53,034 nucleotides of DNA, from NCBI GenBank assembly GCA_020441665.1, contig JAGRLT010000026.1, positions 1-53,034 on the forward strand. Direction: 5' to 3'. Under the pieces are notes generated by a model, which was given only the letters and a program-made list of their open reading frames with translations, did not search any database and was not told where the DNA came from. The translations under genes were made by a program, and so were the position numbers. This stretch comes from Nitratireductor sp. Lineage in GTDB: Bacteria > Pseudomonadota > Alphaproteobacteria > Rhizobiales > Rhizobiaceae. Of the stretch, positions 1 to 53,034 are shown in pieces (within the stretch, counting starts at the first letter, position 1; the number at the start of each line of letters is the position of its first letter).

Positions 1-93
1 GTCTTTTCCGCTCTGACGTCGTCGAAATCCTCGACCATAGCCAAGGCTATGCTCTGCGGTATTCTTCTCGTCAGGTGCGAAAAATCCATCCAT
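1..93. repeat. possible intergenic repeat fragment with perfect hairpin
   Basis: This is the non-coding left edge. It contains a perfect inverted repeat, CATAGCC-AA-GGCTATG, at 36-51. On the minus strand an open frame runs from an ATG at 89 to the window edge (starting MDFSHLTRRIPQS), so a truncated short gene is an alternative. The segment resembles, from memory, short palindromic intergenic repeats of rhizobial genomes, but there is no second copy in this window to confirm that. Confidence 0.3.
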
Positions 94-126
94 TCAAACT
101 GCTTCCAGCTAAACAAGACACGCTCT

Positions 127-142
127 AAGGCCCGCCGGCCTT
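127..142 (-). terminator. hairpin downstream of the amino-acid ABC operon
   Basis: The sequence AAGGCC-CGCC-GGCCTT forms a perfect 6-bp stem with a 4-nt loop, about 30 nt past the stop codon of the minus-strand ABC ATPase gene. No clear U-tract follows, so it is only a terminator-like structure. Confidence 0.35.
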
Positions 143-172
143 CAGGTTTCGGGCGTAAAACGTGGCGATAGT

Positions 173-933
<761 letters not shown>

Positions 934-937
<4 letters not shown>

Positions 938-1800
938 GACGATCTCACCTCTCCGGTCATCCCTTCGCTCGACGCTACTGCACTGCGAAGCGCCGGGGTC
1001 ATGGCGCGCCTGCCCGCCTTTCGCGACGAAATCCAGTATTCGAGATAGCGTTGTCCGAGGCCCGCCACAGCCGCCAGGCCCAAGTACCAGACCGCCGCAA
1101 CGATCAGCAATTCGATGATGAGATAGTTTTTGGTATAGATGAACTGGGCCTGCGTGAGCAGATCGTGCACGCCGATCACCGAAACCAGCGACGTGGCCTT
1201 GAGCATACCAATCGTCTGATTGCCGGTTGCCGGGATAACCACCGTCAACGCCTGCGGCAGGACAATGCGCCAGAATGTCTTGCGGCGACTGATGCCCAGT
1301 GCGCGGGCCGCCTCGATCTGCCCCTTGTCCACGGAGAGGATACCGCCCCGCACGATTTCGCACATATAGGCGCCTTCGTGCAGGCTCAGCGCCAGCACCG
1401 CCGAAGTGAAGCTCGTCATTACCGCATTGGTCGAGACGGAGAATTCACCAAACCCGATCCGGGGAGCGAACAACGCAAAATTGTAGCAGAAGATAATGAG
1501 GACCAGCAGCGGTATACCGCGAAACAACCAAACATAGAATTGCGCGAAAACCCTGGGAATCGGTGATGGCGAGATGCTCATCAAGGCCGATATGACACCC
1601 AGCATGATCCCCAGGGACATGGAAATCATTGTCAGGCCGACGGTTACATAGATCCCGTAAAAGATCGCCGGAGCCGTCAGATAGGTCAGAACCTCGTCCC
1701 ACACCACCTGCGATGTCGCGAACATGTAGACCACGCCGACGGCAGCCAGCAGGGAAAGGAATGATGTAACCAATGTGAAACCAGGCCTGGAAGACATCAT
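934..1800 (-). CDS. polar amino-acid ABC transporter permease
   Basis: This 288-aa inner-membrane permease is of the HisM/GlnP type. After a short cytoplasmic N-terminus there are hydrophobic segments near residues 13-28, 45-75, 88-110 and 125-142 and at the C-terminus. The cytoplasmic coupling loop [20 protein letters not shown] (about 163-182), which docks on the ATPase, is well conserved, as is RGIPLL (94-99). The start at 1800 (tandem ATGs, 1800 and 1797) follows an AGGAGGG ribosome site 8 nt upstream. A longer in-frame extension upstream lacks a ribosome site and is not favoured. A single permease gene suggests a homodimer. Confidence 0.92.
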
Positions 1801-1846
1801 CTCGCTTTCCCTCCTGTGGCTGCCGTGGCTTTGAGGCGGGAGGGAA

Positions 1847-2713
1847 TCATTCCCGCCCGAGACGGAAATTGTTAACATCCGCCGCCTTCAGCGGCATGTT
1901 GTCATCGCCCCATTTCGCGAAGATCTTCTGATAGGTCCCGTCCTGGATCATGGCGTTGATTGCAGCGACGACGGCGTCCCGCAAGCCGGCATTCTCCTTT
2001 GCCACACCGATACCCAGTGGTTTGGGATTGAGCACCGCCTCAAAGACGGCCTCCATGTTTTTCTTGCCCAGAATACCCTCCTTGGTGAGGTATCCCGACA
2101 CGATATAACCGTCGAGCGTGGCGTCCATGCGCTTGGTCTCGACCTGAAGCACGGCGTCCGATTTGGTGGGAAAGGCCGTGATCTTGATCGGCTCGGCGCA
2201 TTTCGGGGATTGCTCTTCCGCCATCGCGAGCTGGATAGAGCCGGTGACACCGGCTACCGACAAGCCGCAAAGATCCTCAAGACCCCGGATGTTATTGGGA
2301 TTGCCCGCCTGTACCAGAAGCGTCGTCGAATCCAACGCGTAGTCGATCATGTCGATCTGCTTCCCGCGCTCCTCGGTATCGCTCATGCCGGCCATGGCCA
2401 TGTCGAAACGGCCGGACTTGAGAGCGGGAATGATCGCCGCAAAACCAAGGCTGACAAACCGCGGCTCCAGGTTCAGGCGTTTCGAGAACTCGTTGGCGAT
2501 ATCAACGTCGATGCCCGCATATTCGCTCTGATCGTCCCCCGGGTGGTAGCTCCACGGCGGACCGAAAGACGGATCTGTGACGATCTCGATATAGCCCCGT
2601 TCACGGATATCCTGCGGAACCAGACCGGGCAGATCCTGCGCTTTGGCATTTCCGGAAACACCCCCCAGAATTCCAAATGCGGTAGCGACGGCCAACAAAT
2701 GAAGCTTGTACAT
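1847..2713 (-). CDS. periplasmic amino-acid binding protein (family 3 SBP)
   Basis: This 288-aa periplasmic receptor delivers ligand to the permease and ATPase downstream. It begins with a Sec signal peptide (a hydrophobic stretch after MYKLH, with likely cleavage after GNAKA). The mature part has the usual family-3 pattern: GYIEIVTDPSFGPPW, then AGIDVDIANEFSKRL, then the SGRFDMAMAGMSDTEER region that lines the ligand cleft. The start at 2713 is set by a strong GGAGG site 8 nt upstream. It heads the operon, and a long palindrome lies 22 nt before its start codon. The ligand is probably a polar amino acid or related compound; the sequence does not decide which. Confidence 0.92.
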   Translation of the reverse strand: MYKLHLLAVATAFGILGGVSGNAKAQDLPGLVPQDIRERGYIEIVTDPSFGPPWSYHPGDDQSEYAGIDVDIANEFSKRLNLEPRFVSLGFAAIIPALKSGRFDMAMAGMSDTEERGKQIDMIDYALDSTTLLVQAGNPNNIRGLEDLCGLSVAGVTGSIQLAMAEEQSPKCAEPIKITAFPTKSDAVLQVETKRMDATLDGYIVSGYLTKEGILGKKNMEAVFEAVLNPKPLGIGVAKENAGLRDAVVAAINAMIQDGTYQKIFAKWGDDNMPLKAADVNNFRLGRE

Positions 2714-2734
2714 GACTGTTTCCTCCGTTTCTGA

Positions 2735-2762
2735 CATAATGACTGAAATTTCAGTCATTATG
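2735..2762. promoter_or_regulatory. 28-bp perfect palindrome, likely operator
   Basis: The half site CATAATGACTGAAA is followed immediately by its exact reverse complement, so all 28 bases are self-complementary. It lies between the ABC operon (start 2713) and the divergent GntR gene (start 2891), close enough to the operon's ribosome site to block transcription. The placement fits an operator bound by the GntR dimer. Which regulator binds it is inference. Confidence 0.75.
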
Positions 2763-2890
2763 AAAGTACGATGAGTACGAATGGCCGTCAAGCGGCTATT
2801 TGTCGGGTCGCCAACAAGCTCGATGCTACTGGTTTGAAGAACGCAAATGCTTTAAAAGGCAGCAGCCATTAGATAAAAATTTTAGTTCAC

Positions 2891-3553
2891 ATGTCAGAAG
2901 CCACCATCAGTCACGCCAACCAGCTTGGCGAGCATGCTTACCACAACCTCAGAGACCTACTCGTACGCGTCGAAATCGCGCCTGGCGCCACCCTGAGTGA
3001 AGACGAACTCAGCGCCAAGCTGGGCTTTGGTTTGACGCCGATTCGCACCGCCATAAGACGGTTGGCTTTCGAGCGGCTCGTTTCCATATTTCCGCGTCGC
3101 GGAACTTTCGCTGCGGAAATCAATATCGGTGATGAATTGTGGCTGACCGAGATTCGCCAGGAACTGGAGGGCCTTGCCGCGCAATTGGCGAGCGAACGCG
3201 CAACGGATGATGAGCGCGCCAGCCTGGTCGAGCTGGCAAATATGATACAGGCCGCCTCCACGAATGCCGAGGTCACCGACCTCGACGCGCAGTTTCACCG
3301 CAGAATTTTCAGGATGGCGCGAAACCCGTTTCTCGAGCCCACGGCGCATCTTTACTTCAATCTCTCGCTGAGGATATGGTATTATTGCAACCAGAACTTT
3401 ACAATTTCCGAAAGCCGCGGACGGGATCAGATCGCCGTTGCGCATGCGATATGGCAACGCGACGGCAGCGCAGCGCGATTGGCCACCCGGACCCATCTGT
3501 CAAACGCTTCGGCGGCGATTAGAGCAATGCTCCACGCCCGCATCGGCCCCTGA
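2891..3553 (+). CDS. GntR family regulator, FadR/FCD type
   Basis: This 220-aa transcription factor has an N-terminal winged helix (about residues 10-80) with the recognition segment TPIRTAIRRLAFERLVSIFP and the wing PRRGTF. An all-helical FCD ligand-binding domain follows (about 85-210), with the metal/ligand-type residues D-x-x-FHRRIF (about 133-140) and two further histidines near 175-180 and 200-205. It is divergent from the amino-acid ABC operon and most simply controls it through the palindrome at 2735-2762. The start at 2891 has no good Shine-Dalgarno sequence, so weak translation or a slightly different start is possible. Its 3' end converges with the LysR gene, 18 nt apart. Confidence 0.9.
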   Translation: MSEATISHANQLGEHAYHNLRDLLVRVEIAPGATLSEDELSAKLGFGLTPIRTAIRRLAFERLVSIFPRRGTFAAEINIGDELWLTEIRQELEGLAAQLASERATDDERASLVELANMIQAASTNAEVTDLDAQFHRRIFRMARNPFLEPTAHLYFNLSLRIWYYCNQNFTISESRGRDQIAVAHAIWQRDGSAARLATRTHLSNASAAIRAMLHARIGP

Positions 3554-3571
3554 ACGCCACAGCGGCTAGCC

Positions 3572-4483
3572 TCAAGCCACAACGCCCACCGCCGACCGCT
3601 CCAGTGCCGCCTCTTCCTGGATCCAGTCACGAAATGCGACAACCGTTGGCATGGCGGATTTTTCTTCCGGGCAGACAAAGTAATAGGCCCGGTTGCTCGG
3701 TCCCGGCGTGGATGGAATGATTTCCAGATGTCCCGCCTCTACCTCGCGATGGATCTGGAACTCGGGCAACAGGGCAGCGCCAAGACCGACCTTGGCTGCC
3801 TCGGCAATCAGGTTGAAGCTGTCGAAGCGAAAGCCCTGCGTCGCCTTCTCCGCCGCGATCTGCCTGTGTTCGAACCAGTCGGCCCAGGCAAGCGTCAGCG
3901 AACGCAATTGCAGCAGCGGCACACCGACAAGATCCCGCGGGCCTGCTATGCTATGACGCTGTTTGAAGTCCGGGCTGCAGACGGCGACTTTTTTCTCATC
4001 CAGAAGGAAGTAGATCGCCGCTTCGGCCCAGGTAGGCTCGCCATAATGGATCGCCGCATCGAGACGGCTTTCCTGGAAATCGAACGGCAGATTGCGCGAG
4101 ATGAAATTGATGTTGATGGTGGGGTGGCGCTCGACGAAACGCGGAATCCGCCGTACCAGCCAGCTGTTGGCAAAGGAAGGCAGGACGCCCAGATTGAGGG
4201 ATTGATGGCCGCCGGCCGCCATCGCCCGATAGGTCGATTCGGTGATGTCGGCCAGCATGCGCTGCACATCGTCGAGATAGGCGCCGCCCGCATTGGTGAG
4301 AATGATGCGCTGGCGCACCCGTTCGAAGAGCACGAGCCCCAGATGCTCCTCCAGATGGCGGATTTGCTGGCTTACGGCGCCCTGGGTACGATGGAGCTCC
4401 ACGGCAGCGCGGGTGAAACTGCGGTGTCGGGCGGCACTCTCGAACGCTTGCAGGCTGGCGAGTGTAGGAAGTCGTTTCATCAT
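3572..4483 (-). CDS. LysR family regulator, GcvA-like
   Basis: This 303-aa regulator has an N-terminal winged helix (about residues 5-65, with SFTRAAVELHRTQGAVSQQI and the helix that follows) and a C-terminal periplasmic-binding-like effector domain (about 90-295). The opening MKRLPTLASLQAFESAARH is typical of the GcvA branch. The gene diverges from the polyamine-type ABC operon starting at 4646, which it probably controls with a small-molecule co-inducer. Tandem ATG codons at 4483 and 4480 leave the start uncertain by one residue. An AT-rich inverted repeat containing CTAAT lies just upstream. Confidence 0.9.
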   Translation of the reverse strand: MMKRLPTLASLQAFESAARHRSFTRAAVELHRTQGAVSQQIRHLEEHLGLVLFERVRQRIILTNAGGAYLDDVQRMLADITESTYRAMAAGGHQSLNLGVLPSFANSWLVRRIPRFVERHPTININFISRNLPFDFQESRLDAAIHYGEPTWAEAAIYFLLDEKKVAVCSPDFKQRHSIAGPRDLVGVPLLQLRSLTLAWADWFEHRQIAAEKATQGFRFDSFNLIAEAAKVGLGAALLPEFQIHREVEAGHLEIIPSTPGPSNRAYYFVCPEEKSAMPTVVAFRDWIQEEAALERSAVGVVA

Positions 4484-4493
4484 TGTAAGATCA

Positions 4494-4510
4494 TTAATTT
4501 TTCTAATTAA
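4494..4510. promoter_or_regulatory. candidate LysR/GcvA-type operator
   Basis: TTAATT and AATTAA form 6-bp inverted arms separated by five bases (TTTCT), 11 nt upstream of the LysR start in the divergent region. The element includes CTAAT, the core reported for GcvA binding sites. It is the only strongly AT-rich stretch between the two divergent genes. Function is inferred from position. Confidence 0.5.
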
Positions 4511-4645
4511 CCAATCACAAACTATCTATTTACGCAATGACTCTGGTCGGCAATCCTGTTGCCGGGCATCCCTGCACTCGACGGGAACCTGTCTGAATTC
4601 GCAAACCAGCAGACCGCGAGTCTGCGGGAAACGTGGGAGAAAACC

Positions 4646-5722
4646 ATGACGGACAAAAGATCAGCCGACGCGGTGACGTCATCCGTTAGCCGCCGCACAT
4701 TCTTGACCGGCGTTGCCGGAGCGACCCTGGCCACGCCGGCCATACTCATTCCGGGGAAGGCGAAGGCGTCCGAACAGATCGTCATCGCCAACTGGGGCGG
4801 CGCCGTGGCCGAAGCCAAGAAGGCCGCCTACTACGATCCCTTTACCGAGGAAACCGGCATTCCGGTAATCTCCGTTGCGGGTCCCGAACTGGCCAAGATC
4901 AAAGTCCAGGTTCAGTCGAAGGATGTCGAATGGGACATGGTCGACCTGGTCAACAGCTGGGTGACCACGGGCGAGGAACTCGGCCTCTTCGAGGAAATCG
5001 ACACCACCATCGTTCCGATGGACCGGCTCGTACCCGCCGCCCGCCGCCAGTACGAGATGGCGACGCATTTCTATGCCGGCGTGATGTGCTACAGCGAAGA
5101 CAGCCTTCCGGCGGACAAGCGGCCGCTGACCTGGGCGGATTATTGGAATGTCGAAAAATTTCCGGGCCGCCGCGGCCTGCGCAACCGCATCGGCGAGACG
5201 CTCGAGATCGCTCTCCTCGCCGATGGCGTGCCGCCGGACCAGCTCTATCCCTGCGACGTCGAACGCGCTTTCAAGTCGCTCGACAAGATCAAACCGCACA
5301 TTCAGCAATGGGTTGCCCAGACGCCCCAGACCGTCCAGCTCGTTCAGGCCGGCGAACTGGACATGTGCTACACCTATCTGTCCCGGGTCTATGGCGCGCG
5401 CAAGGCCGGCGTGCCGCTTACCTTCTCGGCCCAGAACCATCTGATCGGCGCCAACTGGATGGCCACCGTCAAAGGGACCAGGAACAAGTCGGCGGCGATG
5501 CGGTTTACCGAATTCTTCACCCGGCCGGACCGCCAGGAAGCCTATTGCAACATCACCGGCCACGCACCGGCGGCAACCGGAGTGCTGGACAAGCTGAATG
5601 CCGACATCCGCCCCTGGGTGCCCGATCCGGAAGGCAAGTCCAATCTCATCCTCGATGTCGACTGGTGGTCCGGCAAGGACGAAATGCTGACCAAGCGCTT
5701 CAAGGAATGGCTTCTGACATGA
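4646..5722 (+). CDS. ABC substrate-binding protein, PotD-like (PBP type 2), Tat-exported
   Basis: This 358-aa extracytoplasmic receptor is of the spermidine/putrescine-binding fold. The N-terminus carries a twin-arginine motif, SRRTFL (about residues 14-19), then a hydrophobic stretch ending PGKAKA, so export in the folded state through Tat is likely. The mature protein opens QIVIANWGGAVAEAKKAAYY, as in PotD/AfuA-like receptors, and includes DMVDLVNSWV and the LTWADYWNVEKFPGRRG segment shared by this family. The start at 4646 follows GGGAGA. The ligand may be an organic acid or other small molecule rather than a polyamine, given the downstream RraA-like and PrpD-like genes. Confidence 0.9.
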   Translation: MTDKRSADAVTSSVSRRTFLTGVAGATLATPAILIPGKAKASEQIVIANWGGAVAEAKKAAYYDPFTEETGIPVISVAGPELAKIKVQVQSKDVEWDMVDLVNSWVTTGEELGLFEEIDTTIVPMDRLVPAARRQYEMATHFYAGVMCYSEDSLPADKRPLTWADYWNVEKFPGRRGLRNRIGETLEIALLADGVPPDQLYPCDVERAFKSLDKIKPHIQQWVAQTPQTVQLVQAGELDMCYTYLSRVYGARKAGVPLTFSAQNHLIGANWMATVKGTRNKSAAMRFTEFFTRPDRQEAYCNITGHAPAATGVLDKLNADIRPWVPDPEGKSNLILDVDWWSGKDEMLTKRFKEWLLT

Positions 5723-5759
5723 TCCTCCCGCGGGATCCGGTCATCGGCGGTTTCAGGAC

Positions 5760-6602
5760 ATGACCCAGCGAAGGTTCAAGACAGCCTATTTCGTCATACC
5801 GGCGGTTGTCTTCATGATCGCGGTCTATGCGCTACCCCTTGCCGGGGTGGCGCTGCAAAGCGTGACGGATGCTGACGGCGGATCCTGGTCTCTTGCCGGC
5901 TACCGCGACATCTTCAGTTCCACGCTGTTCTACAAGGTCGCCTGGTCGACCTTCACGATCAGCCTCCTGTCGACCACAGTATCGCTGTCGCTTGCCTTCC
6001 CGCTCGCCTATTTCCTCTCGAAGCAGAGACCGAAGGTCCGTGCCGTCCTGATGATCTTCGTGCTGGTTCCGTTCTGGACGAGTGTCCTCGTAAAGGCTTT
6101 CGCCTTCACCATCCTGCTCGGCCAGAGCGGCATCATCAACGACGCTCTCGCCTTCTTCGGCCTCGGTCCGCTGCCGCTGCTCTTCAACAAGGCCGGCGTG
6201 ATCGTCGGCATGAGTCATTTCCTCATACCGTTCATGGTTTTCCCGATCCTGACGAGCCTGATGGCGCAGCCCCCCGAACTCAGGCGCGCGGCCAGCATCA
6301 TGGGCGCGGGCCGCCTCAGGATATTCTTCCGCATCACCCTGCCCCTATGCCTGCCCGGCATCATGACGGGAACGCTCCTCGTCCTCATCCTGTCGCTCGG
6401 CTTCTTCGTGGTTCCCGCGCTGCTGGGCGGCCGACAGGACATGATGCTGTCAAATCTGGTCGATTTCTACACGCGCGAAACGCTGAACTGGCAGGCCGCG
6501 TCGACGCTCGCCGTCATCCTTTTCAGCTTCGCGATGATCGTCGCCTATACGCTTGCCAGGGTTCCCGGCGGATCGAGCCTCCTGGGAGGGCAGGACAGAT
6601 GA
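5760..6602 (+). CDS. ABC permease, PotB-like
   Basis: This 280-aa inner-membrane permease has six hydrophobic segments, the first right after MTQRRFKT. The cytoplasmic coupling loop LRRAASIMGAGRLRIFFRIT, followed by LPLCLPG, lies near residues 173-200. Together with the next gene it forms a heterodimeric channel of the PotB/PotC class. An AGGA site precedes the ATG. The gene overlaps the next one by 4 nt (ATGA), which supports coupled synthesis of the two permeases. Confidence 0.92.
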   Translation: MTQRRFKTAYFVIPAVVFMIAVYALPLAGVALQSVTDADGGSWSLAGYRDIFSSTLFYKVAWSTFTISLLSTTVSLSLAFPLAYFLSKQRPKVRAVLMIFVLVPFWTSVLVKAFAFTILLGQSGIINDALAFFGLGPLPLLFNKAGVIVGMSHFLIPFMVFPILTSLMAQPPELRRAASIMGAGRLRIFFRITLPLCLPGIMTGTLLVLILSLGFFVVPALLGGRQDMMLSNLVDFYTRETLNWQAASTLAVILFSFAMIVAYTLARVPGGSSLLGGQDR

Positions 6603-7390
6603 GCGCCGATCCACAGGCAAACCGACTGCTCAAGGGCGCCGCCTTTGCGGTCCTGGCCTTCCTGGTCCTGCCAAGCCTGATCGTCGTCCCGATCTCCTTC
6701 GGCGACACCCATGAAATGGTCTTTCCCCCGCCCAGCCTGTCGCTCGACCTCTATCGACAGTATTTCGGCGACCCGCAATGGCTTGCGGCGACGTGGCTCA
6801 GCGTGCGCGTGGCCATCTGGACGACGCTCATATCCCTGCTTCTGGGCATCCCCGCCGCCTATGGCCTCGTGCGCGGAAGGTTTCCCGGCAAGCGGCTGGT
6901 GGCGATGTTCCTTCTCAGCCCGATCATGGTGCCGTCGGTCGTCATTGCGCTCGGCCTCTACATCTATTTCGTGCGCATCGGCCTTTCCCACGGCGAACTG
7001 CGTCTCGTGCTCGGCCTGACCGTCGTGACCATGCCCTTCGTGATCGTCACCGCGACCGCCGGCCTGCAGAACGTCGATCCGAACCTGGAAAAAGCCGCGA
7101 CGGTGATGGGTGCGGGACCCTTTACCGTCCTGTTTCGCGTCACACTGCCGCTCCTCAAGCCCGCCATTGTCGGCGGCAGCCTCTTCGCCTTCCTGATGTC
7201 GTTCGACGAGGTGGTGATCGCATGGTTCATTACCCGCGCGGGCTATGAAACGCTGCCTATTAAAATGTTCAGCAGCATCCAGTGGGAAATCTCGCCGGTT
7301 CTCGCCGCCGTATCCTCCTTGCTGATGCTTTTCTCGGTCGTGGTCTGCGTGCTGGTCGTCGTGACGCGCCGCAACGAACCGCAACAATAA
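6599..7390 (+). CDS. ABC permease, PotC-like
   Basis: This 263-aa second permease partner has about six membrane spans and the coupling loop LEKAATVMGAGPFTVLFRVT, followed by LPLLKP (about residues 165-190), characteristic of PotC-type subunits. The start at 6599 overlaps the previous stop as ATGA. An upstream in-frame extension inside the PotB-like gene is rejected because it would be buried in another reading frame. The protein works with the Tat-exported receptor and the ATPase that follows. Confidence 0.92.
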   Translation: MSADPQANRLLKGAAFAVLAFLVLPSLIVVPISFGDTHEMVFPPPSLSLDLYRQYFGDPQWLAATWLSVRVAIWTTLISLLLGIPAAYGLVRGRFPGKRLVAMFLLSPIMVPSVVIALGLYIYFVRIGLSHGELRLVLGLTVVTMPFVIVTATAGLQNVDPNLEKAATVMGAGPFTVLFRVTLPLLKPAIVGGSLFAFLMSFDEVVIAWFITRAGYETLPIKMFSSIQWEISPVLAAVSSLLMLFSVVVCVLVVVTRRNEPQQ

Positions 7391-7408
7391 TCCCCGCGGA
7401 GCCTGTTC

Positions 7409-8467
7409 ATGGTGAAGGTACAACTCAACGACGTGGAGAAACGGTACGGACCTACCGTGGCGCTCGCGCCTACCAATCTTTCGGTCACCGAAGGGGAATT
7501 TCTGACGCTTCTAGGGCCGAGCGGATCGGGCAAGACCACCCTGCTCAACATCGTATCCGGCATGACGGAGCCGACCGGTGGCGAGGTCTGGATCGACGGC
7601 GTCGACGTCACGAATGTCCCTTCGGCCAAACGCGGTCTGGGCATGGTTTTCCAAAGCTATGCCCTCATGCCGCATATGACCATCTTTCAGAACATCGCCT
7701 TCCCGCTGCAGATCCGGGGCCTTCCCAGGGAGGAAATCCGACGCAAGGTGGAAGACGTGCTGGAGCTGGTTCAGCTTCCCCATGTCGCCGGGAGAAAGCC
7801 GAAGGAGCTTTCCGGCGGCCAGCAGCAGCGCATCGCGCTGGCCCGCTGCATCGTCTACGATCCCAGCATCATCCTGATGGACGAGCCCCTGGGCGCCCTC
7901 GACAAGAAACTGCGCGAGCAGATGCAGCTGGAGATCAAGCGGCTTCAGGTGCAGCTCGGCATCACCATGCTCTACGTCACGCACGATCAGGAAGAGGCGA
8001 TGACCATGTCGGATCGCATCATCCTGATGAACAACGGCAGTGCGGAACAGATCGGGACGCCTAACGAACTCTACTTCCAGCCGAATTCGAGCTTCGTCGC
8101 CGACTTCATCGGCCAGTCCAACCTCCTCGACGCCACCGTCGCCGGCGAGGACCGTGTGCGCCTGGTCAATGGGGAGATCATCACCGTCCGCCACGACGCA
8201 CCCCTCTCCCACGGCCAAAGCGTGAAGGTATTGCTGCGGCCCGAGGTGCTGCATCTGCGCGAGATCGACGCCGGCGGCAACCGGCTGGATGCCACCATAC
8301 GCGGCTCGGTGATCAGCGGCAGCACGGTAAAGCACTTTCTCGAACTCGACGGAGGAACATCCGTGCTCGTCGAGGAACTTTCGAACGGCACGAATGCCGC
8401 ACCCGCTCCGGGCGATCGCGTGACCATCTCCTGGTCTGTCGGGCAGGCGCGCGTGCTACCCGCATAG
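7409..8467 (+). CDS. ABC ATP-binding protein, PotA-like with TOBE domain
   Basis: This 352-aa ATPase energises the PotB/PotC-like permeases. The N-terminal ABC domain shows Walker A GPSGSGKTT (36-44), the FQSYALMPHMT Q-loop region (about 78-88), LSGGQQQR (about 132-139), Walker B IILMDEP and the THDQEEAM switch region. A C-terminal TOBE-type beta domain (about 240-350), with LLRPEVLHL at its entrance, is typical of PotA/UgpC. A GGAG site lies 11 nt before the start. All four subunits of a complete importer are therefore present at 4646-8467. Confidence 0.93.
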   Translation: MVKVQLNDVEKRYGPTVALAPTNLSVTEGEFLTLLGPSGSGKTTLLNIVSGMTEPTGGEVWIDGVDVTNVPSAKRGLGMVFQSYALMPHMTIFQNIAFPLQIRGLPREEIRRKVEDVLELVQLPHVAGRKPKELSGGQQQRIALARCIVYDPSIILMDEPLGALDKKLREQMQLEIKRLQVQLGITMLYVTHDQEEAMTMSDRIILMNNGSAEQIGTPNELYFQPNSSFVADFIGQSNLLDATVAGEDRVRLVNGEIITVRHDAPLSHGQSVKVLLRPEVLHLREIDAGGNRLDATIRGSVISGSTVKHFLELDGGTSVLVEELSNGTNAAPAPGDRVTISWSVGQARVLPA

Positions 8468-8485
8468 TCCAAGGAGCAAACGGCC

Positions 8486-9214
8486 ATGGGAACCCTGCCC
8501 GACAGCAATCATCGTTGGAAATACCCCGTCCCGCCCTTCAAGATCAGGCGCCATTTCACGCGTCCGGAAGCGGCCCTGGTCAGGCGGCTGGACGGTGTGG
8601 ATACCACGTTCGTCTGCGATCTCGTGGGAAGAATGTACACCATGTCCTCGGCGATAAAGCCGCTCTATCTGCCGGCAATGCCCGTCGTCGGAACGGCTTC
8701 CACGGTAAAATGTCCACCGGGAGACAATCTCGGCGTCATGCGGGCCCTGCGCTTGGTCGAGCCCGGCGACGTTCTGGTGATCGATGGCCAGGGTTTCACC
8801 GAATGGTGCCTGGGCGGCTTCGAAATGTTGCGCCACGCCCGGCGCATGCGGGGCCTGACGGGCGTGATCGTGAACGGAGCCTATCGGGACATCGACGAGG
8901 CGCAGGAGGCCGGTTTCCCGATCTACGGCCTGGCGCAGGCTCCCTTCTCCGGACCAAAGCTCGGCCCCGCCGAGATCAACGTTCCGGTGAACTGTGGCAA
9001 TGTGATCGTGCATCCCGGCGATGTGATCGCCGCAAGCGCGAGCGGCATTGCCGTGGTGCCGCAGGACGCGCTGGCCGCGGTGGTGGAGGCGGTCGTCAAG
9101 AGGGGCCGGCCCGGCAGGGCCGAGGCCGAGCGTTCCATCGAGAATTTCATGACCGTCATGGACTGCCATGTCGAGGACTACTTCGACAGCGGCCGGGGTG
9201 TCATCGTGGATTAA
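8486..9214 (+). CDS. RraA-like / 4-hydroxy-4-methyl-2-oxoglutarate aldolase family protein
   Basis: This 242-aa protein is of the RraA fold. Members are either RNase E regulators or class II pyruvate aldolases acting on 4-hydroxy-4-methyl-2-oxoglutarate and 4-carboxy-4-hydroxy-2-oxoadipate. Key aldolase features are visible: GDNLGVMRAL, the GDVLVIDGQGF strand, and the Arg-Asp pair in VNGAYRDIDEA, which supports metal and pyruvate-enolate chemistry. That pair and the catabolic setting favour an enzyme over a regulator. AAGGAG lies about 10 nt upstream, 19 nt after the ATPase gene, so it shares the transporter operon. The true substrate is unknown; a branched hydroxy-oxo acid is the family expectation. 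Confidence 0.82.
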   Translation: MGTLPDSNHRWKYPVPPFKIRRHFTRPEAALVRRLDGVDTTFVCDLVGRMYTMSSAIKPLYLPAMPVVGTASTVKCPPGDNLGVMRALRLVEPGDVLVIDGQGFTEWCLGGFEMLRHARRMRGLTGVIVNGAYRDIDEAQEAGFPIYGLAQAPFSGPKLGPAEINVPVNCGNVIVHPGDVIAASASGIAVVPQDALAAVVEAVVKRGRPGRAEAERSIENFMTVMDCHVEDYFDSGRGVIVD

Positions 9215-9242
9215 GCAAGTCAGGCTGCGCCGGGAGCATACA

Positions 9243-10610
9243 TTGTCAGAGTCTCGCTTCACCGAAGCGCTGGCCCGGTTCGTGGCGGCGCATGACCCTT
9301 TATCGCTGCCCGGCCCGGTCCGGGTTTCGGCCAGGCAGGCCATGGCGGACTGCATGGGGTGCGCCCTTGCCGGCGTCGGCGATCCCGCCGCGGAAATCGT
9401 CAGAAAGGCGGCATTGGACGAACCCGGCGGATGCACCGTCTGGGGCACGGCTCTTCGCGCCACGGCACGAAACGCGGCGCTGGTGAACGGGACGGCTGCC
9501 CATGCGCTCGCGCTCGATGACACCAACGAATCCATGCGGGGGCATCCTTCGGCCCCGATCGTTCCCGCGGTTTTCGCCGTCGGCGAGGAAATCGACGCTT
9601 CGGGCGAGAGCCTCGTCGCAGCCTATGCCGTCGGTGTCGAGGTCGCGGCAAAACTCGGACGGGCGGTCAATGATACGCACTCGGAACGCGGCTGGCACAC
9701 TACCATGACGCTCGGCACCGTGGGCGCGGCTTGCGCTGTCGCTCATCTGCTCAAGTTGGATGTTATCGAGACACGGCATGCGATCGGCATCGCCGCGACC
9801 ATGGCGGGCGGCATTCGCGCCAACTTCGGCACGATGACCAAGGCGCTTGGCCCCGGTCTGGCCGCGCAGAACGGCATCCTCGCCGCCCGGCTGGCAGGGC
9901 GCGGCTTCACCGCAAACCCGGAGGCGCTCGAAGCCCATGAGGGCTTCATGGCGCTCTTCGGCAAGGCCGACCACTCCCGACTGCGTGGCATTTTGGAGGC
10001 GCTTGCCTCGCCCTTCGAGCTGGACAGGCCCGGCCTCGTGTTCAAGACCTATCCCAACTGCTCCCTGCTCCACACCACGATCGACATGCTGCTGGACGGC
10101 GTGGAAGCCGGCGCGCTCGACCCCGCCAATATCCGCAAGCTTCGCATAGCGATCTCGCCGCGCCTCGAACGCATGCGCGTCAAAGGCCGGCCGGTGGCCC
10201 CGCTGCAGGCAAAATTCAGCGTGGAATATGCCGCCGCCTGCGCCCTGGTTCGCGGTTCCGTCAGCGCCGCAGACTTCACCGACGACGCGCTAGAAGACGC
10301 CGCCCTCGACGAGATGATGAGCAGGATCACGGTTACCGTCGGCGCCGGCTTCGGAGAGGACAATGGCGACCTTGCCGAAGTCTCGGTCGAGCGGCGTGAC
10401 GGTTCCACCTGGTTCCGGCGCCTCGCCAAGCCGCGCGGCCACATAACCAATCCGCTGCCCGAGGAAGCGCTGCGCACCAAATTCATCCAGAATGCGCGAG
10501 GCATCTGGCGGCAGGAACAGGCGCTTGCGGCATGGGACGCGCTGATGCGGATCGAAACGATGGGGTGCCGGGCGATATCGGCCGTTTTTCGGGCGCCCGT
10601 TTCCTCATAG
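9243..10610 (+). CDS. MmgE/PrpD family protein
   Basis: This 455-aa protein is of the 2-methylcitrate dehydratase / cis-aconitate decarboxylase / iminodisuccinate epimerase superfamily. The helical N-terminal domain includes DCMGCALAGVGDPAAEIV and the NGTAAHALALDDTNES motif (about residues 80-95), where the conserved His and Asp pair lies. GWHTTMTLGTVGAA and the KTYPNCSLLH motif follow. I choose a TTG start at 9243 because GGGAG lies 6 nt before it and it clears the previous stop; an ATG at 9168 would overlap the RraA-like gene by 47 nt. With the aldolase it suggests catabolism of a di- or tricarboxylic acid. Substrates in this family are diverse, so no reaction is assigned. Confidence 0.85.
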   Translation: MSESRFTEALARFVAAHDPLSLPGPVRVSARQAMADCMGCALAGVGDPAAEIVRKAALDEPGGCTVWGTALRATARNAALVNGTAAHALALDDTNESMRGHPSAPIVPAVFAVGEEIDASGESLVAAYAVGVEVAAKLGRAVNDTHSERGWHTTMTLGTVGAACAVAHLLKLDVIETRHAIGIAATMAGGIRANFGTMTKALGPGLAAQNGILAARLAGRGFTANPEALEAHEGFMALFGKADHSRLRGILEALASPFELDRPGLVFKTYPNCSLLHTTIDMLLDGVEAGALDPANIRKLRIAISPRLERMRVKGRPVAPLQAKFSVEYAAACALVRGSVSAADFTDDALEDAALDEMMSRITVTVGAGFGEDNGDLAEVSVERRDGSTWFRRLAKPRGHITNPLPEEALRTKFIQNARGIWRQEQALAAWDALMRIETMGCRAISAVFRAPVSS

Positions 10611-10656
10611 CGGTACGGAACGACGCTGCGATCCGCGCGCCGGGAAACGCGTGGTC

Positions 10657-11463
10657 CTATCCCTCGATCAGGCGGGCGGTGATCGCACTGTCAGGGTCTT
10701 TCAGACCTTCGATGACGGAGAAATGGTGGTGGATGCCATCCGCATAGGACGCGGTGGCGACGTCGAAGCCTTGCCAGGCGATATCCATCAGCTGCGCCTG
10801 GCGGATGAATTCCGGCCTTTCACCCCCACCGACCCATGCGACAAGGCGCGTACCCGGACGCGGCTCCAACAGCGCGGGGCTTTCCGAGCGGGCTTCCGCC
10901 AGATCCAGCCGCAACGTGTCGTTCATCGCGGTCCGCATCAGCGGACGCAGGTCGTGAAGGCCGCTGATGGACAAGACGTGCTCGATCCGGTCCGCAAAGG
11001 CGAGTTCCAGATCGGCGCAGGCCATTCGCGCCACCAGATGCCCGCCGGCGGAATGGCCGGAAAGCCGGATCGGCCCGGCCACGCGTTCGGCGGCGACGGC
11101 AATGGCCGCGGCGATTTCGCGGGTAATGTCGGTTATGCGGGCGGCGGGGGTCAGCGTGTAGCCGGGCAGGGCAACCGCCCATCCCCGCGCCCGCGCGCCT
11201 TCGGCAAACTGTGTCCAGTCGGACTTGCAGAGCCGCATCCAGTAGCCACCATGGACAAAGACCGCGAGCCCAATGGGCCTGCCTTCGGGCCAGACGATAT
11301 CGAGCTTCTGGCGCGCGCCTTCACCATAGGCGATATCCTCCTCGACCTTCACGCCACTGGCGCGATAGCGGGCCGCTTCGGCGGCCCAATGGGCGGGCAT
11401 TTCCGCCGAACCTGAAACATGAGCCATATTGGCGTAGGCGTCGTCCCAGTCCTTCATTGTCAT
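10657..11463 (-). CDS. alpha/beta hydrolase (esterase / kynurenine-formamidase-like)
   Basis: This 268-aa cytosolic serine hydrolase has the oxyanion-hole motif HGGYW (about residues 69-73), the nucleophile elbow GHSAGGH (about 131-137) and a C-terminal catalytic histidine in the HHHFSV segment (about 248-253). The HGGYW form is shared by arylformamidase-type hydrolases and carboxylesterases. The start at 11463 is set by GGAGG 7 nt upstream. It lies 195 nt downstream of the FMO gene on the same strand, so it may hydrolyse the ester or amide product of that oxygenase. Its 3' end converges with the PrpD-family gene. Confidence 0.82.
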   Translation of the reverse strand: MTMKDWDDAYANMAHVSGSAEMPAHWAAEAARYRASGVKVEEDIAYGEGARQKLDIVWPEGRPIGLAVFVHGGYWMRLCKSDWTQFAEGARARGWAVALPGYTLTPAARITDITREIAAAIAVAAERVAGPIRLSGHSAGGHLVARMACADLELAFADRIEHVLSISGLHDLRPLMRTAMNDTLRLDLAEARSESPALLEPRPGTRLVAWVGGGERPEFIRQAQLMDIAWQGFDVATASYADGIHHHFSVIEGLKDPDSAITARLIEG

Positions 11464-11658
11464 TCCTGCGCCTCCGGCGGTAAAAAATCTGCACATCACG
11501 CCCGGCCGAAACCTCGGCTACGGCTTTCACATCCCGCATGTCGCGGCCTTCCTCGAACACTCCTCCAGCTTGCCAGCGGGAGAACTCCAGAACAAGGCCC
11601 GAGCGGCTTGTCGGATGGAGGGAGAGCGGCGCGGACGGCCGGCCTCCGAACTGGTCGA
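11464..11658 (-). other. intergenic region with a protein-like open frame
   Basis: This 195-nt gap separates the FMO stop from the hydrolase start. It provides the hydrolase ribosome site near 11471-11475. On the minus strand one frame reads without stops and looks protein-like (including GGVFEEGRDMRDVKAVAEV), but it runs into the hydrolase gene in the wrong frame and has no good start. It may be a gene remnant or chance coding in GC-rich DNA. No terminator is evident. Confidence 0.25.
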
Positions 11659-13146
11659 TCAGCCTGCCTGATATTGCGGGCAGGAAGCGAGGAACTCGCC
11701 ATAGGCCCTGTGGTCGGGATAGCTGAACTGTTCGGCCAGGGGGTTGGAACGCTTGCGCCTGGCTGCCCCCATATCGGCCAGAAGCTCATCGAAATGCTTG
11801 AAGTGGAAGGGGGCCGAACACAGGCCGCCATAGATCTTGGCGGCCGGGCGTTCGGTGCGTTTCCAGTTCAGCATCATCTCGATGTTCTCGTTCATCTGCG
11901 CCGCGCTCGGCTGATCGGCCAGTTGACCATCGGCATAGCGCACCAGCCAGTTGGCGATCATCTCGGCCGAAAGCACCGTGCAGAACGACGAGTTGAAGCC
12001 GACAAAGCCCATATCGGGCAGATCGGGATTCACCGACAGGCGATAGACACGGTACTGGCCGTCCGGTTCGACGAGCTTTTCCTGGTAAGGCTGCGGCAGA
12101 TAGGGCACGCCCAGTTTCCAGCCCACGGCGAGGATGGAGACATCGGCCTCGACCTTCTGACCACCGGTCATCTGGATCGTCTTGCCGTCATAGCGGTCGA
12201 AGGTGCCCTGAATGTTCTTGATCCTGCCGGCCTTGAGCGCCTCGAAAAGACCGGGCGTGACGATGGGCACCGAACAGGACACGTCCTTTTCAATCGGTAT
12301 TTTCGGCACCATACCGTATTTCTTCAGACCCAGTTGCGCCTTGAGCAGGGTTTCGAGCCCGCGGAAATTGGCCCAGACCAGCGGCTTGAAGAGGGCGGCA
12401 AGGGCGCGTGAAACCCCGCTCCTGCCCCAGGCGTTGAACTGCTGCTCCTGCGCCCGCATGTAGAGCAGCCGCTTGAAGTTGATCCCGCCGACGAAGTAGG
12501 GGATGCGCCAGACCGGCTCGAGATAGACCCAGTGAACCGATCGCGCGCCGTTATTGGCGGCGTTCACCGCGATGTCGGTGGCGGATTTCGACCCGCCGAG
12601 AACGACCACGCGCTTGTCCTTGACGATGGAGGGGTCGGTGTATTCGCACGAATGCATCACCTGTCCGCCGGCGGCCTCGAAGGCGTCCTGGCCGGGATGG
12701 GTGATGATGTTCTTGTCCGAAAACTGCCCCGAGCCGATGACGACGAAGTCGAAATCCTCGGTCCAGTTGTGGCTGCCGGCCTCCAGCGACAGGGTCCAGC
12801 CCGGCTTGCCATCGGCGCGGCGCTCCATGGAGCGCACATTGGTGTTGAGCTGGAACAGCCGGTGCAGTTTATGCTTGGCCGCATAGGAATGCAGATAGGC
12901 GTGCACCTGCGGACCCTTGGGCCATTCGGGATAATCCTCGGGCATCGGATGGTCGGTATAGCAATACAGATCCTTTGGCGACTGGGTCTGGACGTCCGGA
13001 TAGGAGCGGCTGAGTTCCCAGACGCCGCCGAAATCATGGCTGCGCTCGAACCCGACCACGCGATGGCCGCGTTCATCGAAGGCCTTGGCGGCGGCAAGGC
13101 CGGAAACACCGCCGCCGATGACGGCCACTTTCTTGCGGTTGACCAT
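11659..13146 (-). CDS. flavin-containing monooxygenase (FMO / Baeyer-Villiger type)
   Basis: This 495-aa class B flavin monooxygenase uses FAD and NADPH to insert one oxygen atom into a ketone, amine or sulfur centre. Motifs in order: the FAD Rossmann loop GGGVSGLAAA (about residues 10-19), the FGGVWELS segment (about 38-45), a degenerate FMO-type motif around GGQVMHSCEY (about 158-167), the second Rossmann motif GGSKSATDIA (about 181-190) for NADPH, and the late ILAVGWKLG strand. The start at 13146 follows AAGGAGG 5 nt upstream. It lies 10 nt after the cupin gene, in one transcription unit divergent from the AraC regulator. Ketone to ester oxidation followed by the downstream hydrolase is a plausible sequence. 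Confidence 0.88.
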   Translation of the reverse strand: MVNRKKVAVIGGGVSGLAAAKAFDERGHRVVGFERSHDFGGVWELSRSYPDVQTQSPKDLYCYTDHPMPEDYPEWPKGPQVHAYLHSYAAKHKLHRLFQLNTNVRSMERRADGKPGWTLSLEAGSHNWTEDFDFVVIGSGQFSDKNIITHPGQDAFEAAGGQVMHSCEYTDPSIVKDKRVVVLGGSKSATDIAVNAANNGARSVHWVYLEPVWRIPYFVGGINFKRLLYMRAQEQQFNAWGRSGVSRALAALFKPLVWANFRGLETLLKAQLGLKKYGMVPKIPIEKDVSCSVPIVTPGLFEALKAGRIKNIQGTFDRYDGKTIQMTGGQKVEADVSILAVGWKLGVPYLPQPYQEKLVEPDGQYRVYRLSVNPDLPDMGFVGFNSSFCTVLSAEMIANWLVRYADGQLADQPSAAQMNENIEMMLNWKRTERPAAKIYGGLCSAPFHFKHFDELLADMGAARRKRSNPLAEQFSYPDHRAYGEFLASCPQYQAG

Positions 13147-13156
13147 GGCAGCCTCC

Positions 13157-13615
13157 TTAACCGGCATCCGGCGGCGGCGGCAGGAAATCGACCTCGTGAA
13201 GCGCCGACAGCCGCACCAGTTCGGCCGGGTCGGTCACGCCATCGAGCGCGCCGAACAGATCGAACAGCTTGCGCGAGGGCGCGACGCCGAAGACGCAGGT
13301 CGCTTCCGCGCCGGAGCGGTTGAAGATGCCATGGGACTTGCCCATCGGCATCCGCACGACGTCGCCCGGGCCGGCCTTGTGGGTGGTGACCCGGCCCGCG
13401 TCATGGCCGAACTCGACCTCGAGATTGCCGCTCAGCATCGTGATCCATTCGTCCTGGGTCGGGTGAATATGCGGCGGAACGAAGGTTCCGTTGGGAATAA
13501 GGGCGTGCCAGACAAAGGCATTCTGGCTGTGAAGTTTCGGGGTGTAGATGTGACCGACCACATTCCACGCCCGATCACCTATACGCCCGTCGGCCGGGGT
13601 CACTCCGTAATCCAT
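13157..13615 (-). CDS. cupin protein, paralogue 1
   Basis: This 152-aa single-domain cupin has both motifs intact: PPHIHPTQDEW (metal ligands His, His, Glu) and GDVVRMPMGKSHGIFN (fourth ligand His). It is therefore a competent metal-binding beta-barrel that could be a dioxygenase, isomerase or hydrolase. The tail VDFLPPP is shared with two paralogues at 20590 and 21111. The start at 13615 (MDYGVT) has GGAG-type sequence just upstream; an ATG at 13630 is an alternative. It is the first gene of the cupin-FMO unit and faces the AraC gene across 123 nt. No reaction can be assigned from sequence. Confidence 0.85.
   Translation of the reverse strand: MDYGVTPADGRIGDRAWNVVGHIYTPKLHSQNAFVWHALIPNGTFVPPHIHPTQDEWITMLSGNLEVEFGHDAGRVTTHKAGPGDVVRMPMGKSHGIFNRSGAEATCVFGVAPSRKLFDLFGALDGVTDPAELVRLSALHEVDFLPPPPDAG
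13188..13237 (+). repeat. 50-nt exact repeat shared with cupin paralogue 3 (copy A)
   Basis: This stretch near the 3' end of cupin 1 is identical, base for base, to 21136-21185 in cupin 3. One mismatch separates it from a further identical stretch on its left. It encodes the shared C-terminal segment; the rest of the two genes has diverged clearly. Confidence 0.85.
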
Positions 13616-13738
13616 GCTCCGTTCTCCCATTCGGTTGTGATTTGCCGAGTGTGCCGCATGGCGCGGAAAAACTTTATCCGGTTTGCGAGTCAAAATTCTT
13701 TAGGCTTGAAATATCTCCGGCATGCGCTAGGCTTGGGC
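13616..13738. promoter_or_regulatory. divergent promoter region between cupin 1 and AraC regulator
   Basis: This 123-nt region separates the divergent starts. It is AT-richer than its surroundings around 13670-13715. On the minus strand a TTGACT hexamer precedes a poor -10, as expected of an activator-dependent promoter. The AraC-type protein is the likely activator; no perfect dyad was found. Confidence 0.4.
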
Positions 13739-14713
13739 ATGGGCCTGCACGACACATTGCTTGGCGCGCACAGGGTGCTGCATACGCGAGATCTGGACGA
13801 GGCTCGCCAGGCCGTGGCGCGCCGGTATTGCGACCACCGGCTCGATCTGGTGGCGGGCAACAGCCTTGAGGTCACCCACCGCCATGCGCGCGGCGCGCAT
13901 GTTTCCCTGAACGTGCTGAGCTATGGTGCCGATGTCGCGATCGATCCCGGTGAACTCAAGGATTTCTATCTTCTGCAACTGCCGCTTCGCGGCAGTGCGA
14001 AAATCAGCCATCGCGGGGAAGACGTCGATGCAAACCCGCAATGCGGCACACTTTTGAACCCGGACAGGCCGACGCGAATGCTGTGGCGGGGGGATTGCCT
14101 GAAACTCATGGTTCAGATCGACGCCGCCTTTCTCACGGAAGTCGCCATCGATGCCTGCGGCGCCGCGCTTCCCGGCCCGGTCCGCTTCGACCCGAAGGTC
14201 GATCTGGCGCGCGAGGCCGGGCAGCGATTGCTCACGCTGGCGCTCGCCGCCGCCCGTGTGGTGGGAGACAGGCCAGGGCAGCCCGGTTCACAGGGACTGC
14301 CACAACTGGCGCTGGAGCGCCAGCTGGCCGCCGCCATGCTGGAGGCTCAGCCGAGCAATATCTCGCACCTGATCGATCGCGCGGCAAGGACGGGCATTTG
14401 CACCCGATCCGTGCGCCGCGCCATCGCATTTGTTCAGGAACGCCATCACGAAGACATCTGCCTCGATGATATCGCCCTTGCCGCCGGCCTGCATCGGCGC
14501 ACCCTGCAGACCGCCTTTCAGCAGCATATGGGCGTCACGCCCATGCAGTATCTTAGAGACGTGCGTCTGGATCACGCACGGTTTCATCTTCTGCGCCGGC
14601 ACAACCGCGCGAGCGTGGGCGAGATCGCCTATGATTGCGGCTACAGCCATCTGGGCCGCTTCTCGCGCGATTTCCGCGCGCGCTTCGGCGAGTCCCCCCG
14701 CGAGGTCAGGTAG
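13739..14713 (+). CDS. AraC family transcriptional regulator
   Basis: This 324-aa regulator has a beta-barrel effector-binding domain in its first two thirds (about residues 20-200, AraC-binding-like type 2). The C-terminal double helix-turn-helix (about 222-322) contains DICLDDIALAAGLHRRTLQT (first HTH) and GEIAYDCGYSHLGRFSRDFR with the final FGESPREVR (second HTH). The start at 13739 is the first ATG that leaves the divergent promoter free; the ribosome site is weak. It probably activates the cupin-FMO unit and perhaps the Liv/PhzS-like operon that converges on its 3' end, 27 nt away. The effector is unknown. Confidence 0.88.
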   Translation: MGLHDTLLGAHRVLHTRDLDEARQAVARRYCDHRLDLVAGNSLEVTHRHARGAHVSLNVLSYGADVAIDPGELKDFYLLQLPLRGSAKISHRGEDVDANPQCGTLLNPDRPTRMLWRGDCLKLMVQIDAAFLTEVAIDACGAALPGPVRFDPKVDLAREAGQRLLTLALAAARVVGDRPGQPGSQGLPQLALERQLAAAMLEAQPSNISHLIDRAARTGICTRSVRRAIAFVQERHHEDICLDDIALAAGLHRRTLQTAFQQHMGVTPMQYLRDVRLDHARFHLLRRHNRASVGEIAYDCGYSHLGRFSRDFRARFGESPREVR

Positions 14714-14739
14714 CCCGGCGCCTCGGGCGCAGCGGCATC

Positions 14740-15437
<698 letters not shown>

Positions 15438-15441
<4 letters not shown>

Positions 15442-16184
15442 TCGAAGTCCTCGCCCAGATAGGCGGCTCGCGCCGCCGGATCGTTCCGGACCTCATCGGG
15501 CGTGCCCCGCGCGACGACCACGCCATCGACCAGAACCGTGACGGCATCGGCAAGGCGGAAGATCGCATCCATGTCGTGCTCGACGAGCAGCATCGGGATC
15601 TCGCGCCGCAGATCGGCCAGAATGTCGGTGAGCCGTTCGCTTTCCACTCGGCCAAGTCCGGCCATCGGTTCGTCGAGCAACAGGAATTTCGGTCCACCGG
15701 CAAGCGCGATGCCCAGTTCGAGCAGACGGCGCTCGCCATGCGAGAGATCGGCGGCCAATATTCCGGCACGATCGGCAAGCCCCACCCGCGCCAGAATGTC
15801 GGATGCTTTCCGGTTCAACCCGGTTTCAGCGGCAGCGCGTCCGAAGAAACGCATCGACGAGCCGGCCTTGGCCTGCGCGGCGAGCGCGACGTTTTCCAGT
15901 ACCGAGAAGCTCGCAAGGGTCGAACTGATCTGGAAGGTCCGCCCGAGGCCCGCCTGGGCCCGGCGCCACATTGGAAACGCCGTGATGTCCTGCCCGTCAA
16001 GCCGTATCCGGCCCGCATCCGGCGTCAGCACACCCGATATCTGGTGGATCAGCGTGGTCTTGCCCGCACCGTTGGGCCCGATCAGCGCATGGCACTTCTT
16101 GGCCTCAACCGACAGGGATACGTTCTGGCTGACCCGGACGGCACCGAAACTTTTGGACAGGTTTTGGATATCCAGAACGCTCAT
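15438..16184 (-). CDS. branched-chain-type ABC transporter ATPase, LivG-like
   Basis: This 248-aa ATPase is the partner of LivF. Walker A is GPNGAGKTT (about residues 36-44), the LivG-type Q-loop region is GLGRTFQIS (about 83-91), the signature variant is LSHGERRLLELGIAL (about 144-158), and Walker B is FLLLDEPMAGLG. The start at 16184 overlaps the LivM stop by 4 nt. A longer frame upstream lies inside livM and is rejected. Both ATPases, both permeases and the binding protein are present, so the importer is complete. Confidence 0.93.
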
Positions 16185-17134
16185 GCCGCCCGCCTGCCCT
16201 GCCCCGGAGTCAGGAGCGTGTTCAGCCCGCCCTTGGCAAAGAGCACCACAAGCACCAGGAGCGGACCGTATATCAGCCGCCATTCGGGCAGTATCGCGCC
16301 CAGAAGCTCCTGCACGATGACAATGAAAAAGGCGCCCAGGATCGTGCCGTTGCGGCTGCCGATGCCCCCGATCACCAGAATGACCAGAAGATCGCCCGAA
16401 TGCTGCCAGGTGGCCAGCGAAGGGCTGACGAATTCGTTCTGCTGGGCGGTCAGCAGGCCGGCAATGCTGGCGATCATGCCGGCGATCACATAGGCGGTCA
16501 GCCGATAGCGGAACACCGAAAAGCCCATCACCTCGGCCCGTTCGGCATTGTCGCGCGCGCCGCGCAGAACCCGGCCGAAGCGCGCATGGGTGATGCGGTG
16601 CAGGAGCCACCATGTCGCCAGCAGAACTCCCAGGATCACGAAATAAAGCTGGCCGGAATTCTGCACCACCTTGCTGCCGAAAAGGGTTGCCAGCGACCAC
16701 AGCGTCAGCCCGTCATCGCCGCCATAGCCGGCCAGCGAGGTCAGCGTGAAATAGGCCATCTGGCCGAATGCCAGCGTGATCATCAGGAAATAGATCCCCG
16801 ATGTACGCAGCGCCAGCGCCCCGGTGACCAGCGCGAACAGGCCCGAAACGACGAGCGCGATCACCATCAGCGCGAGGATGTTGTCGATGCCCGACTCCAG
16901 CCCGATGGCCAGAGAATAGGCCCCGAGGCCGACAAAGGCCGAATGACCGAGGCTGATCATGCCGCCCTGGCCGACGATCAGATCGAGCGACAGCGCGGCG
17001 ATGGCCAGCAGCATCGCCTTCATCAGGAGACCCGTCATATAGCCGAGGCCCAGCGCCTCGAGCAGCGGCGGAGCAATCAGCAGCAGCACGAAGATCACTC
17101 CGGCTGTCAGCAGTTCGGCATTGCGGGCGCTCAT
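16181..17134 (-). CDS. branched-chain-type ABC permease, LivM-like
   Basis: This 317-aa inner-membrane permease has about eight to ten hydrophobic segments. The DLIVGQGGMISLGHSAFVGL signature (about residues 51-70) and the RVLRGARDNAERAEVMGFSV coupling loop (about 185-204) are typical of LivM. It overlaps LivH by 4 nt and LivG by 4 nt, giving a tightly coupled series. It forms the translocation channel with LivH. Confidence 0.93.
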   Translation of the reverse strand: MSARNAELLTAGVIFVLLLIAPPLLEALGLGYMTGLLMKAMLLAIAALSLDLIVGQGGMISLGHSAFVGLGAYSLAIGLESGIDNILALMVIALVVSGLFALVTGALALRTSGIYFLMITLAFGQMAYFTLTSLAGYGGDDGLTLWSLATLFGSKVVQNSGQLYFVILGVLLATWWLLHRITHARFGRVLRGARDNAERAEVMGFSVFRYRLTAYVIAGMIASIAGLLTAQQNEFVSPSLATWQHSGDLLVILVIGGIGSRNGTILGAFFIVIVQELLGAILPEWRLIYGPLLVLVVLFAKGGLNTLLTPGQGRRAA

Positions 17135-18057
17135 GCTGTACCCTTTGCGGGCAAGAGCCCCTGCGGTCGGAAGATCAGGATGGCGGCCATGAGAATGTAG
17201 ATCAGCATGGACGCCAGGGCCGGGCCGATCTGGTTCGACATGGACGGGCTGAAGACAAAGCCGGTCATTTCGGTCGCCAGCGAGCGCCCCAGCGTATCGA
17301 TCAGGCCGACCAGCAGCGCCGCCACGAAGGCACCGCGAATCGAGCCGATGCCGCCGATGATGATGACGACGAATGCGACGATCAGGATATTGTCTCCCAT
17401 CCCCGGTTCAATGGCGAAGATCGGCGCGGCGATGACGCCGGCAAAGCCCGCAAGCATCGCACCGACCCCGAAGACGATCATGAAAAGCCGTTCGATGTTC
17501 ACACCCAGCGCATTGACCATCTCGGGCGTGGTTGCCCCGGCACGGACCAGCATGCCGACACGGGTGTGGCTGACAATCCCGTAGAGCAGCGCAGCCACCA
17601 GAAGCCCGACGCCGATGATCGCCAGCCTGTAGACCGGATAGTTCAACTCGGGCGTCAGCGGGATGGAGCCGTCGAGCAGGGCCGGCACCGGGATCGAGAG
17701 CGTCGCCGCGCCGAACAGAACCTTCGCCAGTTCGTTCAGGAAGATGATGATCCCGAAGGTCGCCAGCACCTGATCGAGGTGATTGCGGGTGTAAAGATGA
17801 CGGAATACGAAATGCTCCAGCGCAAGACCGAAGACCAGGGCCGCAACCATCGCCAGAAGCGCGGCAATCCAGAAATTTCCCGTCAGGTTCAGGAAGGCGA
17901 AGGCGAGATAGGCCCCCACCATGTAGAGCACGCCATGGGCCAGGTTGATGAACCCCATCACTCCGAAGACCAGTGTCAGCCCTGCGGCGATGAGAAACAG
18001 CATGGTGCCATACTGAAGCCCGTTGAGGCACTGGATCAGGAGAAGCGTGAACGACAT
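17131..18057 (-). CDS. branched-chain-type ABC permease, LivH-like
   Basis: This 308-aa permease opens LIQCLNGLQYGTMLFLIAAG (from about residue 7), followed by GFINLAHGVLYMVGAY and GLALEHFVFRHLY, all characteristic of LivH. The membrane segments run the full length, and the coupling region is near GVNIERLFMIVFGVG (about 187-201). It follows the binding-protein gene by 57 nt and overlaps LivM by 4 nt. Confidence 0.93.
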   Translation of the reverse strand: MSFTLLLIQCLNGLQYGTMLFLIAAGLTLVFGVMGFINLAHGVLYMVGAYLAFAFLNLTGNFWIAALLAMVAALVFGLALEHFVFRHLYTRNHLDQVLATFGIIIFLNELAKVLFGAATLSIPVPALLDGSIPLTPELNYPVYRLAIIGVGLLVAALLYGIVSHTRVGMLVRAGATTPEMVNALGVNIERLFMIVFGVGAMLAGFAGVIAAPIFAIEPGMGDNILIVAFVVIIIGGIGSIRGAFVAALLVGLIDTLGRSLATEMTGFVFSPSMSNQIGPALASMLIYILMAAILIFRPQGLLPAKGTA

Positions 18058-18114
18058 GGGTGATCTCTATGACAGCGCCCGCCCGCCCCGAACATCGGGG
18101 CGGGCGGATCGGTC

Positions 18115-19293
18115 TTACATCTTGCATTCCTGATGGAAGCTGTCGGCGTAGTCCTTGACAACTTCACGAACGATCGAGGTGTGGTACTGGTCCTTGTCGT
18201 TCTTGGCGATCTCGAGCAGGTAGAAGCTCTGGACCGGATAGTGGTTGTTGTTGAATTTGAAATCACCGCGAAGCGAGGTGAAATCAGCGGCCTCCAGAGC
18301 CTTGCGGACGGCATCCTTGTCGCTCATGTCGCCACCGACCTTGGCCACCGCGCTGTCGATCAGCATCGCCGTGTCATAGCCCTGCATCGCATAGCCGCCG
18401 GGGACATAGCCGTACTTCTCGTTGAAGGCTGTCACGAAGGCCTCGCTGGCCTCGTTCTTGAAGTCCGGCGCCCAGTTGCCCGCCGCCAGAAAGCCGATGG
18501 CATCGTCCTTCAGCGCCGGCAGGGTCGTTTCGTCGGTGGTGAAGACCGAGAGGAACTTGATCTTATCCTTCTGGCCGGCCGCGGCGAACTGCTTTACCAG
18601 CGCCACGCCCATGCCGCCGGGCATGAAGGTGAACAGCGCGTCGGAACCCGAGGTCGCAAGCTGGGCCAGTTCAGGCGAGAAGTCCTTGTGGCCGAGCGGC
18701 GTGAAAACCTCGTCGGTGACCGTGCCGGTAAAGGTCTTCTTGAAGCCGGCGACATTGTCGCGTCCGGCCTGATAGTTCGGCACCATCAGGAAGGTGTTCT
18801 TGAAGCCCTCTTCATTGGCGATCATGCCGCTGACTTCGGCGTTCTGGTCGTTCTGGTAGGAGGTTGCGAAGAAATACGGGCTGCAGTTCTCACCCGCGAA
18901 GGTGGACGGTCCGGCATTCGGGCTGATCAGGAAGGTATCGGAGCCGACCACCGGCTTGAAGATCGCCTGAAGCATGTTGGAGAACACGGTCCCGACCACG
19001 ATATCGGCCTTGTCGCGCTGGACCAGTTCCTCGGCCTTCTGGCGGGCCACTTCGGGTTTCAGTTCGTCGTCCTGTATGACCAGATTGACCTTCGAGCCGC
19101 CGAGCATTCCCTGCTTCTGCTCGAGCGCCAGATTGAAGCCGTCGACAATCTGCTGCCCGAGCGCGGCGGGCGGACCCGACAGGGTGACCACGATGCCGAC
19201 GGTCAGGTCTTCCGCCTGAGCGGCGCTCGCACAGGCGCCCATCGCAAGGCCGGCAGCAAGGCTGACCAGCAGTTCGTTCCGTTTCACTTTCAT
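18115..19293 (-). CDS. branched-chain-type ABC substrate-binding protein, LivK-like
   Basis: This 392-aa periplasmic receptor (type 1 fold, family 6) has a Sec signal peptide ending ASAAQA (about residues 1-27). The mature part starts EDLTVGIVVTLSGPPAALGQ, as in Liv-type receptors. The pocket region SPNAGPSTFAG and the MQGYDTAMLIDSAV helix are also family-typical. The start at 19293 follows AAGGAGA 5 nt upstream. It lies 43 nt after the PhzS-like monooxygenase in the same direction, linking the importer to that enzyme. Liv-type receptors near flavin monooxygenases often bind aromatic acids, so the ligand may be the monooxygenase substrate (inference). Confidence 0.9.
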   Translation of the reverse strand: MKVKRNELLVSLAAGLAMGACASAAQAEDLTVGIVVTLSGPPAALGQQIVDGFNLALEQKQGMLGGSKVNLVIQDDELKPEVARQKAEELVQRDKADIVVGTVFSNMLQAIFKPVVGSDTFLISPNAGPSTFAGENCSPYFFATSYQNDQNAEVSGMIANEEGFKNTFLMVPNYQAGRDNVAGFKKTFTGTVTDEVFTPLGHKDFSPELAQLATSGSDALFTFMPGGMGVALVKQFAAAGQKDKIKFLSVFTTDETTLPALKDDAIGFLAAGNWAPDFKNEASEAFVTAFNEKYGYVPGGYAMQGYDTAMLIDSAVAKVGGDMSDKDAVRKALEAADFTSLRGDFKFNNNHYPVQSFYLLEIAKNDKDQYHTSIVREVVKDYADSFHQECKM

Positions 19294-19336
19294 ATCTGTC
19301 TCCTTGTTGGTCTGGTCAAACTGGCGAAGTCGCCAA

Positions 19337-20593
19337 TCAGGCCTTCTTTTTCTTCGATTTTGCATTCCTGGTCGCCGCAAAGCCGGCCATCTGGGCATAT
19401 CCCTTCACGATGGCCTCGCGCTTGGCGTAGCTGAGCACCTTGTCGATGTTCTTGAACTTCTGTGCGGTGATTTTCTCGACCTCGTCGATCACCCGTTCCG
19501 GCCCGCCGAGACGATTGGTGCGCACGACTTCGGCGGTCTTCGGCAGCCGCTCCCGCTCATAGCGATAGAGCGCCTCGCGCGGATGTTCGGCGCTGGCAAG
19601 ATTGTCCGCAAGGCAGCGCGCGTCGAGGATTGCCTGAGCCGCTCCGTTGGAGCCGACCGGATACATCGGATGGGCGGCGTCGCCAAGCAGGGTTACGCGG
19701 CCATGTGTCCAGCGGGGCAGCGGGTCGCGGTCTGCCATGGGGTATTCGAAGATGTCGCCGCTGGCGCGCACCACCGCCTCGAGGTCGATGCCGGGCACGA
19801 CAAACCGCTTGGCATAGGGCAGCACTTTCGCCAGTTGCGCACGCTTCGACCAGTTGTCCTCGGGCGGGGTCGCCGTCGCGCCGTCGGCGACGCGGATATT
19901 GACGACCCAGTTCATCAGCTGCCTGCCGTCCTTCTGCGGCGCGATCGGATAGAGCACCAGCTTGGCGCCGAGCCCGCCGGCGATCGCCATTGTCTCGCCA
20001 TCTTCCCAGACCGGCCATTCGACGGCGCCGCGCCACATCACGACGCCGGTCCAGCTTGGCCGCCCTTCATCAGGATAGAACCTGCGCCGCCCGACGCTGT
20101 GAATGCCGTCTGCGCAGATCAGCACCTCGCCGCGCAACGTGCACGAGGACAAGCCGTCGCGACTGTCCGTGAAATGCGCGGTCACGCCGCCCTCATCCTG
20201 CACGAAGCCGGACAGGCGGTGCCCGGTGAGCACGGCGTCGGGGCCAAGCCGGGCGAGAACGGCATCATAGAGCACGCGCTGCAGGCGCCCGCGATGAATG
20301 GAGAACTGCGGATGGGCATGACCCGCATGCATGCCCCTGAGCTCGCTCCAGACCTCCTGGCCGTGGCGGGTCAGATAGCGAAGTTCACGGGTGCGCAGGC
20401 CGACCTTGTCCAGCTCTTCGAGCAGGCCCAGTTCGGCGAGTTCAGCGATGGAATGCGGCAGCGTGTTGATGCCGACGCCAACCTCGCGCACCTCGCTGGC
20501 CTGCTCGACGACCTGCGGCTTTATTCCCCGGGCATGCAGCATCAGCGCCGTTGTCAGCCCGCCAATTCCGGCTCCGGCGATGAGGACGGTCAT
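19337..20593 (-). CDS. FAD-dependent aromatic monooxygenase, PhzS-like
   Basis: This 418-aa class A flavoprotein hydroxylase would use FAD and NAD(P)H to hydroxylate, and often decarboxylate, an aromatic acid. The FAD loop GAGIGGLTTA (about residues 7-16) is followed by VGVGINTLPHSIAELAELGL (about 38-57) and SIHRGRLQRVL, both close to PhzS-type enzymes of phenazine modification. GDAAHPMYPVGSNGA (about 296-310) binds FAD ribityl phosphate. A lysine-rich tail (KSKKKKA) ends the protein. It overlaps the upstream cupin by 4 nt (ATGA), so hydroxylase and cupin are made together. Salicylate- or nicotinate-type hydroxylases are alternatives. Confidence 0.85.
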   Translation of the reverse strand: MTVLIAGAGIGGLTTALMLHARGIKPQVVEQASEVREVGVGINTLPHSIAELAELGLLEELDKVGLRTRELRYLTRHGQEVWSELRGMHAGHAHPQFSIHRGRLQRVLYDAVLARLGPDAVLTGHRLSGFVQDEGGVTAHFTDSRDGLSSCTLRGEVLICADGIHSVGRRRFYPDEGRPSWTGVVMWRGAVEWPVWEDGETMAIAGGLGAKLVLYPIAPQKDGRQLMNWVVNIRVADGATATPPEDNWSKRAQLAKVLPYAKRFVVPGIDLEAVVRASGDIFEYPMADRDPLPRWTHGRVTLLGDAAHPMYPVGSNGAAQAILDARCLADNLASAEHPREALYRYERERLPKTAEVVRTNRLGGPERVIDEVEKITAQKFKNIDKVLSYAKREAIVKGYAQMAGFAATRNAKSKKKKA

Positions 20594-21051
20594 GCGTTTT
20601 CCTCGGGCGGTGGCAGAAAGTCGATCGCATGGGCAGCCGAAACCGCCACCACCTCGGCCGGATCGGCGCCGGGGCCGAGATTGTGCAGGGCCCAGAAAAG
20701 GTCATAGAGCCGCGCCGTGGGCGTGACCCAGAACAGCGTCTTGATCGTCACATCCGACTTGTTGAAGATGCCGTGCGGGATGCCGCGCGGAAGCTTGACC
20801 AGATCGCCCGGCTCGCCGATCGCTTCCTGGCCGTCGAGCAGGAAATCGAACCGGCCCTCCAGAATGTAGAGAAATTCGTCCTGATCGGGATGAATGTGCG
20901 GCGGGACGAAAGTGCCGGGCGGCAAGGTGGCATGCCAGCTGAAACAGGCCTCAGTGACCTGCTTGGGCACATAGGTCTGCCCCAGAATATTCCATCGGAT
21001 ATCGTCAAGCCCGCTCTGGCTTTTCACGATGCCCGGCTTCATCTTGGCCAT
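20590..21051 (-). CDS. cupin protein, paralogue 2
   Basis: This 153-aa single-domain cupin has intact motifs PPHIHPDQDEF and GDLVKLPRGIPHGIFN, giving the three-His one-Glu metal site. It is the most divergent of the three paralogues: the region after the second motif (TLFWVTPTARLYDLFW) differs, yet the IDFLPPP tail is retained. It overlaps the PhzS-like gene start and sits 59 nt after cupin 3. Together with that flavin hydroxylase it may open or isomerise the hydroxylated ring; this is inference. Confidence 0.85.
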   Translation of the reverse strand: MAKMKPGIVKSQSGLDDIRWNILGQTYVPKQVTEACFSWHATLPPGTFVPPHIHPDQDEFLYILEGRFDFLLDGQEAIGEPGDLVKLPRGIPHGIFNKSDVTIKTLFWVTPTARLYDLFWALHNLGPGADPAEVVAVSAAHAIDFLPPPEENA

Positions 21052-21110
21052 CTCATCTCCTTTTCATCATGTATGAAATTACGCCGCCCTCGACATTGCC
21101 TTGGAGCCTT

Positions 21111-21557
21111 TCACGCCCCCGGCGGCGGCAGGAAGTCGACCTCGTGAAGCGCCGACAGCCGCACCAGTTCGGCCGGGTCGGTCACACCATCGAGAGCGAT
21201 GAACAGATCAAAGAGCTTGCGCGCCGGCGCAACGCCGAAAACGCAGCTCGCCGGCTTGCCGGAGCGGTTGAAGATTCCGTGCGCGATGCCCTTCGGCATC
21301 CGCACCGTATCGCCACTCGCCGCCTTGTGAACACCGCCGCCTTCCAGCGGAAATTCCACCTCCAGCTCGCCCTCGAGCATGTAGATCCATTCGTCCTGTG
21401 TCGGATGAATGTGCGGCGGCACGAAGGTGTCGGGCGGCAGCGTGGCATGCCATACGAAGGTGTCCTCGCTGAGCAGCTTGGGCACATAGGTCTGGCCCAC
21501 CACATTCCAGGCAAGACCTTGAAGTCCTTCGGCATCGGCCGTTACACCGTACTCCAT
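21111..21557 (-). CDS. cupin protein, paralogue 3
   Basis: This 148-aa cupin is closely related to paralogue 1, with the same opening (M-Y-GVT), the same PPHIHPTQDEW motif and GDTVRMPKGIAHGIFN. The C-terminal third is almost identical to paralogue 1 at protein level and partly at DNA level. A G-rich ribosome site lies 2-8 nt before the start at 21557. It is probably the first gene of a long operon (cupin 3, cupin 2, PhzS-like, Liv transporter), with two dyads just upstream. Function is unassigned. Confidence 0.85.
   Translation of the reverse strand: MEYGVTADAEGLQGLAWNVVGQTYVPKLLSEDTFVWHATLPPDTFVPPHIHPTQDEWIYMLEGELEVEFPLEGGGVHKAASGDTVRMPKGIAHGIFNRSGKPASCVFGVAPARKLFDLFIALDGVTDPAELVRLSALHEVDFLPPPGA
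21136..21185 (+). repeat. 50-nt exact repeat shared with cupin paralogue 1 (copy B)
   Basis: Identical to 13188-13237. The two copies are about 8 kb apart in direct orientation, inside the 3' part of two paralogous genes. Synonymous positions are unchanged within the tract but have drifted outside it. Confidence 0.85.
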
Positions 21558-21605
21558 CGCTCCTCCCCCTGCTGCAACTCCGTCGATCGCGGAGCTGTCT
21601 TTGAC

Positions 21606-21620
21606 GGGTGCGCCGCACCC
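21606..21620. promoter_or_regulatory. short dyad upstream of cupin 3
   Basis: GGGTGC and GCACCC form perfect 6-bp arms around a 3-base centre (GCC), 49 nt before the cupin 3 start. It could be an operator or a leader hairpin. It may work with the second dyad 12 nt further upstream. Confidence 0.4.
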
Positions 21621-21631
21621 TTTGTTGTACG

Positions 21632-21654
21632 GCCGGAATCTGGATCGTTCCGGC
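21632..21654. promoter_or_regulatory. GCCGGAA-N9-TTCCGGC inverted repeat, candidate operator
   Basis: Two perfect 7-bp arms are separated by nine bases, with centres about one helical turn and a half apart, 75 nt upstream of cupin 3. The spacing suits a dimeric regulator. No matching site was found at the cupin 1 promoter, so the regulator may not be the local AraC protein. Confidence 0.5.
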
Positions 21655-21810
21655 TCCGACCCCGGCGGCCGGCTGTCAGGGCCACCGGGATTATGCAGTA
21701 CAATCGGGATGTTACCTCCCGTTGCCGAACGAGGATGATCCTCCAACTTTTCGCAGATATCCGCAAGGGCCTAGTTTGCGTTTGGACCTTGCGCACGGAA
21801 CCGATTGTCA

Positions 21811-21834
21811 AAGGGCGCCCTGCGGGGCGCCCTT
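21811..21834 (-). terminator. intrinsic terminator of the AGCS symporter gene
   Basis: AAGGGCGCCC-TGCG-GGGCGCCCTT is a perfect 10-bp stem with a 4-base loop, 43 nt downstream of the symporter stop on the minus strand. The downstream U-run is short (UUU), so termination may be partial and allow some read-through into cupin 3. Confidence 0.75.
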
Positions 21835-21876
21835 CGATCTTGGTTCAGGCATCTTGGCGACGCCTTGTCAGGCGCC

Positions 21877-23301
21877 TTACCTGGCGTCCGGCCAGGCCGT
21901 CGGATCGGTGTCGAGATCCGGGAACTTCTTCGGATCGAAGACCGGCTTCTTCACACCGTTGCGCAACTGCTCGCGGTAGTCGTTGATGATCCTCAGCGCG
22001 ACCGGGAACAGCATCATGATCGCCAGCAGGTTGACCACCGCCAGGATGCCCATCATCGGATCGGAGAAGTTGAACACCGCCGTCGCGCCAGGCGCGACAG
22101 CACCGAGAAACACGATCCCGATGATCACGATGCGCAGGATCAGAACCGCCTGCGGATTATTGGTCATGAAGCTCAGCGCATTCTCACCCAGATAGTAATT
22201 GTAGATGATGGAGGAGAACGAGAAGAGGAAGATCGCGACGGTCAGATAGTACTGGGCCCAGCTTCCCACATGGCTCACCATCGACTGCTGGGTCAGCGCC
22301 ACGCCGTCGATCCCTTCGACGCCCGGCTGATAGACGTTGCCCAGAAGAATGACGAAGGCCGTGCACGAGCAGATGATGATCGTGTCGATGAAGACCGAGA
22401 AGCTTTGCGTGATGCCCTGGCTGACCGGGTGCTTGACATAGGCGGTCGCCGCCACGTTCGGTGCCGAGCCGAGGCCGGCCTCGTTGGAAAACAGCCCGCG
22501 CCGCAGGCCCTGGGCGATCGCAGCCCCCATGCCGCCGCCGACAGCCTCGCGCCAGCCGAAAGCGTTCGCGACGATGTCGACGATGACCCCGGGAACGGCG
22601 GTGATGTTCATCAGGATGATGAGCAGCGCCATGCCGATATACATGAACGCCATCAGCGGGATGATCACATCCGCTGCCTTCGCGATCCGGTGGATGCCGC
22701 CGAAGACGATAAACCCGGTCGCTGCGGCGACCGCCAGTCCGGTCCAGATCCGGGGGATCGCCATGCTGTCCAGCGCCGCGCCGGCAACCGTATTGCCCTG
22801 GAAGGCGTTGAACCCGATCGAGAAGGAGGCGATGAGACAGATCGCGTAGACCACCGCCAGCCAGCGGTAATTCGCGCCCAATCCGTGAATGATCGCCCGC
22901 GCCGGGCCACCGCGATAGTCGCCGTTTTCCTCGGTTCGCTTGTAGAGCTGCGCCAGCGTCGCCTCGATCAGCGCCGAGCACATCCCGACCAGCGCGATCG
23001 CCCACATCCAGAAGACCGCGCCTGGCCCCCCGGCGGTAATCGCCACCGCGACGCCCGCGATGTTGCCGCCGCCGACGCGCCCCCCCACCGAAACGAACAG
23101 CGCCTCGCGCGCACTTATCTTGGTCGGATCGCTGGTCTCGTCATCGCCCGTCAGGACACCGAACATGCGCCGGAAGAAGCGGAACTGGACGAAGCCGCTG
23201 GCGATCGTGAAGAAAAGACCGAGCACGACCAGGAAGGGAATGAGCGCAAACCCCCATGTCAGATCGTTGATCAAGTTGAATATTGAATCGAGAAACCCCA
23301 T
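21877..23301 (-). CDS. alanine/glycine:cation symporter (AGCS family)
   Basis: This 474-aa sodium-coupled amino-acid importer has about ten to eleven hydrophobic segments. The family hallmark VGGRVGGGNIAGVAVAI and the adjacent AGGPGAVFWMW run (about residues 68-95) are present, as are the GLRRGLFSNEAGLGSAPN motif (about 265-282) and the C-terminal DPMMGILAVVNLLA segment. The start at 23301 follows GGGAGG. It lies upstream of the cupin/PhzS-like operon in the same direction, separated by a terminator, so it may import an amino acid or a structurally related metabolite of that pathway. Confidence 0.92.
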   Translation of the reverse strand: MGFLDSIFNLINDLTWGFALIPFLVVLGLFFTIASGFVQFRFFRRMFGVLTGDDETSDPTKISAREALFVSVGGRVGGGNIAGVAVAITAGGPGAVFWMWAIALVGMCSALIEATLAQLYKRTEENGDYRGGPARAIIHGLGANYRWLAVVYAICLIASFSIGFNAFQGNTVAGAALDSMAIPRIWTGLAVAAATGFIVFGGIHRIAKAADVIIPLMAFMYIGMALLIILMNITAVPGVIVDIVANAFGWREAVGGGMGAAIAQGLRRGLFSNEAGLGSAPNVAATAYVKHPVSQGITQSFSVFIDTIIICSCTAFVILLGNVYQPGVEGIDGVALTQQSMVSHVGSWAQYYLTVAIFLFSFSSIIYNYYLGENALSFMTNNPQAVLILRIVIIGIVFLGAVAPGATAVFNFSDPMMGILAVVNLLAIMMLFPVALRIINDYREQLRNGVKKPVFDPKKFPDLDTDPTAWPDAR

Positions 23302-23351
23302 CAGCTTACCTCCCGTTCTAGTTGATGCCATTCTGGCTGATGACTGGATGT

Positions 23352-23437
23352 CCTGAAATTCGAACCTGAAGGATCGCCCCCTTCATGGATCGCTTCGTTG
23401 CGGCACGACAGTTCCTTATCGGACAATTTCAGGTTCG
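23352..23437. repeat. mutually exclusive inverted repeats in the symporter leader
   Basis: CCTGAAATT (23352-23360) matches AATTTCAGG (23425-23433) over 9 bp. CGAACCTGAA (23361-23370) matches TTCAGGTTCG (23428-23437) over 10 bp. The two pairings compete for one strand. This may be a leader RNA switch or spaced half-sites for a regulator. Confidence 0.45.
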
Positions 23438-23460
23438 CAGCCGCCCCTTTGAACGGTGTG

Positions 23461-23480
23461 GCAGCCGGCAAGCCGGCTGC
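23461..23480. repeat. perfect 9-bp hairpin in intergenic DNA
   Basis: GCAGCCGGC-AA-GCCGGCTGC is fully self-complementary with a 2-base turn. It is about 160 nt upstream of the symporter start. There is no U-tract on either side, so a repeat element or leader structure is as likely as a terminator. Confidence 0.45.
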
Positions 23481-23824
23481 AGTCAGGGCGGTGCCCGGAG
23501 CAGCATGGCGAAGGGCGATGCGATGAAGAGCTGCGGGATAAACTGATCTCCGGGCCCTGTTCGCGCTTCGGCCGGCAATCCTGCTCCGATCAGAAGCCGC
23601 ATCCAGACGCCGGCTTCGAACAACCGGAAATGGCAGGATCAGGGCTGGCTTTGTCCGGTGATTGATCAGCGGTCGCCTCGGTTTTGCTGCGGCTGCGGGG
23701 AGCAATTTTTTTGATCTCGTCCCTCTTTCCTAACCAAAGTTGGGCGCAGACTCAACGGCGAGATGGCACCGGCACTGTTTGGAAGCGCCATTGCGCTGCG
23801 GGAGCTGGCAACTCTCGAGCGTGT

Positions 23825-24472
23825 CTAACGCTGTTTGATGTCGGGGAAGCGGGCTTCCAGGTCGGCAATCTGTTCGCCCGTCAACGGTCGCGTCTCCAGA
23901 TGGCGCAGGGCGATGAAGAGCTTCGCGGTTTCCTCCAGTTCCTCGGCCGCGTTCAGCGCGTCGGAAAGCGATTTTCCCGCCACCACCGGCCCATGATTAG
24001 CCAGCAGCAATGCATGGTGGTCGGAGGCCATTTCGCGCACCGCCTTCGCCAGATCGAGGTCACCGGGGGCGAAGTAAGGCACCAGCGGCAGCTTTCCGAT
24101 CCGCATCACGTAATAGGCGGTCAGAGGCGGCAGCACGGATGCGGGGTCGACCCCGGCAAGGCAGCTTACCGCGACCGAATGGGTCGAATGCAGATGCACG
24201 ATGGCTCCGGCGCGCGGACGGCTGCCATACATCGCCAGATGCAGAAAGCTCTCCTTGGTCGGCGGGTCGCCGTCGAGCAGCCGGCCATCCGGGGCGAGGC
24301 GAGAGAGCCGCGCGGGGTCGAGCGTGCCGAGGGTCGAGCCTGTCGGCGTCATCAGCCAGCCGCCATCCTCCAGCCGGACGCTGATATTGCCGGAGGAACC
24401 GAAGGTCAGACCCCGATCGAAGATCGAACGGCCGACACGGGTGATCTCGTCGCGCAACGCAGTCTCGTTCAT
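23825..24472 (-). CDS. otnC: 3-oxo-tetronate 4-phosphate decarboxylase, class II aldolase family
   Basis: This 215-aa metal-dependent enzyme of the class II aldolase/adducin fold would decarboxylate the 4-phosphate of 3-oxo-tetronate to dihydroxyacetone phosphate. GLTFGSSGNISVRLEDG (about residues 21-37), the HLHSTHS zinc ligands (about 93-99), the nearby catalytic-type Glu in TKESFLHLAMYG and the third histidine in NHGPVVAG (about 160-167) are all visible. The start at 24472 overlaps the kinase stop by 4 nt (ATGA), and the OtnK-OtnC pairing is the main reason for the specific name. It is the last gene of the otn operon. Confidence 0.85.
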   Translation of the reverse strand: MNETALRDEITRVGRSIFDRGLTFGSSGNISVRLEDGGWLMTPTGSTLGTLDPARLSRLAPDGRLLDGDPPTKESFLHLAMYGSRPRAGAIVHLHSTHSVAVSCLAGVDPASVLPPLTAYYVMRIGKLPLVPYFAPGDLDLAKAVREMASDHHALLLANHGPVVAGKSLSDALNAAEELEETAKLFIALRHLETRPLTGEQIADLEARFPDIKQR

Positions 24473-25713
24473 TCCAGCATTCCCAGGGCATCGGAAAAGA
24501 AATCGGGCCCGCCGAAATTCCCCGATTTGAGCGCGATTGCCAAGCCGGGTGCGGCGCACCAGGGAACGCCGGGCGCTATTTCGGGGCCGATGCGGATCGC
24601 GGTGACCCCGAGCGCGGAGAGAACCGCGCCCGAGGTCTCGCCGCCGGCGACGACGATCCGGTTGAAGCCGCGGCGATGAAGATCCCGCGCCACATCGCCC
24701 AGGATGCGTTCGATGAGCGCCCCCGCTTCCGCGCGGCCATACCGTGCCTGCATCGCGGCGACCTCCTGGGGATCGGCGGAACTGTAGATCATCACCGGTG
24801 CGGCGGCGGGCTGTGCTGCGGCCCAGTCGGCGAGTTCGCGCGCGGCATGGCTGGCGGTCGCCGCATCCGCGGTGAGCTTTCGCGCCGGCCAGAGGGCTGC
24901 CGCCCGCGCGGTCTGTTGCCGCGTCGCGGTCGAGCAGCTGCCCGCCAGGATCAGCGCGCGGCCGCGCGCTGCGGGCAGCACCGGCGCTGCCGTCCGGTCG
25001 GCCATGCCGTACTCGGCAGGCAGGCCGAGCGCCACGCCGGAACCGCCGATGACCAGCGGATGATCGCGGATCGCCCGTGCCAGCACATGCAGGTCGCCGT
25101 CCTCGATCGCATCGGCAACGCCATAGCGCAACCCCATGGCCTTCAGTGCCTCGATCCGCGCGCGAACGGCCGCCGCGCCTGCCCGCACGGTCTGAAGCCG
25201 GATCAGTCCGGCGCGGTGCCGGCTCTGGGCCTCCAACAGCCGGATCAGCGAGCTGTCGCGCATCGGGGTCAGGGGATGGTCCTTCATCGGGCTTTCGGCC
25301 AGCGGCTCGTCGCCGACGAAGAGAACCCCTTGATAGACCGTGCGGCCGTTCGCCGGAAGGGCCGGGCAGACCAGCGAGAAATCGGCTCCCGTGGCTGCCA
25401 GCAGCGCGTCGGCGACCGGGCCGATATTGCCCTGCGCCGTGCTGTCGAAGGTCGAACAATGCTTGAAGATGGTCTGGCGCACGCCCCGCGCGCGCAGCCA
25501 GGTCTGGGCCGACAGCGACTGGCGCACCGCTTCGGACGGCGCGATGGTTCGCGATTTCAGCGCCACGACGACGGCCTCCGCATCGCCGGTTTCGGTGCCG
25601 TCGTCGGGCAGGCCGATGATCTGGAGCACCTTCATCCCCTGACGGGTCAGGGTGCCGGCAAGGTCGGTCGCCCCGGTGAAATCATCCGCAATTGCTCCGA
25701 GAAGAAGGCTCAT
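24469..25713 (-). CDS. otnK: 3-oxo-tetronate kinase (four-carbon acid sugar kinase)
   Basis: This 414-aa kinase is of the former DUF1537 family and phosphorylates 3-oxo-tetronate at O4. The N-terminal domain begins GAIADDFTGATDLAGTL with the diagnostic DDFTGA-D motif (residues 9-17), followed by KHCSTFDSTAQGNIGPV (about 84-100). The C-terminal nucleotide domain has VAGGETSGAVLSALG (about 365-379), IGPEIAPGVPWC and ALKSGNFGGPDFF. Overlaps with both neighbours (4 nt each) show tight coupling. The identity is firm for the family; whether the substrate comes from threonate or erythronate is open. Confidence 0.9.
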   Translation of the reverse strand: MSLLLGAIADDFTGATDLAGTLTRQGMKVLQIIGLPDDGTETGDAEAVVVALKSRTIAPSEAVRQSLSAQTWLRARGVRQTIFKHCSTFDSTAQGNIGPVADALLAATGADFSLVCPALPANGRTVYQGVLFVGDEPLAESPMKDHPLTPMRDSSLIRLLEAQSRHRAGLIRLQTVRAGAAAVRARIEALKAMGLRYGVADAIEDGDLHVLARAIRDHPLVIGGSGVALGLPAEYGMADRTAAPVLPAARGRALILAGSCSTATRQQTARAAALWPARKLTADAATASHAARELADWAAAQPAAAPVMIYSSADPQEVAAMQARYGRAEAGALIERILGDVARDLHRRGFNRIVVAGGETSGAVLSALGVTAIRIGPEIAPGVPWCAAPGLAIALKSGNFGGPDFFSDALGMLE

Positions 25714-26609
25714 CGCCCGGCCCCTTCCACCGCTTTGGAACCGACATTGCCGCCATAGAGGCGGGCAGGAACCTCACACAGGATCATATGCCGGAGGGCC
25801 GCGTCGATACCGGAAAAGAAGGTATCGAACAGCGCCCCCGCATCGACCGGCCGGAACGGGCTCGGTGGGGGAGGCGCACCCTGCCATACCGGGTGCGGCG
25901 GGGTGTGCGGCCAGTCCGACCCCCAGAGGCAGCGCTGCGGGAATCGCGTCGCGATCGCCTGTGCGGTGGCGAGCGCCTCCCGCGGGTTCGAAAGCCGGTA
26001 GAGGCCGGAAATCTTTGTGTAGATTTCCGCCTCTTCCATCAGAGCCGCCAGGGCCGGAAGGTCGCCGGGGCCCAGATGGGCCATGTGATCCAGCACGATC
26101 GGGACCCCAAGCCGGGCTGCATGCTGGCGCAGGAGGGGAAATTGCAGCCGGTCGACATGGAGCTCCAGATGCCAACCGAGTTCCGCCGCCTGTGCCGCGG
26201 CCGCCAGAACCGCCGCGCGGGTCTCGTCTGCCGAAAGAAGGGTTGCCTGCACCCGCAGGCCGCGCATGCCGGCACGCCCCAGTCGCTCGATCGCGCCGTC
26301 CGCCATGCGTTCACCCGGCGGGAAGCATCCGACGGCGACCGCGCGTTGGCCGAGCGCGGCAAGCGCATCGGCCAGGCAGGCGTGATCGCCGCCATAGGGC
26401 GAGGGCTGGACGAGGACGACCCGGTCGATCCCCATATGGTCGAGCATCCGTGCGAGATCGTCATGCTCGGCCAGGCCCGGAGTGTAGCGACGGGTCGGTG
26501 AAAGCCCGTATTTGTCGGGCCGGCCGAAAACATGCGTATGGCAATCCCATGCCCCAGGCGGCACCGGCACCGCCGGGCGCACGGGTCGATGTGGCGAATA
26601 CGCGCTCAC
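25710..26609 (-). CDS. amidohydrolase family protein (LigI-like), possible tetronolactone lactonase
   Basis: This 299-aa metal-dependent TIM-barrel hydrolase is of the amidohydrolase 2 / 2-pyrone-4,6-dicarboxylate lactonase group. The first-strand CHTH motif (about residues 23-26), the DHMAHLGP motif (about 175-182) and the C-terminal WGSDWPH motif (about 230-236) are visible. The start is a GTG at 26609 whose GTGA overlaps the stop of the upstream dehydrogenase; no ATG fits. Members often open lactones, so hydrolysis of a threono- or erythronolactone is a reasonable hypothesis, but replacement of the missing isomerase OtnI cannot be excluded. Confidence 0.8.
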   Translation of the reverse strand: MSAYSPHRPVRPAVPVPPGAWDCHTHVFGRPDKYGLSPTRRYTPGLAEHDDLARMLDHMGIDRVVLVQPSPYGGDHACLADALAALGQRAVAVGCFPPGERMADGAIERLGRAGMRGLRVQATLLSADETRAAVLAAAAQAAELGWHLELHVDRLQFPLLRQHAARLGVPIVLDHMAHLGPGDLPALAALMEEAEIYTKISGLYRLSNPREALATAQAIATRFPQRCLWGSDWPHTPPHPVWQGAPPPPSPFRPVDAGALFDTFFSGIDAALRHMILCEVPARLYGGNVGSKAVEGAGR

Positions 26610-27670
26610 GCTGCCTCGAGCGCGCCTTCGACCGCGCGACCGAAGGCATCGCAGCCGAGCGTCCCGCCGAGATCGGCGGTACGGCGGGCGGGATCGGCGA
26701 GGCAGGTGTCCACCGCCCGCTCGATCGCCGCACCCGCAAGGGCAAAGTTCGGCGCGTTGCGCCGTTCGTCCCACCAGTTCAGCATCATCGCCGCCGAGAG
26801 GATCAGCGAGGTCGGGTTCGCCTTGTTCTGGCCGGCGATATCGGGAGCCGAACCATGCTGGGCCTGGGCGGCGCACCGCTCCTCATTGGCGTTGATCGAC
26901 CCCGCCAGACCGAGCGAACCCGAGAGCTCCGAGGCGAGATCGCTCAGGATGTCGCAATAGAAGTTGGTCGAACAGATGACGTCGAAGCGCATCGGCGAAC
27001 GGACAAGCAGCGCCGCCGTCGCATCGACGATCAGCTCTTCGTATTCAACGTCGGGATACTCCCCTGCCACCGCCCGCACCGCCTCCAGAAAGAGTCCGTC
27101 GGTGATGATGAAATTGTTGGCCTTGTGGATGGCCGCCACCTTGCGCCGGCGCTTCGTCGCCAGTTCGAAGGAGGCCCGCGCAATCCGGGTGCAGGCATGC
27201 CTCGTGATCTTGCGCATCGAAAGCGCGGTGTCCGGGTCGGGCATGAACTCGGCATGTCCGCGATACATGTTCCGGTCGGGATACATGCCCTCCGTGCATT
27301 CGCGCATGATGACAAGGTCCATCTCGCCGGCCCTCGACGGCACACCGGGGCGGGTCTTGGCGGGCCGCACATTGGCGAACAGGTCGAGCCGCGTTCTGAC
27401 GGCGGCCGAGACGTTGACGCCGCCCTTGTCGCGGTCGGGATAGTCGAGATGGCTGATCGGGCCGAGCAGGATGCCGTCCGCCCTGCGGGCGCGCTCAAGC
27501 ACCGCGTCGGGAAAGGTCGTACCGGTCTGTTCGAGCGCGGCGAAACCGATGGCTTGCCGCTCGAAGGAAAGCCCGAGCCCGAACCGCCTGTCCGCCGCGC
27601 GGAGCACCCCGAGGGTCGCCGCCGTGATTTCGTCGCCAATTCCGTCGCCGGGCATTACCACTATGTGCAT
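26606..27670 (-). CDS. isocitrate/isopropylmalate dehydrogenase family protein (tartrate dehydrogenase-like)
   Basis: This 354-aa NAD(P)-dependent 2-hydroxyacid dehydrogenase opens with PGDGIGDEIT (about residues 7-16). It includes ECTEGMYPDRNMYRGH (about 124-139), the catalytic-lysine region AAIHKANNFIITDGLF (about 179-194), the metal-binding aspartates in IVDATAALLV and DILSDLASELSGSLG (about 245-259), and the adenine-loop motif HGSAPDIAGQNKANP. The family oxidises the C2 hydroxyl of malate-like acids, sometimes with decarboxylation. In an otn operon lacking LtnD, DenD or PdxA2 it is the best candidate for oxidising a tetronate. It overlaps its upstream neighbour by 10 nt. Confidence 0.85.
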   Translation of the reverse strand: MHIVVMPGDGIGDEITAATLGVLRAADRRFGLGLSFERQAIGFAALEQTGTTFPDAVLERARRADGILLGPISHLDYPDRDKGGVNVSAAVRTRLDLFANVRPAKTRPGVPSRAGEMDLVIMRECTEGMYPDRNMYRGHAEFMPDPDTALSMRKITRHACTRIARASFELATKRRRKVAAIHKANNFIITDGLFLEAVRAVAGEYPDVEYEELIVDATAALLVRSPMRFDVICSTNFYCDILSDLASELSGSLGLAGSINANEERCAAQAQHGSAPDIAGQNKANPTSLILSAAMMLNWWDERRNAPNFALAGAAIERAVDTCLADPARRTADLGGTLGCDAFGRAVEGALEAA

Positions 27671-28725
27671 TCGTCACTCCCGAAGCTTTGCAGATCGACA
27701 GCCTCTCCCGTCTCGATCGAACGATAGGCGGCAAAGACGGCCGTCAGGGTCTTTAGATTGTCCTCGAGCGAGGTCTCGAAGGCGGCGCCCGTTCCAAGCC
27801 CTTGCACAAAATGCGCGATGCAATCGGCATAGGAGCGGGCATAGGCATCCGTCCGGTCGAACTCAGGCGCCCATTCGCGGCGCCCCGCCGGCCCGTCGCG
27901 GATGATCGTGAGCCGTCCGTCGCCCGTCAGGAAGGCACTGCCCTCGGCCCCCTCGACCAGCACACGCTCGCCACCACCGCTCTGCGGGCTTGGATGCCCC
28001 TTGGAGGCATAGGACCGCTCGATCGAGACGTCCATATCGTCGAACGCCAGCGTGAGGAGCGCCGTATCCTCGGCGGCAACCAACGGGCTGACCCGGCGGG
28101 CGCGGGCAAAGAGCCGGCGCGGTTCGCCGAAAAGGTAGCGCGCGACATCGATCTGGTGGATCACCGATTCGAGGATCAGGAAGGGATTGAGCGCCGCGTG
28201 GCGCGGCTGGCGGGCGAGCGACCACGGCATCCCGGGATGTTCGGCGATGGTGACCGTGCCCGCCTTGCGCTCGCTGCTGCGGGCGAAGAAGGGCGTGCCG
28301 ATGGCGCCGGCGTCGAGTTCGGCCTTGAGGGCCCGGTTCCAGGGGCGGAACCGGAAGTTCTCATGCACCATCGCGGGAAGGCCGCCGGCCGCAGCGACGA
28401 TGGCGCGGGCATCCGCGAGGTTGGCGGCCAGGGGTTTCTGGCACATGAAGGGCAGGCCCGCCTGGATCGCCACGCCGCAGTCGGCGGGGTGGTTGAGCGG
28501 AGGCGAGGCGATGTCGATGGCATCGGGCCGGGTCCTCCCGATCGCCTCCTCCAGCGTCCGGTAGCCCGCCGGGATGCCGAGTTCGGCGAGCCTTGGCGCG
28601 GCGGGGTCGCGTGTCACCGCCGCCACCACTTCGCATCCCGCCTGCCGCCAGCCGGCGACGTGATAGGGCGCGACAAAGCCGGTTCCCACGACAACAACCC
28701 GCAGCGGAGGCGTGCGGTCCGTCAT
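27661..28725 (-). CDS. Gfo/Idh/MocA family oxidoreductase
   Basis: This 354-aa NAD(P)-dependent dehydrogenase is of the glucose-fructose oxidoreductase / inositol dehydrogenase family. The Rossmann motif VVGTGFVAPYHV (about residues 12-23) is followed by the catalytic Lys in CQKPLAANLADAR (about 94-106; most relatives have EKP, here QKP) and the ESVIHQIDVARYLFG catalytic-type segment (about 188-202). It overlaps the TRAP permease by 4 nt (ATGA) and the dehydrogenase downstream by 10 nt. It could oxidise an aldose or sugar acid before the lactonase and kinase steps. Confidence 0.87.
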   Translation of the reverse strand: MTDRTPPLRVVVVGTGFVAPYHVAGWRQAGCEVVAAVTRDPAAPRLAELGIPAGYRTLEEAIGRTRPDAIDIASPPLNHPADCGVAIQAGLPFMCQKPLAANLADARAIVAAAGGLPAMVHENFRFRPWNRALKAELDAGAIGTPFFARSSERKAGTVTIAEHPGMPWSLARQPRHAALNPFLILESVIHQIDVARYLFGEPRRLFARARRVSPLVAAEDTALLTLAFDDMDVSIERSYASKGHPSPQSGGGERVLVEGAEGSAFLTGDGRLTIIRDGPAGRREWAPEFDRTDAYARSYADCIAHFVQGLGTGAAFETSLEDNLKTLTAVFAAYRSIETGEAVDLQSFGSDECT

Positions 28726-30020
28726 TGCAGCAACCAGTCCGGAATTATCGTCACGATGGGTGGAAAGAGGATCACCGCGACGATCACCCCGAGCGTCAGG
28801 ATGATATAGGGAACCGCGGTTCGCGCCAGTTGCTCGAAGCGCAGTCCGGTGACCCGTACCAGCGCATAGAGGACCATCCCCACCGGCGGCGTCAGCAGCC
28901 CCAGTGTCAGCGTCAGCGTCATCACCACGCCGAAGTGGATGAGATCGAGATCGAACTGCTGGGCGATCGGCATCAGGATCGGCGTCAGGATCAGGATCGC
29001 CGGCGTCTGCGCCATGAAGCAGCCGACGATCATCCAGAGCACCATCATCAGCAGCATCAGCACCGTTCCGTTCGAGGTCAGCGAGGCGAGATAGCCGGCA
29101 AGGGCCGTGGGCAGTTGCGCGCGGATCATCACCACGCCAAAGGCCGAGGTGAAGACGATGATCACCATGACCACGGCGGTGTCGATCATCGTGCCGCGTA
29201 TCTCGCGCATGAGCCCGGACAGGCCATAGGCGCGGTAGACGACGAGACCGAGAAAGGCGGCATAGAGGGCGGCGACGGCGGCGGCCTCCGTAGGGGTGAA
29301 GATGCCGAACCAGATGCCGCCCATGATGATGAAGGGCGTCAGCACGGGAAGGATGGCGAGCCGGAAGGCGGGCCACAGTTCGGCCAGCGTCGCATGGCTG
29401 CCTTTCGGCATGCCGTCGCGGCGGGCCCGGTAGGCGACATAGCCCATGTAGACCGCCGCCATCAGCATTGCCGGGCCGATCGCCGCAAAGAACATCCGTG
29501 CCACCGAAACCTCGGCCTGTACGGAATAGGCGACCAGCGCGATCGAGGGTGGCAGGATCGGTCCGATGAGCGAGGAAGCCGCCGTGATCCCGGCGCTGAA
29601 GCGGCGGTCGTAGCCGTGTGACAGCATCGCCTTCATCTCGATCTGGCCAAGCCCCACCGCATCGGCCGTCGCCGATCCCGACATGCCGGCGAACATCACG
29701 CTGGCCAGCACGTTGGCATGGCCGAGCCCGCCCCGGACCGGACGGACGAGCAGGCTGACAAAGCCGAAGATGCGCTCCGTGATGCCACCATTGTTCATCA
29801 GCCGGCCGGCAAGCAGGAAGAAGGGCACGGCAAGCAGCAGAAAGCTGTCCATCTTGTTCAGCGCTTCGCGCGCGATCATCGTCGCGGCGCGAGGGTCGAA
29901 CATGTCGCCGAAGAAATAGCCCGCCCCGAGGAAGGCCGCGATCCCGGCGGAAAAGCCCACAGGCATGCCGATGACGATAAGGCCGATCAGCAGGGCGACC
30001 AGAAACAGGTAGGCTATCAT
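28722..30020 (-). CDS. TRAP transporter large permease, DctM-like
   Basis: This 432-aa inner-membrane subunit of a tripartite sodium-dependent carboxylate importer has about twelve hydrophobic segments. Family hallmarks include LVRPVRGGLGHANVLASVMF, FAGMSGSATADAVGLGQIEM and the C-terminal TPPVGMVLYAL. The start at 30020 overlaps the DctQ-like gene by 4 nt; a longer frame upstream is rejected because it lies within dctQ. TRAP systems commonly import sugar acids such as gluconate, galactarate or threonate, in keeping with the otn genes downstream. Confidence 0.92.
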   Translation of the reverse strand: MIAYLFLVALLIGLIVIGMPVGFSAGIAAFLGAGYFFGDMFDPRAATMIAREALNKMDSFLLLAVPFFLLAGRLMNNGGITERIFGFVSLLVRPVRGGLGHANVLASVMFAGMSGSATADAVGLGQIEMKAMLSHGYDRRFSAGITAASSLIGPILPPSIALVAYSVQAEVSVARMFFAAIGPAMLMAAVYMGYVAYRARRDGMPKGSHATLAELWPAFRLAILPVLTPFIIMGGIWFGIFTPTEAAAVAALYAAFLGLVVYRAYGLSGLMREIRGTMIDTAVVMVIIVFTSAFGVVMIRAQLPTALAGYLASLTSNGTVLMLLMMVLWMIVGCFMAQTPAILILTPILMPIAQQFDLDLIHFGVVMTLTLTLGLLTPPVGMVLYALVRVTGLRFEQLARTAVPYIILTLGVIVAVILFPPIVTIIPDWLLQ

Positions 30021-30619
30021 GTGTCGTGGTCTCTCCCGAGCGGGCCGGCGCGCCGCCCGGCGATCTGATCGCGCGTATCGAGCAGCACGTATAAGAACAG
30101 CAGGCCGATCGCCGCCAGCTCCCAGATGTAGAAATAGGAGACCCGAAAGAAGGGGATCGTCGTCAGGGTCGAGTTCCAGTTGAGTTCGGCCAGCCGCCAT
30201 GCGCCGCGGGCCCAGAAGCCCAGAAACGCGACGATGCACAGGTTGAAGACCAGCGCGAGGCCCCGCTGGATGCCGGCGGGAAACCCGGCGAACAGAAAAT
30301 CGACCACGACGTGCTCGTGCTCACGATAGGCAAAGGCGATCGACATCACCATGCACAGAACGAAGAGCACCCGTGCCGCCTCTTCCGTCCAGGCCACCGG
30401 TATCTCCAGCACGTAGCGGAAGACGACCTGTCCGAGGGCGGCGAGGATCATCGCGCAGAAGGCGGCAAGACACAGCCAGATCAGCATCCGTTCCGGCGGC
30501 GAATAGGACACCTGCGGCACACCGCCGGCGGGAGGATCGAAATCGACCCCCGGCACCCCCGCAGAAGCCGCGCCGGGTTGACCACCCGCCTCCGGCCCGG
30601 CTTCCGTTTCTGACGTCAT
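30017..30619 (-). CDS. TRAP transporter small permease, DctQ-like
   Basis: This 200-aa membrane subunit has four hydrophobic spans (about residues 46-66, 80-97, 122-142 and 165-183). An acidic, proline-rich N-terminal extension of about 40 residues precedes the first span and is longer than usual. The core VFRYVLEIPVAWTEEAARVL (about 65-84) is diagnostic for DctQ. It overlaps both dctP and dctM by 4 nt. Confidence 0.9.
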   Translation of the reverse strand: MTSETEAGPEAGGQPGAASAGVPGVDFDPPAGGVPQVSYSPPERMLIWLCLAAFCAMILAALGQVVFRYVLEIPVAWTEEAARVLFVLCMVMSIAFAYREHEHVVVDFLFAGFPAGIQRGLALVFNLCIVAFLGFWARGAWRLAELNWNSTLTTIPFFRVSYFYIWELAAIGLLFLYVLLDTRDQIAGRRAGPLGRDHDT

Positions 30620-31593
30620 TGGGCCGCCTTGGCAATGTCGTCGAGCAGACCCGGACGACAATTCTCCGCGGCGAATTTCTGCACGATCGGCATGGCGATC
30701 TTACGGAAGGCGGGCACGTCGGGTTCGACGATCTCGACCCCTTCGGCCTTCATCTTCTCCAGCAGCGCATCGGTATCGTTGCGGACCTTGTCGTTGAGCC
30801 ATGCGATCGAGTCGGCCAGGGTCTTGTCGAAGATCTCGCGCTGCTGGTCGCTGAGGGAGTCCACGAATTCCTTGTTGGCCGAGATGACATAGTAGCTGAT
30901 CACGTGGCCGGTCAGGTTGACCGTCTTCTGGACCTCGTAGAACTTGTTGCCCCAGATGGTCGGGATCGGGTTTTCCTGCGCTTCGAACACGCCCTGACGC
31001 AAGGCGCCATAGAGTTCGGAGACGGGGAGCGGGCCAGGCAGCGCGCCATAGGCGGCGAAGACTTCCGAACGCAGCGGATTGGTGACGCGGACCTTGACGC
31101 CTTCGAGATCCGACGGCTCCCGGATCGGCTTCATCGCGGTCAGCTCCCGGGCGCCGCGCAGGCCGACCCCGACAATGGTGATCCCGTACTGCTCCTCGAG
31201 CTTGTCGGAAACCTCGTTGCCGAGATCGCCGGTCCATACGCGATAGCCGTGGTCCTCGTTCTCATAGACAAACTCGGCTTCCATGCACTGGTAGTCCTTG
31301 AGCAGGCGGTGAACCACGACCGGACCCGCGACATGGAGCTGGATCTCGTTGGTCGCAAGCTGCTGGAGCAACTGCTGGTCCCCGCCCAGCGCCCCGCCCG
31401 AGACGAAATCCATGTTGAGCTCGCCGTTCGAGGCCTCCTTCATCGCCTGTTGCCAGCGGACGACGGCCTGCGAACTGAAGTCGTTCGGGCCGTTTGTCGT
31501 GGCGAAGGTGAAGTTGACCGGTTCGGCAAGCGCCGGTCCGGCAAGGGTGACGAGACCGAACAGTCCGGCCAGGAGCTTCGTGGTCTGTTTCAT
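30616..31593 (-). CDS. TRAP transporter substrate-binding protein, DctP-like
   Basis: This 325-aa periplasmic receptor has a Sec signal peptide ending GPALA (about residues 1-23). The mature protein begins EPVNFTFATTNGPNDFSSQA and has the conserved GVKVRVTNPLRSEVF segment (about 165-179), in which an arginine typically binds the ligand carboxylate, and FEAQENPIPTIW. The start at 31593 follows GGGAGG 4 nt upstream. It heads the operon that ends with otnC, so a four-carbon sugar acid or lactone is the expected ligand (inference). Confidence 0.9.
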   Translation of the reverse strand: MKQTTKLLAGLFGLVTLAGPALAEPVNFTFATTNGPNDFSSQAVVRWQQAMKEASNGELNMDFVSGGALGGDQQLLQQLATNEIQLHVAGPVVVHRLLKDYQCMEAEFVYENEDHGYRVWTGDLGNEVSDKLEEQYGITIVGVGLRGARELTAMKPIREPSDLEGVKVRVTNPLRSEVFAAYGALPGPLPVSELYGALRQGVFEAQENPIPTIWGNKFYEVQKTVNLTGHVISYYVISANKEFVDSLSDQQREIFDKTLADSIAWLNDKVRNDTDALLEKMKAEGVEIVEPDVPAFRKIAMPIVQKFAAENCRPGLLDDIAKAAQ

Positions 31594-31604
31594 GATTCCT
31601 CCCA

Positions 31605-31659
31605 ATGTATACGTAGAATCGTTTTATAAATACATAAAATTCCTTGACGTCGGAGTCAA
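31605..31659 (-). promoter_or_regulatory. promoter and candidate GntR operators of the TRAP/otn operon
   Basis: Reading the minus strand, TTGACT (31654-31659) and TATGTA (31631-31636) are 17 nt apart, a good sigma-70 type promoter. ATGTAT (31605-31610) and ATACAT (31630-31635) form an inverted pair, and GTATAC (31607-31612) is itself a palindrome of the type bound by FCD/GntR proteins. One arm overlaps the -10 and the other lies early in the transcript, so both could serve repression. Confidence 0.6.
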
Positions 31660-31730
31660 CCACCGGAAACGCCGGTATTTTAGCGCCTTTTGCATTGAGC
31701 TACAGCGAGTTTCTTGCTATTTCGCGAGGT

Positions 31731-32468
31731 ATGAATGAAGCAATGAATACACTGGACACCGATGCGTATATGCAGCCGGAGGCCGCAGGCGAAGGCGCAT
31801 CTCGCACGGAAGCCGCCTATCAGGAGCTGAGGCAGCGCATCCTCAGCCTGGATCTCGCCCCCGGCGCGCTGACGCTGGAAACCGAGCTGGCCGCGATGTT
31901 GGGAATGAGCCGCACCCCCCTGCGCGAGGCCGTGATCCGGCTGGCGCAGGAGGGACTGGTAATACCTGTCCCGCGCCGCGGTATTCAGGTCGCGCCGATC
32001 ACCGAGCGCGATGTTCGCGAGATCAACCAGGTTCTTGCCTGCCTGGAGATCGAAGCGGTGATGATCGTCGCCGCGCGCCCCGTGCGCGACGAGGAGATCG
32101 CCGCACTCGACAGCGCCATCGCAGCGATGGACGCGGCCCTTGAAAGCGACGATATCGACGGGTGGGGCAAGGCTGACTTCCGTTTTCATTCCTTGATCTT
32201 CGAGCTCTGCCCGAACCGCCATCTGAACCAGACGGCGCGGCTCTATCTCGACAAGGCGCACCGGGCGCGGCTTCTCACGCTGCCCTATCGCAGGCGGCCG
32301 GTCTATTCGAATTCGAACCACGCCGCGGTGGTCGAGGCGATCCGCCGCGGCGATCCGGAGACCGCGCGGGATATCCATGCCGCGCACAAGCGGCGCTGGT
32401 CGTCGGAACTCGACCAGATCATCGAGCTGTATCCTTCGATGTTCGAGCCAGGGTCTTCCCTTGACTGA
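31731..32468 (+). CDS. GntR family regulator, FCD type
   Basis: This 245-aa regulator has an N-terminal winged helix (about residues 25-95) with GMSRTPLREAVIRLAQEGLV and the PRRGIQV wing. An FCD helical effector domain (about 100-235) includes the metal-binding-type residues around DFRFHSLIF and the late histidines in SNSNHAAVVEAI. It is divergent from the TRAP/otn operon and is its likely regulator, with a sugar acid or phosphate as effector. The start could be 31731 or 31743; neither has ideal ribosome-site spacing. A small hairpin (31662-31676) lies in its leader. Confidence 0.88.
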   Translation: MNEAMNTLDTDAYMQPEAAGEGASRTEAAYQELRQRILSLDLAPGALTLETELAAMLGMSRTPLREAVIRLAQEGLVIPVPRRGIQVAPITERDVREINQVLACLEIEAVMIVAARPVRDEEIAALDSAIAAMDAALESDDIDGWGKADFRFHSLIFELCPNRHLNQTARLYLDKAHRARLLTLPYRRRPVYSNSNHAAVVEAIRRGDPETARDIHAAHKRRWSSELDQIIELYPSMFEPGSSLD

Positions 32469-33138
32469 CCGGCCGCCCAGGATTGCCTTGATCCATGCGG
32501 TGGCGGTGGCGATGCAACCGATCCATGCCGCCTTCGCCGCCGAATGGCCGCAAGCGGAACTGATGAACATTCTCGATGATTCCCTGAGCCTCGACCGGGC
32601 GCGCGACACCGACCTGAGCGCGGCGATGACGGAGCGGATCGTGGCGCTTGGCGACTATGCGGAGAGCGCGGGCGCCGAAGGCATCCTCTATACCTGCTCG
32701 GCCTTCGGCGCGGCGATCGAGGCAAAGGCCGCGCAAAGCGCCATTCCGGTCCTGAAGCCCAATGAGGCCATGTTCCTCGACGCCTTCCGGCACGGCCTCA
32801 GGATCGGCATGCTTGCGACTTTCGGGCCGTCCGTTTCGGGAATGGAGGCCGAGTTCCGTGCCGAGGCGGCCCGCAACGCCCCCGGCGCTGCGCTCGAGAC
32901 GGTGCTGGTCGCCGATGCGATCGAGGCACTGAAAGGCGGAGATGCCAGGACCCACGATCGCCTGGTCGCGGCGGCGGCCCCGGCGCTCGCCCATTGCGAC
33001 GCGATCCTCCTGGCGCATTTTTCCACCTCGCGCGCCGCGGCGGCCGTGCGCGAGGTGGTCGGCCTGCCCGTCCTGACCGCTCCCGGTTGCGCCGTAAGGC
33101 TGTTGCGAACGCAATACTATCAAAGGCAACCGGCGTGA
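32461..33138 (+). CDS. Asp/Glu/hydantoin racemase-like protein
   Basis: This 225-aa two-domain alpha/beta protein belongs to the Asp/Glu racemase superfamily, whose members use two cysteines to racemise or one for decarboxylation or isomerisation. The first-cysteine motif is present (YTCSAFG, about residues 74-80), but the position of the second motif reads LLAHFSTS, without cysteine. A further cysteine in APGCAV near the C-terminus is not at the usual site. A TTG start at 32461 overlapping the GntR stop by 8 nt is proposed because no ATG fits. It probably shares the GntR transcript and may be an accessory isomerase of the otn pathway. Confidence 0.75.
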   Translation: MTDRPPRIALIHAVAVAMQPIHAAFAAEWPQAELMNILDDSLSLDRARDTDLSAAMTERIVALGDYAESAGAEGILYTCSAFGAAIEAKAAQSAIPVLKPNEAMFLDAFRHGLRIGMLATFGPSVSGMEAEFRAEAARNAPGAALETVLVADAIEALKGGDARTHDRLVAAAAPALAHCDAILLAHFSTSRAAAAVREVVGLPVLTAPGCAVRLLRTQYYQRQPA

Positions 33139-33426
33139 CATCCGGAGCCGCCCCGAATCCCGCTCCGCCGGCCAGGCCGGCGGGCCGGAGCCCGGTTGTC
33201 CGTCGCGGGTGAGAAGCCCCTTCCGCGTCCTTCCGGCCTGTTCGGCAGCCAGACCGCCAAAGCGATGCGAACCCCCTCCAAGGAAAAATGCTCCCGCACG
33301 CCTTGTGTTTTGCGTCCCACGATCGAGGGCGTCGTCAAACCTTGGGATCAAACCGCCGACTTGCCGCATTTGTTGTTTTGCCAACCATGGATCCGTGGTT
33401 GAAGGGGGAGCGAGAGGATCCGCCTG
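33139..33426 (+). promoter_or_regulatory. intergenic region: GC hairpin and 20-bp dyad before the YdiJ-like gene
   Basis: CGCCGGCC-A-GGCCGGCG (33166-33182) is a strong stem just past the racemase-like gene and may end its transcript, although no U-run follows. CAACCATGGA followed by TCCGTGGTTG (33382-33401) is a 20-bp dyad with one mismatched pair, 26 nt before the next start codon, and is a candidate operator. No gene is seen. Confidence 0.5.
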
Positions 33427-36285
33427 ATGCCCGAAGCCCACCCCCATCCCGACCGGGAGCTTGACATCGAAATGCTCGAGCGGCGGCTTCGGGCAGCCGG
33501 CTTTGCCGGGGAAATCGAAACCGACAGCACGGTGCGTGCCGCCATGTCGACCGACAATTCGGTCTACCAGATCGTCCCCGATCTGATCCTCGCGCCGCGC
33601 GACGCGGCCGACGTTGTGACAGTGCTCGGCGTCATGGAAGACCCGGAATTCAGAACCATCCCGATCACCGGCCGCGGCGGCGGTACGGGAACCAACGGGC
33701 AAAGCCTGAACAGCGGCGTCATCATCGATCTGCGCCGGCACATGAACCGGGTCATCGAACTGAATACCGAAGAGGGCTGGGCCGATGTCGAGCCCGGCGT
33801 CGTGCTCGACGATCTCAACGACCGTATTCGCCCCTCCGGCTGGTTCTTCGCGCCCGAGACCTCGACGTCGACCCGCTGCACCATCGGCGGCATGGTCTCG
33901 ACCGACGCCTCGGGCAAGGGTTCGCGCGTCTACGGCAAGACTTCCGACAACATTCTCGGGCTGGAAACAGCACGGCCGCAAGGGCTCCTGGCAAGCGACG
34001 GCCCCGCCCCCGACTGGGCACGGGCCTTGCTGGCAGCGGCGCAGAAGGCCGCGCGCTCGGGGCGACAGGCGTTCATCGACAATACGCCGCGCCTCAATCG
34101 GCGCTTCACCGGCTACGATCTGGAACGGGCCTGCCCGCAGCAGGGCGGCTTCCAGTGGTGGCGCCTCTTTCTGGGCGCGGAGGGAACGCTCGGCCTCATC
34201 ACGCGCATTCGCGTCAAGCTGCGCCGGATCGAGTCCGAAAGGCGGCTGATCGTGGCGGGCTTTGACAGCTTCCGCACCGCACTTGCCGCCGCCACCCCAC
34301 TTCTTGCCGCCGATCCGACCGCCGTCGAGGTGATGGACGAGACGGTCCAGTCGATCGCCGATGCCGCCGGCGTTCTCGACCGCCTGCCGGCCGGCCTGCG
34401 CGCGCGGGACGGCCAGCAGGTCGCCTATGTCTTCGTCGAAATCAACGGCGCGGATGCCGCCGCCGTCGATGGCCGGGTCGAGCACTGCCGCGCGATCCTT
34501 TCGGACCTGCCGGGAGCCGGCGCCGTTCATGTCGTCGGCAATCTGACCGAGATCAAGGAACTCTGGGCGATCCGTTCGGCGGGCGTCGGCCTGCTGGGAA
34601 AGATTGACGGAACCGCCCGCCCGGTCGCCTTTGTCGAGGACACGGTGGTCCCGCCCGAGAACCTTCCTGCCTTCATCGACGAATTCCTCGCCATCCTGTC
34701 GCGCAACGGTCTCGGCTTCGGCATTTACGGCCATGTCGATGTCGGCTGTCTTCACATCCGCCCCGCCCTGAACATCGATGCCGCCGCCGATCGCGAGAAA
34801 CTCGTCGCGGTATCGGACGCGGTCTACGCGCTGACCCGCAAGCATGGTGGAATTTTCTGGGGCGAGCACGGCAAGGGCGTGCGCGGCGCCTATCTGCGCG
34901 ACTGGATCGGAGCCGAGGCCCATCGCGCGCTGCAGGGCATCAAGGCGGCCTTTGATCCGGCCGGCCGCTACAATCCCGGCAAGCTGGTGACCAACGACGC
35001 GCCCATCATGGGCATCGCGACGACCCCGTTCCGCGCCTTCAACGCGCCCGACGGAGACCCTCTGACCCGGGCCTTCCGCTGCAACGGCAACGCCCAGTGC
35101 CTCAGCTATGCCGCGACGACGCCGATGTGCCCGAGCTTCAAGGCCAGCGCCGATCTGCGCCACAGCCCCAAGGGGCGCGCCGACGCCCTGCGCGCCTGGC
35201 ACGGCGCCAGGGCTGACAACGCCGCGGACCTCGCCGCCCGCGAGGCCGACCTCCTGGGCGTGCTGGACACCTGCCTCGGCTGCAAGGCCTGCGCCTCGAC
35301 CTGCCCGATACAGGTCGATATCCCGGCAATGCGCACCGCCTTCTACGCCGATTACTTCGCCCGGCACAAACGCCCGCTGAGCGATCATCTGGTGCTTGCG
35401 GCCGAGCGCTTCAGCCCGATCACCGCGCGGCTCGCCCCTTTCCTGGCGCCGTTCTGGCCCCTGCTGGCAAGGCTTGGCGGTGCGATGACCGGCAGCGTCG
35501 ATCTGCCCGCAAGCCTGGCGACGGGCCTGCCGAAAGACCTGCTGCTGCGTGAAACGGACCTTTCAGGCACCCTCCCCCAACGCACGGTCATCGTGGTGCA
35601 GGACTGGTTCACCGCGCTGTTCGACGCAGAGGTGCAGCTGGACGTGGTCGCCGGGCTTACCGCGCTCGGCTACAGGCCAAGGCTGCTCCAGATGCGCCCG
35701 GCCGGCAAATCCGCCCGTACCGCAGGCGACATGAAGGGCTTCGCCGGAATGGCGGCGCGTCTCGCCGACCTTCTGCACCGGGCGGCGGCGACCGGCGCGC
35801 CGCTTGTCGCTTTCGAGCCCGCCTTCGCAATGATGCTGCGGCAGGAATATGTTAAAGCCGGCATCACACTGCCCAAGGTGCGGATGCCGCAGGAATTCCT
35901 CGCCGCCGAGGCCGGGTCGCGAACCTTTCCCCAGGCCCGATCGGCAAAGGCCGCCAAGCTGCTCTCGCACTGCACCGAGGCAACGGCCGATCCGCAAAGC
36001 GGCAGGCAGTGGGCCGAGGTATTTGCCGCCATCGGCGCGACGATCGAGACCCCCGCCACCGGATGCTGCGGCATGGCCGGCCTCTTCGGCCATCAACGCC
36101 GCCACCAGGAAGTCTCGGAAAGACTGTTCGACCTGTCATGGCGCGCCCATGTCGAGGGCGGCGCAGTCATGGCGACGGGATTTTCCTGCCGCTGTCAGAG
36201 CGAACGGCTGGCGGGCAAGAGCCTTCGTCATCCCCTGGGGATCATCGCCGACATGCTGGGGAGCGAGACCGGCATTCCCGGCTGA
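33427..36285 (+). CDS. FAD-linked oxidase / Fe-S protein, YdiJ-like (D-2-hydroxyacid dehydrogenase)
   Basis: This 952-aa fusion protein oxidises a D-2-hydroxyacid and passes electrons to the respiratory chain. The N-terminal FAD-binding type 4 domain (about residues 40-270) carries ITGRGGGTGTNGQ (about 79-91) and GGMVSTDASGKGS. A C-terminal substrate domain of the FAD-oxidase type follows (about 275-515; WGEHGKGVRGAY near its end). The Fe-S region has RCNGNAQC with PMCP (about 543-567) and a classical CLGCKACASTCP cluster (about 617-628). The tail has the cysteine-rich GCCGMAGLFGHQ motif and GFSCRCQSE. The architecture matches E. coli YdiJ, a group linked to D-2-hydroxyglutarate. It stands alone, flanked by the otn and hydantoinase regions, with GAGAGG before the start. 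Confidence 0.88.
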   Translation: MPEAHPHPDRELDIEMLERRLRAAGFAGEIETDSTVRAAMSTDNSVYQIVPDLILAPRDAADVVTVLGVMEDPEFRTIPITGRGGGTGTNGQSLNSGVIIDLRRHMNRVIELNTEEGWADVEPGVVLDDLNDRIRPSGWFFAPETSTSTRCTIGGMVSTDASGKGSRVYGKTSDNILGLETARPQGLLASDGPAPDWARALLAAAQKAARSGRQAFIDNTPRLNRRFTGYDLERACPQQGGFQWWRLFLGAEGTLGLITRIRVKLRRIESERRLIVAGFDSFRTALAAATPLLAADPTAVEVMDETVQSIADAAGVLDRLPAGLRARDGQQVAYVFVEINGADAAAVDGRVEHCRAILSDLPGAGAVHVVGNLTEIKELWAIRSAGVGLLGKIDGTARPVAFVEDTVVPPENLPAFIDEFLAILSRNGLGFGIYGHVDVGCLHIRPALNIDAAADREKLVAVSDAVYALTRKHGGIFWGEHGKGVRGAYLRDWIGAEAHRALQGIKAAFDPAGRYNPGKLVTNDAPIMGIATTPFRAFNAPDGDPLTRAFRCNGNAQCLSYAATTPMCPSFKASADLRHSPKGRADALRAWHGARADNAADLAAREADLLGVLDTCLGCKACASTCPIQVDIPAMRTAFYADYFARHKRPLSDHLVLAAERFSPITARLAPFLAPFWPLLARLGGAMTGSVDLPASLATGLPKDLLLRETDLSGTLPQRTVIVVQDWFTALFDAEVQLDVVAGLTALGYRPRLLQMRPAGKSARTAGDMKGFAGMAARLADLLHRAAATGAPLVAFEPAFAMMLRQEYVKAGITLPKVRMPQEFLAAEAGSRTFPQARSAKAAKLLSHCTEATADPQSGRQWAEVFAAIGATIETPATGCCGMAGLFGHQRRHQEVSERLFDLSWRAHVEGGAVMATGFSCRCQSERLAGKSLRHPLGIIADMLGSETGIPG

Positions 36286-36316
36286 CGGGAAGATCGCCTC
36301 GCACAGCCGACAGCGG

Positions 36317-38014
36317 TCAGTCCTGCTGACCAGTGTCTTCCACCTTGTCCGGAGCCCGCCCCGGCCAGAAGCGTATGCCGGGCCGCGCCCGGCCGCCGCC
36401 CAGGGCCGCCACGGTTCCGTCCGCGCGCCAGCAGGCGCCGCCCTCCAGCGTCCCGTCCGGGCCGAAGCCGATGGCGTTCATCCCGCCCCCCACATGCGGC
36501 ATCACCCGCACCCTGTGCCCCCGTGCCTCCAGAGCCCCGACCATGGGCCTGAACCCTTCCTCGATCTCGACATCGTGGCCTTCGGTCCAAAGCCGCGGTG
36601 CCTCGATCGCCTGTTGCAGGCTCATGCCATGGTCGATCAGGTTGACGATTGCCTGAAAGGCCGACGGGAAGATGCGCAGCCCGCCCGGCAGGCCGAGCGC
36701 CCAGCGCACGCGCCCCTCGCGCAGCACCATCATCGGCGCCATCGAGGTCGGCACCCGCTTGCCCGGTGCGACCGACAGCGCCCGGCCCGGATGCGGGTCG
36801 AAATTCATCATGTAGTTGTTGGGGATGATCCCCGTTCCCGGCACGACGAAGCGCGCGCCGAAAATGCCGTTGATCGTATGGGTCGCCGCCACCACATTTC
36901 CCGCCGCATCGGCCACGGTGATGTGGGTCGTATCGGCGCTTTCATACCCCGAGGCGACCGGACCGCCGCCGCCGATACCGCGCAGCCGGCTCTGCGATTG
37001 CGCCGCATAGGCCTTGGAGGTGAGCCTGTCGACCGGCACATCGATGAAATCGGGATCGCCGGAGGCCGCGCGGCGATCCTCGAAAGCCACCCGGATCACC
37101 TCGGCCAGAAGGTGCAGCCCGGCCTCGGTGCCGAAACCCATCGCGGCCACGTCGTGCGGCTCCAGCAGGTTCAGCATCTGCGTGACGTGAACCCCCGACG
37201 AGGCGGGCGGCGGCGGGCCGACGATCTCCCAGCCGCGATAGGTGCCACGGATCACATCGCGTTCGCGCGGGGCATAGCCGCGCAGATCCTCCAGCGTCAG
37301 CCAGCCGGCATCGGCGCGGCCGGTGGCGATGCGCTCGGCCAGTGCCGCGCCGAGGACGCCGCCATGCAGCGCCGCCGCGCCTTCACGGGCAATCAGCCTC
37401 AGGCTCTCGGCAAAATCGCCCTGCACCAGCCGGTCGCCCGCCTTCAGCGGCACGCCCCCCGGCATCAGCAGCGCGGCGATGGCCGGATCGAGCGCGAGGT
37501 CGGTGGCGGATTCGGCGATCGCCCCCTCAAGATAGGGCGTTACCTCGAAGCCGCGCGACGCAAGGCGGATCGCCGGGTCGATCACATCGCAAAACGGCAG
37601 CGCCCCGAAGCGCGCCTGCATCTCGCACCAGGCAGCGAGGTTGCCGGGCGTTGCCACCGCCGACGGCCCGAGCGCGGAACGCCGGTCTTTCGTCTCCATG
37701 TGGTTCGGCGGCTCGTCCGAGACCGGCTCGTAAATGTCCGCGGTCGTCGACGCCGGCGCCGAGGCCAGCCCGTCGAACACCCGATGCGACCCGTCGGCAA
37801 GGCGCAGATGTGCGAGCCCGCCCCCGGCGACGCCCACCATCATCGGCTCGACCACGCATAGCGCCAGCAGCGCGCCCACCGCCGCGTCGACGGCGTTGCC
37901 GCCGCCTGCGAGGATCTCGTAGCCGGCCGCCGAGCCGAGCGGATGATTGGTGACGACCATGCCGCCCTTGCCGGTGGCCGGGCTCTTTTCGCAAGTGAAG
38001 GGAAGGTCGGTCAT
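36317..38014 (-). CDS. gamma-glutamyltransferase family protein, cytoplasmic
   Basis: This 565-aa Ntn hydrolase of the gamma-glutamyltranspeptidase family is self-cleaved before a catalytic threonine. The nucleophile region is visible as DTTHITVADAAGNVVAATHT (about residues 380-399), where the first Thr of TTH aligns with the GGT nucleophile. GGGNAVDAAVGALLAL (about 36-51) and GGLAHLRL are family-typical in the N-terminal part; the C-terminal part has GTGIIPNNYM and GGGMNAIG. No signal peptide is present, so the protein is cytoplasmic and may act on imported gamma-glutamyl or other amides. The start at 38014 is preceded by AGAGGA. It lies downstream of, and in the same direction as, the GntR gene. 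Confidence 0.86.
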   Translation of the reverse strand: MTDLPFTCEKSPATGKGGMVVTNHPLGSAAGYEILAGGGNAVDAAVGALLALCVVEPMMVGVAGGGLAHLRLADGSHRVFDGLASAPASTTADIYEPVSDEPPNHMETKDRRSALGPSAVATPGNLAAWCEMQARFGALPFCDVIDPAIRLASRGFEVTPYLEGAIAESATDLALDPAIAALLMPGGVPLKAGDRLVQGDFAESLRLIAREGAAALHGGVLGAALAERIATGRADAGWLTLEDLRGYAPRERDVIRGTYRGWEIVGPPPPASSGVHVTQMLNLLEPHDVAAMGFGTEAGLHLLAEVIRVAFEDRRAASGDPDFIDVPVDRLTSKAYAAQSQSRLRGIGGGGPVASGYESADTTHITVADAAGNVVAATHTINGIFGARFVVPGTGIIPNNYMMNFDPHPGRALSVAPGKRVPTSMAPMMVLREGRVRWALGLPGGLRIFPSAFQAIVNLIDHGMSLQQAIEAPRLWTEGHDVEIEEGFRPMVGALEARGHRVRVMPHVGGGMNAIGFGPDGTLEGGACWRADGTVAALGGGRARPGIRFWPGRAPDKVEDTGQQD

Positions 38015-38237
38015 GCGGCTGCGTTCCTCTCTGGCCATCGCGGTGCCCACAGGCTGCCGGAAATCCGCACACAGGGCCAAATAAGAAAATTTGTCCGCGT
38101 CACAAATCTTTTGAATTGGACGACAGGCACCTTCGGAGTGTCCCATTCAGCCGACAGGTCACCATGCAAACGATCGAAAGAGGCAACCCAACGCTGCCAT
38201 GACGACCCCCGCACGCCCTCTGCGCCATCCAGCCGCC

Positions 38238-38930
38238 TCATCCGGGCAACGCCGCCATCAGGCGGGGCATGAGCTTCAGATGCCGGTCGAGCACGGACAG
38301 CGCATGGGCTTCGTCATGGGCCTCGAGCGCGGCGATCAGCGCCCGGTGCTCATGCTCGATCACCTCGTTGCGGCCCACGCCCTGCCGCAGCGACAGCATT
38401 GCCACCCGCGTCAGGTTGGCCTGAAGTCCGTCGAAGACCTGAAGCAGCACGGTGTTGCCCGCCCCGGCAACGAGCGCGCGGTGGAACAGCCGATTGATCT
38501 CGACATGCCGCAAATGTTCCTCGGCCGGCAGCGCCTCATGGGCGTCGCACAAGCTCGCCATCTCCGGCGGCACCGGGCGTCCGTCACGGCAGATCGCACG
38601 GACCGCGTGGCTTTCGATCAGATCGCGCACCTCGTAAAGATCGCGCAGCTCGGCGCCGGACAACGGCCTGACCATCGCGCCCCGGCGGGGATGCAGTTCG
38701 AGATAGCCCTCCGCCGCCAGCCGGTTCAGCGCCTCGCGAACCGGCGTGCGCGAAACGCCCGTGACCTCGCAAGCCACCGCTTCCTCGATGAAGGCTCCCG
38801 GCGGGAAATCGCCGTTCAGAATGCCGCTGTGGATACCGTCATAGGCCCGCTCTCGCGCCGACAGCATCCTGCCCTCCCCGAATCTGCCAGCGCCCGCTTC
38901 GGGCAACGGGCCGTGCGTCTGTCCGGTCAT
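38238..38930 (-). CDS. GntR family regulator, FCD type
   Basis: This 230-aa regulator has an N-terminal winged helix (about residues 22-90) with GVSRTPVREALNRLAAEGYL and PRRGAMVRP. The FCD domain (about 95-225) has metal-type residues including EINRLFHRALV and EHEHRALIAAL. The start at 38930 follows GAGGAG 7 nt upstream. It diverges from the hyuA/hyuB/peptide-transporter operon and very likely controls it through the TGTATACA site at 39009. The GGT-like gene lies downstream on the same strand, 223 nt away, and may belong to the same regulon. Confidence 0.88.
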   Translation of the reverse strand: MTGQTHGPLPEAGAGRFGEGRMLSARERAYDGIHSGILNGDFPPGAFIEEAVACEVTGVSRTPVREALNRLAAEGYLELHPRRGAMVRPLSGAELRDLYEVRDLIESHAVRAICRDGRPVPPEMASLCDAHEALPAEEHLRHVEINRLFHRALVAGAGNTVLLQVFDGLQANLTRVAMLSLRQGVGRNEVIEHEHRALIAALEAHDEAHALSVLDRHLKLMPRLMAALPG

Positions 38931-38984
38931 TCGACAACTCCTCTTCCTGTCGGTCACCATACAGCGCGCGCGACACACGCACAC

Positions 38985-39016
38985 TGGACAAGTGATGCGA
39001 CTCATTATTGTATACA
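38985..39016 (+). promoter_or_regulatory. promoter with overlapping TGTATACA palindrome
   Basis: TGGACA (38985-38990) and TTGTAT (39008-39013) are 17 nt apart and form a plausible promoter for the hyuA operon. The perfect 8-bp palindrome TGTATACA (39009-39016) overlaps the -10, the ideal place for a repressor. GTATAC also occurs at the promoter of the other TRAP operon (31607-31612), beside a different FCD/GntR gene. Confidence 0.6.
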
Positions 39017-39046
39017 TGAAGTACACTCTATGAGGATACCAGGGGA

Positions 39047-41146
39047 ATGATGGACGCCACCCACGGACCTGACCCCAAGAGCACCTGGCGCGTTGGCGTG
39101 GATTCGGGCGGGACCTTCACCGATGTCTGCATGTTCGAGGAGGCGACGGGCCGGATCGCGGTCTGGAAGGTGTCCTCGACCCCGGACGATCCCTCGCGCG
39201 GCATCGCCCAGGGCGTCGGCGAAGGCATGAGCGAATGCGCCGGCGCGCGCGACGACCCGGCCGCCGCCATCGCCTATCTCGGCCACGGAACCACGGTCGC
39301 GACCAACGCGCTCATCACCCATCGCGGCGCCAGTGTCGGGCTGCTGACCACCGGCGGCTTCCGCGACCTTCTCGAAATCGGCCGGCAGAAGCGCCCCGAT
39401 CTCTACGATCTCTTCGCCGACAAGCCCCGCACGCTCGTTCCGCGCGAATTGCGCATCGAACTGCCCGAGCGCATCCTCCATACCGGCGAGATCGAGACCC
39501 CGCTGGATGAAGCGGCCGTCCGCAAGGCCGCCCGGATCTTGAAGCAAGCCGGCGTCGAGGCCGTCGCCATCTGCTTCCTCTACGCCTTCGTCAATCCGGT
39601 GCATGAAAAGACGGCCAGGCGCATCGTCGAGGAAGAGATGCCCGGTGTCTTCCTCTGTGCCAGCCACGAGATCGCGCCTGAATTCCGCGAGTTCGAGAGG
39701 CTCTCCACCGCCACGGTCAACGCCTATCTCGGCCCGATCATGCACCGCTACATCTCGCGACTCACTCCCCGCCTGGCCGGGCTCGGCCTGCCCGTCGCGC
39801 CGCATCTGACCCAGTCGAACGGCGGCGTGGTGCGGTTCGAGGTAGCGGCCGAAACGCCCGTGCGGGCGGTTCTGTCCGGCCCGTCGACCGGCGTCGTCGC
39901 GGCCCAGGCGATCGGCGGTCGCGCCGGCTTTGCCGACATCATCACCTTCGACATGGGCGGCACCTCCTCCGACGTCGCATTGATGGCGGGCGGGCAGACC
40001 ACCCAGACCAATGAGAGCATCGTGCACGGCTATCCGATCAAGGCGCCGATGCTCGACATCCATACGGTCGGCGCCGGCGGCGGCTCCATCGCACGGATCG
40101 ACACCGGCGGCCTGCTCAAGGTCGGCCCGGAAAGCGCCGGCGCCGATCCCGGCCCGGTCTGCTATGGCCGCGGCGCCACCGAGCCCACCGTCACCGACGC
40201 CAACATCGTGCTTCAGGTGCTGAACCCCACCCATCTTCTCGACGGACGGATGGAAGTACACCGACAACTCGCGCTCGACGCGATCGGAAAAATGGCCGAC
40301 AGCCTCGGCATGAGCGTCATGGACGTGGCGCAGGGCATCATCTCGGTCGTCACCGCCAACATGGCCAAGGCGATCCGCGTGATTTCCGTCCAGCGCGGCC
40401 ACGACCCGCGCAACTACGCGCTGATGGCATTCGGCGGAGCCGGGCCGCTGCACGCGGTGCGGCTGGCGCAGGAACTGGGCATGTCCACCGTGATCGTCCC
40501 GCGCAATCCCGGCATCCTCTGCGCCATGGGCCTGTTGCTGACCGATCTCAGGGCGGATTTCTCAACCACGAGACTGCTGCCTCTGGAGACCGGCGATCTC
40601 GATGCGATCGCCGCGACCATCGCCCGCGTCCAGGCCGAGGCCCGCGACTGGTTCGACAATGAGGGCATGGACGAAACGCATCGCCAGTGCGTCGCCCGCA
40701 TCGACATGCGCTATGAGGGGCAGAATTACGAGCTTTCCATCCCCGTGCCCGAAGGGCCGGTCACGGAAGCCGCGCTCGACGCCCTGCGCCGGGGCTTTAC
40801 CGAGGCACACACCCGCATGTACGGCTTCGCGGTGCCCGAGGAACGCGTCCTTTGCGTCACCTTCCGGGCCGAGGCCACCGGGCTCGTGCGCAAGGCCGGG
40901 CTGCCCGAACGCCCGCCAGGTGGCCCGGACGCCACCGGCGCGGTCACCGGCGCCCGCAAGGTCTGGTATCCCGAGACCGGCGGCTTCACCGATACGACAC
41001 TTTACGGCCGCGACCGTCTCGCCCCGGGCATGACCTTCGCCGGCCCCGCCATCGTCGAGCAGATGGACACCACCACGCTGATCCCGCCGGGCGTGTCCGC
41101 GCGCGTCGACGGGCTGGACAACCTGATCCTGGAGCTTCGCCCATGA
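39047..41146 (+). CDS. hyuA: hydantoinase/oxoprolinase subunit A
   Basis: This 699-aa ATP-dependent amidohydrolase subunit belongs to the HyuA / N-methylhydantoinase A / oxoprolinase / acetone carboxylase beta family and has an actin-like ATPase fold. The phosphate-1 loop VDSGGTFTDVCMFE lies at about residues 14-27, followed by GHGTTVATNALI (about 80-91), the phosphate-2 loop TFDMGGTSSDVAL (about 301-313) and AGADPGPVCYGRG (about 364-376). The start is 39047 or 39050, with AGGGG immediately upstream. It overlaps the B subunit by 4 nt. It would open a cyclic imide or amide at the cost of ATP; hydantoin, N-methylhydantoin and 5-oxoproline are all possible. Confidence 0.9.
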   Translation: MMDATHGPDPKSTWRVGVDSGGTFTDVCMFEEATGRIAVWKVSSTPDDPSRGIAQGVGEGMSECAGARDDPAAAIAYLGHGTTVATNALITHRGASVGLLTTGGFRDLLEIGRQKRPDLYDLFADKPRTLVPRELRIELPERILHTGEIETPLDEAAVRKAARILKQAGVEAVAICFLYAFVNPVHEKTARRIVEEEMPGVFLCASHEIAPEFREFERLSTATVNAYLGPIMHRYISRLTPRLAGLGLPVAPHLTQSNGGVVRFEVAAETPVRAVLSGPSTGVVAAQAIGGRAGFADIITFDMGGTSSDVALMAGGQTTQTNESIVHGYPIKAPMLDIHTVGAGGGSIARIDTGGLLKVGPESAGADPGPVCYGRGATEPTVTDANIVLQVLNPTHLLDGRMEVHRQLALDAIGKMADSLGMSVMDVAQGIISVVTANMAKAIRVISVQRGHDPRNYALMAFGGAGPLHAVRLAQELGMSTVIVPRNPGILCAMGLLLTDLRADFSTTRLLPLETGDLDAIAATIARVQAEARDWFDNEGMDETHRQCVARIDMRYEGQNYELSIPVPEGPVTEAALDALRRGFTEAHTRMYGFAVPEERVLCVTFRAEATGLVRKAGLPERPPGGPDATGAVTGARKVWYPETGGFTDTTLYGRDRLAPGMTFAGPAIVEQMDTTTLIPPGVSARVDGLDNLILELRP

Positions 41147-42753
41147 CCGGCCAGACCGCCTCCCTCACCCTTGACCCGATCACGGTCGAGGTCATCGGCG
41201 CCGCGCTCTCCTCGATCGTGGAAGAGACCGGCGAGGCACTGGTCCGCGCCTCCTACTCCACCAACATCAAGGAACGGCGCGACTGCTCCACCGCGCTGTT
41301 CGACCGCGCCGGGCGGACGCTGTGCCAGGCCGAGCATATTCCCGTCCATCTGGGCAGCTTCCTCGATTTCATCCCCATGCTGCTGAAGGATCACGACCCC
41401 GCCGGGATGCGCCCCGGCGACGTTTTCGTCGGCAACGACGCCTATCGCGGCGGCGGCACCCACCTGCCCGACATCGTGCTGGCCGAGCCGATCTTCGTCG
41501 ACGGCGACCTAGCGGCCTGGACGGTCAACCTTGCCCATCACTCGGATTTCGTTGATCGCGCCCATGCCCATATCTACCAGGAGGGGCTGCGCATCCCGCC
41601 GATCCGGCTCTACCGGGCAGGCGAACTGCAGAAGGACGTTCAGGAACTGATCCTGCTCAACTGCCAGGTTCCGCGCGAGCGCCTGTCGGACCTGCGCGCC
41701 CAGATGGCGGCAAACCGCGTCGGCGTCCGCCGCTTTCAGGAACTGTGCGCCCGCCATGGCGTCGAAACCGTGCTGGCCTCGGGCGAGGCGCTGCTCGACT
41801 ACGCCGAACGCAAGATGCGCGCGGGCATCGCCGCCCTGCCCGACGGAAGCTGGCGCTTCGAGGACGAGTTCGACAGCCTCGACTTCGACGAGCCCATCCC
41901 GCTGGCAGCGACCGTCACCATCGCCGGCGACGAGATCGCGCTCGATTTCGAGGCGCCGCCGCAGATCAGGGCCGGCATCAACATGACCCGCACCGCCCTG
42001 CTGGCGACGGTCTACTATATCGTGAAATCGGTGGTCGATCCGACCGTCCTGCCCAATGCCGGCCTCGCCAGGCCGATCACGGTGCGGGCACCCGAAGGCT
42101 CGATCCTGAACTGCAGGCATCCCGCCGCCGTCAACGGCCGCGTCCAGACCTGCCAGCGCGTCGCCGACCTGATCCTCGGCGCGCTCGCACAGGCCGCGCC
42201 CGAACGGGTATCGGCCTGCACCAATTCGACCTGCACCGTGGCGCTGTTTTCCGGCAACCGCGAAACCGGCCCTGACAAGGGCACCTACTGGGTCTATCTC
42301 GAAACCATTGGCGGCGGCGGCGGCGCGCGGCCCCATGCCGACGGGCTCGACGGGATCCATGTCCATGCCACCAACACCTCGAACCTGCCGGTCGAGGCGC
42401 TGGAGGTGGAATACCCCCTGATCCTCGAACGCTACGAACTGATCGACGGCTCCGCCGGCACCGGCAGGCACCGCGGCGGCATGGGCCTGCGCCGGGTCTA
42501 CCGCGCGACCGAGGAATGCATGGTCCGCATCGACATTTCACGCATTCAATCCCGCTCCTGGGGGCTTCGCGGCGGCGGCCCCGGCGGCCATGGAGGCTAT
42601 GTCCTCAGCCCCGATGCAACACCCTTCGAGCGCGGCGCGGGCGTCCTGCGCCCGGGCGAATGGCTTGAGGTCCTGACCCCCGGCGGCGGCGGTTATGGCC
42701 GCCCCGAAGAGCTTGCGGACACCCCCGAAAAGCAACCCATCGCAGCAGAATGA
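41143..42753 (+). CDS. hyuB: hydantoinase/oxoprolinase subunit B
   Basis: This 536-aa partner of HyuA carries the metal site for ring opening. Family motifs in order are ASYSTNIKERRDCSTALFD (about residues 37-55), GNDAYRGGGTHLPDI (about 97-111), VNLAHHSDFVD (about 127-137) and the C-terminal LTPGGGGYG (about 510-518). It starts with an ATGA overlap on hyuA, consistent with 1:1 production of the subunits. It is followed 61 nt later by the peptide-type transporter. Confidence 0.9.
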   Translation: MTGQTASLTLDPITVEVIGAALSSIVEETGEALVRASYSTNIKERRDCSTALFDRAGRTLCQAEHIPVHLGSFLDFIPMLLKDHDPAGMRPGDVFVGNDAYRGGGTHLPDIVLAEPIFVDGDLAAWTVNLAHHSDFVDRAHAHIYQEGLRIPPIRLYRAGELQKDVQELILLNCQVPRERLSDLRAQMAANRVGVRRFQELCARHGVETVLASGEALLDYAERKMRAGIAALPDGSWRFEDEFDSLDFDEPIPLAATVTIAGDEIALDFEAPPQIRAGINMTRTALLATVYYIVKSVVDPTVLPNAGLARPITVRAPEGSILNCRHPAAVNGRVQTCQRVADLILGALAQAAPERVSACTNSTCTVALFSGNRETGPDKGTYWVYLETIGGGGGARPHADGLDGIHVHATNTSNLPVEALEVEYPLILERYELIDGSAGTGRHRGGMGLRRVYRATEECMVRIDISRIQSRSWGLRGGGPGGHGGYVLSPDATPFERGAGVLRPGEWLEVLTPGGGGYGRPEELADTPEKQPIAAE

Positions 42754-42814
42754 CAGGAACCCGATTTCCCGGACTCACCAAGAGCCCGACCCAACCGACA
42801 AGGAGACAAGACCC

Positions 42815-44347
42815 ATGACCACGCGACTGAACCGGCGCAGCTTTCTTGCCACGACCAGCATCGCCGCCACCAGCCTTGCCTTCCTGGGCCCCAGGGCCCT
42901 GCGCGCGCAGGAGGGAGGCGTGCTGCGCTTCGCCCTGTCGACCTATCCGCCCAGCTTCGACGCCTGGGCCTCGTCGGGAACGGCGGCCGGAACCATAAAG
43001 CTGATGATGCATCGCGGACTTGTCAGCTACGGCCCGGACGGGTTGATGCGCGGCGAGCTCGCGGAAAGCTGGGAAGTGTCGGAGGACGGCAGCTGGACGT
43101 TCAAATTGCGCGACGCCACCTGGCATGACGGATCGCCCGTTACCGCCGAGGACATCGCCTGGAACGTGACCGAGGCGCAGAAGCCCGATTCCGCCGCCTA
43201 TCTTCAGGGCCAGCTCGCCTCGATCACCAGCGTGGAAACGCCGGATGCCAAAACCGTGGTCATGAAGACCGCCGAACCCCAGGCAACGCTGCCCGGCTGG
43301 TTCGCCCACTACAACATGCCGATGATCAAGAAAGGCGAGGCGCGCGACACGACGATCGGCTCCGGCCCCTTCAAGCTGGAAAAGACCGACCGGGGCGTGT
43401 CGCTGACCCTGACCGCCTATGACGGTTACTACAAGGAAGGACTGCCCAGGCTCGCACGGGTCGAGGCCATCGTCTATGCCGATGAAAACCTGCGCGTGGC
43501 GGCCCTTGAAGCAGGCGACGTGGACCTCATCGAATACGTACCCTGGCAGGCGATGAACCAGATCGAGGGCAATGACGCGCTCAAGCTCGACACGGTCGAC
43601 GGCCCCTTCATGTACCTGACGTTCAACGGATCGAAACCGCCCTTCAACAATCCGTTGGTGCGCCGCGCCGTCGCCCATGCGGTCAAGCGCGAGGACATCG
43701 TCGCGGCAGCCTTCTACGATCGCGGCGGCGCGCTGGAACATCTGCCGATCGCCGACAAGTCCGAGTTCTTCAATGCCGAATACGCCAATGCCTGGAACTA
43801 CGACCCCGACAAGGCCAAGGCACTTCTGGCCGAGGCGGGCTATCCCGACGGGTTCGACTGCACCATGCTGTCGACCGCACAATACGGCATGCACCAGTCC
43901 ACCGCCGAGGTCTGTCAGGCCTATCTGTCGATGATCGGCATCAACGTGAAGCTGGATCTTCCGGAATGGTCGACGCGCGTGAAAAAGGGCAATGAGGGCC
44001 AGTACGATCTCGCCATCATGGGCACGACCGCCGCCAACAACGATCCCGACGGCCTGTCCAACCAGGTCGATGGCTCGCTGCCCGACAGTTTCGTGCGCAG
44101 CTTCCAGCTTCCCACGCCCGAAATCTCCGAACTCTTCGCCAAGGGCCGCGCGATCTTCGACCTCGAGGAGCGCCGGGCGATCTACAAGGAACTTGAAAAG
44201 GTCGCCATCGAGACGGCGCCGATGGTCGGCCTTGCCTGGCGCAGCCAGGGCTACGCCATGAAGAAGAGCGTCGAGGGCTTCACCAACCTGCCCGGCCAGC
44301 TGACCTTCTATTCCGGCATCACGCTGGAAGAAGCCATGTTCGGCTGA
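42815..44347 (+). CDS. peptide/nickel-type ABC substrate-binding protein (family 5), Tat-exported
   Basis: This 510-aa extracytoplasmic receptor carries a twin-arginine motif, NRRSFLAT (about residues 6-13), then a hydrophobic run ending RALRA, indicating Tat export. The body has the family-5 pattern: DGLMRGELAESWEVSEDGSW, then FKLRDATWHDGSPVTAEDIA (about 95-114), later NNPLVRRAVAHAVKREDI (about 275-292). The start at 42815 follows AAGGAGA. The ligand is likely a small peptide, a modified amino acid or a cyclic amide acted on by HyuAB. Confidence 0.92.
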   Translation: MTTRLNRRSFLATTSIAATSLAFLGPRALRAQEGGVLRFALSTYPPSFDAWASSGTAAGTIKLMMHRGLVSYGPDGLMRGELAESWEVSEDGSWTFKLRDATWHDGSPVTAEDIAWNVTEAQKPDSAAYLQGQLASITSVETPDAKTVVMKTAEPQATLPGWFAHYNMPMIKKGEARDTTIGSGPFKLEKTDRGVSLTLTAYDGYYKEGLPRLARVEAIVYADENLRVAALEAGDVDLIEYVPWQAMNQIEGNDALKLDTVDGPFMYLTFNGSKPPFNNPLVRRAVAHAVKREDIVAAAFYDRGGALEHLPIADKSEFFNAEYANAWNYDPDKAKALLAEAGYPDGFDCTMLSTAQYGMHQSTAEVCQAYLSMIGINVKLDLPEWSTRVKKGNEGQYDLAIMGTTAANNDPDGLSNQVDGSLPDSFVRSFQLPTPEISELFAKGRAIFDLEERRAIYKELEKVAIETAPMVGLAWRSQGYAMKKSVEGFTNLPGQLTFYSGITLEEAMFG

Positions 44348-44354
44348 TCGTCCG

Positions 44355-45314
44355 ATGCTGAGATACATCGCCCTGCGCAGTCTCGTGGCCCTGTTCCTGG
44401 TCTGGGTCGTGGTGACGATCGTGTTCCTGCTTCTGCACCTCATCCCCGGCGATCCGGCGGAACTGCTGCTGAGCCAGGGATCGATCGCCGCCGATCCGCA
44501 GGCGGTCGCCGCGCTGCGCGAGAAGATGGGGCTCAACGCGCCGCTCTGGCAGCAGTATCTCAGCCATATGGCCGGCGTCCTCTCCGGCGATCTCGGCGCG
44601 TCGTTCCGCGACGGCGCGCCGGTCGTCGACCAGATCGCGCTGCGCCTGCCGCGTACCTTCGAGGTCATTCTCGGCGCGGCGCTGATCGCCACCGGGCTCG
44701 GCGTTCCGCTCGGTACATGGGCGGCGATCCGGGCGGACGGCAAGGCGGATGCGGTGATATCCTTCTTCGCCTCCGCCGCCCTTTCGACACCGGTCTTCGT
44801 GGTGGGATCGGTCGTGATCCTCCTCTTCGCCCAACAGCTTCGCTGGCTGCCTGCCGGGGGCTTCGTGCCCTTCTCCGAGGACCCGGTCGAGCACCTCAAG
44901 CTCCTGCTCCTGCCCGCCGGCACCGTCGGCCTTGCCCTGCTCGCCGTCATCACCCGGATGTCGCGCGCCTCGGTGCTCGAGGTTCTGCAACGCGACTATG
45001 TGCGGACCGCGCGCGCCAAGGGGCTGCGGCGGGGAACCATCCTGCGCCGCCACGTCGTGCGCAATGCGCTGATCCCGGTGCTGACGGTGCTGGGGCTGGA
45101 AATGGGCACGCTGATCGGCGGCACCGTGCTGGTCGAGTTCGTCTTCAACTGGCCGGGTCTTTCAGGCTATCTCGTCTCGGCCGTGGACGCGCGCGACTAC
45201 CCCGAGGTCGTCGGCATCGTCATGACGATCTCGATCCTCTTCGTCTTCCTGAACCTCGTGGTCGACGTGATCAACGCCCTGCTCGATCCGCGCATATCGC
45301 TGGAGACGTCATGA
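44355..45314 (+). CDS. peptide-type ABC permease, DppB-like
   Basis: This 319-aa inner-membrane permease begins with a signal-anchor helix (about residues 8-30) ending LHLIPGDPAE, the DppB hallmark. Further spans follow. The coupling loop YVRTARAKGLRRGTILRRHV (about 216-235) and the LIGGTVLVEFVFNWPGLSG region (about 254-272) are canonical. It starts 8 nt after the receptor gene and overlaps the next gene by 4 nt (ATGA). Confidence 0.93.
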   Translation: MLRYIALRSLVALFLVWVVVTIVFLLLHLIPGDPAELLLSQGSIAADPQAVAALREKMGLNAPLWQQYLSHMAGVLSGDLGASFRDGAPVVDQIALRLPRTFEVILGAALIATGLGVPLGTWAAIRADGKADAVISFFASAALSTPVFVVGSVVILLFAQQLRWLPAGGFVPFSEDPVEHLKLLLLPAGTVGLALLAVITRMSRASVLEVLQRDYVRTARAKGLRRGTILRRHVVRNALIPVLTVLGLEMGTLIGGTVLVEFVFNWPGLSGYLVSAVDARDYPEVVGIVMTISILFVFLNLVVDVINALLDPRISLETS

Positions 45315-47167
45315 GTCCGGCGGCGCGCAAGCTCATACTGCCCGCGACGATCATCGCCCTGATCGTCCTGACCGTGCTGGCCGCACCCTTGCTGCCGCTG
45401 GCCGATGTGCGCGCGATGGACATCCCCCACCGCTTCGCCGGTCCTTCGGGCGCCCATTGGCTCGGACAGGACGAATTCGGCCGCGACGTGCTGGCGCGGC
45501 TGATCTGGGGCGGACAGGCCTCGCTCTTCATCGCCGTCGGCTCCGCGCTGGCCGCCGCCGTCATCGGCGCGGCGCTCGGGCTTCTCGGCGGATATTTCCG
45601 GGGCGTGGTCGAACTGCTGACCGTGCGCGCGGCCGAGATCATCCTTTGCCTGCCGCCGCTCCTGCTGGCGCTGCTGGTGGTCACCATCCTCGGCGCGGGC
45701 ACCTGGCCGCTGATCCTCGCGCTCACCATCCTGTATACCCCGAACTATGCCCGCGTGGTCTATGCGGCGACGCAACAGGTGCGCGGACTGGATTTCGTCA
45801 CCGCGCAGCGCGCCATGGGCACCCATCCGCTGACCATCCTCGTCCGCACCATCCTGCCGAATGTCATGCCGCCGCTTCTGGTGCAGATGTCGCTGGTCAT
45901 CGCCTCGGCCATGGTCATCGAGAGCGGATTGTCCTTTCTCGGCCTTGGCGTCGTCCCGCCCACCCCGTCCTGGGGCCTGATGATCCGCGCCGCCCGCAGT
46001 GCCATGGAGGTCGCGCCGATGCTGCTGGTCTGGCCCTCGCTTGCGCTTGCCGGCACGATCCTGGCCTTCAACCTCCTGTGCGACCGGCTGCAATCGGCGC
46101 TCGACCCGCGCAGCATCACCGCCGGTGGCGCCCTTTGGCTGCGACCGCGCGCGCGCCGGGCAACGGCGGCGGCAATGGCGGCGGCGGCAGCCGACAAGGC
46201 CCCGCTGCTCGAAATCGGGGAACTGTCGGTTGCCGTCCGGGAACTGGAACTCGTGCGCCGCGTCTCGCTGACCGTGCGGCCCGGCGAGACGCTGGCGCTG
46301 GTGGGCGAAAGCGGTTCGGGCAAGACCCTGACGGGCCTCGCCATGACCGGCCTGCTGCCCGACGCCCTGCACGTGACCGGCGGCAAGGCGCTTTACGCCC
46401 GGCGCGATGGCGGCCGGATCGACCTTGCCGCGCTGGACGAAGACGGTATCCGACGCCTGCGCGGCGACGAGATCTCGATGGTGTTTCAGGACGCGGCGGC
46501 GGCGCTGAACCCTGTCCTGCGCATCGGCGATCAGGTGGCCGAGGCGATCCGCGCCCACCATGCGCTCGATGCCGCTACGCTTCAGAACCGTGTGGTCGAC
46601 CTCCTGCGCCATGTGGGCATCCCCGATCCCGAGCGTCGCGCCCGCGCCTATCCGCACGAATTGTCCGGCGGCCAGCGCCAGCGCGCGATGATCGCCGTGG
46701 CGATCGCCAACAATCCGCGCCTGCTGATCGCCGACGAGCCGACCACGGCGCTCGACCCCACGATCCAGGCGCAGATCCTTCAGCTCTTCGCGCAGCTCAA
46801 GCGCGACACGCCCGAAATGGGGATGATCTTCGTCACCCACGACCTTGCCGTGGTGGCCGAGATCGCAGACCGCGTGGCGGTCATGTATGCCGGCGAGGTC
46901 GTCGAGGAAGGACCGGTCTCCGAGATCTTCGCCCGCCCGCACCATCCCTACACCGCGGCCCTCATCGCCTCCGTGCCCGAAGGCGGGTCGGAGCGCCTCG
47001 TCGCCATTCCCGGCGCCGTCCCCTCGCCGCACGCCATGCCGCAGGGATGCCGCTTCGCCCCGCGTTGCGCCCATGCGGAAGCCCGCTGCGGCGAGAGCGT
47101 CCCCGAGATCGCCCGGCCGGCGGCCGACCGGATCACCCGCTGCTTCCGCTGGGAGGAAGTCGCATGA
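45311..47167 (+). CDS. fused peptide-type ABC permease and ATPase, DppC-DppD
   Basis: This 618-aa protein joins two subunits normally made separately. Residues about 1-270 are a DppC-type permease ([20 protein letters not shown] near 53-72, coupling region [20 protein letters not shown] near 159-178). After an alanine-rich linker ([12 protein letters not shown], about 285-296) comes a DppD-type ATPase with Walker [10 protein letters not shown] (about 333-341), [12 protein letters not shown] (about 453-464), Walker [13 protein letters not shown] (about 474-485) and the C-terminal Cys-rich [14 protein letters not shown] motif. The reading frame is continuous, with no stop or restart between domains. 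Overlaps of 4 nt exist at both ends. Confidence 0.9.
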
Positions 47168-48168
47168 AACACGACACGCCCACCCCGCCGCTCGTTGCCG
47201 CAACCGGCCTCGGCCGCAACTTCCCGACCCGCCATGGCCTGCTCGGCCGCGCCCACGACGTGTGGGCCGTCCGGGATATAGACCTTTCGGTCGCGCGGGG
47301 CGAAACGGTCGGCATCGTCGGGGAATCGGGCTGCGGCAAGTCCACGCTGGGACGGATGATGCTGGGTCTCGAAACCCCCACCACCGGCTCCGTCACCTTC
47401 GACGGGCGCGATCTCGCCGCGCTGGGCAGGGCGGAGCGGCGCAGGCTGTCGCGGCGGATGCAGATGGTCTTTCAGGATCCCTTCGGCTCGCTCGACCCGC
47501 GCCGCTCCGTCGGGGCGCAGGTCGCCGACGGGCTGAAAACCCATGCCATTGTTCCGGCAGGTCAGATCAGCGCCGAGGTCACGCGCCTTCTCGATCAGGT
47601 CGGCCTGCCCGCTTCGGCAGCGGACCGCCGGCCGCATGAATTCTCGGGCGGCCAGCGCCAGCGCATCGCCGTGGCGCGCGCGCTCTCGACCCGCCCCGAT
47701 TTCATCGTGGCGGACGAGCCCGTCTCGGCACTCGACGTGTCGATCCAGGCGCAGGTGGTCAACCTTCTGATGGACCTGCGCCACGATCTCGACCTCGCCA
47801 TGCTGTTCATCAGCCATGACCTGCACGTGGTCCGCCATCTGTGCACACGGATCGCGGTCATGTATCTCGGCCGGATCGTCGAGGAAGGCCCCGCTGCGCA
47901 GGTCTTCGGCAGTCCCGCCCACCCCTATACGCGCGCGCTTCTGGCGGCGACGCCCTCGCTCCATCCCAAGGATGCCGACGACGCCAGCCGCGTGCTGCCC
48001 GGCGAACTGCCCAGCCCCGCCAACCCGCCCTCCGGCTGCGCCTTCCGCACCCGCTGCCCGATCGCGTCCGATGCCTGCGCCGGTTCGGTTCCGGCACTGA
48101 CGCCCGTCGGCACCGGCTGGCACGCAGCCTGCATCAAGGCGGTGCCTGAGGCGGAGAGGATCCCATGA
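47164..48168 (+). CDS. peptide-type ABC ATP-binding protein, DppF-like
   Basis: This 334-aa second ATPase has Walker A GESGCGKST (about residues 53-61), the Q-loop VFQDPFGSLDPRR (about 101-113), the signature FSGGQRQRIAVARAL (about 159-173), Walker B FIVADEPVSALD and the C-terminal cysteine motif CAFRTRCPIASDAC (about 293-306), which in DppD/F proteins can bind an Fe-S cluster. It overlaps the fused gene by 4 nt and the SDR gene by 4 nt, so the enzymes downstream are in the same operon as the importer. Confidence 0.92.
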   Translation: MKHDTPTPPLVAATGLGRNFPTRHGLLGRAHDVWAVRDIDLSVARGETVGIVGESGCGKSTLGRMMLGLETPTTGSVTFDGRDLAALGRAERRRLSRRMQMVFQDPFGSLDPRRSVGAQVADGLKTHAIVPAGQISAEVTRLLDQVGLPASAADRRPHEFSGGQRQRIAVARALSTRPDFIVADEPVSALDVSIQAQVVNLLMDLRHDLDLAMLFISHDLHVVRHLCTRIAVMYLGRIVEEGPAAQVFGSPAHPYTRALLAATPSLHPKDADDASRVLPGELPSPANPPSGCAFRTRCPIASDACAGSVPALTPVGTGWHAACIKAVPEAERIP

Positions 48169-48881
48169 CCGGCGACCCCGTCGTGATGATCACCGGAGCG
48201 AACCGGGGAATAGGCGCCGCGATCGCGCGCGCGCTTTCAGGCCACGGCTACCGCCTCGCGCTCGGGCTGCGCGACCCCGCCTCGCTGCCCGGCGATATCG
48301 CGACGCTCGACCCGTTCGTCTTTGCCTATGATGCCGCCCGGTCCGGCGATGCCCGCGCCTTCGTCGCGGCGGTGGAGGCGCGGTTCGGGCGCATCGATGC
48401 GCTGGTGAACAATGCCGGCATTGCCGGGCCGCTGGAACTGATGCCCGAGGCGGCGCAGAGCGATGACGCGATGGAGGAGATGCTCGACCGCCTGCTCTCG
48501 ATCAACGTGAAGGCGCCCTTCCGGCTGACCCGCGCCGCGCTGCCGGCGCTTTGCCGTTCCGGCAGGGGGCGCGTGGTCGTGCTGGCCTCGCTGTCCGGCA
48601 AGCGCGTCCTGGGCCTGAATGCCGGCTACCAGATGACCAAGCACGCCGCCGTCGCCCTTTCCCATGCCGCCCGGCGTGCGGGATGGGACAGGGGCGTGCG
48701 CGCCTGCGCGGTTTGTCCTGGCTTCGTCGCCACGGACCTCACGCTGAACCACGACATACCCCGGCACGAGATCACCCAGCCCGAGGATCTTGCCCGACTG
48801 GTGGCCGATGTCGTAACCCTGCCGAACTCGGCCAGCGTGGCCGAACTGCATGTCAACTGGCGCTACGAACCGGGGTTGTGA
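48165..48881 (+). CDS. short-chain dehydrogenase/reductase
   Basis: This 238-aa NAD(P)-dependent oxidoreductase of the classical SDR type has the cofactor motif TGANRGIG (about residues 10-17), NNAG (about 82-85), the catalytic serine in LASLSGK (about 142-148) and the YQMTK active-site motif (about 156-160). It sits directly after the ABC transporter with a 4-nt overlap and is followed by an oxidase with a 1-nt overlap (TGATG). The substrate is unknown; an alcohol or carbonyl intermediate of the amide pathway is the natural guess. Confidence 0.88.
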   Translation: MTGDPVVMITGANRGIGAAIARALSGHGYRLALGLRDPASLPGDIATLDPFVFAYDAARSGDARAFVAAVEARFGRIDALVNNAGIAGPLELMPEAAQSDDAMEEMLDRLLSINVKAPFRLTRAALPALCRSGRGRVVVLASLSGKRVLGLNAGYQMTKHAAVALSHAARRAGWDRGVRACAVCPGFVATDLTLNHDIPRHEITQPEDLARLVADVVTLPNSASVAELHVNWRYEPGL

Positions 48882-50221
48882 TGCGTCCTTATGTCGATCC
48901 CGTCGAAGGCGATGCCACCCTGCCCCGTGAGGTCGATATCGCGATCGTCGGAGGCGGCATCATCGGCTGTTGCGCGGCGCTCTGGGCGGCCGAGCAGGGC
49001 CATCGGGTCGCGCTGATCGAAAAGGGCCGGATCGCCGGCGAGCAGTCCGGCCGCAACTGGGGCTGGGTGCGCCGCATGGGAAGGGCGGCGGCCGAATATC
49101 CGCTCGGCATCGAAAGCCTGCGCCTCTGGGACGGGTTCAAGACCCGGCTCGACCTCGACACCGGCTTCCGGCGCACCGGCATCGTCTACACCGCCCGGAC
49201 CGACCGCGAGCTGGCATGGCTCGACGCGATCGAGCGCGATGCCCGGACCTTCCGCATCGGCACCCGCCGGCTGAGCGATGCGCAACTGGCCGACTATTTC
49301 CCCGGCGCGAAGCTTCGCGCCCGCGGCGCGGTCTGCACCGATGACGATGGCCGCGCCGAACCGGCGCTGGCCGCGCCGGCAATCGCACAGGCCGCCCGCG
49401 CTGCCGGGGCGCATGTGCTGACCCGCTGCGCCGTTCGCGGCATCGAGACAGCGGCCGGCCGCGTGTCGGCGGTACTGACCGAGCGCGGACGCATCGGTTG
49501 CGCATCGGTCATCCTGGCCGGCGGCGCGTGGTCGCGGCTGTTTGCCGGCAATCTCGGACTGGACCTGCCGCAGCTTCGCGTGCGCAGTTCCGTCCTGCGC
49601 ACGCAGCCCGTGCCCGGCGGGCCGCGCCATGCCATCGGCAATGGCGAATTCGGTCTGCGCCCCAGGCTCGACGGCGGCTATACGATCGCCCGCCGTGGCC
49701 GCTCGGCGGTGCAGATCACCCCGGACGCCTTCCGCCTGATGCCGCGCTTTCTTTCCGGCCTGCGGGAAGCGCGGGGCGAAATTGCCCTGACCTTGGACGA
49801 CAGTCTGTGGGCGGGCTTCGTGACGCCGCGCCGCTGGGCCGATGACGATGTGACGCCGTTCGAGCGCTGCCGGGTACTGGACCCCGACCCGCAGCAGCGC
49901 CCGCTCAGACAGGCGATGCGCGCCGTCGAGGCCGCCTTCCCGGCCTTTGCCGGCGCCCGTATCGCCGAACGCTGGGGCGGCATCATCGACGTCACCCCCG
50001 ACGGCGTGCCGATCATAGACCATGCGCCCGGCCTGCCGGGCCTGGTCGTCGCCACCGGCTTTTCCGGCCACGGCTTCGGCATCGGTCCCGGCGCCGGTCA
50101 ACTGGCGGCGGAGCTTGCCAGCGGGGCGTCCCCGCTGGTCGATCCGTCTTCCTTCCGGCTCGACCGCTTCAGCAGGCCCTCGACCGGCGGACGACGGCAG
50201 GCACGGGAGGCGACCGCATGA
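48881..50221 (+). CDS. FAD-dependent amine/amino-acid oxidoreductase, DadA-like
   Basis: This 446-aa flavoprotein is of the D-amino-acid / glycine oxidase / sarcosine-oxidase-like DAO family. The FAD Rossmann loop GGGIIGCCAALWAAEQG (about residues 24-40) is followed by SGRNWGWVRRMGR (about 56-68), a signature of this branch. The C-terminal part has GGIIDVTPDGVPIID (about 366-380) and ATGFSGHGFGIGPGAG (about 390-405), which cover the flavin. It could oxidise the N-substituted or D-amino acid released by HyuAB and related hydrolases. A 112-nt gap to the next gene holds only a weak GGGC/GCCC hairpin. Confidence 0.87.
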   Translation: MRPYVDPVEGDATLPREVDIAIVGGGIIGCCAALWAAEQGHRVALIEKGRIAGEQSGRNWGWVRRMGRAAAEYPLGIESLRLWDGFKTRLDLDTGFRRTGIVYTARTDRELAWLDAIERDARTFRIGTRRLSDAQLADYFPGAKLRARGAVCTDDDGRAEPALAAPAIAQAARAAGAHVLTRCAVRGIETAAGRVSAVLTERGRIGCASVILAGGAWSRLFAGNLGLDLPQLRVRSSVLRTQPVPGGPRHAIGNGEFGLRPRLDGGYTIARRGRSAVQITPDAFRLMPRFLSGLREARGEIALTLDDSLWAGFVTPRRWADDDVTPFERCRVLDPDPQQRPLRQAMRAVEAAFPAFAGARIAERWGGIIDVTPDGVPIIDHAPGLPGLVVATGFSGHGFGIGPGAGQLAAELASGASPLVDPSSFRLDRFSRPSTGGRRQAREATA

Positions 50222-50333
50222 GGATGGCGACAAATTTCTTTGATGGGCAGCAAAGCCCTTTCGATTGGACGACCGCACATGCGCCCGCTTCACTGGCCGG
50301 AGCATGGCATCAAGACACGAAGGACAGACCCCG

Positions 50334-51143
50334 ATGATCGACAAGATTCGCATGGCCGAGCTCACCTCCGAGGAGGCGCGCCAGAACCTCACCGCCGACG
50401 CCGTGGTGCTGTTGCCCATGGGATCGCTCGAGGATCAGGGCATTCATGCGCCGATGGGCGATTATCTCGCCGCCGATCTGATGGCGATGGAGATCGCCAA
50501 AGCCGCCCGCGCCGACGGCGTGGCCACCTTCGTGGCCCCGGTCATCCCCTTCGGCGGCAAGGACTACTTCGAATCGAGCCATGGCGGCATTTCGATCAGC
50601 CACGCCACGCTTTGCGGCATCCTCGACGACATGTTCGGCTGTCTCGACCGGCACGGCATTCGCAAGCTGATGATCGTCAACGGTCATGGCGGCAACGTGC
50701 CCGCGATCACCGAGGTCGCGCTGCGCTGGCGCCAGAAGGCGGGGCTCTTTATCCCCTCCATGTATCTCTGGCAGGTCGCCTATGGCGAGCTTCCGGGCCT
50801 TATCGGCGCCGACAAGGCCAAGGCCAGTTCCGGCCATGGCGGCGATCCGCTGACCTCGGTCGGACTGTATTTCTACCCCGACCTGATCCGTGCCGACCTG
50901 ATCCGCCCCGCTCCCGCCGGCAACAAGGTCAAAGGCATGAAAGTCGACGGCTTTTCCTCGATCGTCTACGACGGCGCGAAGATCCAGGTGCCCATCGAGG
51001 CGATGGAGGCCACCGAAACCGGTGCCTATGGCTGTGACCCGACCCTGTGTTCGGTCGAGACCGGCGAAGCGCTTGTCCACCGCCTTGCCGCCATCGGCGC
51101 GGGCCTTGTCCGGGACCATGTCGCGCGCGGCCTGCACGATTGA
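50334..51143 (+). CDS. creatininase family protein
   Basis: This 269-aa hydrolase has the creatininase / FAPy-deformylase fold. GSLEDQGIHAPMGDYLAAD (about residues 30-48) aligns with the metal-binding GSTEQHGPHLPLGTD block of creatininase; the Glu is kept but the usual His after it is Gln here. VNGHGGN (about 118-124) keeps a metal histidine. SGHGGDPLTS (about 164-173) replaces the ETS form. AAGGA lies 8-12 nt before the start at 50334. Neighbouring hydantoinase and oxidase genes suggest cyclic-amide chemistry, but the altered site argues against true creatininase. Confidence 0.82.
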   Translation: MIDKIRMAELTSEEARQNLTADAVVLLPMGSLEDQGIHAPMGDYLAADLMAMEIAKAARADGVATFVAPVIPFGGKDYFESSHGGISISHATLCGILDDMFGCLDRHGIRKLMIVNGHGGNVPAITEVALRWRQKAGLFIPSMYLWQVAYGELPGLIGADKAKASSGHGGDPLTSVGLYFYPDLIRADLIRPAPAGNKVKGMKVDGFSSIVYDGAKIQVPIEAMEATETGAYGCDPTLCSVETGEALVHRLAAIGAGLVRDHVARGLHD

Positions 51144-51206
51144 CCCCAGCATGGCCGGAACCGGAAAGAGCCGGCCCCAACCAAACCACCCACGGAGGAT
51201 CACCCC

Positions 51207-52208
51207 ATGAAGATGAAAGCCCTTCTCTGCCTCGCCACCGGCATCACGCTCGTTCTCGGATCGGCGGCCAATGCCGAAACCGTCTGGAAGATGGCGACCA
51301 AAATGCCGGTAGACAGCCCCGAGGGGCAGATATTCCAGAAGTTCGCCGATCTGACCGATGAATATACCGGCGGCGAACTGAAGATCACCGTCTATCCGAA
51401 CGAACAGCTCGGCAAGGAGGATGCGGTGCTGGAGCAGCTTCAGGCCAATATCGTCCAGATCTACGCCGAAGGCTTCGGCTACATGAAGAAATGGGAGCCG
51501 GCGCTCGGCTGGCTGTCCGGCCCCTTCGCCTTCGACGACTACGATCACTGGCAGCGCTTCATGAACTCGGACACCGTGAAAGGCTGGTTCGACCACGCCG
51601 CCGTCGAATCGGGCGTACGCCCGCTGGGCGACCCGACCCGCATCCTGCGCGGCCCGTTTCGCGTCACCGTGTCGAACGTGCCGGTCAAGAGCGCCGAGGA
51701 TTACGTAGGCCTCAAGCTGCGGATGCACGAAAACAAGGTCGCGATCGAGACCTGGGACACGCTGGGCGCCGAGGTGATCACCATGCCCTGGACGGAAGTC
51801 TATCAGGGCATCTCCAAGGGCATCGTGCAGGCGGTGAACTCGCCCATCGCGCTGGTCGAGTCCATGCGCTTCACCGAAGTGGCGCCCTATGTCGCGCGGA
51901 TGGACGAATACTGGCAGTCCATCGGCTTCATGGTCAACGAAAGCGCGCTGAACGCGCTTGACGAGGAAACCCGCGCCGGTCTCCTCAAGGCCTATGGCGA
52001 AGCCGGCGACATGTCGCAGAAGCTGATGTTCGACGTTGCCGATGAGACCATCAAGAACATGGAGGCCAACGGCGTCACCTACACCGTGCTCGACACCGCG
52101 CCGCTGGTGGCCAAGATGAAGGCCTACTATGCCGACATGGACGCGAAGGGCGAACTGCCCGCCGGGTTCATGGACGCCATCGAGGCCTCCCGGACCGCGT
52201 CGCAATGA
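51207..52208 (+). CDS. TRAP transporter substrate-binding protein, DctP-like
   Basis: This 333-aa periplasmic receptor has a Sec signal peptide ending AANA (about residues 1-23), then ETVWKMATKMPVDSPEGQIF. The conserved GLKLRMHENKVAIETWDTLG stretch (about 169-188) includes the arginine that typically contacts the ligand carboxylate. The KGIVQAVNSPIALVESM segment is family-typical. A GGAGG site precedes the ATG. It starts 63 nt after the creatininase-family gene and overlaps dctQ by 4 nt. It is paralogous to, but clearly different from, the receptor at 30616. Confidence 0.92.
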   Translation: MKMKALLCLATGITLVLGSAANAETVWKMATKMPVDSPEGQIFQKFADLTDEYTGGELKITVYPNEQLGKEDAVLEQLQANIVQIYAEGFGYMKKWEPALGWLSGPFAFDDYDHWQRFMNSDTVKGWFDHAAVESGVRPLGDPTRILRGPFRVTVSNVPVKSAEDYVGLKLRMHENKVAIETWDTLGAEVITMPWTEVYQGISKGIVQAVNSPIALVESMRFTEVAPYVARMDEYWQSIGFMVNESALNALDEETRAGLLKAYGEAGDMSQKLMFDVADETIKNMEANGVTYTVLDTAPLVAKMKAYYADMDAKGELPAGFMDAIEASRTASQ

Positions 52209-52768
52209 CGCCTTACGACCATGCTCCCGAGGGTCCGCTGCAGCGGGCCCTCAACCGCCTCGACCGGCTGGGCTGGACGATGGGCGGCATCTTCCTGTGG
52301 CTTTCCAACCTCTGCCTGCTGGCCATGCTGGGACTGACCACGGCGACCATCATCCTGCGGCCGCTGAGCATGGCGCCCTACTGGATGTGGCCCTGGACGA
52401 TGGTCTTCTTCATCTGGCTGTCCTTCTTCGGCTTCTTCGCGCTCTATGCGCGGCTGAAGGACGTGCGCGTCGATTTTCTCGCCCTCCGTCTCGGCCCCCG
52501 GGGCATGGCGGCGACGCGGCTTCTGTCGGACATCGCGACGCTGCTGGTCACCGGCGTGCTGCTGTCGCAGCTTCCCACCGTGATCGCGACCTCCCGCGGG
52601 GTCTATGACGGCGCCATCCTGCCTGCGGGCATCGAGCTTCCGCGGCTCACGCTTTCCGTCCCGCTGTTCGTCTCGACCTTTCTCGTCGCGCTCTATGCCC
52701 TGCTTGACCTTGCCAAGATGGCGACGGGGATGCCCGAGAACGTAACCGATCACCATCCGGAGATCTGA
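52205..52768 (+). CDS. TRAP transporter small permease, DctQ-like
   Basis: This 187-aa membrane protein has four hydrophobic spans (about residues 22-50, 58-80, 105-125 and 150-168). Its length and topology match DctQ. It overlaps dctP by 4 nt and is followed by dctM 3 nt later. It stabilises the large permease and connects to the loaded receptor. Confidence 0.88.
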   Translation: MTPYDHAPEGPLQRALNRLDRLGWTMGGIFLWLSNLCLLAMLGLTTATIILRPLSMAPYWMWPWTMVFFIWLSFFGFFALYARLKDVRVDFLALRLGPRGMAATRLLSDIATLLVTGVLLSQLPTVIATSRGVYDGAILPAGIELPRLTLSVPLFVSTFLVALYALLDLAKMATGMPENVTDHHPEI

Positions 52769-52771
52769 GCA

Positions 52772-53034
52772 ATGGCCTGGATCCTCTTCGGCACCTTCAT
52801 CACGCTGATCCTGTTGCGCGTGCCCATATCGATCGCGATCGGCACGGCCACCGTACTGACCTTCCTGACCTCCGATTTCTCCTCGGCCTTGCAGATCATT
52901 CCCCAGCAGATGCTGGAAGGGGTGAACAAGGCGTCCCTCACCGCCGTACCCTTCTTCATCATGGCCGGGAACCTGATGAATGCGACCGGCGTGACCGAGC
53001 GCATCTTCGCCTTCGCCAACGCCCTTGTCGGCCA
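52772..53034 (+). CDS. TRAP transporter large permease, DctM-like (cut by window end)
   Basis: The first 87 codons of a TRAP large subunit are present. They open MAWILFGTFITLILLRVPIS and continue through a second hydrophobic region to SLTAVPFFIMAGNLMNATGV and TERIFAFANALVG, matching the start of DctM proteins. The gene runs off the right edge, so its full length of about 430 aa cannot be checked. It completes the second TRAP system. Confidence 0.88.
   Translation, partial: MAWILFGTFITLILLRVPISIAIGTATVLTFLTSDFSSALQIIPQQMLEGVNKASLTAVPFFIMAGNLMNATGVTERIFAFANALVG

Follow-up and report, generated by a model that had tools for sequence, protein, structure and literature searches.

L-threonate and D-erythronate are broken down by the LtnD/DenD-OtnI-OtnK-OtnC pathway, and otnK-otnC clusters, automatically annotated as 3-oxo-tetronate genes, are taken as threonate/erythronate pathways. 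In Ralstonia eutropha, the L-ascorbate pathway reportedly uses an amidohydrolase lactonase followed by a decarboxylating member of the wider IDH/PdxA dehydrogenase superfamily, a route attributed to Stack et al. 2020. In the D-apiose pathway, the dehydrogenase is of the Gfo type and the kinase is a DUF1537 protein. Excerpts of the work on this pathway give an aldose dehydrogenase, a lactonase, a kinase and a decarboxylase (PMC11747546). A three-step bypass for L-threonate consists, in excerpts of its description, of LtnD, 2-OtnK and 2-OtnC without OtnI, its OtnC being an F_bP_aldolase (PMC12540250).

Here we analyzed an operon of Nitratireductor sp. within a window of 53,034 nucleotides (the whole stretch of DNA studied). 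OtnK, an Aldolase_II-type OtnC and DHAP as the expected end product are common to this operon and the L-threonate/D-erythronate pathway, but the operon is devoid of LtnD, DenD and OtnI and encodes an IDH-type dehydrogenase, a Gfo dehydrogenase, a LigI-like lactonase and a racemase-family protein. OtnI is also absent from the three-step bypass as excerpted; however, the operon lacks LtnD as well and its OtnC is of the Aldolase_II type. As in the excerpted D-apiose pathway, a dehydrogenase, a lactonase, a kinase and a decarboxylase are found in one cluster, but the kinase is OtnK rather than OiaK and the IDH-type enzyme stands in place of the oxidoisomerase. Compared with the R. eutropha pathway, IDH takes the place of PdxA and the operon ends in OtnK and OtnC.

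The operon looks like an undescribed bacterial sugar-acid route into glycolysis, in which other oxidizing and ring-opening enzymes precede a kinase and a decarboxylase that are already known; among the open-licence papers listed, none described such a variant. If an IDH-type enzyme does feed a minority of otnK-otnC clusters (13 of the 100 sampled), in many cases by way of a lactone, the genomes concerned are being misread and an acid has an undescribed fate. Six enzymes are encoded in the operon along with a TRAP receptor, and the ligand of this receptor would identify the substrate.

Organization of the operon

On the minus strand, otnC (23825..24472, ATG at 24472) is followed in map order by otnK, encoding the DUF1537-type 3-oxo-tetronate kinase (24469..25713), by the gene for a LigI-like amidohydrolase and probable lactonase (25710..26609, PF04909; its GTG start is uncertain), by that for the IDH/isopropylmalate-type dehydrogenase, the proposed entry oxidation (26606..27670, PF00180 at 2.3e-84), and by that for a Gfo/Idh/MocA dehydrogenase, the proposed lactone-forming step (27661..28725, with PF01408, PF22725 and PF02894 over cut-off). 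Next come the genes of a TRAP importer: the large permease DctM (28722..30020, PF06808 at 1.9e-102), the small permease DctQ (30017..30619, PF04290 at 6e-19) and the substrate-binding protein DctP (30616..31593, PF03480 at 1.2e-63), with 4p47 and 4ovt as its best PDB matches. Adjoining genes overlap by 4 bases, except for the IDH-type and Gfo genes, which overlap by 10. Thus, the original prediction of overlapping otnK and otnC in an operon with IDH-type, Gfo/Idh and LigI-like enzymes and a TRAP importer was borne out. A GntR/FCD regulator is encoded divergently on the plus strand (31731..32468, or from 31743; PF00392, PF07729). The gene of the Asp/Glu-racemase-family enzyme (32461..33138, plus strand, TTG start; PF01177 at 48.4 for a cut-off of 31) starts inside the GntR gene; it lies beyond the span first described (23825-32468) and had been missed.

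OtnC and OtnK both exceeded their NCBIfam equivalog cut-offs (NF043034, 327.6 bits, cut-off 250; NF043035, 568.3 bits, cut-off 350). OtnK fell short of the D-threonate kinase model (155.1/450, score/cut-off here and below) and PdxA was found in none of the 10 proteins scanned, so neither mark of the D-threonate kinase/PdxA pathway was detected. A D-apiose pathway was likewise rejected on its kinase, as OtnK scored only 118.3/700 against OiaK. The only domain matched by OtnC was PF00596, with no F_bP_aldolase domain, and the Aldolase_II type is that of the 3-oxo-tetronate route in the excerpted description (PMC12540250). Phosphorylation by OtnK and decarboxylation by OtnC to DHAP are thus very probably the last two steps. 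Related otnKC or IDH islands contain tpiA, gapN, gpmA, eno, pyk or ppc, and methylglyoxal synthase adjoins such loci, which argues for DHAP as the product.

Relatives of LtnD, DenD and OtnI

The absence of LtnD, DenD and OtnI relatives, which had been predicted, held for the operon (0 of 10 proteins scanned) but, as regards DenD and OtnI-like sequences, not for the genome. OtnI and LtnD-type BLAST queries gave no match at positions 18001-38000. Outside the operon, DenD exceeded its cut-off at C15:25854-26810 (360.6/325), an OtnI-family sequence on C17 scored 254/325, and an OtnI-family copy split over two frames (C29:6105-6850) adjoins a second otnC-otnK pair. LtnD remained below cut-off throughout this draft genome, which is 93.65% complete (best score 186/350). 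As to whether an LtnD or OtnI elsewhere in the genome serves this operon, the evidence is divided: DenD and OtnI-like sequences are present, but so is the second otnK-otnC pair. Moreover, otnC without an adjoining OtnI is common (49 of 100 loci), and therefore the absence of OtnI is by itself a weaker argument for a new route. In 26 of the 100 loci, some of them at contig ends, none of six counted partners was near otnC.

The IDH-type dehydrogenase

The fold model of the IDH-type protein (pLDDT 90) was closest to PDB chains of isocitrate and isopropylmalate dehydrogenases. The protein has the PF00180 fold and the full residue set of the beta-decarboxylating dehydrogenase superfamily (the three arginines, the tyrosine, the lysine and the metal aspartates): R92, R102, R123, K183, D216 and D240 were invariant across 34 sequences and Y130 is kept in this protein. 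Metal and substrate residues are thus shared with isocitrate, isopropylmalate and tartrate dehydrogenases, but the protein forms its own clade within that family, carries an extra PDRN loop after Y130 (of low confidence in the AlphaFold model, 132-136 and 138-141) and scored below all 16 of the NCBIfam cut-offs that were listed for it (tartrate dehydrogenase TTC 212.9/470.4; leuB 233.7/353.2; PRK08997 isocitrate dehydrogenase 269.5/510). Seven otnKC-linked sequences of a second clade, IDH2, have Phe instead of Tyr at position 130, and the chemistry of the two clades may differ accordingly. This enzyme is rather likely to perform the entry oxidation.

The three retained arginines presumably hold two carboxylates in the family. 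Together with the acid-type importer, they would fit a diacid better, although a tetronate is possible as well. This bears on the tetrose or tetronolactone put forward in the original prediction, which stands as one of several possible substrates. In such a route, Gfo would oxidize the sugar, the amidohydrolase would open the lactone to a plain C4 tetronate and the IDH-type enzyme, replacing LtnD/DenD, would oxidize it without decarboxylation. The gene set would be the same, both OtnK and OtnC score as 3-oxo-tetronate enzymes, and the genes at three IDH2 loci (L155, L220, L222) include those for a sugar ABC importer, an SDR and an aldehyde dehydrogenase, which would suit a C4 polyol or tetrose. 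However, the arginines, with their presumed hold on two carboxylates, and a TRAP importer of acid type, odd for a tetrose, make this route rather unlikely.

A sister clade of the otnKC-linked IDHs has the same NVSA motif but occurs alongside genes of the PrpF/TcuA type and those of a tripartite tricarboxylate transporter; because of this neighborhood, the IDH-type enzyme may prefer a tricarboxylate-like acid.

The Gfo, LigI-like and racemase-family proteins

The best PDB relative of the Gfo/Idh protein was the 5uhw group (126.8 bits, the next at 53.2), which may be ApsD of the D-apiose pathway. For the amidohydrolase, the best solved relative was the 2-pyrone-4,6-dicarboxylate hydrolase 4d8l (E 1.7e-25), and the sole NCBIfam match, 4-sulfomuconolactone hydrolase, was below cut-off (95.4/500). 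D22, H24, H26, R119, D174, H175, D232 and H235 were kept in 16 of 16 distinct homologues (17 aligned rows, this operon's protein being entered twice). A lactone intermediate is probable.

An L-ascorbate-like scheme would have the amidohydrolase open 2-carboxy-tetronolactone and IDH decarboxylate 2-carboxy-tetronate. An amidohydrolase and a beta-propeller "lactonase" do lie near IDH in Pantoea and Lichenicola, but the beta-propeller gene is absent here. IDH enzymes normally use an alpha-carboxylate next to the oxidized carbon, which 2-carboxy-tetronate does not have, and this scheme is very improbable.

The racemase-family protein resembles hydantoin, Glu and Asp racemases and arylmalonate decarboxylase in a comparison of its fold model; the likeness is one of fold, as its sequence matched no PDB entry at E 0.1. 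C79 was present in 24 of 24 distinct relatives (25 aligned rows, including this operon's protein twice) with no second conserved cysteine, and a two-base, two-cysteine Asp/Glu racemase was therefore rejected. The protein could conceivably take the role of OtnI, although we lean against it.

Recurrence of the gene set

Of the 100 otnC loci sampled, 13 had an IDH-type gene nearby. A clear OtnI (at least 150 bits, at most 8 kb from otnC) accompanied none of these 13, as against 51 of the 87 loci without IDH (Fisher p 3.7e-5, with loci treated as independent and no phylogenetic correction), and an LtnD-type gene was seen in 1 of 13 against 38 of 87. In three loci of the IDH1 clade, a gene weakly resembling OtnI/hydroxypyruvate isomerase (195-205 of 325 bits) hints that a step of the OtnI type may still be required at these loci. 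Racemase-family genes were present in 6 of 7 IDH1 loci and in 7 of the 93 other otnC loci. Gfo genes were present in 5 of 6 IDH2 loci and in 1 of the 94 others, namely the operon under study. The same-genus locus L194 was left out of this count and several loci stop at contig ends. The 39 class loci were all matches except those of the own genome, and the 59 family loci were alternate matches from the upper part of those listed, biased to higher OtnC scores.

Of 23 loci with IDH, 10 had a lactonase near otnC and 7 had a Gfo relative there, whereas each of these was found at 0 of 90 loci without IDH; the "with IDH" group includes loci picked for having IDH, and the Gfo, lactonase and ABM queries were drawn from IDH loci, which biases matches toward them. 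Among 15 loci with both IDH and Gfo, 14 had a lactonase-type gene, from three families (LigI-like, metallo-beta-lactamase and SMP-30), and 12 had a candidate isomerase of the racemase family or ABM type. The two ABM proteins tested matched only the LsrG ketol isomerase in NCBIfam, with scores of 46.8/135 and 40/135 that do not reach its cut-off. The OtnK tree shows 10 changes of the IDH state for 21 loci. The module has relatives among Rhizobiales, Rhodobacterales, Burkholderiales and Pantoea, and legume-symbiont plasmids carry several of these. A distinct route is thus supported by the recurrence of IDH, Gfo and lactonase around otnK-otnC without a clear OtnI. The absence of OtnI alone, being common, is weaker support, and the genome contains DenD and OtnI-like sequences outside the operon.

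Not all related loci have the full set, which counts against the route proposed below. Nine (L073-L075, L090, L138, L148, L152-L154) combine IDH1, a racemase-family gene and otnKC without a Gfo relative, and several of these contain acnA, RraA or an SSADH-like gene. The counterpart operon L195 supports the gene set by its identities (DctM 64%, Gfo 53%, IDH 70%, amidohydrolase 36%, GntR 60%, racemase-family 57%) but has no adjoining otnK-otnC, which counts against our best explanation. The latter would agree with a scheme in which a tricarboxylate resembling citrate or aconitate is broken down by the IDH, amidohydrolase and racemase-family enzymes, while otnK-otnC serves for a by-product or for another compound brought in by the same uptake system. 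acnA lies near IDH in Shinella, Pantoea, A. pusense and Priestia plasmids, and related IDHs adjoin TcuA, TcuB or PrpF-type genes. However, otnKC overlaps other genes of the present operon, and two IDH clades repeat the combination of Gfo, lactonase, IDH and otnKC with no clear OtnI. Such a scheme appears unlikely.

Proposed route

Tentatively, and with slightly more doubt than confidence, we read the operon as serving to import a sugar acid and to degrade it along a variant OtnK/OtnC pathway. The TRAP importer would take up a carboxylated sugar, the Gfo/Idh enzyme would oxidize its ring carbon to a lactone, and the LigI-like amidohydrolase would open the lactone to the free acid. The IDH-type enzyme would oxidize this acid to 2- or 3-oxo-tetronate, probably with decarboxylation since this is usual in the IDH family. 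The one-cysteine racemase-family protein would then move a proton to give 3-oxo-tetronate, as OtnI does; OtnK would phosphorylate it and OtnC would decarboxylate the product to DHAP.

For the acid taken by the IDH-type enzyme, we specifically propose a hydroxy-diacid with five carbons, for example 2-C-hydroxymethyl-tartrate (3-C-carboxy-tetronate); a C5 diacid undergoing decarboxylation is a serious candidate, if not quite a probable one. In its most complete form, the proposal is that an IDH-type oxidative decarboxylase, fed by Gfo and interchangeable lactonases, gives oxo-tetronate directly from a C5, possibly branched, sugar diacid, and that a one-cysteine racemase-family isomerase or decarboxylase replaces OtnI ahead of OtnK, OtnC and DHAP. 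This would be an undescribed route, and we consider it possible but doubtful.

Aceric acid was discarded as a substrate, because its carbon count gives no DHAP; to judge by titles and the opening lines of abstracts, none of the papers listed concerned its catabolism. We know of no natural source of the proposed C5 diacid. In a literature search, none of its names occurred in the 8 of 34 matches listed, all of which were for itatartaric or 2-hydroxyparaconic acid only. These two are fungal C5 acids with one hydroxyl fewer than the proposed diacid.

Organization of the operon

The operon (approximately 23825-33138) contains a minus-strand run of 8 genes, with neighbours overlapping by 4 to 10 bases, and a divergent GntR gene on the plus strand. 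The run encodes DctP, DctQ, DctM, a Gfo/Idh enzyme (Gfo), an isocitrate/isopropylmalate-type dehydrogenase (IDH), a LigI-like amidohydrolase, OtnK and OtnC. OtnK and OtnC exceeded their curated NCBIfam equivalog cut-offs by wide margins, and none of the remaining operon proteins reached such a cut-off. Thus, the original prediction of an otnK-otnC operon in which these enzymes and a TRAP importer accompany the pair instead of LtnD, DenD and OtnI was correct. It had however overlooked an Asp/Glu racemase family gene (32461-33138, plus strand) that starts inside the end of the GntR gene. Further on, a long protein (33427-36285) resembles by eye an FAD-linked oxidase fused to an iron-sulfur domain.

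The four-step OtnK/OtnC pathway, described with a three-step bypass in PMC12540250, has OtnK and the Aldolase_II OtnC in common with the window but differs in its entry enzymes. The Brucella version has both LtnD and DenD, according to PMC10580937. From the enzyme list in PMC11747546, the D-apiose pathway has a plan similar to that of the window operon, with a different type of kinase. No description of the present variant was found among the open-licence papers listed by the literature searches.

Partners of otnC

Partners were counted within 8 kb of otnC in 100 loci, of which 2 belong to the source genome, 39 were drawn from 385 genomes sampled across the class and 59 were among the family matches listed. 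OtnI was scored as present at 150 bits or more. Of these sampled loci, 51 had OtnI and 13 an IDH-type gene, and no locus had both. An LtnD-type gene was present in 1/13 IDH loci vs 38/87 of the others. Since 26 of the 100 loci had none of the six counted partners, the absence of OtnI beside otnC is not remarkable by itself. With weak matches included, OtnI-like genes occurred in 3/13 IDH loci vs 55/87 others; the three in IDH loci reached 195-205 bits for a cut-off of 325, and scored slightly higher as hydroxypyruvate isomerase.

The IDH-type genes form two clades, IDH1, which holds the window protein, and IDH2, 34-39% identical to it. The racemase-family gene accompanies IDH1 in 6/7 loci (7/93 elsewhere) and Gfo accompanies IDH2 in 5/6 (1/94 elsewhere, the window itself). 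On a tree of 107 OtnK sequences, 10 changes of IDH state account for the 21 loci, compared with 19.3 (minimum 15) after shuffling, indicating partial inheritance and partly repeated gain or loss. The combination of IDH, Gfo and lactonase with the otnK-otnC pair is real and recurrent.

A counterpart in another genome of the class (L195) repeats DctM (64%), Gfo (53%), IDH (70%) and the amidohydrolase (36%), as well as the divergent GntR (60%) and racemase-family (57%) genes. No otnK-otnC lies beside it; otnK, otnC and OtnI-like genes are on a separate contig (L122). L195 supports the gene unit and makes the pair less likely as its constant outlet.

Other arrangements were also observed. In L224 (6677-7351) and L225 (near 11266), OtnK and IDH2 occur with another class II aldolase (29-32% to OtnC) replacing OtnC. 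A DRL_cat/SAF oxidoreductase (PF21135 in L088, 4641-8666) or a relative lies near otnK-otnC in L088, L169, L150 and L158, where IDH was not found; L088 and L169 also carry a racemase-family gene.

Lactonase-type genes

A close Gfo relative was present in 15/89 loci with an IDH-type gene, and 14 of these 15 contained a lactonase-type gene from one of three families; family scans covered some of these genes. The LigI-like type was found in the window and L195, a metallo-beta-lactamase type akin to acyl-homoserine lactonases in L111, L131, L193, L221 and L223, and the SMP-30/gluconolactonase type in L102, L224, L225, L237, L238, L240 and L241. In L171, no lactonase-type gene was found despite IDH and Gfo. 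Because distinct protein families fill the same slot, these loci argue for a lactone that needs opening. A fourth family, PF10282 propellers, occurs in Pantoea and Lichenicola clusters without a Gfo relative. Lactonases lay near otnC in 10/23 loci with IDH vs 0/90 without, a comparison biased by queries taken from IDH loci.

Product and substrate

Related otnK-otnC or IDH islands hold some of the genes for triose-phosphate isomerase, glyceraldehyde-3-phosphate dehydrogenase, phosphoglycerate mutase, enolase, pyruvate kinase and PEP carboxylase; in one such glycolytic-gene island, the stretch covered shows no IDH. Methylglyoxal synthase lies in or beside otnK-otnC/IDH2 clusters (L019, L134, L225, L238), as if to drain DHAP. 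DHAP is therefore the likely product. A 40 kb island on a Cupriavidus taiwanensis plasmid (L077/L087) carries two IDH genes, two amidohydrolases, much of lower glycolysis and an otnK split by an IS3-family element.

The fold model of the IDH-type enzyme (pLDDT 90) is nearest to isocitrate and isopropylmalate dehydrogenases. R92, R102, R123, K183, D216 and D240 are invariant across 34 IDH-type sequences, and the three arginines align with R88, R98 and R118 of homoisocitrate dehydrogenase, which presumably hold two carboxylates. Position 130 is Tyr in the window enzyme and Phe in all seven otnK-otnC-linked IDH2 sequences. Conservation of the arginines, the other invariant residues and Y130 favours oxidation and decarboxylation of a two-carboxylate substrate by the window enzyme.

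Counting carbons back from DHAP would give an oxo-tetronate (C4), preceded by a C5 diacid. This could be 2-C-hydroxymethyl-tartrate, which would retain the malate core used by IDH-type enzymes and whose lactone would suit the LigI-like enzyme. Against this proposal, a sister clade that shares the NVSA motif adjoins a tricarboxylate-type transporter and PrpF/TcuA-type genes, and nine loci (L073-L075, L090, L138, L148, L152-L154) combine otnK-otnC and IDH1 with no Gfo relative. Among the carriers of IDH plasmid matches, several were from legumes (Mimosa, Leucaena, Vachellia, Phaseolus), a possible clue to where the substrate originates.

Genus and genome context

A search of 6 same-genus genomes (2 of them only 77% complete) at E 1e-60 found no match to the window IDH; thus, the operon does not occur throughout the genus. 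The source genome is a 3.34 Mb draft of 173 contigs, 93.65% complete. Contig C29 carries a second otnK and otnC adjoining an OtnI-like gene (6105-6850), which is split over two frames, through either gene disruption or misassembly. C15 encodes a DenD over its cut-off beside an LtnD-like protein under its own, and C17 an OtnI-like gene under the cut-off. Given this DenD, the OtnI-like genes and the second pair, a canonical D-erythronate route, with separate kinase and decarboxylase, may exist in this genome. Beyond the second pair, the C29 locus (L007, 10045-19001) contains ABC transporter-like genes, a DUF6298 protein, a further Gfo enzyme and two LigI-like amidohydrolases in tandem.
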